Below are positions 1 to 64,000 of a stretch of DNA of 64,000 nucleotides, piece by piece. The notes under the pieces were generated by a model. That model did not search any database and had not been told where the DNA came from. It saw only the letters and a list, made by a program, of their open reading frames with translations. Within the stretch, counting starts at the first letter, position 1, and each line of letters opens with the position of its first letter. The stretch is from Pratylenchus scribneri (lineage: Eukaryota > Nematoda > Chromadorea > Rhabditida > Pratylenchidae), in NCBI GenBank assembly GCA_030063045.1, contig JAQSEB010000015.1, positions 1,426,001 through 1,490,000 on the forward strand. The letters run 5' to 3'. The translations under genes were made by a program, and so were the position numbers.

Positions 1-195
1 TTATTTTTAGCAAAAATTGCCATCACTTATCCTACTGAGAGAAGGAAAAAAATTTAATTTTATTCGTATAAAATGACCAAAAATATTTATATTTTTTGGA
101 AATCGAAATATTTTTATTGCATCGATAGTCCATCTTTAATTAAATTCCAATATTTTTCATCTTTTTCCCAAAAAGGCGCCAATTTTTAGCACTTC

Positions 196-3100
196 TCAAT
201 TGTTCGGTTTCACTGAGTAGAGCATGCGTTTGCCACGGTCACCACTGCCCGTATGTTCAGCGACGGTCCAAATGTTGCCCAGGGTTGGCGCCGACGCCGT
301 CCCTTTTGGCCAATGTGAAAGATCCTCGGGCCCAATGCTGAGCGGCTGTTTGCTGGCCACTTTCAGCACTGTGTCAGTGGTGGACACTGTTTCGGTGATG
401 TACAAAGTGCCGGCAGTGGTATTGCCATTGCTTTGACTCAAATACCTTGGCGGGGTTAAATATGAAGTGTAGAATATTAAATTTATAAAATAAAAATTTT
501 AGCTTCCAAAAAAGCATATTTTTATAGGAATGAATTTTAGAAAATTTATGTAAAATATCAGAATTTAAATATAGTAAATTTTAATTATTAAATTGAAGTA
601 AAATTAAGATTAGAAAAATTGTTAATAATAAATAGTTTTATATTTTAAAATGGCCAAAATTTTATAAAAAAATTAACTAATAAAATTTCAAAGATAGTCA
701 AAAAAATTAATTGTTTAGAAGACGGAATTATAGAGAGTGTAAAATTCGTAATTTCAATAATCAAAACTCAAAAAACAGTTGCAAAATATTTCTTCTCTTT
801 ACTGTAATTTTAAAAAAGTCGCAACTTCACTTTATTATTGAAATAAAATTTTTTTCAAAATTTTAAAAAATTAAATTTTTATAAAGCATTTTGAAAAAAG
901 AAAAAAAAATAAAATTTTGCTTCCCCGTATGATTTTCAAATGTGGAAATAAAATGGCAAAAATAGTGTAGATCATGGTCAGTTTTTAGATTGTCCTTTTT
1001 AAAAACCCATTTTTCGATTTATCCTGATTTCGTTTTTCAGACAAAAATTCCAATTTCGATTTAAAATCAATCGATTTTCTCAAACCAAAACAGACCACTA
1101 TTTAGTCTTGACAAAAGTACCAAATAAAACACTAACCATTTTCCACCAAATCTGGTAGCGCCTTGAATACGGTACTCCGGCAATTTGTATGCCTCAATTG
1201 CTCGCCATCGGAAATTTTGTGCGGTCACCAATTCCCCGTTGTTGAATGCATCGCCGATTTTGTAAGTGAACACCCGTCCGTTGGTCTCCATCGATTTTTT
1301 GCAATATTCGCCGGCCACCAAATGGTCAGTGCCGGAACGGTCCAAAGAGACGTAGGAGAATTGTGGACTCAAATCCCTGTTGGTGCAGGTCGGTTTTTCA
1401 CCAGTACCAGTGTCAGCCGTGCGCGTCCAAGAGCCAATTTGTGGCCAAATGTACCGATAGCCATGCCCATAATAGAGTCCATCCGCTCCATCCAGACCAA
1501 TTTTGTCATCGCCACTGGTGGTGCCTGAAAATGTATATAAAAATCATTTGAATTAATTTTTGATGATTTTTTTAAGTTTATATTTTTATTTACCTTTTGC
1601 GGATGCTCCTAGGTCGAAAATTCGACGAACATCAAACATGCGAAATCCACGGCCAGTGTCTGCCACGAAAAGGAAATTCCCATACCTCAAATTTGAAATA
1701 ATCAATTAATAAATTTGACAATGGAAATGAAATCCTAATGCATTAATTTTCCATTAAAGAATTTAAAAAAATGTGAATATTAATAAATAAAAAAAATAAG
1801 CAATAAAAAATATAAATTGGTTCAAAATTTAAAAAAAAATTAGTCCGCATGGTTGACGATTTCCATCATATAAATAAGTATCTAAACGCTTTTCTATTTT
1901 AAAAGAAATTGGAAAATAAATTTGACCCGTAAATAACAAAATAAAATTAACGTCAAATGTGCTAAAAAGTTACTCACCAAAGAATGCCGCCGGCATGCAA
2001 AGCCGTGTTATAGCCACTGGCTGAGGGATTCTGCGATGCGCGCAGCGATTCATAGGTGGGAACGCCGGCACTGTTCCGTTTGGGATAAACCAAAAGAACA
2101 TGACGATATTTGCCGCTTTTCACATCCACAAAACTGATTCGAGTTCCTTTGTTTCCGCCTTGCGCATTTTTGTTGTGATCATACCTAATATATTGTTGTG
2201 TAAAAGGGGTATTTATTAGGGTTGCTTACTAGGGATTTTCGATCCAAAAAAGAGAAACCGGGATTTTAAAAATAGCAACCGAGAACTGCGGTAAAAAAAC
2301 CGACTGGACAACCTAATTATTTATTTAATTTATATCCTAGATTTAAGTCAAAAGCTATTTTTTAAAGATTTCTTTATTTTATTCACCTTAATTAAATAAT
2401 TCATCCTAGCTAAATAAGTTGGTTTGTTTATTAATTGTATTATAAAATTTTTACTTGAAATTTTGAGAATATTTTTATATTTTATTTTTGGGCAATTTGC
2501 GGAAATTTATTTTAAAAAATTTTCTGTGAAAGTCAATGCCTTAATTTCAAAAGAGAATATGAAATGCCTTAATTTCAAAAGAGAATATGAAATTTAGTTT
2601 CTCAAGTGTTTTCTCCACTCACTCAGACAATTATTATATTTTAAAAAATCAAAATTTAACTAAATATTTGATCAAAGACCAAAGTATAAAAGATTGGAAA
2701 CCCAAATAAAAGCTATTTTTTGATACCTAATTTACATGTTTTTTCATTTGATTAAACAATCATAAGTATTTTAACAGAAAATTCAATCAAAATGCTTTGC
2801 GATGCATTCTGAAGATATATTAAATAAACAATTCTTCCTATCATTATTTTATATATGTTGCAGCCGATCTCGTTTTTTAGCCGATCTCGTTTTTGGCATG
2901 TTCTAGTTATCCTACAGACTTGATCTATAGCTCATTCGATTCGTCAGGGTCGGTTTTCTTTATAAGATTTCAATTTCAGAAAGATTTGACAAGTTTGAAC
3001 CATTATGGCCAATTGAAATTTCGGGTTTTCAAACCGGTTTAACTAGGGTAGGGCTAGGGCTATGGTCGGGCCGATATGGGGTTTAGGGCTACGGTAGGGT

Positions 3101-4060
3101 AGGCTAGGGCTAGGAAAAGAATTAAAACGCTAATTGGCCTAGGAACTGAGATATGGCCATTAGTCACAAATTACAATGTCTGCCACTGTAATATTTCTGT
3201 CAGAAAAAAACGAGATCGGTTAGCCGAATTCGAAATCGGCTAAAAAAAACGAGATCGGCTGCAACATATATATTTCAAGTTTATCTGCTGAACTTACCAG
3301 CTAACAAGAATTGGCTGATAGCCATCGCCCCATTGCTGATCGGCCTGCATGTCAGCGACTGTTGTCACTCCTTGCGGGAACCATTGTGAGGTGGTTGAGT
3401 CGCCTTTGTCGAAACAGATACCTATTGGAATTTATTTAGCAATGTTTATTTTAAATGGCATTAATTTATAAAAAAAAGTCAATAATATTTGAAAATTAGA
3501 AAAAAATAAATTTTACAATTAAAATTTCTTCTGTCAAAGCAATAAAAGAGGCAAAAATAAAATATAAAAATTCTATTTATTTTTAAGTTTTTGAGATTTT
3601 TTTTTGAAATGCACAAAAACAGAGGTTTATTTTTAAATTAGTAAAAATAAATTTGGTAAAATTTACTTAAAGTAAAAATTTATGCTCTAATTAATAAAAA
3701 TCAAAAAAAATTTAAAAATTAATTATTTCTTTCTAGAAAAAATTTCCACTTTTATTTTATTAACTTAATCATCAAAAATTCAAAAAAAAACTCACTTCGA
3801 CCAATTGCCGGCATTCCTGCGATTGCATCCTTATTGCATGCATCCCCGTCTACGACAATTCCGCCTCCACTTGTTGGCCGATTCAAATTATTCATTATCA
3901 TTGTAACGCTGGCTTTTGCCTCCAAAATGTTGCCCAATTCATCGGCTCGTTTTTGCAACTCTGTACCCAGGGCATTTGGTCGCAATTCAAAGTTGGCCAA
4001 ATCCAGCACATCCGATTGTGACAACCCAAAAATAATGAGAAGCAAGAAAATTGGCTTCAT
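196..4060 (-). CDS. Predicted secreted protein, six exons, family not recognised
   Basis: I see six minus-strand exons at about 4060-3796, 3298-3421, 2184-1978, 1685-1594, 1524-1137 and 445-196, with GT-AG borders and an open frame across all joins (roughly 440 residues). Exon 1 begins with a hydrophobic signal peptide (MKPIFLLLIIFGLSQS). The mature part has recurring Trp-Tyr and Gly-rich strands (VSWY, GILWYGNFLFVADTGRG, GYRYIWPQIGSW), which suggests a beta-propeller-like all-beta fold. Three introns split the same TGG codon just before a Tyr. The protein ends in TGA at 196. It reminds me of uncharacterised secreted proteins of bacteria and fungi, but I cannot name the family, so horizontal origin is only a possibility. 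Exon structure is fairly sure; function is unknown. Confidence 0.7.
2851..3270. repeat. Foldback (MITE-like) element in an intron
   Basis: The ends are inverted copies (TATATGTTGCAGCCGATCTCG at the left, its complement at the right). The interior holds a G-rich stretch of GGGCTAGGG-like units. It lies in the intron between exons 2 and 3 of the secreted-protein gene. Part of its arm resembles elements near 27.5 and 37.7 kb. Confidence 0.75.
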
Positions 4061-4106
4061 TAATTTTTGTGGTGAAATTTGTATTTTAATGAAACTGAAA
4101 TTTTAG

Positions 4107-7100
4107 ACAAAATTGGATTTTATCAGAAAAGAAAAAAATGAATCTAATTAAAAGGCTATTTATATTTTTTAGGAAAAAAATGGGCGCGCCTATGAAACTT
4201 CCGGGCACAAAATGTCCGGGCACGAAATGTCCGGTCTCAAAATTTCCGATAGGGTAAAAATACACGAAATGTCCGATTAAAATATCTGATCAAATTTCGT
4301 AAAAAAAAATGTCGAAAATGTTGAATATAGGGTTTTCGAGGTCGGAGAAGTCGATTCTGATATTTACTCAATTGATATCTTATCAAGTAAAAAATCTATG
4401 AGATGATGAAAAATCAATGATTTCAAATCATGTCAAAATATACATCAATCGACGCGTCTTGATGAGCCGAGTCCGAATCTGTCATCCTTTTTGCATAAAA
4501 TTCAAAAATAAAAAAGATATGACCATTTTAGGCACGCATAATTTTTAGGCATTTTTGCCAATTTCAAATGGCCATAACTTTTTTGGTTTTATGCGAAACC
4601 AATGCCAAATTCGTAAGTGTATGGTTTGACTAATCTGAAAAGGAATTTTAATTTTTGGAAAATGATCACTCAAATGGATTTTGTGTTTGAATTTTCCAAT
4701 TAGGAGAATACCTTCAATTGGTTGAAAAAATGATATTGGAAAAAAGGATTATTTCTGGGAAAAGTGATTTTTATGTATGTATGTGGAAAGAACAATTTAG
4801 CTAGGAAATGAGCTGAAGAAAAATTGGGAGGCCCAAAGCTGATTCACCATAAATGTATGATCATTGAAATACGGAAATGTAAGAAATTTTTGGCGGATCA
4901 TTTTGGAGGCGTGAATGCTTTTGGCGGATCATTTTGGAGGCGTGAATGCTTTTGGCGGATCATTTTGGAGGCGTGAATGCTTTTGGCGGATCATTTTGGA
5001 GGCGTGAATGCTTTTGGCGGATCATTTTGGAGGCGTGAATGATTTTGGCGGATCATTTTGGAGGCGTGAATGATTTTGGCGGATCATGCTATTTATATTT
5101 TTTTTAAAAAAACAAAAAGTAAAAAAATTTGCATTTTTTCGAGTAAGTATTTTTTAATTTTTGTAAAATTCCAACATTTTTAATGAGTAATTAATTTAAT
5201 TAAGAGTGAATTTTCCAATTTATAATATTTTGAAAATATGTACAAGGGGTGAAATAAATAAAAATAAAATTTTAAAAATTTCGATAAATGAATTTTTTTC
5301 AATTTAGATTAAATTGGGTTTCTTAAATCTATGAATGAATTTTAGAAATTTTTTCGTTTAAAAACTGTTTTTTGAGACTAATAAATTTGCGATTTTATGC
5401 AAATGCTTATCACAGCAATGATGGAATTTGCCTCAAAATTCAACATTTTATTTATGGGCCATTTGGCTTTTGGCCTCCAGTTTTGCTCCAATGTGAATAA
5501 ATAAACAACACACAAAATGCTCGGGACCAAAAATTGAGGATTTTAATATTGACACAAATTTAATGGCAGCAGTGTTTTATCATAAGGCCATCCATTCCCG
5601 CAAAAATCATCAATGAAAATGGCAAAATAAAAATATTCTCTTGCAACAAATATACGTAACAATACAATGAAAATAATAAAATATTCGCATGACACTAATA
5701 AGAGTGAAAATATTTTCTATTTTTAAGGAATAATGAATCGTCTTTTTTTTACAAAAAAAAAGAAATAAAATTTTGATCAAAGATTCCACTGTGAGGCCTG
5801 GACAAAAAGCGGGAATGATAAGACTAAAGAACATTCCACTGGAAATAAGAATATTTATTCAAGTAAAAATGAAAGTGAAATTGCGATTAATCCAAGAAAG
5901 AATATATATAGAAGAATATACTCGCTATTATGTGAAAATTTAACGTATTTTTGATGGCAATCAGCCATTTAAATAGACATTGGAAGCAATTAAGATGTTT
6001 TTTTTAAAATTTTTTATTTGATTTAGAAATTATTTCGAATTTTGTGATAGTGAAAAAATCGAATTACGTGAAAATTTCATTTCTAATTGACCAAAAAAAC
6101 CATTTCTTTGAAATTTTCATTGACAATTTTTATTTCATAAAATATTAAATTAATATTTTTAATTAATTTTATTTGGGAACAAAGATCAAAAATTCACCAT
6201 TTGGTTCGTTCTTTTTGATGAGGCAAATGAAACAAATTATTTGCTGGTTATTTTTATTGCCAATTTACCAATTGGGCAAACAAATTGAAAAATATTCAAA
6301 TAAAAAATTTATTATTAGATGGAGCATTTGATATTTGTCAAAATTTAATCAAATAAAATTGAGCAAAAATAAAATGGAGCAAAGATTATAGCAGCTACAA
6401 AATTAAAAATATATTTTATATTCCATAGAGGGAAAAATTATTCCAAGAAAGAGGGAAGTCGAAGATGACCTTGCATCTACAAAAATGGATTCTATCCCAC
6501 CACATTGGATCGAGCAAAGGTTCGAATTATCTGCTGATAGTAGCTAATGAGAGAATGCCATTTCTATATTAGGATGAAGAGTTCACTAGGAAAATGAAAT
6601 TAGCGGTTTAGCTCTTTTCAAATCTCATACCTCGACCAAATGAAAAAATATAGTTTATGCACTCGAAACTCATGTCAAACCATAGGTAGATGGAAAATAG
6701 AGTCCATCGATTGGGTGAGAAGAAAGGAAAAGGCCATTGACATTGGCCAAATAAGGCCAATCCCAATGGCGGGATTTGTTTACTAGAGCTCATCTAAAAC
6801 CAAAGGCAAAGATAGTCTCTGCTCTCGGTAGACAGAGAGAGACTATAAGAAAATTGAATGAAAGGGAATGATGGTGGTAGGTTCTGAATTATTTGTTTGG
6901 CTTTTTGGATGGCGATGGGTATCTGAGGATTTGGTCTGGAAGAAAGGGGATCGTCGGGGAAGGCGGCCGGTCGTGAAGATATCGCAAGAATTGAGTCAGT
7001 TCATCATTGGGGATGAGCATTTGTTAGACATTTTGATGAGTACCTGGGGGCATCTACAATCGGAGGATGGGCATTTTAGAGGAAGGCGGGCGGTCCTGAA

Positions 7101-7700
7101 GATCGCGCATTAATGTCAATCGATTAAGCCAGAAAGAGAAAATCCGTCGATCTATCTAAATATGTTATCTGTTGTGAGATGAGAAGCTCCTTAGGAAAAA
7201 TGAAATTTACGGTTCAGTTTTTCCAACCACCTATCAATGAAAACTTCAGTAAATTAGTAAAGCATCAATTTATTATATTCTTTTCTCTTTCACTAAAAAT
7301 GCGATGACCACTGATTTGATCTTTTCTTCCTATATCCACATCATCAATCCAACTGAAAAACGCTCGCGAATCTGATCATCGATTTTTTCCATTTTTCAGT
7401 CTATCAAATTTTACTCTATTTATATCATTGAAAGGGTCCATAAATTCAATTCTATCTTCCCATTCAATCCTTTCAGCTCATTCCGTTCAATTTGTCTGGC
7501 CTGAACCTTGAATAGTAATTTAATTGCGGACCTAACTTCACACTCCACAAAAAAATTACTTCGTTCTGAAAAATTCTTTCTTTTTTCATTGAATACCACC
7601 TTATATTAAACGGTCGAATATTTTGTGCCTATTATCATTTTTGATTTTTTAAATTATTTTAAACACGTTCAATCAAAATAATAATTTGTTAATTTTATTT
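4107..7700. other. Intergenic, no gene seen
   Basis: Short open frames occur but none has splice signals, a signal peptide or a recognisable motif. The stretch holds a degenerate CCGGGCACAAAATGTCC repeat near 4195-4275 and a 30-bp tandem array listed separately. Confidence 0.55.
4888..5088. repeat. Tandem array, about 30-bp unit, 6-7 copies
   Basis: The unit TTTTGGCGGATCATTTTGGA plus GGCGTGAATG is repeated nearly perfectly. The last two copies change the GC before the next unit to GA. Confidence 0.9.
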
Positions 7701-7709
7701 CAGCAAAAA

Positions 7710-9256
7710 ATGAACATTTTAATTTCATTTCAAATAATTTTATTTATTTTTATACTCCAAAGCTTTTCTGACATTGCATTTGCAAAATCTTTTACATTGG
7801 AAATAAAATATGATATTCCCGAATACAAAGAAAAGGGTAATTTAATGCATCAAAAGGTTAGCCGCCTTTTGCGTACCGGCCACTTGCGGACGGAATAGTC
7901 TGGTGCCGATGGTGATAAAGCTGCTATGGCATTGTTTATGGCATTTTATTAACCATAAAATTAGCTATAAAATGACGTCAAATCTTTGGAACAATATTTA
8001 TTATTCACCGAGTTATATCCAAATTGTAGGTTTTGGGCCGTTTTTTGGCTATAACTCGGTAAATACTCAATACTGGTCAAAGCTTTTGATATCATTTTGT
8101 AGCTAATTGTATGCCTAATAATATGCCATAAACAATTCAAAATCAACTATACCGTCAGGGTCACCAAATCGTTTCGTCCTCAAGTGGCGGGTCGGCAAAA
8201 GGCGTAATACATACCAAAATGGATAGTTTAATATTTAATTTGATAATAAATCTTTGGGAATTTGTGTCATTTTGTCCTATTTTAGGGAATTGTTGAAAAA
8301 AGTGAAAGGACCTCTTTTGGGTCATCAGGATTAAGGTTAGGATTATGTAGGGTCAACCAGGGAGAGGATATCATCTAAAAGGTAAGCCCTAAAAATGACC
8401 CTAACAACTAATCCTAATCCAGAATCCAGATGATTTAAAGAGGGGCCCTTCATTTTTCCCCTTCTCAACAAAAAAGTGTATTACTAAAAGATTTCTTAAC
8501 AGTTACCTTGGTAAATTTTTCGAAGAAACCGGAATGCAATCTATATAGATTGTGGAAACATTTCCACATTTCATAATAATAATTATTTTATCTAATTCAA
8601 GGGGCTTTAAAAAGCTATTAATTCTGTGCCTTGATTTTTATTTATCACAAATAATTTTATATTTTTTTTTAAAATTTTATCTAATTTTTAGTAACAATGA
8701 ACTACAAAATGACGATTGCATTTATCGAAAAAATGAAAAATTTTGTTGAAGAAATAATCGAAATAGACTTTAGTCAGGAATGTGGAAAATTCACAAATAT
8801 AAATGAAGAAACTACAAAAAAATTAGCAATACAATCGATTTGCTACTTGCTTATGGGAAATGAACAAATTGACGGTATTAAAATAAATCCGAAAGAAATT
8901 TAAAATATTCTAATTAAGCAAACAACAAATGCTTCCACAATTGGGTTCTATACATTCATTTGGCACAAATTTCCAAGATAATCTTAGAAAAATTAGAAAC
9001 AGATGGTAAAATTTTGTACGATCCCAAGAAAGAATTCATCCGACAAATAGACGAGAAATTTTACAATATTATTATGTCAAAATTGCATGCGCATAACGAT
9101 GGACATGATGTGACTGGAAAAATAGAGAAAAATCTTGCATGGAAATTTTATAAACTTCTTGAACCCCTGAATTTTGGCGAGGGATTGATTGTAGAAATGC
9201 AATCTGAGGTTAAGTTTGAAAATTTTTGTTTAGATATAATCAATTTACATAACTGA
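7710..9256 (+). CDS. Small secreted orphan protein, paralogue of the modular gene
   Basis: Three exons are supported: 7710-7835 (signal peptide MNILISFQIILFIFILQSFS, then a KSFTLEIKYDIPEY stretch), about 8693-8873, and about 8918 to the stop at 9256. The ATG follows a T-rich CAG acceptor by a few bases, as for spliced-leader addition. The second and third exons match modules B and C of the large gene at 14.5-25.9 kb: same intron phases, same NYKMTIAFIEKMKNF helix start, same CFHNWVLYIHLAQISK core. Modules D and later are absent, so the product is about 180 residues. Inferred to be a secreted, mainly helical protein of unknown role. The exact 3' end is uncertain because a GTTAAG donor near 9208 could also be used. 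Confidence 0.6.
7863..8204. repeat. Foldback element, ACTTGCGGACG family, copy 1
   Basis: Long inverted arms begin CGCCTTTTGC and contain CCACTTGCGGACG. The two arms pair along almost their whole length (ACCGAGTTAT / ATAACTCGGT near the centre). It sits in the first intron of the small orphan gene. Related copies lie at 24971 and 32752. Confidence 0.8.
8287..8470. repeat. Short foldback with GGATTAAGGTTAGG loop
   Basis: Arms around GTTGAAAAAAGTGAAAGGACC and its inverted copy near 8440-8470 flank a loop of degenerate GGTTAGG units. It lies in the same intron as the preceding element. Confidence 0.55.
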
Positions 9257-9298
9257 AATTTTTTTGTCTAAATTATTTACTAATTTGATTATTTCGTG

Positions 9299-9613
9299 TT
9301 CCGGACATTTGCGCCCGAATATTTGCGCCCCGACTTTTGCTAGATTTTTGCGCCTCAACATTTGCGCCTCTGAATTTTGTATTTATTTTCTTTTTGTCTG
9401 ATTTAGGCTAAAGTTTAGGTTAGGCTTAAATTAACTAGAGCATATCTCTCGGAAAAAGAGCCGGGCGATTTTCCAATATCATAATTCGGCAATTTCTTCT
9501 AGATTTAGTGCTAGGATTAGGATTTAGGACTCGTAGGACTTGGTCTAGGGTTAGGTAGCGCAAATGTTCGGGCGCAAAAGTTGGGAGCGCAAATGTTCGG
9601 GCGCAAATGTCTG
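9299..9613. repeat. Foldback element with TTTGCGCC arms
   Basis: Repeated CATTTGCGCCC motifs at the left (9306-9370) face inverted GGGCGCAAATG motifs at the right (9549-9612). The interior has TTAGG-like units. Confidence 0.7.
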
Positions 9614-11966
9614 TTAACCGATATTTGACTAGGATTTAGATGAATTAATTTGGATGACGAGAAGCAATAGTAATTTTAAATATTAGCTATTTTAATAATT
9701 AATTAAAATATTATTTAGATGAAATTTGGGTGTGGTTTTGATTCCAAGACAATATAGACCCCAATTAAGAAATGGATTAAATATGATTTAGTCAATTTGA
9801 TTCACTCAGTCTTCCAATAAAATTATTTTATGAAAATTCAATAAATGGTCAATATGAGATCACATAATTTATACCAGCCTGATCAAATAATAGAAAATGG
9901 GATTTCACTTGGGTAATTTTTACAATTTCACAGAATGATAAGCCTTCAACATCGTCTAATCATCAATATGGACAAACTTCTAGACAAGATGGAAAAAATC
10001 GCCCAAAGTCATGAAAATGGAAAAAACTTAATCATCTACATTTGAGTATCAAATTTTTTTTTGTTATATTTGATACAGATGTGAAATGCGAAAAAGGGGT
10101 TTTTTTGATCGGATGCTCTGCATTTTATTCGAAATTTTCAACTATTTGAAATTTATTTCACTCCTCAAATTATTCAAAATATTTTCGCTTTATTTTAGAA
10201 CTTTTCGGTAATTTAATTTAATTTATCTCTATGATAGTATAATGCTTGGATCTTTGAATATTCGATAAATTTAGCCCCGTTTCGATGAAATGTAAATGTT
10301 CAATTTTGAGGGAAAGCTGGAAGTAATTGTGTACTGTTATTCTTTTCCGGGAATTAACAAGAAAAATAATTAAAACAAAATTAATTCACATTTCTTCAAC
10401 GAGAACGAGAATTTTATTTCTTTTAGTTTGATCGAAAAATTAAAACCCTGTTTCTTTTAAAAACCCATTGATCCAGATTCTAATATTTTAATAGTTACTA
10501 ACATTTTTCATTAGCAGATCTAAATGGAAAAATTTTGTGAAAAATGCGAATGGAAAGAAACGAAATTTTTCTCTTGATATTAATATTCTTTTTTTGTTAA
10601 TATTATCCAAGTATTTTTATTTTTATTTTTTCCGACAAATTCGATTAATTTTATTTTTTTATATTATTATTTTTGATAAATTTTGGTTTTTTTTTTTAAA
10701 TTTAATTTTGTTCCATTATGGAAATCAAATAAATTAAACCATAATTAGGCACACATCATAGATTGATAGGATTTTTTAATTTTTGTGTATTGTTCAGTGT
10801 AAGAAAAACAAATTCTTTTGTGTTGTGCTGTTTTAATGAGGTAAAAAACAAACAAACATTGAGTGATCGGGTAAATAAACAAACAAAAATATCAATGATC
10901 TGACACAAGATGAGAGAGGGTGGTGATCGGAAATGTGATAGGATATTGTTAATCACTTGCTTTCATGGCCACCCGAGGGGATAGAGAAAAATATCCCACC
11001 AATTTGAGAAAGTAGGAGAAAATGCCGTGTCAAGGGCGAATTGGCCATCTCAGAGATAGTAGCGCGAGAGAAAATTTAGAATAAAAATTAAAAGGGTAGG
11101 GAGGCAGAAGGAATAAGATTATAGGTAAATTAGGAGAGAATAGGCATCAAAGATGGGAAAAATTCCATTGAATTCGGGGAGAAATTAGCTTCAAAATTGG
11201 CCATTGCCGAGAGCGAGAAAAGCAGAGAGAATGACGAGAGGAAAGTGGGGAAGGAAAGGAAAATTGCGCATTCAATAAACAAAAGAGTGAATGATCGGGC
11301 ACCCAGTGAAGACTGAAGAGATCCATATTGTTTTTGTTTACTTGATTTAATGGCCATGGGAGGAGGAAGGAAGGGCCCATCGATGCGAGAAAATGAGAGA
11401 AAATGTCGATGTTATTGAGAGAAAAAGTAATTGTAATTTGTAAAAACAGAGAAGCAGAAAAGAAGAAAAAATAAGGTAAATTAGGAAGCAATAGATATAC
11501 AAAGAAGGGAAAAATGCCCTTCAATTTTGAGGAGAAATCAGCAGCTTCAAAATATGCCGAAAGATAGAGTATGAAAAACAAATAATGGTAAGAGAGGGGT
11601 GATTATGCGAGTTAGTTGGCTGTTTATTCTGCTTATATCGATAGGCGGGAATATAGAGAAAAAGAAATGGCGGATGGCCGAGAAAAAGCCGCGCGAATGA
11701 ATATCCCTCATTCGATCGGCAAATCATTTGTTCAAAGGAATTGCCGAATTTGTCGGTGCGATCCTTTGAAGGAAGAAAATATGTTTTCTCCAATGGAAAT
11801 CCGCGAATTCGAACAATTTTATCCTCTAATTTTCTTTCAACAAAATAATAAAATTAAAAAAATTTCTACTCACTTAAATCTGTCATCATTTAATTTTTAA
11901 TAAATTAGTTCCCTTTTCATTCTCCCACTGATCTAATTTGTTTGAAAATTGGTATTGGTTGCCTAG

Positions 11967-12389
11967 CAGTGTTGAGCAGTCGTACTCGTACTCGTACTAC
12001 GAGATACGAGTATGGGTACGAGTGATTTGAAAGGGGTGGTACGAAGTACGAGTACGAGCGATAAAAAATAGCCAGTACGAGGTACGAGTACGAATACGAG
12101 CCGATTTTTTCTCGTACTTAGTCGTACCAAAAGTACGATATAAGTACGATATGAAGTCAAAATATGCCCTATATCGATGTAATTGAACAAAAAATGATCT
12201 ATTTTAATAAATTTTTGATTAAAAAATAAAAATTTTTGGCAAAAAATGCCATTTTTCACAAAAGTACGAGGTACGAGTACGAATACGAGGGGAAAAGATG
12301 GGTGGTATGAAATACGAGTACGAGCATCAGAAAAAGGCGGTACGAGGTACGAGTACGAATACGAGCTAATTTTGAAATGCTCAAGACTG
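11967..12389. mobile_element. Non-autonomous hAT-like MITE filled with GTACGAGTACGAG repeats
   Basis: The ends are imperfect inverted repeats (CAGTGTTGAGCA and the inverted form TGCTCAAGACTG). The direct repeat GTTGCCTAG lies immediately outside both ends (11958-11966 and 12390-12398), consistent with the 8-bp target duplication of hAT transposons. The body is mostly degenerate TACGAGTACGAG units in both orientations. No transposase is present. Confidence 0.75.
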
Positions 12390-13527
12390 GTTGCCTAGTC
12401 ATTTTTCCTATCCATTAAAGTCGGCAAAATTTCCGCTCACTTGTTTGAAAAATTCCTATTCAAAATTAATTGTGGGTATACAGTACAAAAATCAGTATTC
12501 AAGCTCGCAACCAGCAACATTACAAATCTCTCCAATTTTGTTAATTTCCATTTCATTTTTGGATTTTAGAATATAGATGAAAAATTTTAAGTTGGCTTGA
12601 TGATATGTTGTCTGAATAATTTCCCCGGCATATTCCTCAGCCAAATCTCAGTAAAAATCTAGGTTCATTATTTATTTCCATTAATCTCTCTCTCAAAATC
12701 GCTTTAGCTAAAATCCATTAGCAGCTAAAAATCTTATTTAGAAAATTTAGGACTAATTTTAAGATTTTAAATTTCGGTACATTTCAAATTCTCAACCGTA
12801 GCAATTTGAGTATAAGTATTTTGGACTAAATCAAATCATTGTTCAATTTTTGATATCTAAAGATTTATCTTGGAAGTTTTCTCCTAGCACTTAAAAATTT
12901 CAGCTTCGGGCAGCTTAGAAGAGACCGTGCAACTCTGCACCGTAAACCCGCATTCGTATTCTTCCTCCCCTAATCATTCCGTGTACCAAAATGTGCCAGG
13001 AATGTGTTAGATATTTGATGCGGCCTGGGGAAAAAAATCATATGGCCCGACGCCCGAGCCGGAAATGTACCTGAATTTTATTGTAAACAATCTTTCCTTC
13101 CTTACCTCCCCTTTCTATTCCTTACCTTCGGTGCCATCATATCTCCTTTCCTCACTCAAAGGCACAATCATTTCCTCCTCCATCCTCCCAACCCTGTCCC
13201 CCATCCTCCCCACACATATCCTCCTCCTCAACTCATCTGTGTTTTGGTTTGTTGTTTATTTGTTCAATCCAATCCAAAACATCTAGCAGAAAAAGGACAG
13301 ATGCACTGTTTATGATCATAATTTTTTGATTCAATTTCCAAAAATAATTATTAACAAAACAACTATTTACAATTCAAACAAAATCATGGCTTAATATTTT
13401 AATTTATACAAATCCATTTGATTTAACGCTGTACTGTTCAATTTTATCCAAAATTTATGGGTCTATCAATTTTTATAACAAATAAATTTTTAATTATATT
13501 AAATTTAAATTAGATTATAATAAGGGG

Positions 13528-13915
13528 AAATATTTAAAATTGCGAAAAAAACATTGAAAATTGCGAAGAGTATTGAAAGTTGGCAAAAGTTTAATAACGG
13601 TTTAATAGTTTGCCCAAAATTCACAAACCATATACCTTTGGATAGAGCTCGTCAAGAAGCGTCGAATGGTATATAATTTGTCATGGTTTAATTGGTTTTG
13701 AACCAAAACCCATATTATGGTTTAAGTGGTTTAAAACCCTTAATTTTTGATAAAACCATGACAAAATTTATACCAATCGAAACATCTTGACGAGATCAAT
13801 CGAATGGGCATATGGTTTGGGGGTCTAGGACAAACCGTCAAACCGTTATAAACTTTTGGCAAATTCAATACTATTTTCGCTATTTTCAATGTTTTTTCGC
13901 AAAATTAAATACCAT
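13528..13915. repeat. Foldback element
   Basis: Left arm AAATTGCGAAAAAAACATTG and GCAAAAGTTTAATAACGGTT are matched in inverse order at 13820-13910. The arms pair over more than 150 bases each. Confidence 0.75.
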
Positions 13916-14468
13916 CCTATAATAAGGGCTATTTTACCTCATCAGCCATTACTCATCCCTTAAATTGGTTAGCAACGCCTTTTGCGGAATGTCATTTTGC
14001 GGACCCTTCTTTCTGCAGATTTTTTGCGGATCCGACGACTTGTACGTTTTTTTAAACGCAATATATTTTTCATAGTAGAAAATAAAAAAAAATCTAAAAT
14101 TTGTCTTTGATGTTTTTTAAACCCAGCCCCGGTTTACTTCCATCTTCGCGACATTCCCATCCTCTCTCAAAACCCCATCCCCCTAACCTCTTCCATTAAC
14201 CCCTTTCCCCCTCAAATTCCCCTCAAAAATTCAGTGAAAAAATCTGAATAAAGTAAATCCGCAAAATATCAATCCACAATTGGCGCAAAATGCTGAAATT
14301 CTTCCCTATATCTATCCTACTGAAAATTCCTTCCATTTTAAATGATACGAAATATCTTTCAATTAAACTTTTTCTTTATTCCATCTATTTTTGGCTTATT
14401 AGCATAAGATATTTTAAGCTACGACTGAACCTCATTAAATTTTCATTTGATATTTTTTTTCACAGAAA

Positions 14469-17400
14469 ATGAACATTTTTATTGCATTCCAACTAATTTT
14501 ATGTGTTTTATTGCTTCATAGCTATTATTGCAATGCAGAGAAATCGGTCAAATTTAAAATACGTTTAAAAATTTCTGAACACAAAGAAACTGGTAAGTGT
14601 ACAAATTCGAAGAGATTGGTTAAATTTGACAATTTAAATATTGAGATTAATTATAATTCGATTTTTGATTGAATGAAATTTTTTTATTCAGTAAGAATGG
14701 ATGAAGTAAAATTGGAGGCATTTTTTAAGAAAATGAAAGATCTTGTTACTAATTATGCTATCCCCAACTTTGATATTAAACAAGAATGTGCAAAATTTAA
14801 AAATCTAGATGAAAAATCGGAAAAAATTGAGGCCATAAAAACGCTTAAAAATATGCTTAAAAATGGAGAAGAAAAATTTGACGGTAAAAATATTACAATA
14901 ATTCTATTAAAATTTAAATATTTATATGATTGTCAATTGATCACTAATTTGTAGGGCCCGGATTTTTATTGATATCAATATTTTGTTTGCTAACTTAAAA
15001 TAGCTTGAAAACAACTTAAAACATGTTTTTATCAATTTTTTTGTTGATTTGCGTGAACTTTTATGTCAATATTCATCAATATTTTGCCATTTTTGACCGT
15101 CAATATTTATGTCAATATTTCGATATTTTGTGGCAAATTTTATCAATTTTCGTCAATATTTTGTAGTTTTTTGAAGAATTTTTAGAAATTTTACAGATTT
15201 TAGGAAAAAATGGAAAATTTTTTGAAAAATTGTTTAAAAATTTTGGCAAATTTTTTAAAAAAAAAGTAATGGAAAAATTGATTTTGGAATTTTTATGCAA
15301 ATTAATGTAAAATTGGTATTTACAAATTTTTGAAACTTTTTTGATGTTTATAAAATTTGTTTGCTTTTTCAAATGAATTTTAATATTTTCTGAAATAAAA
15401 AACATCGAAATATCGAATAATTTGTGCTTACAAGTAATAAAAATTTTTTTGAAATTTTCTGACTAAAAAATAAAGTTTTTTTTTGCCTATATTTTGCCAT
15501 TTATGTCAATATACTGCTACTTTTATGTCAATATTTTTATTTTATAGCTATATTTCGAGATTCTATATCAATAAAAATCCGGGCCCTACTAATTTGATTA
15601 AAAAAATTTATAATTATTTTATCCAACGAACTTTCAAATATATATTATGATTTAAAAATATACAGAAATAAAAGAATTATAAAACGAAAAATGTGGCTTA
15701 GAATATTTAGATAATTTTATTAAAATTTAAGCTATTTAGATATGGATTGAAGTGATTATAGATGAGATCAACTAAATCAAAAAGCTTTTTAAAAATACAA
15801 AGACCTATGCCTTTTAAAAATATTAATTTTTAAAAATATAGAAAACATGAATTTGAATTTAAATTTCGTACTAAACTATTTTACAAAAAATTCCTCCATT
15901 TTAGCAAGCGAAGGCAACCATTGTTTTTATGATTGGGTGCTGTATGTTCATTTGGTTAAAATATCGAAAGAAATTATAGAGAAATTGGAAAATGCTATTC
16001 CTGCTATTGATGAGATTTATCATCGTATTGTGGGCATACAAAATGAAATAGATAAAAAGAGATTCAAAAATGATTTGAACGAATTTTTGACTAAAATTGA
16101 GACTCAACGACTGAATTCTATGGCTAGTTTTAAAAATATTCCTTTTTATAGATCATCATTACTTATAGGAAAAGCAAAATTTTTTGAAATAAAATTTTTC
16201 TATTTTTTCTAAAAAAATGCAGAAACATTCCGGTAGTCTGTCTGATAAATGTTATCGGGGAAATTTCGTTCGGCTTTTATCGGAAAAAACTTTTTTGTAT
16301 CTAATTTAGTATTTTTTTTTTGCTTTTAATAAGTATTATTAAATTAGATAAAAAGAGAAATGATTTTAATAAGAAAATTAGATGTATGAAAAATGTCTTT
16401 TTTGTTGAAAATTGTAATTTGAATTAACATGCGCGGATTCAAAATAAAAATATTCAATTTACATCGAATTGTAAAAATTAAATTATAAAAATTATTTTTC
16501 ATTACATTCTATAAAATTAAGAAAAATTTGGGAATTTTTTATGTAAAAATAGAAAAGCATAGTAAATTATTTACAATTTAAATTTTTAATTAATCAATTT
16601 TCCATTAATTTTTACAATAAAAATTATTTAAGCCTCCTGGTGGTATAATAATTCACAGAGACGAGTTAAATGAAGCACAGAAATTTTACGAAAGTCTCAA
16701 AGTATTAGATGTAGCATTGGAAATGAAAGAAATTGAGGTATGTTTCAAAATTATAATTTGGGAATGGGATTAAAACTATTAAATTCGCAAATTGAATCAT
16801 TTAACAAAATATGTTATGGCACTGAAATATTCCAACTGAATATTTTATTTTATTTGATGTCATTATTAACCCAGCAATGATAAGCTAATAATAATCAAAA
16901 AAAATTAATGAATTTTATAGAATTTACAAAAAGTTATGATTGATCAAAAAATGGCCAAAAAGATTTCGAAATCGAGCAGTTTTCCTTTTTCAACCATAAA
17001 TTTTTTTGGCCAATTATTTTTAATCAATTATTTTAATATCAAAATATTCTAATGAAAGTGCTTTAATCCATTAGTAGAAATAAAAAAGTATTATTAATAT
17101 GTCACTTGAGATAAATAGCTTAGATATTTATAATAAGAAAAAATTTTTGGCGAAAAAAATTCATGAATTAAATCAAAAAATTTAATGATAACAAGAGAAA
17201 TCATTTTTCATTTATTAGAAAGAAGATAAGAAAAGTGAAGTGAAAAAATCGGTTAAATTTGAAATGCATTTTGATATTCCTGGCATGGAAAAAGAAGGTA
17301 ATTTTGGAATATTTAGATTATAACCATTTTATTTTTCCTAAATATTTTTTTTTAGTTAAAATGGACGAAAAAATGACTAAAACATTTATTGCGGAAATGA

Positions 17401-20400
17401 AAACAATTATTCATAAAGAAGTTCCCAAAATTGATGAAAAAATTTGTGAAGAATTCAAAGAAAAAGATACAGAAACTTCAAAAAAGTTAGCAATAGAATC
17501 GATTATCAAGATACTCAAAGGAGAAGAAAAAATTGACGGTAAAATATTAATACATTTTTAATACATTTATTAATATTATTTCACTCATATAACTCAAACT
17601 TATTTAATCTTGTAATTTCCTCCATTCTTAGAAAAGAACCATTGCTACCATAATTGGGAACTTTACTTTAATTTGGCAAAATTATCGACAAAAATTGTGG
17701 AAAAATTGAAAGAAGCCAAAGATAAAGAGATTGAGAATCGAATTTTGGGCACAAAAAATTCGGAAGAGCAGACGGAATTCGTCGAGAAATTGAACAAATT
17801 TTTGAAAGATATTGAAAAACAGCTGAAATCCGAGGAGGTAATTGGGACTTGTTTGGGTTATTTTCGAATGGAGCAACAATGATTCTAGTATAGTTAAGGG
17901 AAATTATAGTCATAATTCTGGCAGCTTTTTATAAAAAAATTTGGAATACAGATTATTTATTTATAGGCCTCATACTTTCGGTTAAAAGATGGTATAGAGG
18001 AAAAAATGATGCACAGAAATTTTTTGAGCTCCTCCAAGTCTTGGATAATGGAGTGACAGTGAAAATGGAATTAATTGAGATAAAGGAGGAAAAGAAGGTA
18101 AATTTAAATTCGAAAATATTTTTAATTTAATTGAAAATTTGCAATCCAAAAAATATTTTTATGGTTGCAGCGAAATTTAACTACCTTAAATTTTGTATTA
18201 AAAAATTTTTCGAAAAAATATAAACTTTTTAACAAATTTTCTATAATTATATAAGCAGATTGTGATGTGTTGATTAGATAAAAATTAGTGTATTGTTTTG
18301 AAATTGAACAATGTAAAATTAAAATTTAATTTCAAAATTTGAACAAAATAGGTCAAAATTAGGCGTTTCTTTTATTTTTTAGACAATAAAGTTTTGTTCA
18401 ATAATTTTAATATTAAAAAGGTTTTAAATAAAATAATAGATAAATAATATCTAATTTTAATGGTCCTCCTAAATATATATTATTGAAAAATATATCAGAT
18501 TTAAAATTACATGGTGCTAAAATTTCGAATAATTTCCAATGAATTAAATTTAAAAATTCTCAAAATTAGAAAAAAAAAAATTTTTTTCTAATTCTCTCAA
18601 TTCAGAATCTATAATTTGATCAATTTCTGATTTTTTCATTTATTTAATTCATTTTTAAAGACTGATGAAGAGATAAATTCAAATCAAAATATTAATTCGA
18701 GTGTCAGCACCAAAATTACTGGCACCGCAAAGAAAATATATGAAAATGTGTCGAGCTATGTGCCTTCCCTGAAATTATGGGGCCACGAAAAAATAACAAA
18801 TGCTGAAAAAGAAAAGAAAGCAAAAAAATCAGTGAAATTTGAAATAAATTTTGAAGGTTTCGAACATGAAGGTAATTCTCAGCATATTCAAAATGGATTA
18901 TTAATTTGACTAAATAAGTTTTGGAAATTGCAAATTTTTCTGTTTGAAGTCCAATATGTAGTTTCCATTTTAATAAATTTTTTAAAGAAAACGAGAACAA
19001 ATTATTCTCTTTCTCTGGACAATGGACATAGGAAAATAAATTGTCTTTATTTGGTAATTACAAATAAAAACAAGACACTGAAATGAGAAGAAATATGAAT
19101 TTGAAATGTTCTTGGGATGAGATCTAGCGTCTAGCCCTACTATCTTTAATCGAACATAAAAATAAAATACAATGGCAGAGCTAATCAAATTACTTTGCTC
19201 CATAATTAGGGAGTTAATTCCTTCGACGGCAACAAATCCAACTAGACAGTTTAATTTTGTCCCAATTGGATTTTAAATAATTCCAATTCTACATCACAAA
19301 TGCTCCAATATATTTCAAGGCCCACACTTTTTTTGTTTTTAAATTAAATAACTGACTGAGTTACTTATCAATTCGTATATTTTCCTTTTCCAATTTTTAG
19401 CGGTAAAATTGAACGAAGCAATGACAACAGCATTTATTGGACAAATGAAAACAATTATAAATAAAGAAATTCCCAAAATTGATGACAAAATTTGTGAAGA
19501 TTTCAAAGAAAAAGACACAGAAACTACAAAATTGTTGACCATAGAATTGATTTCAAACTTTCTTGGCGGAAATGGAAAAGACAAAATTGGCGGTTAATTT
19601 TTTGAAATTTTTTTGAGCGTACTTATATGAAAATATACATTAATTGTGCATTAAACATAATAAAATTTGTCAACAAAAATTAATACAATTTTTTTACCCT
19701 TCTCGGACTTAAACTTAACAAAATCTTTTATTATTCCTATATCTAATTATACGAAAACATATATGTTCAAAATAGGTTTCATGAACTTTTAGTGTGCTAA
19801 AAATAGAAAATATTTAACCAATTAAATCCATATATTTTTCCATTTTATATTAGATGACCATTGCTTCAACAATTGGGTCATTTACATTCATTTGGGAAAA
19901 ATATCCAAGAAAATTATTCACGAATTGAATACGGCTAAAAACCATGAGATTGAACACCGTATTTTGGGTGTTAAAAATGCGGATGAGCAGAAGGAATTCA
20001 TCAAGCATTTGGAAATATTTTTTAATAGACTTGATGAAAAGCTAAAACCGGTAAGAAGATCGAAATAAAAATGATTTTCTTGAAACAAATAAAAAATGAT
20101 TTAAAGACCTAAATATTAAGTTAACAAAAAAATTTTTCTGTAAAAAATACTTTTTTAGGATATATAACTTGTATATAAGATATTAGGCTTAGGGTTAGGT
20201 CTATATCAAAGATTAGATGGATTAGGGTAGAAATCTGATTTAAAATAATTATTTGGTCTCCTTATAAATTATTTTAGGAAATGAAACATTTTCGGCAATA
20301 CTTTCATAATATAATAATTAATAACTATGATAGAAAGAAATAGAAAAATTTATAAAAATTTATAAAAATTTGTTAAATAATTTTTAATATAAATTATTGA

Positions 20401-23400
20401 ATTTTTAAGGGTTGGTTGAGAACAGCCACAAAATATACCACTGCAAAATTATGGCCAAAAAATGATGTTCCAAATACGAAGGAAAAATTTTTCGAATTTC
20501 TTAAAATTTTTGATGATAATGTGAAAGTGAAAATGGAGGAAATTGTGGTAAATTTTAAAAATTATTATTTTTTGGGAAAAAAATAACTGTAATTATTAAA
20601 AAATAAGTATCGCTGATTGGATGAATTGATTTAAGAAATAATTAGTAGATTTGATCGAAATTCAAAAAATTTGATAAAAAAAATGATGGCCAATATAAAA
20701 AAAAAACAAGGTTAAATAGGCTAAAGAACTTGCATTTTTCTGCATGTTTTGGAATAATTTTTACCAGTTTATTTTAACAATTATATTTTTAAAATGCTTA
20801 AAAAAGTGATTAGGGAAGTTAAAATTTGTTACTCGAAAAGTGTCTTCTGCGGGTTCCATAGACAGAATTTCTTCCCCTAATTTTTGCGGGACGAATCCGT
20901 TGAGGGATAATCCCGCAAAATCCCGCACGGGATATCCCGCAGAATAGAGGACTCACTAAATTTCATATGGAACGGATCCGCTTCGGGATAAACCCACAAA
21001 ATCCAGTAAATCCCGCAAAATCCCGTGCGGGAACTCGTCCCGCGCCGGTCTCTTTAAAAGCATTTTAGAAATAGCTTGAATGATTGTTGGGCCAATCCTT
21101 CAAACTTGATTATATTTATTTTATTAAATTCCATGAATTTTAATAAATTAAAGACTCACATATTTAATGATAATTTGAATAGTCTCAAAGTTTTAACATT
21201 CATAAAATTCTTTTTTTTATAGACTGAAGAAGAGAAAAGTGTATATCACAAATTGAAATCACGTTTAGTCACCGGAGCTACTAGCATGTATGAAAATGCT
21301 CGGAAGATGAATTTGGAACATTTTAAGCCTTCTTTGAATTTGCCGTCAATTTTGGGAAATGGGAAAGAAATGCATTCATCAAATGAGAAAAACAAATTGA
21401 TCAAATTTGTAATACATTTTAAAATTCCTGGCCATGAAGAAGAAGGTAATTTTGGAATAGTTTTTTTACTTATTTTGGATTTTTCAAACCAGTTTAATAA
21501 AAATCAATTTTAATTTTTATATTTTAGTAAAAATGGACGAAAAAATGACGACAGCATTTATTGTGGAAATGAAAACAATTATTAAAAAAGAAATTCCCAA
21601 AGAAATTGATAAAATTTGTGAAAATTTCAAAGAAAAAGATATGGAAACTACTAAAAAGGAGGCAATACAATTGATTTCCAAATTACTCAATGGAGAAAAA
21701 AAAATTAAAGGTTTTATTAAATATTTAATTTTAGATCAGAAAGATGGCATATTAGAAAATATGCGCCTATTTAAATTATTGTTCATAGTAATTATATATC
21801 ATTTTTAAAGATAAAAATTTTGCCAATCAGACATAAATTATAAGTAGGAGAAATTCCAATTGATCAAAATCTAATACTAATAACCCATAAAACATCTATA
21901 TGGTCCAATTTACCCATTAAAAAACATCTATATTCTATATATAGTCCAATTATATTATAACAAAAAATGTCAACTATGAAATAGTTAGATAAAAAGATAA
22001 ATTTATATTAAAAATATTTTCTCAAATAAATTCAACTTTTTTATCTTCCCTTCAATTTAAGCAGACGAGCATTGCTTCAACAATTGGGTCATTTACATTC
22101 ATTTGGCAAAAATATCCATAAAAATTGTGAAAGAATTAAATACGACAAAAAACCCTGAAATTGAACATCGAATTTTGGGCGTTAAAAATGCAGATGAGCA
22201 AAAGGAATTCATCAAGCATTTGGAAACATTTTTAAAAATAGAAGAAAAATTTAAACCGAAAACGGTAAAAAGGAAGAAATAAAAATTATAAATTTACTTT
22301 ATAAGACTATAATTTTTTTTATTAATTTTAATAATAATTTACTATTCATTTTTAAGGGTTTTCTTAATACAGCCAGAAAATATACAAATATATTACTTTG
22401 GCATAAAGAAGAGAAAAATGATATTCCAAATACGAAGGAGAAATTTTTTGAACTACTTGAAGGCTTGGATGTTACCGTGAAAATGGAAGTATGTTTTAAA
22501 AATTATGATCTTAGATCAAATAAAGATTTCCTAAATCAAAAAAATTTTTCCTATTTTTATCGAAATTTGACTATCGCTTTGGGATGAATTTATTAGTTTA
22601 AAAATTATAGTTTTTATAGAAATTGACAGTAATTTATGACCAAAAAAGGCACAATAATAATTCTCAGTCCACAATTTGATTTTTTTTTTTGTCATAATTA
22701 TTTTTGTAAATTATTTTTTTTATAAATCAGTATAATATTAAAATGTTCAGAAGAAAATGTTTAATATGATATTATTAAATTTTAATATTTAATAGCTTGA
22801 AAAATTCTGTGATATTAGAAAATACGCAAAATTTGGCATAAAAATTGTATTTTCATGAAATTTCAAACACAATTTTTTGAATTATTTGTAAAAATTTTAT
22901 ATTAGCGAATTCATAATTTAAATTATTTAGCGATAATTTGAATAATCTCCATTTTTTAATATTTATAAAATTCATTTATAGATAGAAGACGAAAAAAATT
23001 TATACCATAAATTCAAATCTGGCTTTAACGAAAAATATTCCAAAGCTTCTGCCAACGTAAGGAAAATTTATGAAAATACTCGAAACGTGAAGTCAAAGTA
23101 TATTCCTTCCATAATATTATCAAATTGGGGAAATCAAAATCACAAAGAATCATCTTCATCAGTTGATGAAAATGGAAAGGAAAATGAGAAGAAAAATGAG
23201 AAGAAAAATGAGCAGGAAAAGAATAAGAAAAAGGAACACGAAGAAAAGAGACTTTTCCCTACCGGAGAATTGCCATCACTTTGGGGCACTAATAAAGAAT
23301 CCCCGAAAGAGAAGGAAAATGATAGTGAAAAAGAGAAAGAGAATAAAAATAACTCAACGACGAATAGGAAATCGTCTTTTGGCATCTTGCGAAAAATTAC

Positions 23401-25923
23401 AGAAAATTTGAGAAAAGTTACGGAAAATTTAACTTCCAAATTGCCAAAAGTCTCCGAAATAAAAAATGTATTTACTGGCGGCCCTGGAAAAAATGTGCCG
23501 CCCCCAAATGAAGAGAAAAAAGAGTTGTTTGTTGGCTATGGTAAAAATATGCCCTCTTCAAATGATGAAAGGAAGACAAAGGTAGTTTTAAAAGGGAAGG
23601 GTAGAAAATATATAGCATTAGGAGAGGATGGAAATAAATAATGGAAGTCATTTAATTTGGCGAAAAAAAAATACTGAATTTGGCGAAAACTTTTCGTGTC
23701 GAAAAATATTATATTTTCGAGGCCATATAACTTGGCCAAATCAGACAGCCCCTATTTAGGGCCAAGTTTTATGGCCTAGAAAATATAATATCTTTCGACA
23801 CGAAAAGTTTTCGCCAAATTCAGTGTTTTTTTCGCCAAATTAATATTATCTCAATAAATAATTGGAAAGTGTTAAGCTTATCGCTTAGATATTTTATCAA
23901 ATTAAAGAAGAAATTTTTGACTATATTAATTTATAAAAACCAATGAAATTACTTTTTTGGGAAAGACTTTGTAAATTCTATTTCTAATATTAAATGATAG
24001 GTACCTACCTCAACGAAAGAAGTAAAAAGTGGAGAGGAATTGAAAAAAGACAAAGATTTGGATAGCAACGAAACGAAAGTGAAAATTGAGACTAAGAATG
24101 CAGAGAGAGTCAAAACTACGATTAAAATTGAACCGGAGAGAATCATAACGAAAGTAGAAATACCATTGGATTCAGAGAAAAAACACTCAGTAAAATTTGC
24201 AGAGGAATCAAAGGATATTAAGAGAAAATTGTCAGTGAAATTTGAGGAGGAATCAGAAGAAGAATATAAAGAGAAAAAACGGAACAAAAAAATAAAGAAA
24301 CAAAATCGTCATTAAAAATTGTTATGAAACCCGAGGATAATGGAAGAAGTGCGTCAGTAAAAGTTGTGATGAAGGATATGGAGAGAAGAAAAACGACGGT
24401 AAAAATTGAACCAAAAATATCAGATAGAAAAATGTCAGTGAATATTTCCACAACAAAGAAAAAAGAAAAGAAAGCAGAATACATCGATTGGGAGGCGGTG
24501 AAGAAAGGGCCGAAATTTGCGAAGAGAAGATATAATTCGGCACCGGTGGGAAGAGAAACTCTTAAACGATCAAAAAGCGATATTGAACTGTCAACATTGG
24601 TGAAAAACAGAAATAAATTAGATTCGCAAAATAAAAACCATCCAAGAAATGAAGAGAAGAAAAAGAAAATGTATGGGAAAGGAGAGAGAACTTCCAAGAA
24701 ATGGGGTAGAAAATATAAATCATCATCTTCTTCTGCTGGTTCCCATCAACTAAATGATGACGATGATTGGTACGGTGCTCGAGCTGCTGCTTCAGAACAT
24801 TCTTCCAGCGAAGGTGGGTGATTGATAGGGTACTTATCTCGTTTGAGTCCCCTTTTTTCCTCACATAGAAAAAGTTGGGGAAAAAGTGAAGGGTCGCCTC
24901 ATCGGGAGTAGTGATAGCTGATAGGGTTACATGAGATGATTTTATTTTCGTGTTACGACACTTGCGGAACCGACACTTGCGGACGAAACGATCTGGCGCC
25001 GATGGTGGTAAATTTATTGTGGAATTGTTTATGGCATATTATAAGGCATAAAATTAGCTACAAAATGACTTCAAAAGCATTGGCCAATGTTGAGTATTCA
25101 CCGAGTTATGGCCAAAAACAACCAAAAACACAATTTTAATTAAACCAATAGTTTTTTTTGCCATAATTCGGTGAATATTCAACATTGGCCAATGCTTTTG
25201 ATGTCATTTTGTAGCTAATTTTATGATTAATAAAATGTTATAAACAATGCCACAATAGCTTTACCACCATCGGCGCCAGGGCGTTTCGTCCGCAAGTGTC
25301 GGTCAACCTTTTATTTTTACTCCATCATTTCCGTAACCTATCCCCGTCATGGTTGCCGTGGTTTGGTGAGACAAAAATTTTCGAATCGAATTTCCATTAC
25401 CAAAAAACGTCGGATTTTCGATAACTGATTTCTATCATTTTATAAATCTATTAAAACTTAAATATATTGGATTTAAAACATTCTGTAGATATATTTTAAA
25501 ACAAAATGATTTAAACATAATATAATTGGCCTAAATTTTATAGAAATTTTGATTTTGTTTGTATATTTGTCCTCTTTTTCATTCATAACTTTTTGAAATT
25601 TTAATCAAATTCACAAATTCTTTCTTTATTAATTCAATCAAAAAGCTATGATGACAAATTTGTTAAATTTCGAATTAATATTCACTTGAAAAATTTGGCA
25701 ACATTTTTGATTTTGATAATTTCATCCCATTACTTTTACAGAGGAAACTGGGCATTCGGATTTCTATCATCACTCGAGTTTCACCCAACATCACATTGTT
25801 CATGGGAATTATACTAAAAAGCAAAGACAAAAAATGAAACCAAAAATGCATGGAATACATGGAATGCACGAAATGCCACATCAACATAATTATGATAATT
25901 ATAATTATAATTATAATCATTGA
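14469..25923 (+). CDS. Large secreted protein made of four tandem A-B-C-D modules
   Basis: Exons seen: 14469-14592, 14692-14883, 15905-~16122, 16633-16737; 17219-17297, 17356-17538, 17632-17837, 17967-18097; 18661-18871, 19401-19592, 19854-20050, 20410-20547; 21223-21445, 21528-21710, 22062-22264, 22357-22488; tail 22982-23581, 24001-24813, 25742-25923. The start has a signal peptide (MNIFIAFQLILCVLLLHSYY). Module A carries a KSVKFE motif and ends in EG, B starts VKMDEKMTTAFI, C contains HCFNNWVIYIHL, and D contains KEKFFE and VKME. A-B and B-C introns are phase 1; C-D and D-A are phase 0. The tail is Lys/Glu-rich and ends His/Asn/Tyr-rich. Two single-base breaks occur in A runs (about 18001 and 24265). 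I do not recognise the family. About 1,400 residues if one gene; several genes cannot be excluded. Confidence 0.6.
14952..15588. mobile_element. 637-bp MITE with 8-bp target duplication
   Basis: Inverted ends TAGGGCCCGGATTTTTATTG are near perfect. CTAATTTG flanks both ends directly, an exact 8-bp duplication of the kind made by hAT transposases. The interior is rich in TGTCAATATTT. It is inserted in the B-C intron of the first module. Confidence 0.85.
17219..22488 (+). repeat. Tandem duplication of a four-exon gene module
   Basis: Three full A-B-C-D units (from 17219, 18661 and 21223) follow the founder-like first unit at 14469. Exon order, length and intron phase are the same in each, whereas intron lengths and sequences differ. 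Units 3 and 4 are the most alike (module C shares EIEHRILGVKNADEQKEF). Confidence 0.75.
20850..21052. repeat. GC-richer repeat with AATCCCGCAAAATCCCGC units
   Basis: Several copies of ATCCCGCAAAATCCCGC and the inverted GCGGGA lie inside the module-3 to module-4 intron. Base composition differs sharply from the surrounding intron. Confidence 0.6.
23654..23841. repeat. Near-perfect 188-bp palindrome
   Basis: AATTTGGCGAAAAAAAAATA at the left is matched by its inverse at the right, and the arms containing CTTTTCGTGTCG pair almost base for base around a short loop near 23745. It lies in the intron between the first and second tail exons (23582-24000) of the modular gene. Confidence 0.85.
24971..25301. 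repeat. Foldback element, ACTTGCGGACG family, copy 2
   Basis: Arms start CGACACTTGCGGACGAAACG. The interior arms contain GGCATATTATAAGGCATAAA and GGCCAATGTTGAGTATTCAC with inverted partners. It lies in the last intron of the modular gene (24814-25741). Confidence 0.85.
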
Positions 25924-27060
25924 CCACATGGAGTAACATATGGACAAGGAGTTCGAAACTTTAAACATTTTGGAATGCAAAACCAATATGGTACTAATAG
26001 ACGTCGACGAGGACGAGGGCATTGAAAATGGCAATGCGGTGAAAAATGGATTTGATTTTTGGGACTCTCGACTATTAAGTTGCCAGTTTTTTACTATTTA
26101 TTATAAATGTGAAAAGACAAACATTGTGTTTTTACTGACTTGTCATATTTTATCGGAAAATTTAAAATTTATGATTTGTTTATTATTTCTTCAATCGAAA
26201 TTTGTCAACTAAAATTTTACTATTTTATTCAAGCATTATTCCGTCATAAATTGAATCCCTTTGGATTTTTCCGAATATTTCCTAAAATTAATTATCATAA
26301 ACTTTTTGTAACATTCAATCTCCATGTGATTCCATTGCTCTCCTCACGTCCTCACGGATCCAATTTCTTTATTTTTATTATCAAAAATATTGAATTTAAA
26401 TTCAAAGGTCCTCTTCTCCATATTATTAAAATGGTCAATTTATAATATGGCAATATTATAAAAGTGCATCGAAACGAAATTATTATTTTTTTTAAATTTG
26501 TGAACTAAGATTTATTATTCTTTTATTATCTTGTATAATATTAATTTTATTTAAATTTATTAAATTGTTGGTCTTTTTGTAATTTATTTATATATTTCTG
26601 TAAAAAACATTAAAGATATATATTAAAAATTTTTAAAATATATTTTCATAAAGAAAAATTAACGCAAAAGTTTAATTTTAATTGTCCCCCAAAAGCAACC
26701 TAACAAAGACAACCCCAAAACTTGGACAATGCACGAGTAAAAATGCAAATTTTTCAATAATGGACGCTCCAAATCAGCGCCTTCAAATTTTGATTTGATA
26801 TATGGTCGGCTAAAAATTAATAATATTAATTCCAATTTTTTTTCATGTTAATGAAATGCTTTCATTAATTTAGGAATTATTTCAATTATCAAATTTAATA
26901 ATAATATAACCGTTGATTTATCAATGCCGATTGCAATATTTTTGACAAATAAAATTATCTTCTAGTCAATAAAGATATTCTATTAGAAATTGAGGAATTG
27001 ATGAAATGCAGATTGAAGAAGAAAAAGAGGAGAGGGAGAGGAAGAGGAACCCCAAAAATA
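25924..27060. other. AT-rich intergenic stretch
   Basis: No gene or clear repeat is seen. The open frames at 25940-26445 have no motif and begin just after the stop of the modular gene, so part of this is probably its 3' untranslated region. Confidence 0.5.
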
Positions 27061-27067
27061 CCAAAAA

Positions 27068-27316
27068 ATGGTATTGAAGTTTTTCCATTCATTTTATAAT
27101 TTTTCAATCTTTTTTCTTTTATTTTCTTCCATCCCATTAATTGCCATTCCCACAAGATTGTTATCAGATGAATTCCGCGTTCCGCCCCACTCATTTCCTT
27201 TGCCTTTTACGATTGATCCTCTATGGACAAGCTTTATTCATTCGTTCAACTTTCACTCCAACTTTTTCTTGCTGTTACACTGTTCGAAATTGATGATTCA
27301 ATCCGTGTCAATTTTG
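27068..27316 (+). CDS. Possible first exon of a small secreted protein
   Basis: An ATG-initiated frame begins with a convincing signal-peptide-like segment (MVLKFFHSFYNFSIFFLLFS) followed by 50-60 residues. A GTAAGG donor follows at 27317. No downstream exon was found, and read-through stops at 27388. It may be a chance open frame in an AT-rich region. It lies downstream of, and opposite to, the truncated ALG2-like gene. Confidence 0.25.
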
Positions 27317-27499
27317 GTAAGGAAGAATGGCTTTTTATGCAAATCAAAAATGCCATCGAATAAATTTGAAGGAATAAGCCGAAAATAGAAATTGAAAGAA
27401 TTTAAAACCATAAATAATTCATCAGATTTTTCTTTTAATTCATCTATTAATCTTTTATTATCAAATTCTTGTCTTGATTAATTTTGGAATTCTTGGTTT

Positions 27500-27745
27500 C
27501 TAGGTAAAGTACAGACCAGATAAAAGGTTCTTTCGACTCAGCATAAACGATTTAGTCTATGAAATTTCAATTTCAGACTAGTTTGAAGTTAGGGCTAACG
27601 TTAGGGATAAGACAATGGAAAAGATAGAGGAATCTAGTCAGAAAATGGCTAAACAAGCCCATACCGATCTGAAATTGAAATTCATGTGTATAGTAAATCG
27701 ACCATTTCGAGTCGAATGAGCCTATTCTCGCTTTGGTATGTGTTC
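27500..27745. repeat. Foldback remnant related to the 37.7-kb element
   Basis: GATTTAGTCTATGAAATTTC near 27550 is matched by an inverted partner near 27690, with a GGGCTAACGTTAGGG loop. The same core occurs at 37.77 and 37.91 kb and, diverged, at 2.96 kb. Confidence 0.6.
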
Positions 27746-27899
27746 TCTTGGAGACAAAATTTTCAAAATTAGTAAAGAACTTCTGTAATTCCGAAATTAT
27801 CCAATTTCCAATATTTTTTGCTGTAATATATATAAATAATTCACTGCTTCTAATTTGATATTATTTATGATATCGAAGACAAAAAAATAAAAAAAAAAC

Positions 27900-30800
27900 C
27901 AAAATGTTCCGGATGAGAGGTGTAAACGAGCAAACGAGCATGGTGCAAAAGCCAAACAATACATTGGTCAGCTGAAAAATTGACAAAAAAATTTTTAAAT
28001 TATTTTTAATTCCACTTGGATTGAGCACAAATTTCACACAGTTTTCCAAGCCAAGAGACCGAACCATTGCCAACAATTCGTGATAATGTTCGGTACATTT
28101 AGTGAACACTGGGTCCAATCCACCGGCCAAAATCAGCAAACAATTTTCGCGTTCATCCGCATCGATCCGTTCAAGGAAATTTGCTGTTAAAAATTATTTT
28201 AAAATTTTTATTATATTATTGAAAATGTTTTGTGTTCTTACTATAAATGGTTGGAAAATATAAAATTTTTTAACTTAACCTGAATTAAAACTTCCCGGAA
28301 ACTTGTTAGTCATGAATTAAAAATTTTGGAAATTTAATTACTTAATTTTAACTTGAAAAATTTTAACATCCTATTAAGCGGAAGTACCTATTATTTCTTG
28401 TGAATAACTTTTCACTTTACCAATTGCACATTTTTAAAAAATGTAAATTATTTGTATTTTTTTATTATTTTTTGAAATAAGATAGAATCATTGAATTAAT
28501 ATTTCGATCGATATTTTATTAATGGTATATACAATCTATGGCCTCCTAATCATCCTTATCATAAAGTTTATGGAAAATCTTTTTATGTAAAATTTTAATC
28601 TTAATTAATTTGAACCTAAATTATGACCATTTTAAATATTTCTAAAATAATAATTTAATAAAAATATTTTTTGTTCTTTAAAAATGAATTTGAAAGTCGA
28701 TTTAATAATAATTTTTATTATTAAAAAATATGACCGAATGAATTTATGGCCAACTTGAGGTCCTTCAATTCTGGATCAATGCGATTCAACGAGAGGAACA
28801 TACATGACGGATTTTGAGACAAAAAATCAAATATTTCAACATTTTTTTCAGCCAATTCCATTCGAATTGCTTCCAACACTGCCGGCTGATTTTCCATTGC
28901 AAATGACAATTTTCGAAAATATTCTTGATTCAATGAAGGATGAATGATGGCAAGTTTGGCGCCATCAGCATCATCGAATTTTTTTGTTTCACCCAAATTT
29001 TGGCATACAACAGAATATGTGTAATGACTGTGAAGGGAAAAAATAATTTTATTATTAATAAATTTAAAAATTTGAAAAATATTTATTTTTAAAAATGAGA
29101 AAAAAATTTAAAAACAATGATTTCAAAGAATAAATAAAATAGGTTTATTAAACTAGTTTGAAACTGCTTCAATATGGCGAAGGATTAAGCCCAAAATTTT
29201 GCTCGATGGATCAGAACATCGAAAATGTTCGAAAGTTACCAATTTTCAGGTAAAAAATATTTTCGGTAGCAAATTTTAAAATATATTCATATTTCTTGTT
29301 TGTAAAAGAGTAAAAAGGAGGTAATAATTGTACTTTGGTTTTCCAGGACCAGATTTTTTTCCTCCCCAAAAGTATAAATTAACTCCACCCAAAAAATTTA
29401 TCAATCAAAATCCAACTAAAATCATGTTTTTTCCAACGTTTAACAATCAAATTTGTATAATAAAATAAGAATTACAAAAATTTTTTAAAAATCTATTATA
29501 CTGGATAACCCATAAGTAGCAAAAGGAGCCTAAGACTAGGAAAATTCCTCATTTATGATAGCTTAAAAAAGAAATAAAATAAAAATAGACCTGTTGAAAA
29601 AGATGCTATCCGCGGCCCGGATATGCCATTTTCGTAATTTGTCCAGCACAAATTTGTGTAACCATTTTTGGATGGGCGATGTTGTTGACATGCTTGCCGC
29701 ATCAATTTGCTCTGGATAATGGCAATAGAAAATTCGGGCACAATTGGTGGGGAGTAACCAACGCAAAATAGGCAATGGGGCAGGAATCTTATTAGAAGTT
29801 AATATTTGGGTCAAATTTTAAAAGATCAATTAAATATAAATTTTTGAGTAGTAAAATTAAAAAATTTTCTTATATTATTTAAAATTTTGAATATGTATAA
29901 TAAAAAGAAATTAATTAAATTTATATTAAAAATATTTTTTCCATTATAATGGGTAGAATTATTCAAAAATTAATTAAAAATAAATATGAATGATTTAGCA
30001 AATAAAATGAATGATTCCTTCACTTTCGCTTAATTTCGGATGAACAATATGATAAGGTATAAGAATAAAATATTCCATTTTTACCGAAAATTATTATAAA
30101 ATATCTCCTAAATTGCCTATATATTGCATTATTCTTACATTTTTATATATCTTTAATAAATGTTCCCAAATTTTTAGACATCCAACCTGATCACAGAATA
30201 TTGCATCAGCGTCTCGATGGAAAAGGCAAATATAGAAAGCAGCCAAATACATTCGAAAATAGGCACAAGTCCAATAAAAATGGCCACCAAACAGTGTGCT
30301 CGGCAACCACCAAGAATCACCGATCACGGTCAAATCTGTTTATGTTTATTAGTCATGTGAGAAATTTTTCATATTTTTCAAATTATATTGCCAATTGGTA
30401 AAGTAAATTTAAAAAGTATTAAAGATTTAGCACATCTGTGTTAAAATTAAAAATTAATTTAAAAATTGATTTGATTTGTATTCTCTCTCTAATAATAATT
30501 TTTTATTTTTTTTTATAATTAAATTGAAAAATTAAATTTTAATAATTTTAATTGCCTTTTACAAAAGAAGATTTTAAATTTTAATTTTAATAAATTTAAA
30601 TTTTATAAATTATCCAAATAAGAACTTTCTAATATTTATTTTCAGTTTGCAGATATATTTTTGATTATTAGAAAATTTTAAAATTAAAGGCCAAAAATTA
30701 CTATAATTATAAGAGCTAAATATTAATTAAAATTCAATCTTATTTGAGTTAAAATAATTTCAATCCCTTCTTTATTTTTTTTGGTCAAAAACTACCTAAA

Positions 30801-31013
30801 TCATTAATTATTATAATTAGTTTTTTACGAAATAATTATCCGTAATTTTTTACTATTTTTAAATGTTTGCAATTCGGGGAATTGATCTTTTGGCAAACGG
30901 ATGGTCACAAAATGGACTTGATGGCCACAATTATGCAGGGCAGTGGCAGCATCCAACATTAGCCTTTTTGCGCCACCAATGCCAAAATCCGTATTCATAA
31001 AAATCACTTTCAT
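27900..31013 (-). CDS. alg-2: ALG2-type alpha-1,3/1,6-mannosyltransferase, 3' end not found
   Basis: Six minus-strand exons: 31013-30854, 30335-30187, 29787-29591, 29027-28735, 28183-28016 and 27971-27900. The encoded protein follows ALG2 (GT4) in order: MNTDFGIGGAKRLMLDAA near the N-terminus, DAIFCDQ, RIFYCHYPEQ, MFLSLNRIDPELKDLKLA, LAGGLDP with HYHELLAMVRSLGL, then LLVYTSHPEHFG. ALG2 adds the second and third mannose of the dolichol-linked N-glycan precursor at the cytosolic face of the ER. The ATG follows a TTACAG acceptor. The exon after EHFG, which should carry the second Glu of the E-x7-E sugar-nucleotide motif, was not found on the left. Its expected place is taken by a foldback and a plus-strand frame, so the gene is truncated, has a distant last exon, or is decaying. 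Confidence 0.75.
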
Positions 31014-32198
31014 TATGCCAATCTGTAAGTAAATTAAATTTTTATTGTTTAAAATGTCAAAATTTAAAAATTTTCCATATGAAAATTTATAGAAATATTT
31101 AATTTTATTTATGCTTTTATTATTCCAATCTACTAAATCCTTAACTGATATCAAAGCCAAAATTTTTGAAATAAAATATTTCTTATGGTCAGCGGAGAAG
31201 ATTGCTAAAAAATCTTTTAATAAAAAATTTAGAAAAAAAAATAAAACAATTTTAGTGAAAATTTTATTTAATATTTTAAGTGTAAATCTTTGAAAAATGA
31301 ACTTAAATAATTTGCTACTATTTTTTTTTGTCTAACAAAAAAAATGTTCGCTGGTACTAGCACTAAAAAATTAGTCTTTGTAATTTAATAAATCCGATTT
31401 TTTGGAGCAGAATCGCCTTTTTTAAGGTGTTTTAATTTGTAAAAAATTTTAAAAAGAACTTTTAGATAATATTGGGTTTTGGATTAATAATACATAGCTA
31501 ATAGCTTTCCCAGTGATCTTCGACTTTGATATAATTTTAAGAGATGAAAATAATCTTCATTCTGATTTAATTTCATCCCTCTGTTGTTATTCGCCTACTG
31601 AGATTAAATAAAATAAAAACAAATGGTCAATGATGAACAAATTGGATCTTATAAATAAATTATATAGGATCTTAGTCTCTGGATAACAACTGTCATTTAA
31701 AAATTTACATCAATAACTTCTTCACTGATTTCTGTACTAAAATTAACTCAATTGTTAATCAGCTACTAATTAATGAATCGATCGAAGCTTACGAATTAGG
31801 GACTGGCCAAAATTTCAATGGACAAACTTGAAGCAATTTATTTAACTCAGACCAAATCAATTTTGATGATTTTAGTAAATAATAAAGAGCAATCTGTCTA
31901 TATAATTTATTTTACTTATATTAATTCAATATAGTCCCGAATATATGAAGATTTACCCAAAAAAAAATTACAATGGATTTCAAATTTTCTGTAATTTCTT
32001 TGAACATAATTTCATCAATTTTTGGGCCAATTTAAATAAAAATTTAACAATACATATTAGGAAAATAAATTTCTGTTCTTTAATTTATTATAAAATCGCC
32101 AGAATTTGTTCCATCCTTGACCAGTTTCGGCAGCAACTTGGCCCAGCTACAAAGACTATTCCAATATTTTTAGGCCCATTTTCTTTTAAACGCTAATA
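31014..32198. promoter_or_regulatory. Divergent intergenic region between ALG2-like and UGT genes
   Basis: About 1.2 kb of AT-rich sequence separates two genes transcribed away from each other, so it should hold both promoters. I see no distinct motif or RNA gene. Confidence 0.35.
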
Positions 32199-35100
32199 AT
32201 GAATGAAGACAATGGCAACAGTAGAATTACGGCCAATAATGAAATATTAACAAAGGGCAAACAGAAGCTCAGAATTTTGATTGTCCTCGTCAAATTGTCC
32301 TACATGCAAATGCATTACATTTTTCATCGCCGATTGGCCCATTTGCTCGCCGCCGATCAGGAATATGTGGAATATGTGGTTGGTGCATTTTTTGTTAATC
32401 ATTTTTTTTTCATAATATTTTCGTAAAATTTTAAAATATCGATAAGTGATATTAATACTTAGCTTCCTTGTTCAAAACAATGCGACTAAATAACCAATTT
32501 TTGAAAGGTTATTTAGCATTTAAATGCTCAAAATGTCTACTAAAATTTGGACTTAATAAAAATTAAATAAAAAATTATATCTTTTTTAGTTCAGAATTTT
32601 TGAAGAAAGCTTATTTTAGAGAAATTTTAATTTTTAATAAATAAATCCATTTTTTAGTGGATATTTTTCTACTTTCACCTAATTTGAATAATTTTTTATT
32701 GAGCTCTGGTTTAAACTTTAGAAAATTTTCAAGTTAAAATAATCCGTACTGCGACACTTGCGTACGAAACGGTCTGGAGCCGAAAGTGGTAAAGCTGGAG
32801 TGGCATTGTTTATAGCATATTATTAGGCATAAAATTAGCTACAAAATAATACAAAAATTATTGGCCAATGTAGAATATTCACAGCGTTATGGTCAAAAAA
32901 CCGTTGATTTAATTAAAATTACGATTTTGAGGATTTTTGGCCATAATTCTGTGAATACTCAAAATTTGCCAAATATTTTGATGTCATTTTATAGCTAATT
33001 TTATGCCTAATAATATGCCATAAACAATTCCACAATAGCTTTACCACCTTCGCACCAGACCATTTCGTCCGCAAGTGTTGGCCAACCAAAAAAAATCGGT
33101 TTGTAGGATAAAAAAAAAACAGAGTCAAATATGGCATTATTATTTTAATTTTAAGAATTAGTTACCTATTAATTTTTAGTCTTTTTTATATTGTCTATTA
33201 TTTGGTCTGCTTTTACTGATTATTATTAATTTGTTTTAATTCATATGCATTTCACATAAGCACATAAATACATTTTGATAATTAGGTAAATATGAATTTA
33301 AAATTTAAAATAAAAATTTTAAAATATGTTCACTTCCAAATAAAACTAACCAACGGAATTATTTAATTGTATTTCAAAAAACTTTTACTCATAAAATATA
33401 TTTTTAATTTACTAATTTCCAGCATCTGCTCGTATTGACTGAAGCTCAAAATGAGAACATTAAAAAGGAAAATGTCAAATTTGAAGGGAACATTTTTGCG
33501 ATTGAACATTTGCCATTGCTAGATCCGGTGGAATTGCAGGGCACGGTCACACTCAAATTGGACAACATTTGGAATGGACGCGCCAATTTTAGGCAGACCA
33601 ATAAGCCGTTGCCAGATTTACGTTGGAGAGGTGAAATTTTGATGGGAAATAATTAAAAAAAATTCGAACTTTTTTCTACGTATTAATTAATTGATTTAAA
33701 AGAAATTATATTAGTAATAATGTTGTATAAATATTAAAAAAATATATATAAAAATTTTTATAATTTAATAATTACATTTTTGGTACTTTTCTGTTTTGCT
33801 CCCCACCAAAAATAATGAAATTAAATCCCAGGGGTAATTTTCGGCATAAAATATGAATCTGATATCCATTTTGTCATATCTTTCCATCTTGGTAAGTTAA
33901 TGCCGATTTTACCAAGAAAATGGAAAGGGGAAAAAACCAAAGCCAATTTTCAAAATATTTTTAATATAGGCATATTATAGCTCAATCGACGCAACTCATC
34001 AGCGAACTGAATCTGAAGTTACAATTTTTATTAAATAATTATGCAATATAGGCCAATAATTGCCAAAAGAAAAATGTATCTTGATAAGATATTTAGACCT
34101 TTAACTTGACCGAAACGCAATATTATGAAATAAAAATTGTACCATTCGTTTCAGCTTAATGAGATGCGTAAAATGAGCTGTATATTTTCCATACAAAAAT
34201 TTTCATCAAAAATGCCCTTGGTCCCCCTTTTCATTTTCTTGGTAAAAGTCGGCATTATCTTACCAAGATGGCATGATATGACAAAATGGATGTCAGATTC
34301 ATATTAAAGACAAATTTTAGCAAATAAAAAATGTTTTTGGGAATAAAATTTTCTTAAAAATTTTCAAGCATTGTTCGAAGACGATGCCACTATGAATCGT
34401 TTAAAAATGTTGAACTTCAATGTTGGAATGGCCGAAATGCTTCCGGTAGCTTCATTGGCCATTTTCGAACGACTTCCCAGCATCAATTGGACAATTGCCA
34501 CTCTGGCCACTTGGCCATTCATGTACCATTATGAGCTACTTGGCTATCCACAATTGGCCAGAATTATTCCTGGTATGTTTTTTTTTTGAAAAAAATAATA
34601 AAATTAGTTAATTTAACCATAATTAATTATTTTGGAGATCATAAATTTAATAATTTTTTTGGTGGTTTATTTATATAAGTTGGCTTTTATTTTTAATAGG
34701 CTAAATATGAGAAAAATATAATTTTATCACAAAATATTATCGACATGCAAATGTGCAAACAAAAATAATAAAAATTGTATTTAAAATTCGTAAAATTGTT
34801 CATTTAAGTAATAAATTTATAAATGACAATTTATTTTTTAATTATTTTATTTTTTTTATTTAAAAATTCTATACATTTTACACTCAAATACACATTATTA
34901 TTGTAATCTATTTAGTCAATTATTTATTTGAGTTAATTATATATGTCGGCGGTAAAATTGAAATTCACACACTATTTTCGTCAGAGAATCAGAGAGAGTT
35001 CGAATTTCGAAAAACTAAATATAGGGTTAGGGTCTATGGGTTCGGAGCATGGGATTAGGGTTAGGGGTTAAGGGTCAGGGTTCGGTTTATACTTTGCTTT

Positions 35101-38100
35101 TTCGGCGAGATAATGTGTAAATTTCAGTTTTAGCGGAATTTTAATTACCTATATATATATATAAATTTAAAATAATTTTAATACAAATTTTTTCATGATA
35201 ATTTTTAAATTATTCAAATTTATTAAAACTTTTTTTATAATTTATCCTTTTATCTTGATAAAATTATTTCTAGGATTGAACGATGCTGAAATCGGTGATC
35301 ATTTATTGGTGGGAAAAACAAACATGGAAGAAGCAGTGAATAAAAAAGGTCTATTGGAATAAATATAAATTTATTTATAATTAATTTTTTAGTCGATTCT
35401 AACAAAGTAAAGGAAAATACTAATGAAAATGGAAAAAATAAAAGAATGCAACAATGGGAAGAGGATAACAGGGAAGTGTCAAAGCGAAGATGGGATTCAC
35501 TTGGACAAACGGTAAATTTTTTAATATTCTAAAACAAATGAAAATTAATTTAGCAACAATTTCAAAATTCAAAATTTTTTATATTTTTGAGGATATAAAA
35601 TTTATTAAAATATGCCATTTTTAAAAGTTTTATCAGAGCAACAATTACCATCCTATTCCCTAATCCCTCTCTAATTTTAATCACAATCTATCCTACTGTT
35701 ACTAAATCCTAATTCCTAATATTCGTGTTTATAAAAATATATAAGTATTATACAAAATGAAATTGTGAATTTTTTTTTGGATTTAAAAATTAAGCTTTTT
35801 TCCTTGTCAATAAATCTAAAAAAAATAATTTAAATTATTTCTCATTTTAATCAATTAATTATTACTAATTCCTTTATCCATTCTCATTACTTATTATGTC
35901 TGTAAGATTAAAATAATTTAAAAATTTAAATTTTTTTTTGTACTGTTTTTAGATTATTGAAAGATCGAAAAATGTAATATTTTCTTGTTTAAGAAATAAT
36001 CATTTTAGAAAAATAGTTATAAAAAACAAAAAAAAAATTAGAGGAAAATTTATTTTTAAAATTTGAAAATAAATTAATATTATTTTGCAAATTATAGTGG
36101 CAAATTTTTGACGAAATTTTGAAACGAAAATTGGGCAATCACTACGAAATGCCATCTTTTGAATCAATGTTCAAGCGAGTTAGTTTCTTCTTTGTGAATT
36201 GTCGCCTGGAATTGGACTTTCCCATTGTGGAAAACATTTTAACTGATTTATCATTTCGTCTTGGAGGAACATCTTCGCCCGTGATCAAACATATTGGTGG
36301 CATTTGTTTGCCCAAAAATGATGAAAATGACAAAGAGGAATTGGACAATGTTTGTGCAATATTTATTTTCTTATAATTTAAAAAGTATATTATTTTTGAT
36401 GGTGAGAATATAATAATTATTTAAAGAAATAGATTTAAATTAGAAATAAATAATGACGGACTAAAATTAATTAGAATCAAATTGGAGAAGAAATAGCAGG
36501 AACAAATAATTATATATCAAATAATATGAATAAAAATTATATTAATAGAGAAAGATTTGATGCTTTGATAATTAGAATAAAATTTATACCAACAATTGAA
36601 AAAAAAATAAAATAAATTTTGAAAGATCTTCTTTTTTAATATAAGCCGTGTCACCTCAATTAATCAAAATTTTAAAAAAACTTCCTTTAAATTTAAAAAG
36701 TTATTTGGAGCGAATTAAAATTTCTTTAATGAATTTCAATTTGATTAATTTATAAGACATTTTCTTAAATAATGCATAAAATGAAATTGACAATAACAAT
36801 TTTGGCAAAAATTTCAATCTTTATTTTGAAAATATCACATTTGTAGAAGTATTCTATTCATTCACTTAAAATAGATAAATATGACTGAAAAATAAAACAA
36901 ATTCATGTTAGTGTATCAGGGTGACCCTTTCGCCTGACCAAAAATATGGCAAAATTTTTCAAAAATATGGAAAAAATATGGAATTACTTAAAAAGCTTAA
37001 AATTCAATAAAAAAAATTCATTTAAAAACATTCATTTTGTATATTTCTGCAACATTTTAAAACCAAAAATGGTCGCGCAGCGAAAATTTTATCAAAAAAG
37101 CGAAAAAATGGCTGTCTACTGCAAAAATTTTTAGCAAAAAATGCTCGCCACAAAAATCAAAAATATGGAAAAAAAAATATGGCGAGATGGTCAAAAATAT
37201 ATATCCAAAAATATAAAATTGTTAAATTAAGGCAACAAAAGCACTCCTGCTGGAGAATGCAGCCTCCTCCTTTCATCGGGGCACAATTCTGGTTTGTTTT
37301 GGCACTGCCATCAATATGGAAGAAATGCCGGCACAAAAGTTTATGGCATTCCTCAATGCATTTAGCCATTTCCGAGAGTATAAATTTATTTGGAAATATG
37401 AAAGCAAGGAGGAGAGGAAGGCAAGGGAAAAGGCCAAAATGAAAAGTCGTGATGCAGGAAATGATTCTTCAACGGCTTTTTCCAATGATTGGCCCTACAA
37501 GCAAATTGGCGAACACGGGAATATTTTCACTCGGCATTGGTTACCACAATTGAATATTTTAAGTAAGTCATAAATGATTAATGTTTTTGATAATTTACTT
37601 TTATCGCTAATAATTTTCCAACCTCGACTTTGAAGATCCATATGTTACGTCGAATCTTGGAAATTGACGATTTCCGGAAATCGGCGTTGACGAATTTTGG
37701 AAATCTCGGTTTCTAGACGTCGTACAGATTCGAGAGTAGGCTCATTCGATTCGGCATGGTCGATTTAGTCTATAAAATTTCAATTACAGACCGATTTAGG
37801 GGCTAGGGTTAGGGGTAGGGTTATGGTTAAGGGCGGCATGGGTTTTAGGGGACTAGGGCTAGGGTTTAAGGGCCAGGGTTAAGGTATACCGGTCTGTAAT
37901 TGAAATTTCATATAGTAAATCGACCATGCCGAATCGAATGAGTCTACACTCGAGTCTGTACGATGCCTAGAAGCCGAGATTTCCAAAATTCGTCAACGCC
38001 GATTTCCGGAAATCGTCAATTTCCAATAATCGTTGTAACACATATATCCTGCTCAACGGGTGAAAATTTTTTTAGTGGATTTTCTTATTTCCCAAAAGTT

Positions 38101-39269
38101 AAATAAAATCCATTAAAATTTTTTCAAAAATGTGCATAAATTAAAGAGATCTCAAATTTTCCCAATTTTTGAGGGGTTGAAAAATAATTCAATTGGGATC
38201 TTAAAAGAAAATTTAAAGTAATTTTTGAATTTTGGATGATTGACACTTGAATTTTGTGAAAAAAATTAATTTTTTAAATGAAATTTAGCAAATTTTATAC
38301 TATTTTATATATCTCTGAGAATGAAATGAGTTGATTAAAGAAAGAATTAATGTATTTTATTGGAAATTATAAAAAATATGAAATAAAAAAAAAGAGCACA
38401 AAATTTTAAATTTGAGAAATTTTCGTTTTTTTTCAATTAATTTATAAAAAAAACATTTGATAAAAATACTTTTTTTAAAAAGTTTAACTAATGATTAAAA
38501 TTTTATAAATAAACTGAAAGATTATTGATGAGATAATTACCAAAAAATAAGCAAAATTCAGAATATCATTCAAAAATAATTTTCCTTTAATAAAAAGGAC
38601 ATCCAACTGCCAATGTTGTCTCTCTAATTTGTCACGGAGGCCAAAACAGCGTATTGGAGGCAGTTCATTGCGGTATTCCCCTTCTTTGTTTGCCCTTCTT
38701 CGGTGATCATCATTACAATTCGGAGGCAATTGCCGCACGTGGTGCTGCCGAAGTGGTCGATATTTTTGATGAGGATGCCAATAGATTGAAACAGCGCTTG
38801 ATTGCCTCATTGGAGAAATTATTGATGGAAGGTGGCAGGTATTTTATATTTTTGTATTATTTTAAATTAAAAATGACCTCAATTTTATGAATTTCTTCTC
38901 AATAATAATCACCATTAGGCCATAAGACTTGGCCAAATTAGAATTGCTTAAAGTCTAAATCCTGACTGTGTTATCATATACTAACGATTAATTAATACTT
39001 CTTTAGGGCCTAAAAAATGTCAAGTTTTCTCTTTTCTACTATAAATTTATTCATAAAAATTACAAATTTTGACTCAAAATTTGTTGTTAAATTTAACGAT
39101 TCTTAAAGGTAAATTTTTAAAATTAACATCCTTTTTATTTATTTATTTTATAATTTTGCTTTTCAGATACAAAAAGCAAGTGGAACATTTGAAGCAACAG
39201 CTTACCCGCCGTGTGAATCCTTCACAAACATTTTTGGAAGCAATCCATTCATTATCAATTTGCGATTGA
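32199..39269 (+). CDS. UDP-glycosyltransferase (UGT, GT1 family)
   Basis: Nine exons keep frame: 32199-32378, 33423-33630, 34369-34572, 35274-35348, 35393-35511, 36098-36349, 37232-37562, 38598-38838 and 39167-39269. The N-terminal domain starts KLRILIVLVKLSYMQMHYIF. The C-terminal domain has the UGT donor-binding signature: HWLPQ, then ICHGGQNSVLEAVHCGIPLL and CLPFFGDHHYNSEAI. UGTs transfer sugar from a UDP-sugar to small lipophilic acceptors, often in detoxification. I see neither a typical N-terminal signal peptide nor a C-terminal membrane anchor (it ends HSLSICD), so a soluble product or a missing first exon is possible. A Lys/Glu-rich linker in exon 5 is unusual. Introns hold three foldback elements. 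Confidence 0.8.
32752..33080. repeat. Foldback element, ACTTGCGGACG family, copy 3
   Basis: Arms CGACACTTGCGTACGAAACG at the left and the inverse of ATTTCGTCCGCAAGTGTTGG at the right. The interior matches the copies at 7863 and 24971. It lies in the first UGT intron. Confidence 0.8.
33851..34304. repeat. Foldback element in UGT intron 2
   Basis: TATGAATCTGATATCCATTT at the left is matched in inverse by AAATGGATGTCAGATTCATA at the right, with a second paired block CTTGGTAAGTTAATGCCG / CGGCATTATCTTACCAAG. Confidence 0.8.
34947..35141. repeat. Foldback with TTAGGG-rich loop in UGT intron 3
   Basis: Arms GGCGGTAAAATTGAAATTCA and an inverted partner at 35115-35141 flank a loop of GGGTTAGGG-like units (about 35020-35090). 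Confidence 0.65.
37638..38045. repeat. Long foldback element in UGT intron 7
   Basis: Arms of about 150 bases (GATTTCCGGAAATCGGCGTT; CGATTTAGTCTATAAAATTT) are repeated in inverse at 37900-38040. The loop is GGGTTAGGGGTAGGG-like. Confidence 0.85.
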
Positions 39270-39662
39270 TGACAGCCATAAATGGCACACTGAGAAAATT
39301 TAGCATTCTCAATTAAAAATTTATGCATTTTTAAGGAGGAAATTTTCCCAATTTATTTAAATTTTTCGCATCAATAAATTTTCTTTTTCTCCATTCGTAA
39401 AAATTTATAAATAATATTAAGATATAAATTGCTATTTTCTATTAAAAAGGAATTTATTTTATTGTTTTAAATCAAAATGTTAAATAGAAGTAAAAAGGTT
39501 CTATATTAAGATGTATAGAAATTGCCTCAAGCGATAAAATCTGAATATAATATTATTGTATTTTGAAGAATAATGAATATTTTTTCAATGGAAATACCGA
39601 TGAATTTTTTACATATTATCTTTTCATCTTTTCTCATCAAAATTATTAATAAAACTCTCATG

Positions 39663-40382
39663 CAGTGTTGTCCAAACGTCCTCGTCATTCGTCTCGTCCT
39701 CGTCTTCGTCTTCGTCCTCGTCTCGTCTCAAAAAAAGACGATAAGACGAGACGAATGACGAGGTGTTGAAAAAGGCCAATGGCGAGACGAATGACGAAAA
39801 AATGACGAGAAAAAGACGAAAAATGAGACAAATGACGAGACGAATGACGAGGGGTAAAAAAGGCCGAGAAGAAATGACGAGACGAATGACGAAGAGTTAA
39901 AAAAGGCCAAGACGAGGACGAGACGAATGACGAGGTGTTAAAAAAGGCCGAGACGAAAGAAGAGACGAATGACGAAAAAATGACGAGAAAAAGACGAAAA
40001 ATGAGACGAAATGACGAGACGAATGACGAGGGGTAAAAAAGGCCGAGACGAAATGACGAGACGAATGACGAAGAGTTAAAAAAGGCCAAGACGAGGACGA
40101 GACGAATGACGAGGTGTTAAAAAAGGCCGAGACGAAAGAAGAGACGAATGACGAAAAAATGAACAAAATGACGAGAAAAAGACGAAAAATGAGACGAAAT
40201 GACGAGACGAATGACGAGGTGTTGAAAAAGGCCAATGACGAGACGAAGGACGAAAAAATGAACAAAATGACGAGAAAAAGACGAAAAATGAGACGAAATG
40301 ACGAGACGAATGACGAGGGGTTAAAAAAGGCCAAGACGAGTACGAGACGAATGACGAGGAATTTTCCATTTGGACAACACTG
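39663..40382. mobile_element. Non-autonomous hAT-like MITE filled with GACGAGACGAATGACGA repeats
   Basis: Inverted ends CAGTGTTGTCCAAA are perfect. The flanks CTCTCATG (39655-39662) and CTCTTATG (40383-40390) form an 8-bp duplication with one mismatch. The body is a minisatellite of ACGAGACGAATGACGA with AAAAAGGCC spacers. Long open frames inside it on both strands are repeat artefacts. Confidence 0.85.
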
Positions 40383-41130
40383 CTCTTATGCGGTCTTTCT
40401 TGATAAATACAAAATTATGATTATTTCATATCGCATTCATTGATCATAATTACCAAAAATGGAGTATTAATATGTGAAATCAATTTTTATTCAAGATAAT
40501 TTTAATAATTAAAAAAATATGGCATTTCTACTAATTAATATGGTATATATAATTTTAAAAAAATTAACAAAACACAAAATTAATTGGCTGGCTCCTCTGT
40601 TGGCCTCCCCTTTTCCACCACATATCCTTCGCCGGTGCCCCAGACACCTTCGCTGTACGTTTTTGTGTGCCATACTAAAATGTCTTTTGGTTCGGAGTTG
40701 GTGCCGAATGCTTGACAATCTTTTGGTGGGATGCCAAATTGGCGTAGAAAACAATTCTCCGGATGGTGGCCAATGCAACCACGGTGGAATGTTGCGCTTT
40801 AATTTGTATTTACTATTTAAGTACACGAAATTTTTAACAATAAAAAAAAATACCGAGTAAATTTTAATAAAGAATTAATTAACCATAAAAAAATATTTAA
40901 ATTTTAGTGATTTTTTCCCAAAAAATCTATAACATTTGTGGACATATAATTTGGACCTAATTGGAAATTTTATAATTTTAATATAGTTTGAAAACCAATT
41001 TTCTACAATAATTATGGACATTAATTTGGCCATATTGAGATGCTAGATAATTTTTTTTCCTATAATTCGAAAAATATTTTCAAAAAAGGCGTCAAAAAAT
41101 AGTTCAAATTTTCTAAAAAAAAAATTTTGG

Positions 41131-41767
41131 TTCCTGTTATCTGGGGGGCAAAGCGATTATATGGGGGGCAAGGAGATTATGTGGGGGGCAACATCTATAA
41201 TATATAATAGGATGATTAGGAAGATGATCATGATCTTCATCATCTTCCTAATCATCATCTTCATCATCATCTTCATCATCTTCATCTTCTTCATCTTCCT
41301 AATCATCTTCATCATCATCATCTTCATCATTTCCTAATCATCATCTTCATCATCATCTTCATCATCATCATCTTCATCATTTCCTAATCATCATCTTCCT
41401 AATCATCTTCATCATCATCATCTTCATCATTTCCTAATCATTATCTTCATCATCATCTTCATCATCTTCATCATCATCATCTTCATCATCTTCATCTTCT
41501 TCATCTTCTTCATCTTCCTAATCATCTTCATCATCATCATCTTCATCATTTCCTAATCATCATCTTCATCATCATCTTCATCATCTTCATCATCATCATC
41601 TTCATCTTCTCATCTACATCATCTTCATCGTCATCTTCATCATCATCCTATTATATATTATAGATCTTGCCCCCCACATAATCCCCTTGCCCCCCATATA
41701 ATCACCCGGCCCCCCATATAATCGCTTTGCCCCCCATATAATCGCTTTGCCCCCCAGATAACAGGAA
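41131..41767. repeat. Foldback element with G-rich arms and ATCTTC microsatellite core
   Basis: Left arm TTCCTGTTATCTGGGGGGCA and right arm ending AGATAACAGGAA are inverted. Each arm repeats CGATTATATGGGGGGCAA two to five times. The core (41220-41650) is a TCATCATCTTC microsatellite. It lies in an intron of the GT43 gene. Confidence 0.85.
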
Positions 41768-41966
41768 AGTACCAAAATTTTAAATTAAAATAAATGTTTT
41801 TGTAGTTAAATTAATTTTTATCCAACTAATTTTTTATTAAAAATTGCTAAAATAATTCCATTTTGACAATTATATAAATGAAAAAAAAAATAATTTAATA
41901 TATAATAAAATTTAAACAAACTTCTTTTCCAAAACCAATTTCAAGTTGACGCCAAAGCCGGCCATG

Positions 41967-41972
41967 TCAATG
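41967..41972. repeat. Left target-site duplication, TCAATG
   Basis: Identical to 61366-61371. On the GT43 coding strand it reads CATTGA, within the codons of the AIDMAG motif. Confidence 0.9.
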
Positions 41973-42039
41973 ACTACAATACGGCTCTATCTTTTTTTTT
42001 TTATGGGGACTAGCCCCCTCTGCCCCACCAGCCAAAAGA

Positions 42040-42990
42040 TAAAGGCTTACTTTAAAATGACCAAAGATCATTCTCGAGTCCAATGATCATTTTTTTGGAC
42101 AATTCTCGACACCATTGGAATAAAGATCTTTTTTATAAAAGGCTTACTTTGAATTGGCCAAAGATCATTCTCGAACCTCCCCCAAGGACCAAAGATCATT
42201 TTGATGGGCTATTCTCGAGTCCAAAGGACTAAAGATCATTTTGTTGGGTTATTCTCGAGTTCAGGTCATTCTCGAGCATCATTCTCGAGTCCATTTCTAT
42301 ACACCTCCATTCCCTCAGAGGTCAAAGTTCATTAGCGTATACATTTGGGCTGTAATTTTATGGCGACTCTGACTGAGTAAAAATGGACAGTGGCCCTCCG
42401 AGGTCAAATATTCGACTCCCTCTACCTATTCTTCTCCCCCTCAGGGTCAAAGACCACTATTCATCAACGCCAATTGATTTTAGTTTGCTCTTATTTTTCC
42501 AAGGTAAGAAGGACGATTCTTTCCATTACTAAAAAACTAATTTGCATTTTTTGTCCGTACGATTCCCCATTCTTCCAAATTCCAAATAATGCCCCAAACA
42601 TATTTTTATCCGCACTTATTTTCTCTTCCTACTTTGAAGTTTTTGAGCAAAAATGATCTAAAAGGGGCGCATAGCCCCCTCTGCCCCTCCAGCCAAAAGG
42701 TAAAGGCTTACTTTGAAATGACCAAAGATCATTCTCGAGTCCAAAGATCATTTTGTTGACCAATTCTCGAGCCCCGTAGGACTAAAGATCATTTTGTTGG
42801 ACAATTCTCGACCTCATTGGACTAAAGATCATTTTCTTGGGCTATTCTCGAGTAAGATCATTTTGTTGGACTATTCTCGAACCCAAAGGACTAAAGATCA
42901 TTTTATTGAGCTGGAGACTAGCTCCTCTATCCTCCAGCCAAAAGATAAAGGCTTATTTTGAATTGAGACCAAAGATCAATTTTCGGGGGC
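42040..42990. repeat. Subterminal repeat, CCAAAGATCATTCTCGAG units (left)
   Basis: Irregular units of about 40 bases contain AAAGATCATTTTGTTGGAC and TATTCTCGAGTCC. Two long copies of a CCCCTCTGCCCC / AAAAGATAAAGGCTTACTTT block are also present (42010 and 42675). Confidence 0.8.
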
Positions 42991-43018
42991 GACCATGGAA
43001 TATTAACAACGTTGAATA

Positions 43019-43893
43019 TTTCCAAAAGGGGCGTGGCCTATAATGAATAGATGTACTATGAAATATGAATACCATTGGATATATCCAAAAGGGGCGTGGC
43101 CTATAATGGATAGATATACTATGGAATACGAATACCTTTGGATATATTCAAAAGGGGCGTGGCCTATAATGGATAGATACACTATGGAATACGAATACCA
43201 TTGGATATATTCAAAAGGGGCGTGGCCTATAATGGATAGATATACTATGGAATACGAATGCCATTGGATATATCCAAAAGGGGCGTGGCCTATAATGGAT
43301 AGATACACTATGGAATACGAATGCCATTGGATATATCCAAAAGGGGCGTGGCCTATAATGGATAGATATACTATGGAATACGAATATTGAATATATCCAA
43401 AATGGGCGTGGCCTATAATGGATAGATATACTATGGAATACGAATGCCATTGGATATATCCAAAAGGGGCGTGGTCTATAATGGAGAGATATACTATGGA
43501 ATACGAATGCCATTGGATATATCCAAAAGGGGCGTGTCCTATCGTGAATAGATGTACTATGAAATATGAATACCCTTGTATATATCTAAAAGGGGCGTGG
43601 CCTATAATGGATAGATACACTATGGAATACGAATACCATTGGATATATCCAAAAGGGGCGTGGTCTATAATGGAGAGATATACTAAGGAATACGAATGCC
43701 ATTGGATATATCCAAAAGGGGCGTGTCCTATCATGAATAGATGTACTATGAAATATGAATACCATTGTATATATCCAAAAGGGGCGTGTCCTATAATGGA
43801 TAGATGTACTATGGAATACGAATACCATTGGATATATCCAAAAGGGGCGTGGCCTATAATGGATAGATGTACTATGGAATACGACTGCGAATA
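43019..43893. repeat. 63-bp minisatellite, about 14 units (left)
   Basis: The unit contains AAAAGGGGCGTGGCCTATAA and ACTATGGAATACGAAT. Units are 63 bp, with one shorter. Since 63 is a multiple of three, several frames on both strands stay open. Confidence 0.95.
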
Positions 43894-44194
43894 GTAAAAA
43901 GGGGCGGAGCCTATTATGGATCGAATAGAATTTCACTAAATGGGAAAAATGTGATTTTACTTACCTGAATAGATGATTATGGAGGAAAAGTTATTATCGA
44001 TTCTTCAGCGGCAATTACCTACTCTCACTTATGATTATATCTTTCAACACAAGTGATAGTGGTAAAGTGCAGCTGACAAACGATATCGTACTTTAATCAA
44101 AATGATGAATTCAAAAGATTTATCAACTTGGCTAATGACAACCCAATGGAAAATGAAAACAAAAAATGAAATTAATAGACTGAACTTAAATTCC

Positions 44195-44584
44195 TCATTT
44201 CTTTGTGCACCCCATTCCAAGCTTGGTCTTCAACTCATCCATATTTCTCCATTGACGTGCACTTCGTTTAAGTCGACCATTTCCTTCGGTCCGGATATTT
44301 CCCTCATCTAAATTCAATGTGCGATCATGAAATGTAATTGAAGCATTCCCTTTCTCACCATCAATCCATCCAACCTTAATCTCCTCCCCTTCCTGATGAA
44401 TTTTATTCCTTTTCATACATCCACTTCGCTGCATCCAACGCAATGTGAGAAGACAACAGAGGATGGAGAGACCCAACAGTGCTTCAGCCAAATAGAGTAA
44501 ATTTCTGGCCATTTGACGATACTCTTCCAATTCAGTCCACACATTTTCTTGCTTATAGTTTTCAAGAATTTGGGAATAGTTCAT
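44195..44584 (-). CDS. One-TM Polinton protein (left copy)
   Basis: 129 residues. A single membrane segment (LLYLAEALLGLSILCCLLTL, about residues 30-49) separates a short acidic N-terminus from a basic C-terminal tail. No catalytic or fusogen-like motif is seen; the protein is too short for a class of known fusogen. A TATATAAATA box lies about 90 bases upstream. Its place next to the capsid genes suggests a virion or membrane-associated role, which is inference. The right-arm copy is identical in sequence. It follows the capsid gene by 137 bases, more than the spacing elsewhere in the array, and has its own promoter-like box. Confidence 0.7.
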   Translation of the reverse strand: MNYSQILENYKQENVWTELEEYRQMARNLLYLAEALLGLSILCCLLTLRWMQRSGCMKRNKIHQEGEEIKVGWIDGEKGNASITFHDRTLNLDEGNIRTEGNGRLKRSARQWRNMDELKTKLGMGCTKK

Positions 44585-44721
44585 ATTTGTCGAGAATAAA
44601 GGGATAGAATGAATAGTACTAGTAGTTATTATTTTATTCTTTTTAAAAAGATTTGAAATTAAAAAATTTGTCTATTTATATATCAACTTGTAATACAATA
44701 GAAATGGGGAGAGGGAATGAT

Positions 44722-46053
44722 CTATCCAATCTTTGAATCCGAGACAATGTGACGATTATAGTCAATCATGATGAGTTGATCGAATTCGCCTAATACAATC
44801 ATCTCTGCTCCAGGAGCTGGAATAGCCGAATTGAATTGCATCCGAATCGATGTGGTCCCACTTCGCAATAGCTCAAATCCACAACTGTCATCCAGCGTAC
44901 TTGTCAAAGCGATGACAAACAGGGTCCATCCATCCTTGAATTGCTCAAACGTAATATCGAAGGAACGATCCGAGTTGGCCACACCCAGCGCTTCATACAT
45001 GTCGACAAAAGGGCGGACACATAAACTACTTCCAAAATTCATTCGATGTGGAACGGCTGGGTAGATTTGTCCTCCCGCATGAACGCTAATTTCTCTAATG
45101 TCAAATGGTATGAAATTGAATGGGGTGTTCGTCATCATGCCATTGAAAGCACCGTTATTAACCAGTCCAATTGTAATGCGACGAGGAATAGCTGCTGAGA
45201 AGACATTATGTTCAATTTCGGTACGACCCGCCGACAGGAAACAGCTTTTGATTTCCGTTTTCCTAACCGCATAGGTGGCCGGCTTCTGTTCCAACATTTT
45301 ATAGATGCTCAAATTCAGCGACGGTTGTACCTCCACCATTTTCACATAAAGTTTAATGTCATGAAGATAGAGACGATATTGTGTTCCGCCAAGACCTGCT
45401 GCTCTTAAACATTCCAAGAGGAAGGCATCTTTTCCGCGGTAAAGGGTGAATAGTAGATCCAAATTATTGAGCAAATACAACTCTTGATTGCCCAAATCGA
45501 AATCCAATCTCGAGAGAAATTGAGCTTTGGCTCCACTGGCAAATGGTGCACAACGGGCCAGGAAACCGCTATCCGCACGATCATTATGCTTTTTGGAGCG
45601 ATGATAGCCAGCGGCTGCCATGAAATGATCCTTCACTGATGCGGAATAGCTCAACTCTTGAGTCAAATATGCCTTGTAAGGGTAGAGAGGCCCGCTGTCG
45701 TACAATTCCGTATTTCCTGCCTCCACTTTCAATTGTTGGATGAATGTTTGACCAATGGATTGGATCGGACCAATTTCGGTATCATCAGCTGCAGTAATTG
45801 CGATCCAATTTCCATTATGAAATTTCTCAATAGACAATTCCAAATGTAAATACACCCGGTAGAGATCGGTCCATAAATTGTCACTGAACATTCGGAAGAG
45901 ATAGGGCGATTCCTGCGTAATCGTACTCAGAGGGAGTACCTCACGGAAAAAGGATTTGCAAACGGACACATTGGTTGGGGGAACGGAAAAGATGTTCAGT
46001 GCACTGTTGAAAGCCAAACCACTCTGATCACTAATTTTCTTTGGACAGCTCAT
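44722..46053 (-). CDS. MCP: Major capsid protein, double jelly roll (left copy)
   Basis: 443 residues, the usual length for Polinton major capsid proteins. The family N-terminal pattern is present: LNIFSVPPTNVSV, a beta-rich stretch with YLHLELSI, then GQTFIQQLKV and YPYKAYLTQELSYS. Polinton capsid proteins form hexon-like trimers of an icosahedral shell. It lies 26 bases downstream of the glycine-rich protein gene, so the two are probably co-transcribed. It differs from the right copy at one residue I can see (Tyr here, Ser there, near residue 65). The frame is intact and the start is the first ATG. Confidence 0.9.
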   Translation of the reverse strand: MSCPKKISDQSGLAFNSALNIFSVPPTNVSVCKSFFREVLPLSTITQESPYLFRMFSDNLWTDLYRVYLHLELSIEKFHNGNWIAITAADDTEIGPIQSIGQTFIQQLKVEAGNTELYDSGPLYPYKAYLTQELSYSASVKDHFMAAAGYHRSKKHNDRADSGFLARCAPFASGAKAQFLSRLDFDLGNQELYLLNNLDLLFTLYRGKDAFLLECLRAAGLGGTQYRLYLHDIKLYVKMVEVQPSLNLSIYKMLEQKPATYAVRKTEIKSCFLSAGRTEIEHNVFSAAIPRRITIGLVNNGAFNGMMTNTPFNFIPFDIREISVHAGGQIYPAVPHRMNFGSSLCVRPFVDMYEALGVANSDRSFDITFEQFKDGWTLFVIALTSTLDDSCGFELLRSGTTSIRMQFNSAIPAPGAEMIVLGEFDQLIMIDYNRHIVSDSKIG

Positions 46054-46079
46054 TTTTCTTTTTGTTGTTATCGTTTTCT

Positions 46080-46694
46080 CTAGTATGGACCCAAGGCGTC
46101 TACTTTGAGAGGTGGAATACCAGATTTTTTCTTGCCTTTATATGTTTTTTTATTTTTCGTTTGTTTTCTCCTCCCTCTTTTTATAATCGTTGATGGACCA
46201 AGTGTAGAAAGGAGTCGTCTTTTTATATGCTCATCAACTGGCCCATCTGTAGTGGGATCATCAACATGTAGTCCAGCTGCTGCTGCTCGTTTATAGCGTT
46301 TGAAATCAAAATTGTTTCCACCACTTCCCTTTTGTTTGTTCAAATTATTAGCGGCTTTGTCCAGCAAATTTTTTAATCCACTTTTTCCCTCGCTCACAAG
46401 CGTTTCTTTCACATCTTTACCATCGAGTAAACCGGAGAGAACTCTGCTCCCAGACTCTAGACCCTGACGACCTATGGCGGCGCCAACCTCCCTTCCAACA
46501 GGGAGAAGGAACCGCCATAGACTACGCAAGACAGAGCCTATGCCAGCTCCTCGTTGAAAGGCCATTCCACTGAAGACGGGGTAGCTAGCTGCCATGCCGC
46601 CACTCATTAATGCTTGACCGCCCCCACCACCTTGAATATCCCCTATGACGAAAAAACTCCAATCCACCGAGTTTGGATCGAAATCGGAATGCAT
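46080..46694 (-). CDS. Glycine-rich basic virion-type protein (left copy)
   Basis: 204 residues. An N-terminal Gly/Ala-rich part contains GGGGGQALMSGG and a segment with FQRGAGIGSVLRSLWRFLLP that looks amphipathic. A helical middle (ALESG-like, DGKDVKETL) follows, then a strongly basic C-terminus (KRGRRKQTKNKKTYKGKKK). Proteins of this design, with a GIGS..R.L...P pattern and a basic tail, accompany the capsid genes in Polintons and adintoviruses. An internal-capsid or core role like adenovirus pVI/core proteins is inferred. A TATATAAATA box lies about 55 bases upstream. One residue differs from the right copy (Asp6 here, Ala6 there). Confidence 0.75.
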   Translation of the reverse strand: MHSDFDPNSVDWSFFVIGDIQGGGGGQALMSGGMAASYPVFSGMAFQRGAGIGSVLRSLWRFLLPVGREVGAAIGRQGLESGSRVLSGLLDGKDVKETLVSEGKSGLKNLLDKAANNLNKQKGSGGNNFDFKRYKRAAAAGLHVDDPTTDGPVDEHIKRRLLSTLGPSTIIKRGRRKQTKNKKTYKGKKKSGIPPLKVDALGPY

Positions 46695-46763
46695 ATCTTC
46701 CTTCTCTTTTTTGAATTTACATAAAGATAGAAAAATTCACTTGGTATTTATATATGTACTATT

Positions 46764-47231
46764 TTAATGACGATGATCGAAGACAAACTTTCGTACAAAT
46801 TCACTGACCAATCGATCCCCATCCGTTTTGCAATGTGATAAATGCCGTATGATGCGAAGGAGGGGCCATCCTTGACATCGACGGTGCAAAAAATAAATGA
46901 CATGTTTTCCACAGGAAAGTGACAACGCCGATTGAATGGGTTCTTTCAACCGATTGACTTGATTGAATTGCTGTAGATAGGTGAAAATTTCCGGCGATTT
47001 GGGTGGCCATTGGGCCAAAGAATCGAAATAGTCGCACTGGCTGGGTGAATCCACATATATGGCCACCCAATGAGAACCGGGCAGAGAGGAGTCGTCCGTG
47101 TTCACAACCATACAATGGGGATATACCAACGCTCGACCGCGGGGAATTTGATCTGCTGGAAAGCAGCCAATATAACTTGAGGCAGTCCTCCGATTACGGC
47201 GTAAAATTTTATTTATCTCAGATGTGTACAT
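46764..47231 (-). CDS. PRO: Adenain-like cysteine protease (left copy)
   Basis: 155 residues. The C5/C48-type protease layout is clear: His54 in PGSHWVAIYVD, Asp70 in YFDSLAQ, and catalytic Cys107 in LSCGKHV, with Gln100 as likely oxyanion residue. The family N-terminus SEINKILRRN and the VVNTD strand are also present. In adenoviruses and Polintons this enzyme matures virion proteins. The start codon region overlaps the last codons of the penton-like gene by 14 bases. The protein is identical to the right copy. Confidence 0.9.
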   Translation of the reverse strand: MYTSEINKILRRNRRTASSYIGCFPADQIPRGRALVYPHCMVVNTDDSSLPGSHWVAIYVDSPSQCDYFDSLAQWPPKSPEIFTYLQQFNQVNRLKEPIQSALSLSCGKHVIYFLHRRCQGWPLLRIIRHLSHCKTDGDRLVSEFVRKFVFDHRH

Positions 47232-48369
47232 GATATATTATGTTAAAAAATGTAACAATGTTATTTATTAAAAATTTATCAGAAATAGGGCATTTTTTAA
47301 AATGTAATGTCAATGAACAAGTGCCATATTGAAAGGGCATTAGTTTGGTATTAGCTGTACGTATCTCAATGAATATCTCTTGGAACTCCCTCTTTATGAG
47401 CCGATGATATTGAATGATGGGATAGCACTCTTCAACAATTTCATCTGGTTGGCCTCGGATGTTGACCACACGTAATACTGGAGCAGCCACATCCCCTATG
47501 AACACAGGTTCAATCAAATCGGGTACATAAACATAGAAGGTTGAGACACCGCCACGCATGTCCGGCATAAAACATGCTAAATTGCTCGCATCCTCCAGTC
47601 GTGGATTTGGAAAGCCGAGCATATAGGCCAATTGGGCAGACAATTCCATGCATTGAACATAGTCCTTATCCAGTTTGAGACGAAATCTCTGTCGCTCTCC
47701 ATCGAAGCCGAATTTACAATACAGCTCGGGTGTCTTGTACGCATCCATCCATTTCTTTAAACCGCCCATCTCTCGAGCTGATTTAACCAGCTGGATGTCC
47801 AACTCGTTCAATTTGCTTGCCAATTTTTCGGCTAAAATTCGTTCAGTCTCTTTGGCACGCATCTTTTTGGCGTCCTCACGTCGCCATAAGTACTTTTCCA
47901 CAACTTCCACGCTATGGCTCCTTTCTTCTTCTCCCTCTTTAATAGTGACGAATCGTTGAAGTACCAGCTTCTTGGCCAATTCGTCAGACTCCTTCTCCGT
48001 CTCCTTCCAAACAACATCGGCTGCCTCCAATCTTTTTGCCAAATGATCTGCATCGGCCACGATGCTCTGATTCAATGCTGTGACCAACTCCATCGGGTTC
48101 TTCATTGATGCTGATGGGATGGGTATTTGTAGCTGTGCACCCGTTTGCCATATAAGACGAACAAATTGTTGCTCGCTTGTACCCAGCGAAGGCCACGTGT
48201 TTGGATAGACCAGAACGGCCAATCCTACCATCCATTGGGAATGGAAATGCAATTTTCGTGGCAATCGTACGCGAAACGAATTCGTACGGTTACCTTCCAC
48301 CATGGTGTTGGACGGACAAATAACATAAAATGATGTGGATTTGGATATTGAAGAAATAGCTGATGTCAT
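47218..48369 (-). CDS. mCP: Penton-like minor capsid protein
   Basis: 383 residues. The N-terminus has the typical Polinton penton pattern: FYVICPSNT, FRVRLPRKLHF and WMVGLAVLVYP, followed by jelly-roll-like strands and a C-terminal block with VLRVVNIRGQ. A long, highly charged helical insertion (about residues 105-215, rich in Lys/Glu/Arg) is unusual and may form a coiled coil. A TATAAAA box lies about 45 bases upstream (48411-48418). The last few codons lie inside the left inverted repeat, so the gene marks the inner edge of the duplication and is single-copy. The assignment rests on pattern only. Confidence 0.75.
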   Translation of the reverse strand: MTSAISSISKSTSFYVICPSNTMVEGNRTNSFRVRLPRKLHFHSQWMVGLAVLVYPNTWPSLGTSEQQFVRLIWQTGAQLQIPIPSASMKNPMELVTALNQSIVADADHLAKRLEAADVVWKETEKESDELAKKLVLQRFVTIKEGEEERSHSVEVVEKYLWRREDAKKMRAKETERILAEKLASKLNELDIQLVKSAREMGGLKKWMDAYKTPELYCKFGFDGERQRFRLKLDKDYVQCMELSAQLAYMLGFPNPRLEDASNLACFMPDMRGGVSTFYVYVPDLIEPVFIGDVAAPVLRVVNIRGQPDEIVEECYPIIQYHRLIKREFQEIFIEIRTANTKLMPFQYGTCSLTLHFKKCPISDKFLINNIVTFFNIIYHVHI

Positions 48370-48412
48370 TTTTACTTTATTGATGGAAAAGATATACTAG
48401 AACATTTGGTTT

Positions 48413-49621
48413 TTATATGATTGTCGTTGCGGGTATCCAGCTATTATGCTTTTCGGAATAGCCCTTCCATTTGACCAGACAATAATCCGCACCCTTACGT
48501 CGTTGTCGTTTCAAGATCCGCTCAATCTCATAGATTCGATCCCCATGTTCATTCTTCTCCTCCAGATCGCTCGCATTGGAATCCGCTTCGTCCTCATTCC
48601 CTTTCTGATACCGTTCAGTGCTCCGGACCAGACAAAGTTCTTGCGCATAGAACCAACCGGGCAAAAGTTGTCCATTGCTGTCACTTAGCCTATAGCTACA
48701 AGGCGTATTTGGTTGTTCACGTACCCGGGTCACGTGGAACAGCTCGTCACTGAATGTGGGCAAATAGCCTTTGCGGAACACATTTCGTCGTCTCTCCACG
48801 CGGACCTCATCACCTAATCGAAATCGTGGTCTACCTCCCAATCTCTTCCTTCCCTTTTTCTCACTCCACTCTTTTTCCATTTTCCTCTCCAGACGTTTTC
48901 TCAGCTGCTCAGCATTGGCAAAAGTTATATCGCGTGGGCGAAGTCCAAAGATTGCACTACTTGATGAGGAGTTTAACGCATTCACAATCCGCTGTATCAC
49001 ACCCACCCATGCTTTTGTACCCCGATGGGTAAAATAACGATAGAGGCGTTCTTTGATACTCCGATTGGCCCTTTCGGCCATTCCAGCATGCCAAAGGGGT
49101 GATGTTTGCATACAATGGTGTTGCACTTGACGTCGTCGAAAATAGGATTGCACTTGAGCGGCGGTGAATTCCCTACCGGAATCGGTCATCAATCGCCAGG
49201 GGATGTAGCCACATCTGGTGAATACTCGTTCAAAAGCATCGATCATATCCCCGCTTTGTTTGCTCCGAACCGGTTCAACGAAGAGCTGACGACTGAGCAC
49301 ATCAATACACACCAACATGTACCCATTACCTCCGTTCCATCGTTTTAGCCGTTGCATATCGGCCAAATCGGCTTGCCAATCCGTATGCAATCCGCTGGCA
49401 CGCGTTGAGAGACGTTTGAATTTACGAACCACCCTCTTATGTAAAGTGTATACTCGTTGACGAGCCAAATAATCTCTCACTTGGCTACGCCTAATATTCC
49501 CATCAATTTTTTTGGCCGCTTGAAAGAGCGGTTCCATACTGGTGAAACATGTGGATGAAGAGGGATCCTTATACAGAGGATCGAGAATATCGTCAATCTC
49601 TCGTGTATTTTGAGCTGTCAT
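48413..49621 (-). CDS. INT: Retrovirus-type integrase with chromodomain
   Basis: 402 residues. The catalytic core has Asp85 (DWQADLADM), Asp147 (LMTDSGREF) and Glu183 (GMAERANRSIKE), spaced 35 residues apart as in DD35E enzymes. An SH3-like basic part follows (FRLGDEVRVERR). The C-terminus is a chromodomain (YEIERILKRQ, VKWKGYSEKHNSWIP), which in other elements binds modified histones. The integrase inserts the linear element into chromosomes and makes the 6-bp duplication. The frame is intact and all catalytic residues are present. It ends 43 bases before the penton-like gene. Confidence 0.95.
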   Translation of the reverse strand: MTAQNTREIDDILDPLYKDPSSSTCFTSMEPLFQAAKKIDGNIRRSQVRDYLARQRVYTLHKRVVRKFKRLSTRASGLHTDWQADLADMQRLKRWNGGNGYMLVCIDVLSRQLFVEPVRSKQSGDMIDAFERVFTRCGYIPWRLMTDSGREFTAAQVQSYFRRRQVQHHCMQTSPLWHAGMAERANRSIKERLYRYFTHRGTKAWVGVIQRIVNALNSSSSSAIFGLRPRDITFANAEQLRKRLERKMEKEWSEKKGRKRLGGRPRFRLGDEVRVERRRNVFRKGYLPTFSDELFHVTRVREQPNTPCSYRLSDSNGQLLPGWFYAQELCLVRSTERYQKGNEDEADSNASDLEEKNEHGDRIYEIERILKRQRRKGADYCLVKWKGYSEKHNSWIPATTII

Positions 49622-49667
49622 ACCTTTTTCTTTTTACTCCAGATCAAAAAAATGAAATGCTTTTTAT

Positions 49668-50624
49668 TTACCAAATTTGCGGTTTAAAATATATTTTTAT
49701 TGGAAATGGATCATGTTTTTTAATTATCAACGATCGAACTGTCTTCTTTTTCTTTTCATCATAGCCGCCTCCCCGTTTTCCTTTTGCGGAACTAGATGGT
49801 GTTGGTCCTCCGATGATATTCGCATCAAGTGTGTGGAATAGTCTCTGCGCCAAATATGGATCCTTTTTAGCAGCGTTTATGAATGTTTTATAGCCGGGTG
49901 GTTGTACACCTGTCTTGTCCGCTGCAAAATGGTATTGAAGGAGTTCCTGAATGTTGCTGTTCGCAATTGCTCGAAAATCCCCATGCATCAGTCGATAGAT
50001 ACGTCCATCCTTATCAACTGGAAGACGTTCAGTATTTCTTAGAGTGTAATTCATTGCCTCTTGATATCTTCGCCCATTTTGTTCATTTTCTTCAAGTTCA
50101 ATATTGGGTACCTCCGTATCTGCGGAAGAGGACGTTTCCGGTGATGAAGATGAAGTTAAACCAGAGGATTTTTTTGTGGAATGATGATCATCGTCGACTG
50201 TGTCATACTCTGTAGAATTTTGTGGACCGCTATCCGATTGCCTCTCCTCTCTTGATCTAACCCGTCTTTTTCGTGGACTCTTTCTTTTGGGCGAGGGCGC
50301 CTCCTTCTTCACATCTTCGATGGCTTTAAGCACCTTGTCCGTGGCAGATGACAAATTTTCCACACGAACATTCATTGGGCGTTCGTCCACATCTTGCTGC
50401 AATTTTCGCATTCGTTTGAACTCTTGCTGATACCCGATGGCTCGTTCACTATCGTTGAGTGCAGATGTGGATGCTTCATTCCCTTTGGCAATGGCATTCA
50501 CTCGATCATTGACGAATCCTAATGCGGTTTTTCCTCTCGCTGCTTCATTTGGTTGTTGATGAATGCTCATGAGTGTGCGGTAAACATCCTCGGGAATGAG
50601 GAGCATTCGTTTACCGAAACGCAT
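49668..50624 (-). CDS. Conserved-type Polinton protein of unknown function
   Basis: 318 residues from the ATG at 50624; the open frame extends 9 codons further up but would overlap the previous gene, whose stop is just 1 base away. The N-terminus MRFGKRMLLIPEDVYRTL is ordered. The middle is acidic, Ser-rich and probably disordered, with a basic KRKSPRKRRVRSREER patch. The C-terminal third has EAMNYTLRNTERLP and LFHTLDANIIGG and ends in FKPQIW. Similar proteins occur near the ATPase in other nematode-type elements as far as I recall; no function is known to me. A nucleic-acid-binding virion protein is possible. Confidence 0.65.
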   Translation of the reverse strand: MRFGKRMLLIPEDVYRTLMSIHQQPNEAARGKTALGFVNDRVNAIAKGNEASTSALNDSERAIGYQQEFKRMRKLQQDVDERPMNVRVENLSSATDKVLKAIEDVKKEAPSPKRKSPRKRRVRSREERQSDSGPQNSTEYDTVDDDHHSTKKSSGLTSSSSPETSSSADTEVPNIELEENEQNGRRYQEAMNYTLRNTERLPVDKDGRIYRLMHGDFRAIANSNIQELLQYHFAADKTGVQPPGYKTFINAAKKDPYLAQRLFHTLDANIIGGPTPSSSAKGKRGGGYDEKKKKTVRSLIIKKHDPFPIKIYFKPQIW

Positions 50625-50625
50625 C

Positions 50626-51075
50626 TTATTGACTATTGGAAATTTTATCAATCACCTTTTCCACAATAACGGGAAGGACGGCAGAAATTACAAGGGGAAT
50701 AAGAGCAGGTAATCCCCCACCCTCTTGCTGAAGATGTTCTCTGGCCGTTCGTGCGCTCCTTGCCTTGCAGAATGCCCTTAGTTGAGGTGCTTGAGAACGG
50801 AGCCGATTGAGCAAACGTTGTTTTGGTTTTGGTATTCGGCCGCGAAGCAGATTAAGACAACACTCTACCAGACAAAGCAATTGTTCAGGTCCTGATGCAC
50901 TCAAAATTTGACGCAAGCGATTATGGTGACGTATGGTTCGGCAAGCAGCAATGCGTTGGAGAAAATGAATATTCCTGCGAATATGACCACTAATTGCAAA
51001 TTTTTTATTGCTTTTTGATGATGTTGATTTGGATATTGTCGGCTTTCCGTTATTCTCTGATCGATGTTTTCCCAT
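50626..51075 (-). CDS. Small basic Polinton protein with C-terminal hydrophobic segment
   Basis: 149 residues. After a Ser/Lys-rich start comes a helical core (RRNIHFLQRIAACRTIRH, LLCLVECCLNLLRGRIPKP, QLRAFCKARSARTAREHL), then QQEGGGLPALIPLVISAVLP, a hydrophobic tail. This order (Cys-containing helix, NLLRG-P, basic helix, QxGGxLPALI tail) is common in a small protein found in many Polintons and adintoviruses and suggested to be a virion component. It lies 8 bases downstream of the ATPase gene and 1 base upstream of the next, so co-transcription is likely. Confidence 0.7.
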   Translation of the reverse strand: MGKHRSENNGKPTISKSTSSKSNKKFAISGHIRRNIHFLQRIAACRTIRHHNRLRQILSASGPEQLLCLVECCLNLLRGRIPKPKQRLLNRLRSQAPQLRAFCKARSARTAREHLQQEGGGLPALIPLVISAVLPVIVEKVIDKISNSQ

Positions 51076-51083
51076 AAATCTGC

Positions 51084-51830
51084 CTATGTTCCTTTATTTC
51101 CACTAGTGATGCCCTCGTTGGCTATGTATACGATGCACTGCTCGCCCGGGTATATATGTGTTCTCAATCTGAATTGAATTGGTGTTTTTGGATGCATGTC
51201 CACTAGTAGATAGCCAAATTGTTGGACAGTCGCATCCGCATATGCTTCAACAAAAAATTGATGTGCCTGTCGTCCGGGGAACAATTGTGTAGCCAGATTC
51301 CTAATCTGTAGCGCTCCAACCGGATTCCTCATCAACACCAGATAATGAGAATTATTTCTGGCCACGCGTAAATGTGGAGAGGCGAACAGATGTTGCGTGA
51401 CCAACACTATACTACACCCCCAATTATGCGATCCTCGAGTGAATAGAACGTCCAAAAATGGACTCCTTAATCCCACCATCAAATCATCCAACACCAAGAG
51501 GAGTCGCCCACCACAATCGGAAGCCGCCCTCTGAATCTGTCCTTCATCGGGTACTCCATAATGGACACAGACTTTAAATTGTTCCCCATCAATGGGAGTG
51601 TCGAAATTTTGTTTTGCCTCCTGCTGTTGAAGATGAAAAATATTTGCATTCATCTCGCCATAGCAATAGAGTAGGCATCGAGGTGTGGGCCTAATCATTT
51701 GGGCGGAATATTTGATCAGTCGCAGTACCCATTCCGATTTCCCACTGCCAGTACAACCAGACACACACATGGTGAATGGGTGTTGAAATATGTTAGCATT
51801 TTCTTCACTTCCCTTTCCTTCTGAATCCAT
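51084..51830 (-). CDS. ATP: Genome-packaging ATPase, FtsK/HerA type
   Basis: 248 residues from the ATG at 51830, chosen over an upstream ATG at 51905 because the extra 25 residues are AT-derived and a TATA box lies between the two. Walker A is GCTGSGKS (residues 25-32) and Walker B is LLLVLDD (about 110-116); the fold continues with TRGSHNWGCSIVLVTQHLF, which holds the sensor Gln. The enzyme pumps the element's DNA into capsids in related viruses. It is the first gene of the leftward array and faces the PAZ gene across about 120 bases. Confidence 0.9.
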   Translation of the reverse strand: MDSEGKGSEENANIFQHPFTMCVSGCTGSGKSEWVLRLIKYSAQMIRPTPRCLLYCYGEMNANIFHLQQQEAKQNFDTPIDGEQFKVCVHYGVPDEGQIQRAASDCGGRLLLVLDDLMVGLRSPFLDVLFTRGSHNWGCSIVLVTQHLFASPHLRVARNNSHYLVLMRNPVGALQIRNLATQLFPGRQAHQFFVEAYADATVQQFGYLLVDMHPKTPIQFRLRTHIYPGEQCIVYIANEGITSGNKGT

Positions 51831-51952
51831 TTTTCCTCTCAATATATTCTCACATATATTCACATTTTTATATATATAGATTATCAATTTGATAATTTCA
51901 GACAAAATTTAAAAAAACTCAAAATCTTCTAATCCAAAAGAATAAAAAAAAT
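51831..51952. promoter_or_regulatory. Divergent promoter region, ATPase / PAZ gene
   Basis: This short spacer lies between two outward-facing genes. A TATATATAAAAA box on the minus strand (51865-51876) precedes the ATPase. For the plus-strand gene only A-rich sequence is seen. Confidence 0.5.
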
Positions 51953-53135
51953 ATGCCACTCGTACCACCTATTCCCATGATGTGGGCTATGGAGCGTGAA
52001 GAGGATGATGGGCAACAGTCAACGCTGCCTGACCAATTGACCAATAACATTAAAGCTGAGACCGAAACTTTGCCATCGTTAAACCTTGTTGATGCTGGCG
52101 AACAGGTATCAGCTCAAAAAATGTAAACAATTTCCAATTCCCAATTTCAGAAGTCTAAATCGCCCATTGGGACAGGTGAAGACGATGGACAGCGTCCCCC
52201 AACTCCCTGGTCAATCCCTTGGATTCTGATGGACAATTTGCTTCCATCAAACAATGGAAAAAAGGAGGAGGAAAATGCGACAAAAAATGAATTGCAAAAA
52301 GGCAAGAATATTTTTTGCAAAAAAAATTAACAATTAACAATTATATTTAAAGATGATGATGATGACAAGGATTCCACTCTACCAATCAGGCTTATCATTG
52401 ATGAAGACGAGGATGATGATTATGATCCCACTCCAGCGATTAAGCTTCCCACTGATGAAGATGAGAAGAAGGAGATGAACCGAAAAGGAGAAAATAATCC
52501 AAAGAGCGAGGAAGTTGGAACCAAAGAGGAAGAAGAAGAGAATTTGATGGAGATGAAGACCGCTTCGACAACTCCAATGGATGGGGCCCCCTATTGGGAA
52601 GAAGAAGAAGAAGAGCAACAGATGAAAGAAACAATCATCACAATTCCTCTATTGGACTATCTTTGTGCCTACATGGAATGTTCCCTGAAGGAGTTGCAAG
52701 TCTTGCTTCAAACGTTGGAGCCACGCCGTCGAATCCTCACTCATTTGCAAACTTAATCTGCGAACATCGCATCTTCGTCCCCCCGAACGCAATTTGCCTC
52801 TCCATGCCCATGATCTTTCATCCCAAAATGCGAATTTCGCCTATGCATGCGGCGGCTATTTGGACATAACCGTACGCCAGTATTACTATGTGCGGCATAA
52901 CCGAAAACTCAAACATCCCTATCTGCCATGTTTGATCGAATTCGGCGGTGGTCAGCATGCCTCCTATTACCCACTCGAGGTGATTGCGGTTCATCTGACC
53001 AAGACTTCAACAGCAGCTGGACCATCCACTTCTTCCAACCCAAACAAGAAAATCCTCACCACACCAATTAACCACAACATGTATGGATGTCACCATCATC
53101 ATTGTTGCTGTGCCAAACAGAAGCGCCACAATTGA
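51953..53135 (+). pseudogene. PAZ-domain (Argonaute-like) protein captured in the Polinton, one frame break
   Basis: Exons 51953-52105, 52151-52301 and 52353 onward; the second intron has GC-AG borders (G|GCAAGA). The N-terminal part is acidic and low-complexity (poly Asp/Glu). From 52635 the frame reads like the linker before an Argonaute PAZ domain (IPLLDYLCAYMECS, LEPRRRILTHL), then stops at 52756. The homology continues one base over, with DLSSQNANF and a clear PAZ core: ITVRQYYYVRHNRKLKHPYL, PCLIEF, YYPLEV. PAZ binds the 3' end of small RNAs. MID and PIWI are absent; the product ends in a His/Cys-rich tail (CHHHHCCCAKQK). The break may be a real mutation, an assembly error or an unseen intron. 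Confidence 0.7.
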
Positions 53136-53286
53136 TGTGTGTGACAAATTCCCACCATGATATTATTTTTTGTAAAATTTTTAAATTTATTATTCATTTG
53201 TAATTTTTTTTAAATTCATTTATTAGTAATAATTCATATTGATTCATTTTATAATGCGATAAATTTTTTTTGTAGATTTGTCAAAA

Positions 53287-54060
53287 ATGATTTTTACTCC
53301 TATTCCCTCCCTACAAAATAGTACAATCACATTTCGTCTTAACCGATCATTCACCCCCAATGAATATTTGGCTCTGGCACGTCATGGAGTGAACACGGAG
53401 TACTGTCCCAGGCGTTTCCATGCCATCATCATGCGACTCCGTTCGACCACAATGGGTGGTAGTGTGACAGTCATTGTTTTTTCGAGTGGAAGATTGGTGA
53501 TGACTGGCATTCGACAACATTTACAATCCACCAATGATGACAACAACATTAGTCCCCAAATTCAATCGGTGATTGGACGGATTTGTCGTCGATTGGATCG
53601 CTCATTGGCTGCAGGCTACCGTATGGGTGAATGTGGCGAGCCAGATGGAATAACCCCGCCCCCACCTAACCTACGAGCTCATTCTATCCATTTGCGGAAT
53701 TTGGTGGGTGCACGTCGTCTTCCCTTCCCATTGGCCCTTTTACCATTGAGAGAATGGATGATGGAAGCCTACCGTACTCGACTACCACTCCAGCCAATCA
53801 CAGAAGGACAGACATGGCCCATCCGCAATGTGACAGTCATTAATTGTGTTTTGGACCAAACACAATTCCCCGGACTACGATGTGCCCTACGATTGGATGA
53901 TGGTGGCGAAGAGGCCGGCTACGAGCTCACATCATTGGTCTTTAGGACGGGAAGGATGATTGTTACCGGAGTGAATACCATTGGACAAATGGAAAGGGGA
54001 TTGGATGTGCTGGAGCAAATATATTCCCAATTCCCTTCCCCCAATTCTCCTAACCATTGA
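53287..54060 (+). CDS. TATA-binding-protein-like factor in the Polinton
   Basis: 257 residues. Two TBP-type repeats are visible. Repeat 1: NTEYCPRRFHAIIMRLR and VIVFSSGRLVMTG (about residues 10-78). Repeat 2: HLRNLVGARRLPFPL, then after an insertion QFPGLRCAL and SLVFRTGRMIVTG (about 134-250). All four phenylalanines that kink TATA DNA in TBP have counterparts (Phe44, Phe65, Phe194, Phe219). Loops are longer than in cellular TBP (about 180-residue core), so it is divergent. The ATG at 53287 lies just after a TTTGTAG acceptor-like site. It sits between the PAZ gene and polB. Role inferred: recognising promoters of the element, or interfering with host TBP. Other members of the TBP-fold family are less likely given the FSSG motif. 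Confidence 0.85.
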   Translation: MIFTPIPSLQNSTITFRLNRSFTPNEYLALARHGVNTEYCPRRFHAIIMRLRSTTMGGSVTVIVFSSGRLVMTGIRQHLQSTNDDNNISPQIQSVIGRICRRLDRSLAAGYRMGECGEPDGITPPPPNLRAHSIHLRNLVGARRLPFPLALLPLREWMMEAYRTRLPLQPITEGQTWPIRNVTVINCVLDQTQFPGLRCALRLDDGGEEAGYELTSLVFRTGRMIVTGVNTIGQMERGLDVLEQIYSQFPSPNSPNH

Positions 54061-54156
54061 TATTTCCTTTCACATTTATATGATGAATTTAATTTATTAA
54101 TTTTTAAAAGTGAATATAAATAATTATATTGATAAAATTTACAAAAAAAATTTCAA

Positions 54157-56098
54157 TCAAAAAATGTCCTCTTCCTCTTCACTTTCTGTCCGACCATCCT
54201 CCTCCTCCTCATCATCAATGGGTGCATTGCCAAAGTGGTCATCTTCGTCCTCGTCTTCATCGCCCAATTGTTGTCCATCTGCCACCAACCAGCCAAATGG
54301 CCTCGTTTGATAGCCAGCCAAAACCACTCCTTTGCTATAGACGGGCTTGTAGATCTTCATTGTCCGCCTTGTGTTGATGTGCGCTCGCCTTGTTCGTATG
54401 AATTGTCGCTGAGGGATGGTGATTTGACGACGACCACGCCTACAAAAAGAAGGAAAATTATTTGGGGGAAAATGATTGAGAAAAAACCCACCTCACTTGG
54501 CCAATAGCAAAATGACGTTGAATCATTCGCCGCATCCGTTGATAGGTGAGGAGTTGTTGGGCCTCATGTGTCAATTCAATCCCGCGTACCTTCATATCAG
54601 CACGAAGTCCTTGGCCACTTTCTGCGCAGCGGTGAAGGAGTACATAGTTTTTGGGGCCACCGCACCAAAATTCGATGATTTCACGGCCAGGGAGCTCTCT
54701 TTTCATTTGCCCCAACCATTCCCCTTCCTCGACACATGCTGGTCCTCCCCTCTGACGCACGTGAATTGCCGAATCGGTGTCACAGTAGAGCAGTTTTCCA
54801 CCATTTTGTCGAATTTGGCACAGGTACTCGTAGAGGATCAACCGCGATTGGGATGTCACAAAGCAGGCAATTTGAAGTGCATTCGTGGCTGGTCCTTTGG
54901 CAAATTGGGGTTTTTTACGCATCTGCACCCGGTCCAAATGGTCATTGATGTGGGTGAAGTCGACCAATTCGCGTCGGCTGTCAGCAAGCATGTTATGGAA
55001 CTGGCGGGGCGTCTTCGTGTAACACACTTCCTCACTCTCCGGCCTTTGTGCCAATTTGCCATACAACGCATTGAGTAACATTTTCTAAAAATTTATTTTG
55101 AATAATTATTTTGATGGAAAAAAGGTCGTACCGCAATATGGCGGAGTCCGGGATTGAGTAAAATGGATGGAGCATCCAGCTGGATGCCTTCCCGATCCAA
55201 CCATTGCTGCAAATATTGTTGCCTCTGTTCGTCAGTGTGACAATTTTGAGGCCAACCGGATGCCTCTGCTTTTAGTCGAAGCCACGTGTCCACATATCCG
55301 CTGAACAGCCCATTGTTGCCGGCCAATTGGGCAGATCCGGCCACTGACCATTCCTCATAATGCCAAACCTTTAATGTCATTTATTTTTTTTGTAGAGAAT
55401 CGAATATTTTTACCTCAAAAAGATCGAGCACGGAATAACCGAGGGAAAGGGCCTTGTTCAGCTCGACATGGGTGTATGCTGTGATCCAACTTCGCTCCTG
55501 TTCACCATGTGGACATGCCCGTTGCTGCTGCTGTTCACCACATTTGGCGCAAAGTGGAAAGACCAACCGACCACTCAATGTTCTCATTGGTAGAAGTGGA
55601 AGAAACCAATCGTTGTTGATGTTGTCGGCCATATTTTGTTGTTGTTGTTGTACACCACGTGGGGGCAGAACGCGACAGAGGATGAAGCCTTTGAATGGGT
55701 TATGCTCCACACGGTTCCAAGGCAATGGTGGAATTGTTGGGGGCTCGAGCTGTTCACGAGTGAGCACACGCGGATGACCCAATGGGAATGAGGTGTATTT
55801 CATGGCTGTTGGGTACAACGATACCTAAAAATGAGGATGTTTATGTGAAAGGAAAGTGTGTAATCGACTTACAATGTCCAGAACGCAAATTTCCTCTTCT
55901 GGACCGCACACGTGCGAAAGGGCATACGGTTCCACACGTCCTCCAAAAAGCGCATGGCGTCGAAGGTCGAGTGGTCCTGGGAGATTTCGCTTCGCCTGGG
56001 CATTCAATTGACGAAGATGACGATCGCGGGCCAACATTTGACGCCATTCACACCCCCACACCTGCTTGACTTGCAGTCCATGTTGTTGCTCCAGAGAA
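54157..56098 (-). pseudogene. POLB: DNA polymerase B, C-terminal half only, five exons
   Basis: Exons: 56098-55873, 55824-55414, 55368-55132, 55084-54492 and 54439-54157. The first exon has QVWGCEWRQ and FGGRVEPY and ends in LDI; the next starts VSLYPTAM, together giving motif A. VWHYEEW and TWLRLKAEASGWP follow, then LLNALYGKLAQR (motif B) and YCDTDSAIH (motif C). The C-terminus ends in an acidic tail (stop at 54157). These are features of the protein-primed type polymerase of Polintons. Everything upstream of the palm, including the 3'-5' exonuclease and N-terminal region, is missing because the right inverted repeat starts at 56098. No start codon of its own is convincing. Confidence 0.9.
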
Positions 56099-56110
56099 AC
56101 ATAATATATC

Positions 56111-56578
56111 ATGTACACATCTGAGATAAATAAAATTTTACGCCGTAATCGGAGGACTGCCTCAAGTTATATTGGCTGCTTTCCAGCAGATCAAATTCCC
56201 CGCGGTCGAGCGTTGGTATATCCCCATTGTATGGTTGTGAACACGGACGACTCCTCTCTGCCCGGTTCTCATTGGGTGGCCATATATGTGGATTCACCCA
56301 GCCAGTGCGACTATTTCGATTCTTTGGCCCAATGGCCACCCAAATCGCCGGAAATTTTCACCTATCTACAGCAATTCAATCAAGTCAATCGGTTGAAAGA
56401 ACCCATTCAATCGGCGTTGTCACTTTCCTGTGGAAAACATGTCATTTATTTTTTGCACCGTCGATGTCAAGGATGGCCCCTCCTTCGCATCATACGGCAT
56501 TTATCACATTGCAAAACGGATGGGGATCGATTGGTCAGTGAATTTGTACGAAAGTTTGTCTTCGATCATCGTCATTAA
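56111..56578 (+). CDS. PRO: Adenain-like cysteine protease (right copy)
   Basis: Identical protein to the copy at 46764-47231, with His54, Asp70 and Cys107 intact. Its upstream DNA differs: here the start codon lies 13 bases inside the repeat and faces truncated polB, so it has lost the penton-side promoter context. Whether it is expressed is open. Confidence 0.9.
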   Translation: MYTSEINKILRRNRRTASSYIGCFPADQIPRGRALVYPHCMVVNTDDSSLPGSHWVAIYVDSPSQCDYFDSLAQWPPKSPEIFTYLQQFNQVNRLKEPIQSALSLSCGKHVIYFLHRRCQGWPLLRIIRHLSHCKTDGDRLVSEFVRKFVFDHRH

Positions 56579-56587
56579 AATAGTACA

Positions 56588-56597
56588 TATATAAATA
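56588..56597 (+). promoter_or_regulatory. TATA box before the glycine-rich protein gene
   Basis: TATATAAATA, about 50 bases before the ATG at 56648. The same box occurs inverted at 46745-46754 in the left arm. Confidence 0.6.
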
Positions 56598-56647
56598 CCA
56601 AGTGAATTTTTCTATCTTTATGTAAATTCAAAAAAGAGAAGGAAGAT

Positions 56648-57262
56648 ATGCATTCCGATTTCGCTCCAAACTCGGTGGATTGGAGTTTTTTCGTCATAGG
56701 GGATATTCAAGGTGGTGGGGGCGGTCAAGCATTAATGAGTGGCGGCATGGCAGCTAGCTACCCCGTCTTCAGTGGAATGGCCTTTCAACGAGGAGCTGGC
56801 ATAGGCTCTGTCTTGCGTAGTCTATGGCGGTTCCTTCTCCCTGTTGGAAGGGAGGTTGGCGCCGCCATAGGTCGTCAGGGTCTAGAGTCTGGGAGCAGAG
56901 TTCTCTCCGGTTTACTCGATGGTAAAGATGTGAAAGAAACGCTTGTGAGCGAGGGAAAAAGTGGATTAAAAAATTTGCTGGACAAAGCCGCTAATAATTT
57001 GAACAAACAAAAGGGAAGTGGTGGAAACAATTTTGATTTCAAACGCTATAAACGAGCAGCAGCAGCTGGACTACATGTTGATGATCCCACTACAGATGGG
57101 CCAGTTGATGAGCATATAAAAAGACGACTCCTTTCTACACTTGGTCCATCAACGATTATAAAAAGAGGGAGGAGAAAACAAACGAAAAATAAAAAAACAT
57201 ATAAAGGCAAGAAAAAATCTGGTATTCCACCTCTCAAAGTAGACGCCTTGGGTCCATACTAG
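56648..57262 (+). CDS. Glycine-rich basic virion-type protein (right copy)
   Basis: 204 residues, the same as the left copy except Ala6 for Asp6. The Gly-rich N-terminus, hydrophobic FQRGAGIGSV segment and basic tail are unchanged. The gap to the capsid gene is 22 bases here and 26 in the left arm. Virion role inferred as for the left copy. Confidence 0.75.
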   Translation: MHSDFAPNSVDWSFFVIGDIQGGGGGQALMSGGMAASYPVFSGMAFQRGAGIGSVLRSLWRFLLPVGREVGAAIGRQGLESGSRVLSGLLDGKDVKETLVSEGKSGLKNLLDKAANNLNKQKGSGGNNFDFKRYKRAAAAGLHVDDPTTDGPVDEHIKRRLLSTLGPSTIIKRGRRKQTKNKKTYKGKKKSGIPPLKVDALGPY

Positions 57263-57284
57263 AGAAAACGATAACAACAAAAAA

Positions 57285-58616
57285 ATGAGCTGTCCAAAGA
57301 AAATTAGTGATCAGAGTGGTTTGGCTTTCAACAGTGCACTGAACATCTTTTCCGTTCCCCCAACCAATGTGTCCGTTTGCAAATCCTTTTTCCGTGAGGT
57401 ACTCCCTCTGAGTACGATTACGCAGGAATCGCCCTATCTCTTCCGAATGTTCAGTGACAATTTATGGACCGATCTCTCCCGGGTGTATTTACATTTGGAA
57501 TTGTCTATTGAGAAATTTCATAATGGAAATTGGATCGCAATTACTGCAGCTGATGATACCGAAATTGGTCCGATCCAATCCATTGGTCAAACATTCATCC
57601 AACAATTGAAAGTGGAGGCAGGAAATACGGAATTGTACGACAGCGGGCCTCTCTACCCTTACAAGGCATATTTGACTCAAGAGTTGAGCTATTCCGCATC
57701 AGTGAAGGATCATTTCATGGCAGCCGCTGGCTATCATCGCTCCAAAAAGCATAATGATCGTGCGGATAGCGGTTTCCTGGCCCGTTGTGCACCATTTGCC
57801 AGTGGAGCCAAAGCTCAATTTCTCTCGAGATTGGATTTCGATTTGGGCAATCAAGAGTTGTATTTGCTCAATAATTTGGATCTACTATTCACCCTTTACC
57901 GCGGAAAAGATGCCTTCCTCTTGGAATGTTTAAGAGCAGCAGGTCTTGGCGGAACACAATATCGTCTCTATCTTCATGACATTAAACTTTATGTGAAAAT
58001 GGTGGAGGTACAACCGTCGCTGAATTTGAGCATCTATAAAATGTTGGAACAGAAGCCGGCCACCTATGCGGTTAGGAAAACGGAAATCAAAAGCTGTTTC
58101 CTGTCGGCGGGTCGTACCGAAATTGAACATAATGTCTTCTCAGCAGCTATTCCTCGTCGCATTACAATTGGACTGGTTAATAACGGTGCTTTCAATGGCA
58201 TGATGACGAACACCCCATTCAATTTCATACCATTTGACATTAGAGAAATTAGCGTTCATGCGGGAGGACAAATCTACCCAGCCGTTCCACATCGAATGAA
58301 TTTTGGAAGTAGTTTATGTGTCCGCCCTTTTGTCGACATGTATGAAGCGCTGGGTGTGGCCAACTCGGATCGTTCCTTCGATATTACGTTTGAGCAATTC
58401 AAGGATGGATGGACCCTGTTTGTCATCGCTTTGACAAGTACGCTGGATGACAGTTGTGGATTTGAGCTATTGCGAAGTGGGACCACATCGATTCGGATGC
58501 AATTCAATTCGGCTATTCCAGCTCCTGGAGCAGAGATGATTGTATTAGGCGAATTCGATCAACTCATCATGATTGACTATAATCGTCACATTGTCTCGGA
58601 TTCAAAGATTGGATAG
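57285..58616 (+). CDS. MCP: Major capsid protein, double jelly roll (right copy)
   Basis: 443 residues, intact. It differs from the left copy by one residue that I can see (Ser for Tyr near residue 65, from one base change at about 57478). Keeping two almost identical full-length copies points to a recent duplication or continuing copy exchange between the arms. Confidence 0.9.
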   Translation: MSCPKKISDQSGLAFNSALNIFSVPPTNVSVCKSFFREVLPLSTITQESPYLFRMFSDNLWTDLSRVYLHLELSIEKFHNGNWIAITAADDTEIGPIQSIGQTFIQQLKVEAGNTELYDSGPLYPYKAYLTQELSYSASVKDHFMAAAGYHRSKKHNDRADSGFLARCAPFASGAKAQFLSRLDFDLGNQELYLLNNLDLLFTLYRGKDAFLLECLRAAGLGGTQYRLYLHDIKLYVKMVEVQPSLNLSIYKMLEQKPATYAVRKTEIKSCFLSAGRTEIEHNVFSAAIPRRITIGLVNNGAFNGMMTNTPFNFIPFDIREISVHAGGQIYPAVPHRMNFGSSLCVRPFVDMYEALGVANSDRSFDITFEQFKDGWTLFVIALTSTLDDSCGFELLRSGTTSIRMQFNSAIPAPGAEMIVLGEFDQLIMIDYNRHIVSDSKIG

Positions 58617-58655
58617 ATCATTCCCTCTCCCCATTTCTATTGTATTACAAGTTGA

Positions 58656-58665
58656 TATATAAATA
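58656..58665 (+). promoter_or_regulatory. TATA box before the one-TM gene
   Basis: TATATAAATA, the same ten bases as before the glycine-rich gene, about 90 bases upstream of the ATG at 58754. Its left-arm copy is at 44673-44682 (inverted). Confidence 0.6.
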
Positions 58666-58753
58666 GACAAATTTTTTAATTTCAAATCTTTTTAAAAAGA
58701 ATAAAATAATAACTACTAGTACTATTCATTCTATCCCTTTATTCTCGACAAAT

Positions 58754-59143
58754 ATGAACTATTCCCAAATTCTTGAAAACTATAAGCAAGAAAATGTGTG
58801 GACTGAATTGGAAGAGTATCGTCAAATGGCCAGAAATTTACTCTATTTGGCTGAAGCACTGTTGGGCCTCTCCATCCTCTGTTGTCTTCTCACATTGCGT
58901 TGGATGCAGCGAAGTGGATGTATGAAAAGGAATAAAATTCATCAGGAAGGGGAGGAGATTAAGGTTGGATGGATTGATGGTGAGAAAGGGAATGCTTCAA
59001 TTACATTTCATGATCGCACATTGAATTTAGATGAGGGAAATATCCGGACCGAAGGAAATGGTCGACTTAAACGAAGTGCACGTCAATGGAGAAATATGGA
59101 TGAGTTGAAGACCAAGCTTGGAATGGGGTGCACAAAGAAATGA
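58754..59143 (+). CDS. One-TM Polinton protein (right copy)
   Basis: 129 residues, identical to the left copy at 44195-44584. It is the outermost gene of the arm; beyond it lie only the minisatellite and subterminal repeats. Confidence 0.7.
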   Translation: MNYSQILENYKQENVWTELEEYRQMARNLLYLAEALLGLSILCCLLTLRWMQRSGCMKRNKIHQEGEEIKVGWIDGEKGNASITFHDRTLNLDEGNIRTEGNGRLKRSARQWRNMDELKTKLGMGCTKK

Positions 59144-59446
59144 GGAATTTAAGTTCAGTCTATTAATTTCATTTTTTGTTTTCATTTTCCATTGGGTTGT
59201 CATTAGCCAAGTTGATAAATCTTTTGAATTCATCATTTTGATTAAAGTACGATATCGTTTGTCAGCTGCACTTTACCACTATCACTTGTGTTGAAAGATA
59301 TAATCATAAGTGAGAGTAGGTAATTGCCGCTGAAGAATCGATAATAACTTTTCCTCCATAATCATCTATTCAGGTAAGTAAAATCACATTTTTCCCATTT
59401 AGTGAAATTCTATTCGATCCATAATAGGCTCCGCCCCTTTTTACTA

Positions 59447-60319
59447 TTCGCAGTCGTATTCCATAGTACATCTATCCATTATAGGCCACGCCCCTTTTGG
59501 ATATATCCAATGGTATTCGTATTCCATAGTACATCTATCCATTATAGGACACGCCCCTTTTGGATATATACAATGGTATTCATATTTCATAGTACATCTA
59601 TTCATGATAGGACACGCCCCTTTTGGATATATCCAATGGCATTCGTATTCCTTAGTATATCTCTCCATTATAGACCACGCCCCTTTTGGATATATCCAAT
59701 GGTATTCGTATTCCATAGTGTATCTATCCATTATAGGCCACGCCCCTTTTAGATATATACAAGGGTATTCATATTTCATAGTACATCTATTCACGATAGG
59801 ACACGCCCCTTTTGGATATATCCAATGGCATTCGTATTCCATAGTATATCTCTCCATTATAGACCACGCCCCTTTTGGATATATCCAATGGCATTCGTAT
59901 TCCATAGTATATCTATCCATTATAGGCCACGCCCATTTTGGATATATTCAATATTCGTATTCCATAGTATATCTATCCATTATAGGCCACGCCCCTTTTG
60001 GATATATCCAATGGCATTCGTATTCCATAGTGTATCTATCCATTATAGGCCACGCCCCTTTTGGATATATCCAATGGCATTCGTATTCCATAGTATATCT
60101 ATCCATTATAGGCCACGCCCCTTTTGAATATATCCAATGGTATTCGTATTCCATAGTGTATCTATCCATTATAGGCCACGCCCCTTTTGAATATATCCAA
60201 AGGTATTCGTATTCCATAGTATATCTATCCATTATAGGCCACGCCCCTTTTGGATATATCCAATGGTATTCATATTTCATAGTACATCTATTCATTATAG
60301 GCCACGCCCCTTTTGGAAA
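59447..60319. repeat. 63-bp minisatellite (right)
   Basis: Inverse copy of 43019-43893 with the same unit order, including the single short unit (near 59940-59960). Confidence 0.95.
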
Positions 60320-60367
60320 TATTCAACGTTGTTAATATTCCATGGTCGCCCCCGAAAATTGATCTTT

Positions 60368-61300
60368 GGTCTCAATTCAAAATAAGCCTTTATCTTTTGG
60401 CTGGAGGATAGAGGAGCTAGTCTCCAGCTCAATAAAATGATCTTTAGTCCTTTGGGTTCGAGAATAGTCCAACAAAATGATCTTACTCGAGAATAGCCCA
60501 AGAAAATGATCTTTAGTCCAATGAGGTCGAGAATTGTCCAACAAAATGATCTTTAGTCCTACGGGGCTCGAGAATTGGTCAACAAAATGATCTTTGGACT
60601 CGAGAATGATCTTTGGTCATTTCAAAGTAAGCCTTTACCTTTTGGCTGGAGGGGCAGAGGGGGCTATGCGCCCCTTTTAGATCATTTTTGCTCAAAAACT
60701 TCAAAGTAGGAAGAGAAAATAAGTGCGGATAAAAATATGTTTGGGGCATTATTTGGAATTTGGAAGAATGGGGAATCGTACGGACAAAAAATGCAAATTA
60801 GTTTTTTAGTAATGGAAAGAATCGTCCTTCTTACCTTGGAAAAATAAGAGCAAACTAAAATCAATTGGCGTTGATGAATAGTGGTCTTTGACCCTGAGGG
60901 GGAGAAGAATAGGTAGAGGGAGTCGAATATTTGACCTCGGAGGGCCACTGTCCATTTTTACTCAGTCAGAGTCGCCATAAAATTACAGCCCAAATGTATA
61001 CGCTAATGAACTTTGACCTCTGAGGGAATGGAGGTGTATAGAAATGGACTCGAGAATGATGCTCGAGAATGACCTGAACTCGAGAATAACCCAACAAAAT
61101 GATCTTTAGTCCTTTGGACTCGAGAATAGCCCATCAAAATGATCTTTGGTCCTTGGGGGAGGTTCGAGAATGATCTTTGGCCAATTCAAAGTAAGCCTTT
61201 TATAAAAAAGATCTTTATTCCAATGGTGTCGAGAATTGTCCAAAAAAATGATCATTGGACTCGAGAATGATCTTTGGTCATTTTAAAGTAAGCCTTTATC
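60368..61300. repeat. Subterminal CTCGAGAATGATCTTTGG repeat (right)
   Basis: Inverse copy of the left subterminal repeat at 42040-42990. Confidence 0.8.
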
Positions 61301-61365
61301 TTTTGGCTGGTGGGGCAGAGGGGGCTAGTCCCCATAAAAAAAAAAAGATAGAGCCGTATTGTAGT

Positions 61366-61371
61366 TCAATG
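61366..61371. repeat. Right target-site duplication, TCAATG
   Basis: Direct copy of 41967-41972, immediately outside the right end of the element. Confidence 0.9.
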
Positions 61372-61542
61372 GCAAATTCCCTTTCCTTGGCATTTCGCAC
61401 ATGCCAACCCACAATTATTCCATTTTCGTCCACTTTCGGTGCTTCAATGTATGAAACACCGGCCAGTCCTAAAAGTTAGCCAATTATTTTGTTTTTAATA
61501 TGAAAATAATCAATAATAAGAAAAAAAATTAATAAAATAAAG

Positions 61543-62020
61543 TACTAGTCTCTTATTGGGGGGGGGGGGCAAAATTTTAATGGGGGTATACCGTAAAATT
61601 TATAATTTTGCCTCCACTGATAGTTTATGAACTGAAAAATGGTACGAGTAAAAATTCTAAACCCTTAAAGTCTAACCTATCACTACCCTTAAATATAACC
61701 CAATTCTATCCCTAAACTCATCCGGGCCTAACCCTAGCCAACCTTAAAACTCCATTAGAGATTAAGGAAAACCTTATTAAGGGTCTAGGTAGGCTATATA
61801 ATTAGGTTTAATTAAGGTCGGATGGATTTTAGGGGTAGGATTTAGGGTGAGTATGGTTAAGGGTTAGTGTAGGTTGAATTCCGGTTTAGGGCAATTCTTC
61901 TATTCTCTAAAGGTCTTTAAAATACCGTAGGAGGCAGAACAATAAATTTTACGGTGCACCCCCCCCCCCCCATTAAAATTTTGCACCCCACATTAAAATT
62001 TTGGCCCCAACAGACTAGTA
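61543..62020. repeat. Foldback element with poly-G/C arms in a GT43 intron
   Basis: TACTAGTCT at the left is matched by AGACTAGTA at the right. Inside are GGGG...CAAAATTTTAATGGGG arms and a loop of CTAACCCTA-like units. ATAAAATAA flanks both sides within two bases of the ends and may be a target duplication. Confidence 0.75.
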
Positions 62021-63303
62021 CCATAAAATAATTTATAAATGAGAAAAAAATTTCAAAATTAAAAAAAATTGAAATGAATAAAAATTTTACAATTTTTTAC
62101 CTAATTTGATTACAAATTTTTAAGATTTCTTTGAAAAAAAATTGCCAAAATTTCTCAAAATTTGTCCACTTTATTTTCTGATTTTTCATTAATTAATATA
62201 TTTTCCTTAATTCCCTTTCTATTAATTTTTGTCTATTTTTTCCTTTTTTGAATATTTCTTAATAAAATGTTTATTTTACTTTACCAAAAAACTTAATTTA
62301 GACCAAAAATGTGAATTTTTTGTTACCTGATTACAATTTTTGAATTTTTTTTAGATGAAATCCCTGACCTACTGCCCAAAAGCCAATTGTGTGAATCTGC
62401 GGCAAATAATCGCGAAATAGTCTCAAATCATAGGAATTGTCATCATCGGCGAAATAAATCACCGCATTGCCGGGGTAGTGCCGATATTCTCGGTGGACAA
62501 ATGCTAAGGCCCCATTCCGTGGGAACATTCCTTTTACTGAAAATGAACCCATTTAAAAATTTTTAATATTTTTTTTTATTTATTCTGAATAGCTATGAAA
62601 TTTTCCGACGTTTAGAAAAAATTTTTCATCAAAAATACTGGAATAAATAACTGTAGATGATACAATTTGGTATAAAATTTAAAAAACTTATTTTTCGACA
62701 AAATTGCAATTTTAATCTATTAAGAGGATTGATAAATCTTTGCTAACAAAAAAAAATATGCTCGAATACAATTTTATATGGCCAAAATATATGACCTTAA
62801 AAGTGGTTATTTTCGATATCGAAGTTTGGAAGCAAATTTGATTCTTGGGAAAACAAAATTGCCATAAATAAATCAAAAAATGTATTTAGATTATAAATAA
62901 TTTGTAATGGGCATAATTTTAGCCTCAAGGAATGTCCATTTTTGGTATTAAAAATATTTATGACAAATTTATTTAAAAATTTGCCATTAATTAAAAATTA
63001 AATATATTCATTTAAATTTAATAAAATATAACTTTAATATTTTTTTAAAAATTTTATCATATAAAAATTAAATGAATTTTTTCATATAAATATATAATTT
63101 CTCAATTTCACATTTCACTCACATAGTTGTTTGTTACGAGGAAAACCGGGTTCCGCCTCATGATTTAAATATGTGTATTTCAATTTGGACCGTTGAAGAA
63201 TGCGTTCAACTGCCGGCACAATTGATGGCCCATCCTCGGCGACTATCCAATGAATTTGTTTGCCCAAATGCATTAATGTTTGGGCAAGTCTGCTGATGAA
63301 TTG

Positions 63304-63750
63304 GGTACTTTTCTATTAATAACGGGGGGTGCAATCTTTTAAGGGTGGGGGGGGGGGGGGGGGGTGCAAAATTTTAATGGAGGGGGGGGGGGGGGGGTGC
63401 AGATAAAAAAAAATTCATTAAACTGCCTTACTCGGTACTTAAAAAGATCCTTGCATAATAGAATAACTCTCTTAAACCGAATTTTACACACCCTAACCGC
63501 AAATTTAACCTATCCCAAACTTATCCCTACCCTACCCCTAAAACCCATCCGGCCCTACCCTAACCTAAGGCTAACCCTATATTAAATCCTAAATAAGGTT
63601 TGACAGGATCCCTAATGAGATTTAGGGTAGGAAAGGGTTAGGTTGTAGGGTAGGGTTAGGTTAGATTTTCAAGATATAGAATTACTTCTGGTCTACTTTT
63701 TCAATCCCTAAACAATAAAATTTTGCACCCTCCATTAATAGAGAAGTACC
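63304..63750. repeat. Foldback element with poly-G arms beside a GT43 splice acceptor
   Basis: Inverted ends GGTACTTTTCTATTAAT and ATTAATAGAGAAGTACC. GATGAATTG (63295-63303) and GATGAAATTG (63751-63760) flank it directly, as a 9-10 bp duplication. The interior is related to the 61.5-kb element (GTGCAAAATTTTAATGG, CCCTAACC loop). Confidence 0.75.
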
Positions 63751-64000
63751 GATGAAATTGTTTGTTAAAATTTCAATTAATTAAAAAATGGAATTATTTT
63801 TCGAATTTGATTTAAATTGAGAAAATATAAAATTCTCCGAATTTATTTAAATTTCATTTTTTTCGAAAAATAAAATTTATTTAAAGCCATTTTTAATATT
63901 ATTGTAATTTTAGGCAAAGAAATATGCTGTCAATTTACGCATTGAGCTAGGGTATTAGCACAAATTTTCCAGTAAAAATTTAAAGAGAAAATAAAATAAT

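What the first reader, a model, noticed from the sequence alone, without database searches (positions are those of the whole stretch)
53287..54060. A TBP-like transcription factor carried by a Polinton
Both TBP repeats are recognisable, and all four DNA-kinking phenylalanines are kept (Phe44, Phe65, Phe194, Phe219) despite otherwise strong divergence and long loops. I know of no described Polinton cargo of this type. Seen: repeat motifs and open frame. Known: TBP fold and Phe pairs bend TATA DNA. Inferred: the element brings its own promoter-recognition factor.
Basis: partly seen in the sequence, partly recalled or inferred. Interest (0 to 1): 0.92.

Follow-up and report, generated by a model that had tools for sequence, protein, structure and literature searches.

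The report
A Polinton's own TATA-binding protein
Virus-like transposons called Polintons, in a likely plant-parasitic nematode, carry a selection-maintained gene of the TATA-binding-protein family along with a conserved TATA-box sequence, so they likely bring part of the machinery that would steer the host's RNA polymerase to the transposon's own genes.

The parts
53287..54060 (+). TBP-like gene, 257 aa, intact
53311..53541 (+). first TBP repeat (about residues 9-85; Phe44, Phe65)
53677..54042 (+). second TBP repeat (about residues 131-252; Phe194, Phe219)
51953..53135 (+). PAZ-domain gene upstream of TBP, same strand; frame disrupted in this copy, open at that place in sibling copies; start codon predicted, introns not mapped
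51869..51878 (.). TATA-box sequence (TATATATATA) in the divergent ATPase / PAZ-TBP promoter; the only TATATATA place in the element
51084..51830 (-). DNA-packaging-type ATPase (Adeno_IVa2 / Pox_A32)
54160..56098 (-). DNA polymerase B remnant; N-terminal part with the exonuclease region missing, cut at the right inverted repeat
48413..49621 (-). rve integrase with chromodomain
46764..47231 (-). Ulp1/adenain-type cysteine protease (second copy 56111-56578 +)
44722..46053 (-). 443-aa ORF, capsid candidate by gene order only (second copy 57285-58616 +)
   Evidence: no Pfam match
41973..47244 (+). left arm of 5.27-kb terminal inverted repeat
56098..61365 (-). right arm of terminal inverted repeat
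41967..41972 (+). 6-bp target-site duplication TCAATG, left
61366..61371 (+). 6-bp target-site duplication TCAATG, right

Best explanation
The gene encodes a TBP-family protein that belongs to the Polinton itself; it likely binds the TATA-box sequence in the element's central divergent promoter, where it would steer host RNA polymerase II to the element's genes. Shown: TBP family and predicted fold, Polinton location, a conserved place beside PAZ and ATPase in lineages A-E, purifying selection, a conserved DNA-binding face, a conserved TATATATA between ATPase and PAZ-TBP. Inferred: it was taken long ago from a nematode TBP gene (shared intron position in lineage F; tree), it binds that box, and it recruits Pol II through TFIIA, altered TFIIB contacts or directly, because the usual TFIIB contact is lost. 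A symmetrical TA-rich box between two divergent transcription units would let one site serve both, with the TBP gene inside the unit it controls.
Against: No binding, expression or interaction data. Yeast E188 (main TFIIB contact) is kept in 0 of 28 relatives, E186 in 5, L189 in 3, so ordinary Pol II recruitment may fail. The fourth Phe is kept as Phe in 16 of 28. Host TBP could use the same box. The TBP-less controls differ in upstream architecture, and 8 of 16 have a looser TATAWAWR site within 350 nt, 4 of them TATATAAA at the predicted ATPase start; 14 of 20 have one in 761 nt. Lineage F lacks TATATATA in its ATPase upstream and its 3.2-kb PAZ-TBP loci, with TATATAA in the PAZ upstream of the four loci checked. 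The window copy itself is damaged (PAZ frame, polB).
Confidence: 0.57

Rival explanations
1. The protein is a repressor or decoy: it occupies TATA boxes (its own central promoter and perhaps host ones) and, lacking the TFIIB contact, blocks initiation, giving the integrated element a self-limiting switch.
For: The DNA-binding face is conserved while E188 is lost in 28 of 28 relatives; the box lies in the promoter of its own transcription unit. A review passage says E146 of Arabidopsis TBP2 contacts TFIIB most (PMC10005294); I equate it with yeast E188 by numbering offset (recalled).
Against: The N-terminal stirrup residues that I recall as TFIIA contacts (A86 28, N91 23, E93 28, R107 26 of 28) are kept, which a pure blocker would not need.
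Confidence: 0.2
2. A DNA-bending role outside transcription, such as packaging, integration or replication start, using the TBP fold as an architectural protein.
For: Conserved DNA-kinking Phe; the ATPase is near in lineages A-E and polB follows TBP in lineages A-C.
Against: The gene pairs with PAZ, not with integrase or polB: the pair stays together beside the protease in lineage F, and no polB match follows TBP in the nine lineage D/E loci fetched. The conserved TATATATA lies at a gene start, not at the element ends.
Confidence: 0.08
3. A host TBP copy caught by chance and now decaying.
For: Several genes in this copy are duplicated or broken, and one close sibling copy (L008) has an internal stop.
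Against: Open frame here, strong excess of synonymous changes, same neighbours in lineages A-E, relatives in three other nematode genera.
Confidence: 0.03
4. A host gene (TBP paralogue) that merely lies near or inside Polinton insertions.
For: The host does have a second TBP paralogue (L029, L030).
Against: That paralogue is multi-exon and no Polinton gene was matched within its 3.3-kb loci. The gene here lies inside the inverted repeats and target-site duplication of one element.
Confidence: 0.02

Closest known systems
Canonical eukaryotic TBP (PF00352; this host's TBP1, L037)
   Same: Two repeats, predicted saddle fold, intercalating Phe, conserved minor-groove contacts
   Different: Strongly diverged, long loops, only a short N-terminal stretch ahead of the core, TFIIB stirrup glutamates replaced, encoded by a transposon
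TBP of giant viruses and mirusviruses
   Same: Virus-encoded TBP. Passages seen: mirusviruses 59% of genomes (PMC10132985); an alga-infecting virus whose transcription factors are said to redirect RNA polymerase (PMC12085832); megavirus TBP beside its own RNA polymerase (PMC11464507). BFVD fold matches at about 7-16% identity
   Different: Those genomes are far larger and some carry their own RNA polymerase or TFIIB; here the source is likely a nematode TBP, and Pfam recognised neither among the element ORFs scanned
Beta/gamma-herpesvirus TBP-like late factor (EBV BcRF1, KSHV ORF24; recalled, no call)
   Same: As I recall, a viral TBP-like protein that brings host Pol II to unusual TATA-like boxes by direct contact
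   Different: No sequence relation tested; here the box is TATATATA and the element is a Polinton
Nematode Maverick/Polinton cargo genes (wosp proteases, krma kinases)
   Same: Nematode genes acquired by Polintons (meeting-report passage, PMC10680173)
   Different: Those are described as cargo moved between species; the TBP gene keeps its neighbours through lineages A-E and acts, if at all, in basal transcription
TLF/TRF2
   Same: TBP paralogue of animals; a TLF-like host locus is present (L041, identified by eye and recall)
   Different: TRF2 lost an intercalating Phe (PMC10005294 passage); the window protein keeps all four

Membership tests
TBP domain family (PF00352) | Pfam score above curated cut-off, two repeats | tested here: met
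   57.7 bits against 22.9, two stretches
TBP domain family (PF00352) | Saddle fold | tested here: met
TBP domain family (PF00352) | Four DNA-intercalating Phe | tested here: met
   F44, F65, F194, F219 in the window protein; in 28 relatives 28, 28, 28 and 16
TBP domain family (PF00352) | Binds and bends TATA DNA | not testable with these tools
   needs a gel-shift or structure
Canonical general-factor TBP | TFIIB-docking stirrup (yeast E186, E188, L189) | tested here: not met
   window D, T, Q; relatives keep E186 5, E188 0, L189 3 of 28; so it is not filed as a canonical TBP
TLF/TRF2 | Intercalating Phe lost | tested here: not met
   all four kept in the window protein; feature from PMC10005294 passage
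Polinton/Maverick | rve integrase | tested here: met
   PF00665 3.5e-9 with chromodomain
Polinton/Maverick | packaging ATPase and Ulp1/adenain-type protease | tested here: met
   PF02456 21.2 bits (cut-off 21) and PF02902 21.3 bits (cut-off 20.7), both narrowly
Polinton/Maverick | protein-primed DNA polymerase B | tested here: inconclusive
   window fragments score below the Pfam cut-off (E about 0.02) and the N-terminal part is missing; sibling L010 has further open frames upstream, exonuclease-like by eye
Polinton/Maverick | terminal inverted repeats and 6-bp target-site duplication | tested here: met
   5.27-kb arms, TCAATG on both sides
Polinton/Maverick | double jelly-roll major capsid protein | not tested
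   443-aa ORF in the expected place has no Pfam match; no structure made
Argonaute PAZ domain (neighbouring gene) | PAZ fold and sequence match | tested here: met
   sibling L010: Ago2 PAZ E=2.1e-5, the 50 Foldseek rows shown are all Argonautes or their PAZ domains; Pfam PAZ scores are under the cut-off in each piece tested

The most novel reading that the evidence does not exclude
These Polintons run a private gene-expression cassette. Their own TBP, stripped of the usual TFIIB docking, reads a symmetrical TA-repeat box that host TBP uses poorly and fires two divergent transcription units from one site. The co-transcribed PAZ protein shields the element's transcripts from small-RNA silencing.
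Probability: 0.2. Interest if true: 0.93.

Novelty: new variant of a known kind. Interest (0 to 1): 0.82.

Why it matters
TBP is among the most conserved proteins of eukaryotes. A transposon or virus lineage in which no RNA polymerase gene was recognised among the ORFs scanned, yet which owns a diverged TBP, would be a natural experiment in building a second, private Pol II promoter code inside an animal nucleus. It gives a direct handle on how Polintons are switched on. Together with the PAZ gene, which also lies in a Polinton locus without a detected TBP, it suggests that nematode Polintons interfere with both transcription and RNA silencing.

Tried and rejected
IMG/VR scan with the TBP alignment found no relative. 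Lineage D/E introns near the TGAK position looked like a host intron but differ by about 3 residues and in phase, so I do not use them as evidence of origin; only lineage F shares a host intron position. One origin for all Polinton TBPs is neither shown nor rejected: holding lineages F and G with the main clade gives p-AU 0.31. In the larger tree the main clade sits among animal TBPs on a long branch, and the program warns that long branches meet; giant-virus TBPs were not in that tree, so a viral source is less likely but not excluded by it. I considered PAZ and TBP as one fused gene because gene models in Globodera and Heterodera join them (P0038, P0043, P0044). The separate start codons and the stop after PAZ in the window argue for two genes. 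I had first written that polB follows TBP in all lineages; a recheck shows it in lineages A-C only, with no polB match beyond TBP in the nine D/E loci fetched. My note counted 24 TATATATA-positive loci; L001 is the window itself, so the count is 23. My note counted 68 non-host TBP loci; one is a TLF-like host locus (L041), so the count is 67, still including one diverged locus of unsure kind (L042). Four of 20 TBP-less control loci could not be located by tblastn and were dropped; in the whole 761 nt one of 20 controls (L061) has TATATATA and 14 of 20 some TATAWAWR.

Literature: searches (and the broader 9, 17, 46) listed no report of a TBP in a Polinton; one search's Cymbomonas paper names TATA-binding proteins only in other viral elements (passage). 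Jeong 2023 on nematode Polintons was looked up and is not held. Widen 2023 was not looked up and was seen only through a meeting-report passage. So a description there is not excluded.

Full report

2. What it sits in. The window holds an insertion at 41973-61365: inverted arms of 5.27 kb, a TCAATG duplication on both sides, rve integrase with chromodomain, packaging-type ATPase and Ulp1-type protease. This copy is rearranged. The arms duplicate protease, capsid-region and other ORFs, and the right arm cuts the polymerase gene; further open frames upstream in sibling L010 are missing here. A PAZ-domain gene lies between ATPase and TBP, on the TBP strand. Its frame is disrupted in this copy and open at that place in the seven other copies aligned.

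3. It is a Polinton gene, not an accident. The assembly (227,248,964 bases) has 72 clusters of TBP-domain matches, a lower bound. Five are host-type: a pair of loci with canonical TBP1 (L037 and C41:1379937), a pair with a second multi-exon TBP (L029, L030), and a TLF-like locus (L041). Of the other 67, 54 lie within 12 kb of a Polinton ATPase match, where 1.6% is expected. Among 149 ATPase matches, 51 of the 52 most similar have TBP nearby, then only 3 of the remaining 97, so the TBP marks one clade of these Polintons. Of the 20 loci of 6-10 kb fetched, 17 show ATPase, PAZ and TBP side by side, 2 show PAZ and TBP without a nearby ATPase (L024, L027), and 1 shows TBP alone (L028). PolB follows TBP in the 8 loci of lineages A2, B and C, and in the A1 loci; in the nine D/E loci no polB match was found beyond TBP. 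In lineage F the PAZ-TBP pair lies beside the protease, with the nearest ATPase about 9 kb away (positions). PAZ is also found beside the ATPase of a locus without a detected TBP (L057), so PAZ may be the older of the two; this is inference.

4. Selection. Nei-Gojobori counts for the window against L004, L006 and L007: 15/5, 17/7 and 22/13 synonymous/nonsynonymous changes, dN/dS 0.10, 0.13, 0.18; binomial p about 2e-6 for each. Against L002, L003 and L005 there are only 3-5 changes and no signal. Against lineage A2 dN/dS is 0.12-0.15 with near-saturated dS. One close copy (L008) has an internal stop and was left out.

5. Relatives and origin. The family alignment finds 79 proteins. They include Heterodera trifolii, H. 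schachtii, Globodera pallida, Meloidogyne hapla and M. enterolobii (the last by its entry name), environmental sequences, and weak archaeal TBPs at the end of the list. Their genomic context was not examined, but Globodera P0038 and Heterodera P0043 and P0044 are gene models that join PAZ-type sequence and TBP. The host's canonical TBP1 core is 99% identical to proteins labelled Ditylenchus, so the genome is probably a Ditylenchus or near kin; the record is unnamed and TBP is too conserved to settle it. In a 51-row tree the 34 main-clade rows form one group (100/100) among animal TBPs on a long branch. A smaller tree leaves its place among them unresolved. Lineage F has a 39-nt intron at the aligned position and phase of an intron in both host TBPs (46 and 54 nt). 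This is the best evidence that at least lineage F's gene came from a nematode TBP gene.

6. Which surfaces survive. In 28 main-clade proteins (a selection) the positions identical to yeast TBP in at least 80% of rows are enriched at DNA contacts: 14 of 22 contact against 14 of 158 other positions, p 2.6e-8 (contact list recalled). F99, F116 and F190 are kept in 28 of 28, F207 in 16 of 28. Residues that I recall as TFIIA contacts are kept (A86 28, N91 23, E93 28, R107 26). The TFIIB stirrup is not: E186 5, E188 0, L189 3 of 28. A review passage says that four TFIIB-contacting residues lie in the C-terminal stirrup and that E146 of Arabidopsis TBP2 contacts TFIIB most (PMC10005294); by offset (recalled) that is yeast E188. 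The same passage says yeast cells do not require the TBP-TFIIB interaction for activated transcription, so its loss need not mean inactivity. Lineages F and G keep E188.

7. The promoter. The ATPase (leftward) and PAZ-TBP (rightward) units diverge from 51830-51953. In this gap lies TATATATATA at 51869, the only TATATATA place in the 19.4-kb element. In lineages A-E TATATATA lies about 18-70 nt from the predicted ATPase start in 23 of 23 distinct loci whose ATPase start was in hand, and 50-85 nt before the PAZ start in 11 of 11 examined. In 9 of 11 loci of 8-10 kb it is the only such place. Shuffled promoters contain it in 9-97 of 2000 cases for seven representatives. Of 20 TBP-less Polinton ATPases fetched, 16 could be located; 0 of 16 have TATATATA within 350 nt, but 8 of 16 have a looser TATAWAWR, 4 of them TATATAAA at the predicted ATPase start. 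In the whole 761 nt 1 of 20 has TATATATA and 14 of 20 some TATAWAWR. Limits: many loci are near copies of one another, the controls differ in upstream architecture, and lineage F (L038 ATPase; L033-L036) lacks TATATATA though it has TATATAA in the PAZ upstream. TATATAAATA also precedes the 204-aa and 129-aa ORFs in the window. So what sets the TBP-bearing clade apart is the symmetrical TA-repeat box, not TATA-likeness as such.

8. Mechanism. I commit to a promoter factor for the element: it binds the central TA-rich box and brings host Pol II to the two divergent units. [quoted passage not shown] The window's box is five TA units. If that holds in nematodes, the box would be weak for host TBP and could be read by a TBP with an altered stirrup; this is speculation. 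The opposite reading, a repressor that sits on TATA without TFIIB, is the main rival.

9. Known or new. Viral TBPs are known from giant viruses and mirusviruses (passages) and, by recall, TBP-like late factors of herpesviruses. Polinton cargo in nematodes (wosp, krma) is known (passage). A TBP gene as a standard Polinton gene was not found in the searches named under Tried and rejected. I therefore call it a new variant of a known kind.

Noticed in passing
window 51953-53135 (+); L010:3607-4419, L003:540-1346: A PAZ-domain protein (Argonaute type; no PIWI domain seen) is encoded beside the TBP gene; Ago2 PAZ match E=2.1e-5 and Argonaute PAZ fold in sibling L010. It may act on small RNAs; function untested.
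   Followed up: partly
L016 about 5376-6010 (+) and P0049: Lineage C Polintons have a thymidine-kinase-like ORF just after TBP (by eye); a Globodera gene model joins PAZ-type, TBP and thymidine kinase pieces.
   Followed up: partly
window 41973-61365: This copy has duplicated arms carrying protease and capsid-region ORFs on both sides and a polymerase cut at the right arm.
   Followed up: partly
L012, L013, L026 beyond the TBP gene: In lineage D/E loci no polB match and only low-complexity or short frames follow TBP for 3-4.5 kb; these elements may be shortened or carry another polymerase.
   Followed up: no
L031, L032, L039 (contig C131), also C181 and C142:369839: A more TBP-like, intronless lineage G; on C131 two copies lie inverted about 12 kb apart, with a DNA polymerase B ORF between them.
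   Followed up: partly
L040:2-2350 (+), about 7 kb from the lineage G TBP on C181: A 783-aa ORF matches phlebovirus-type glycoprotein G2 fusion domain (E=1.5e-75); whether it belongs to a Polinton or another element was not tested.
   Followed up: no
L029, L030: The host has a second multi-exon TBP paralogue, 69% identical to its canonical TBP.
   Followed up: partly
window 43012-43884 and 59454-60326: 63-bp tandem arrays of about 14 units lie in both arms of the element.
   Followed up: no
L057:169-528 (+): A PAZ homologue (42%) beside the ATPase of a Polinton locus with no detected TBP.
   Followed up: no
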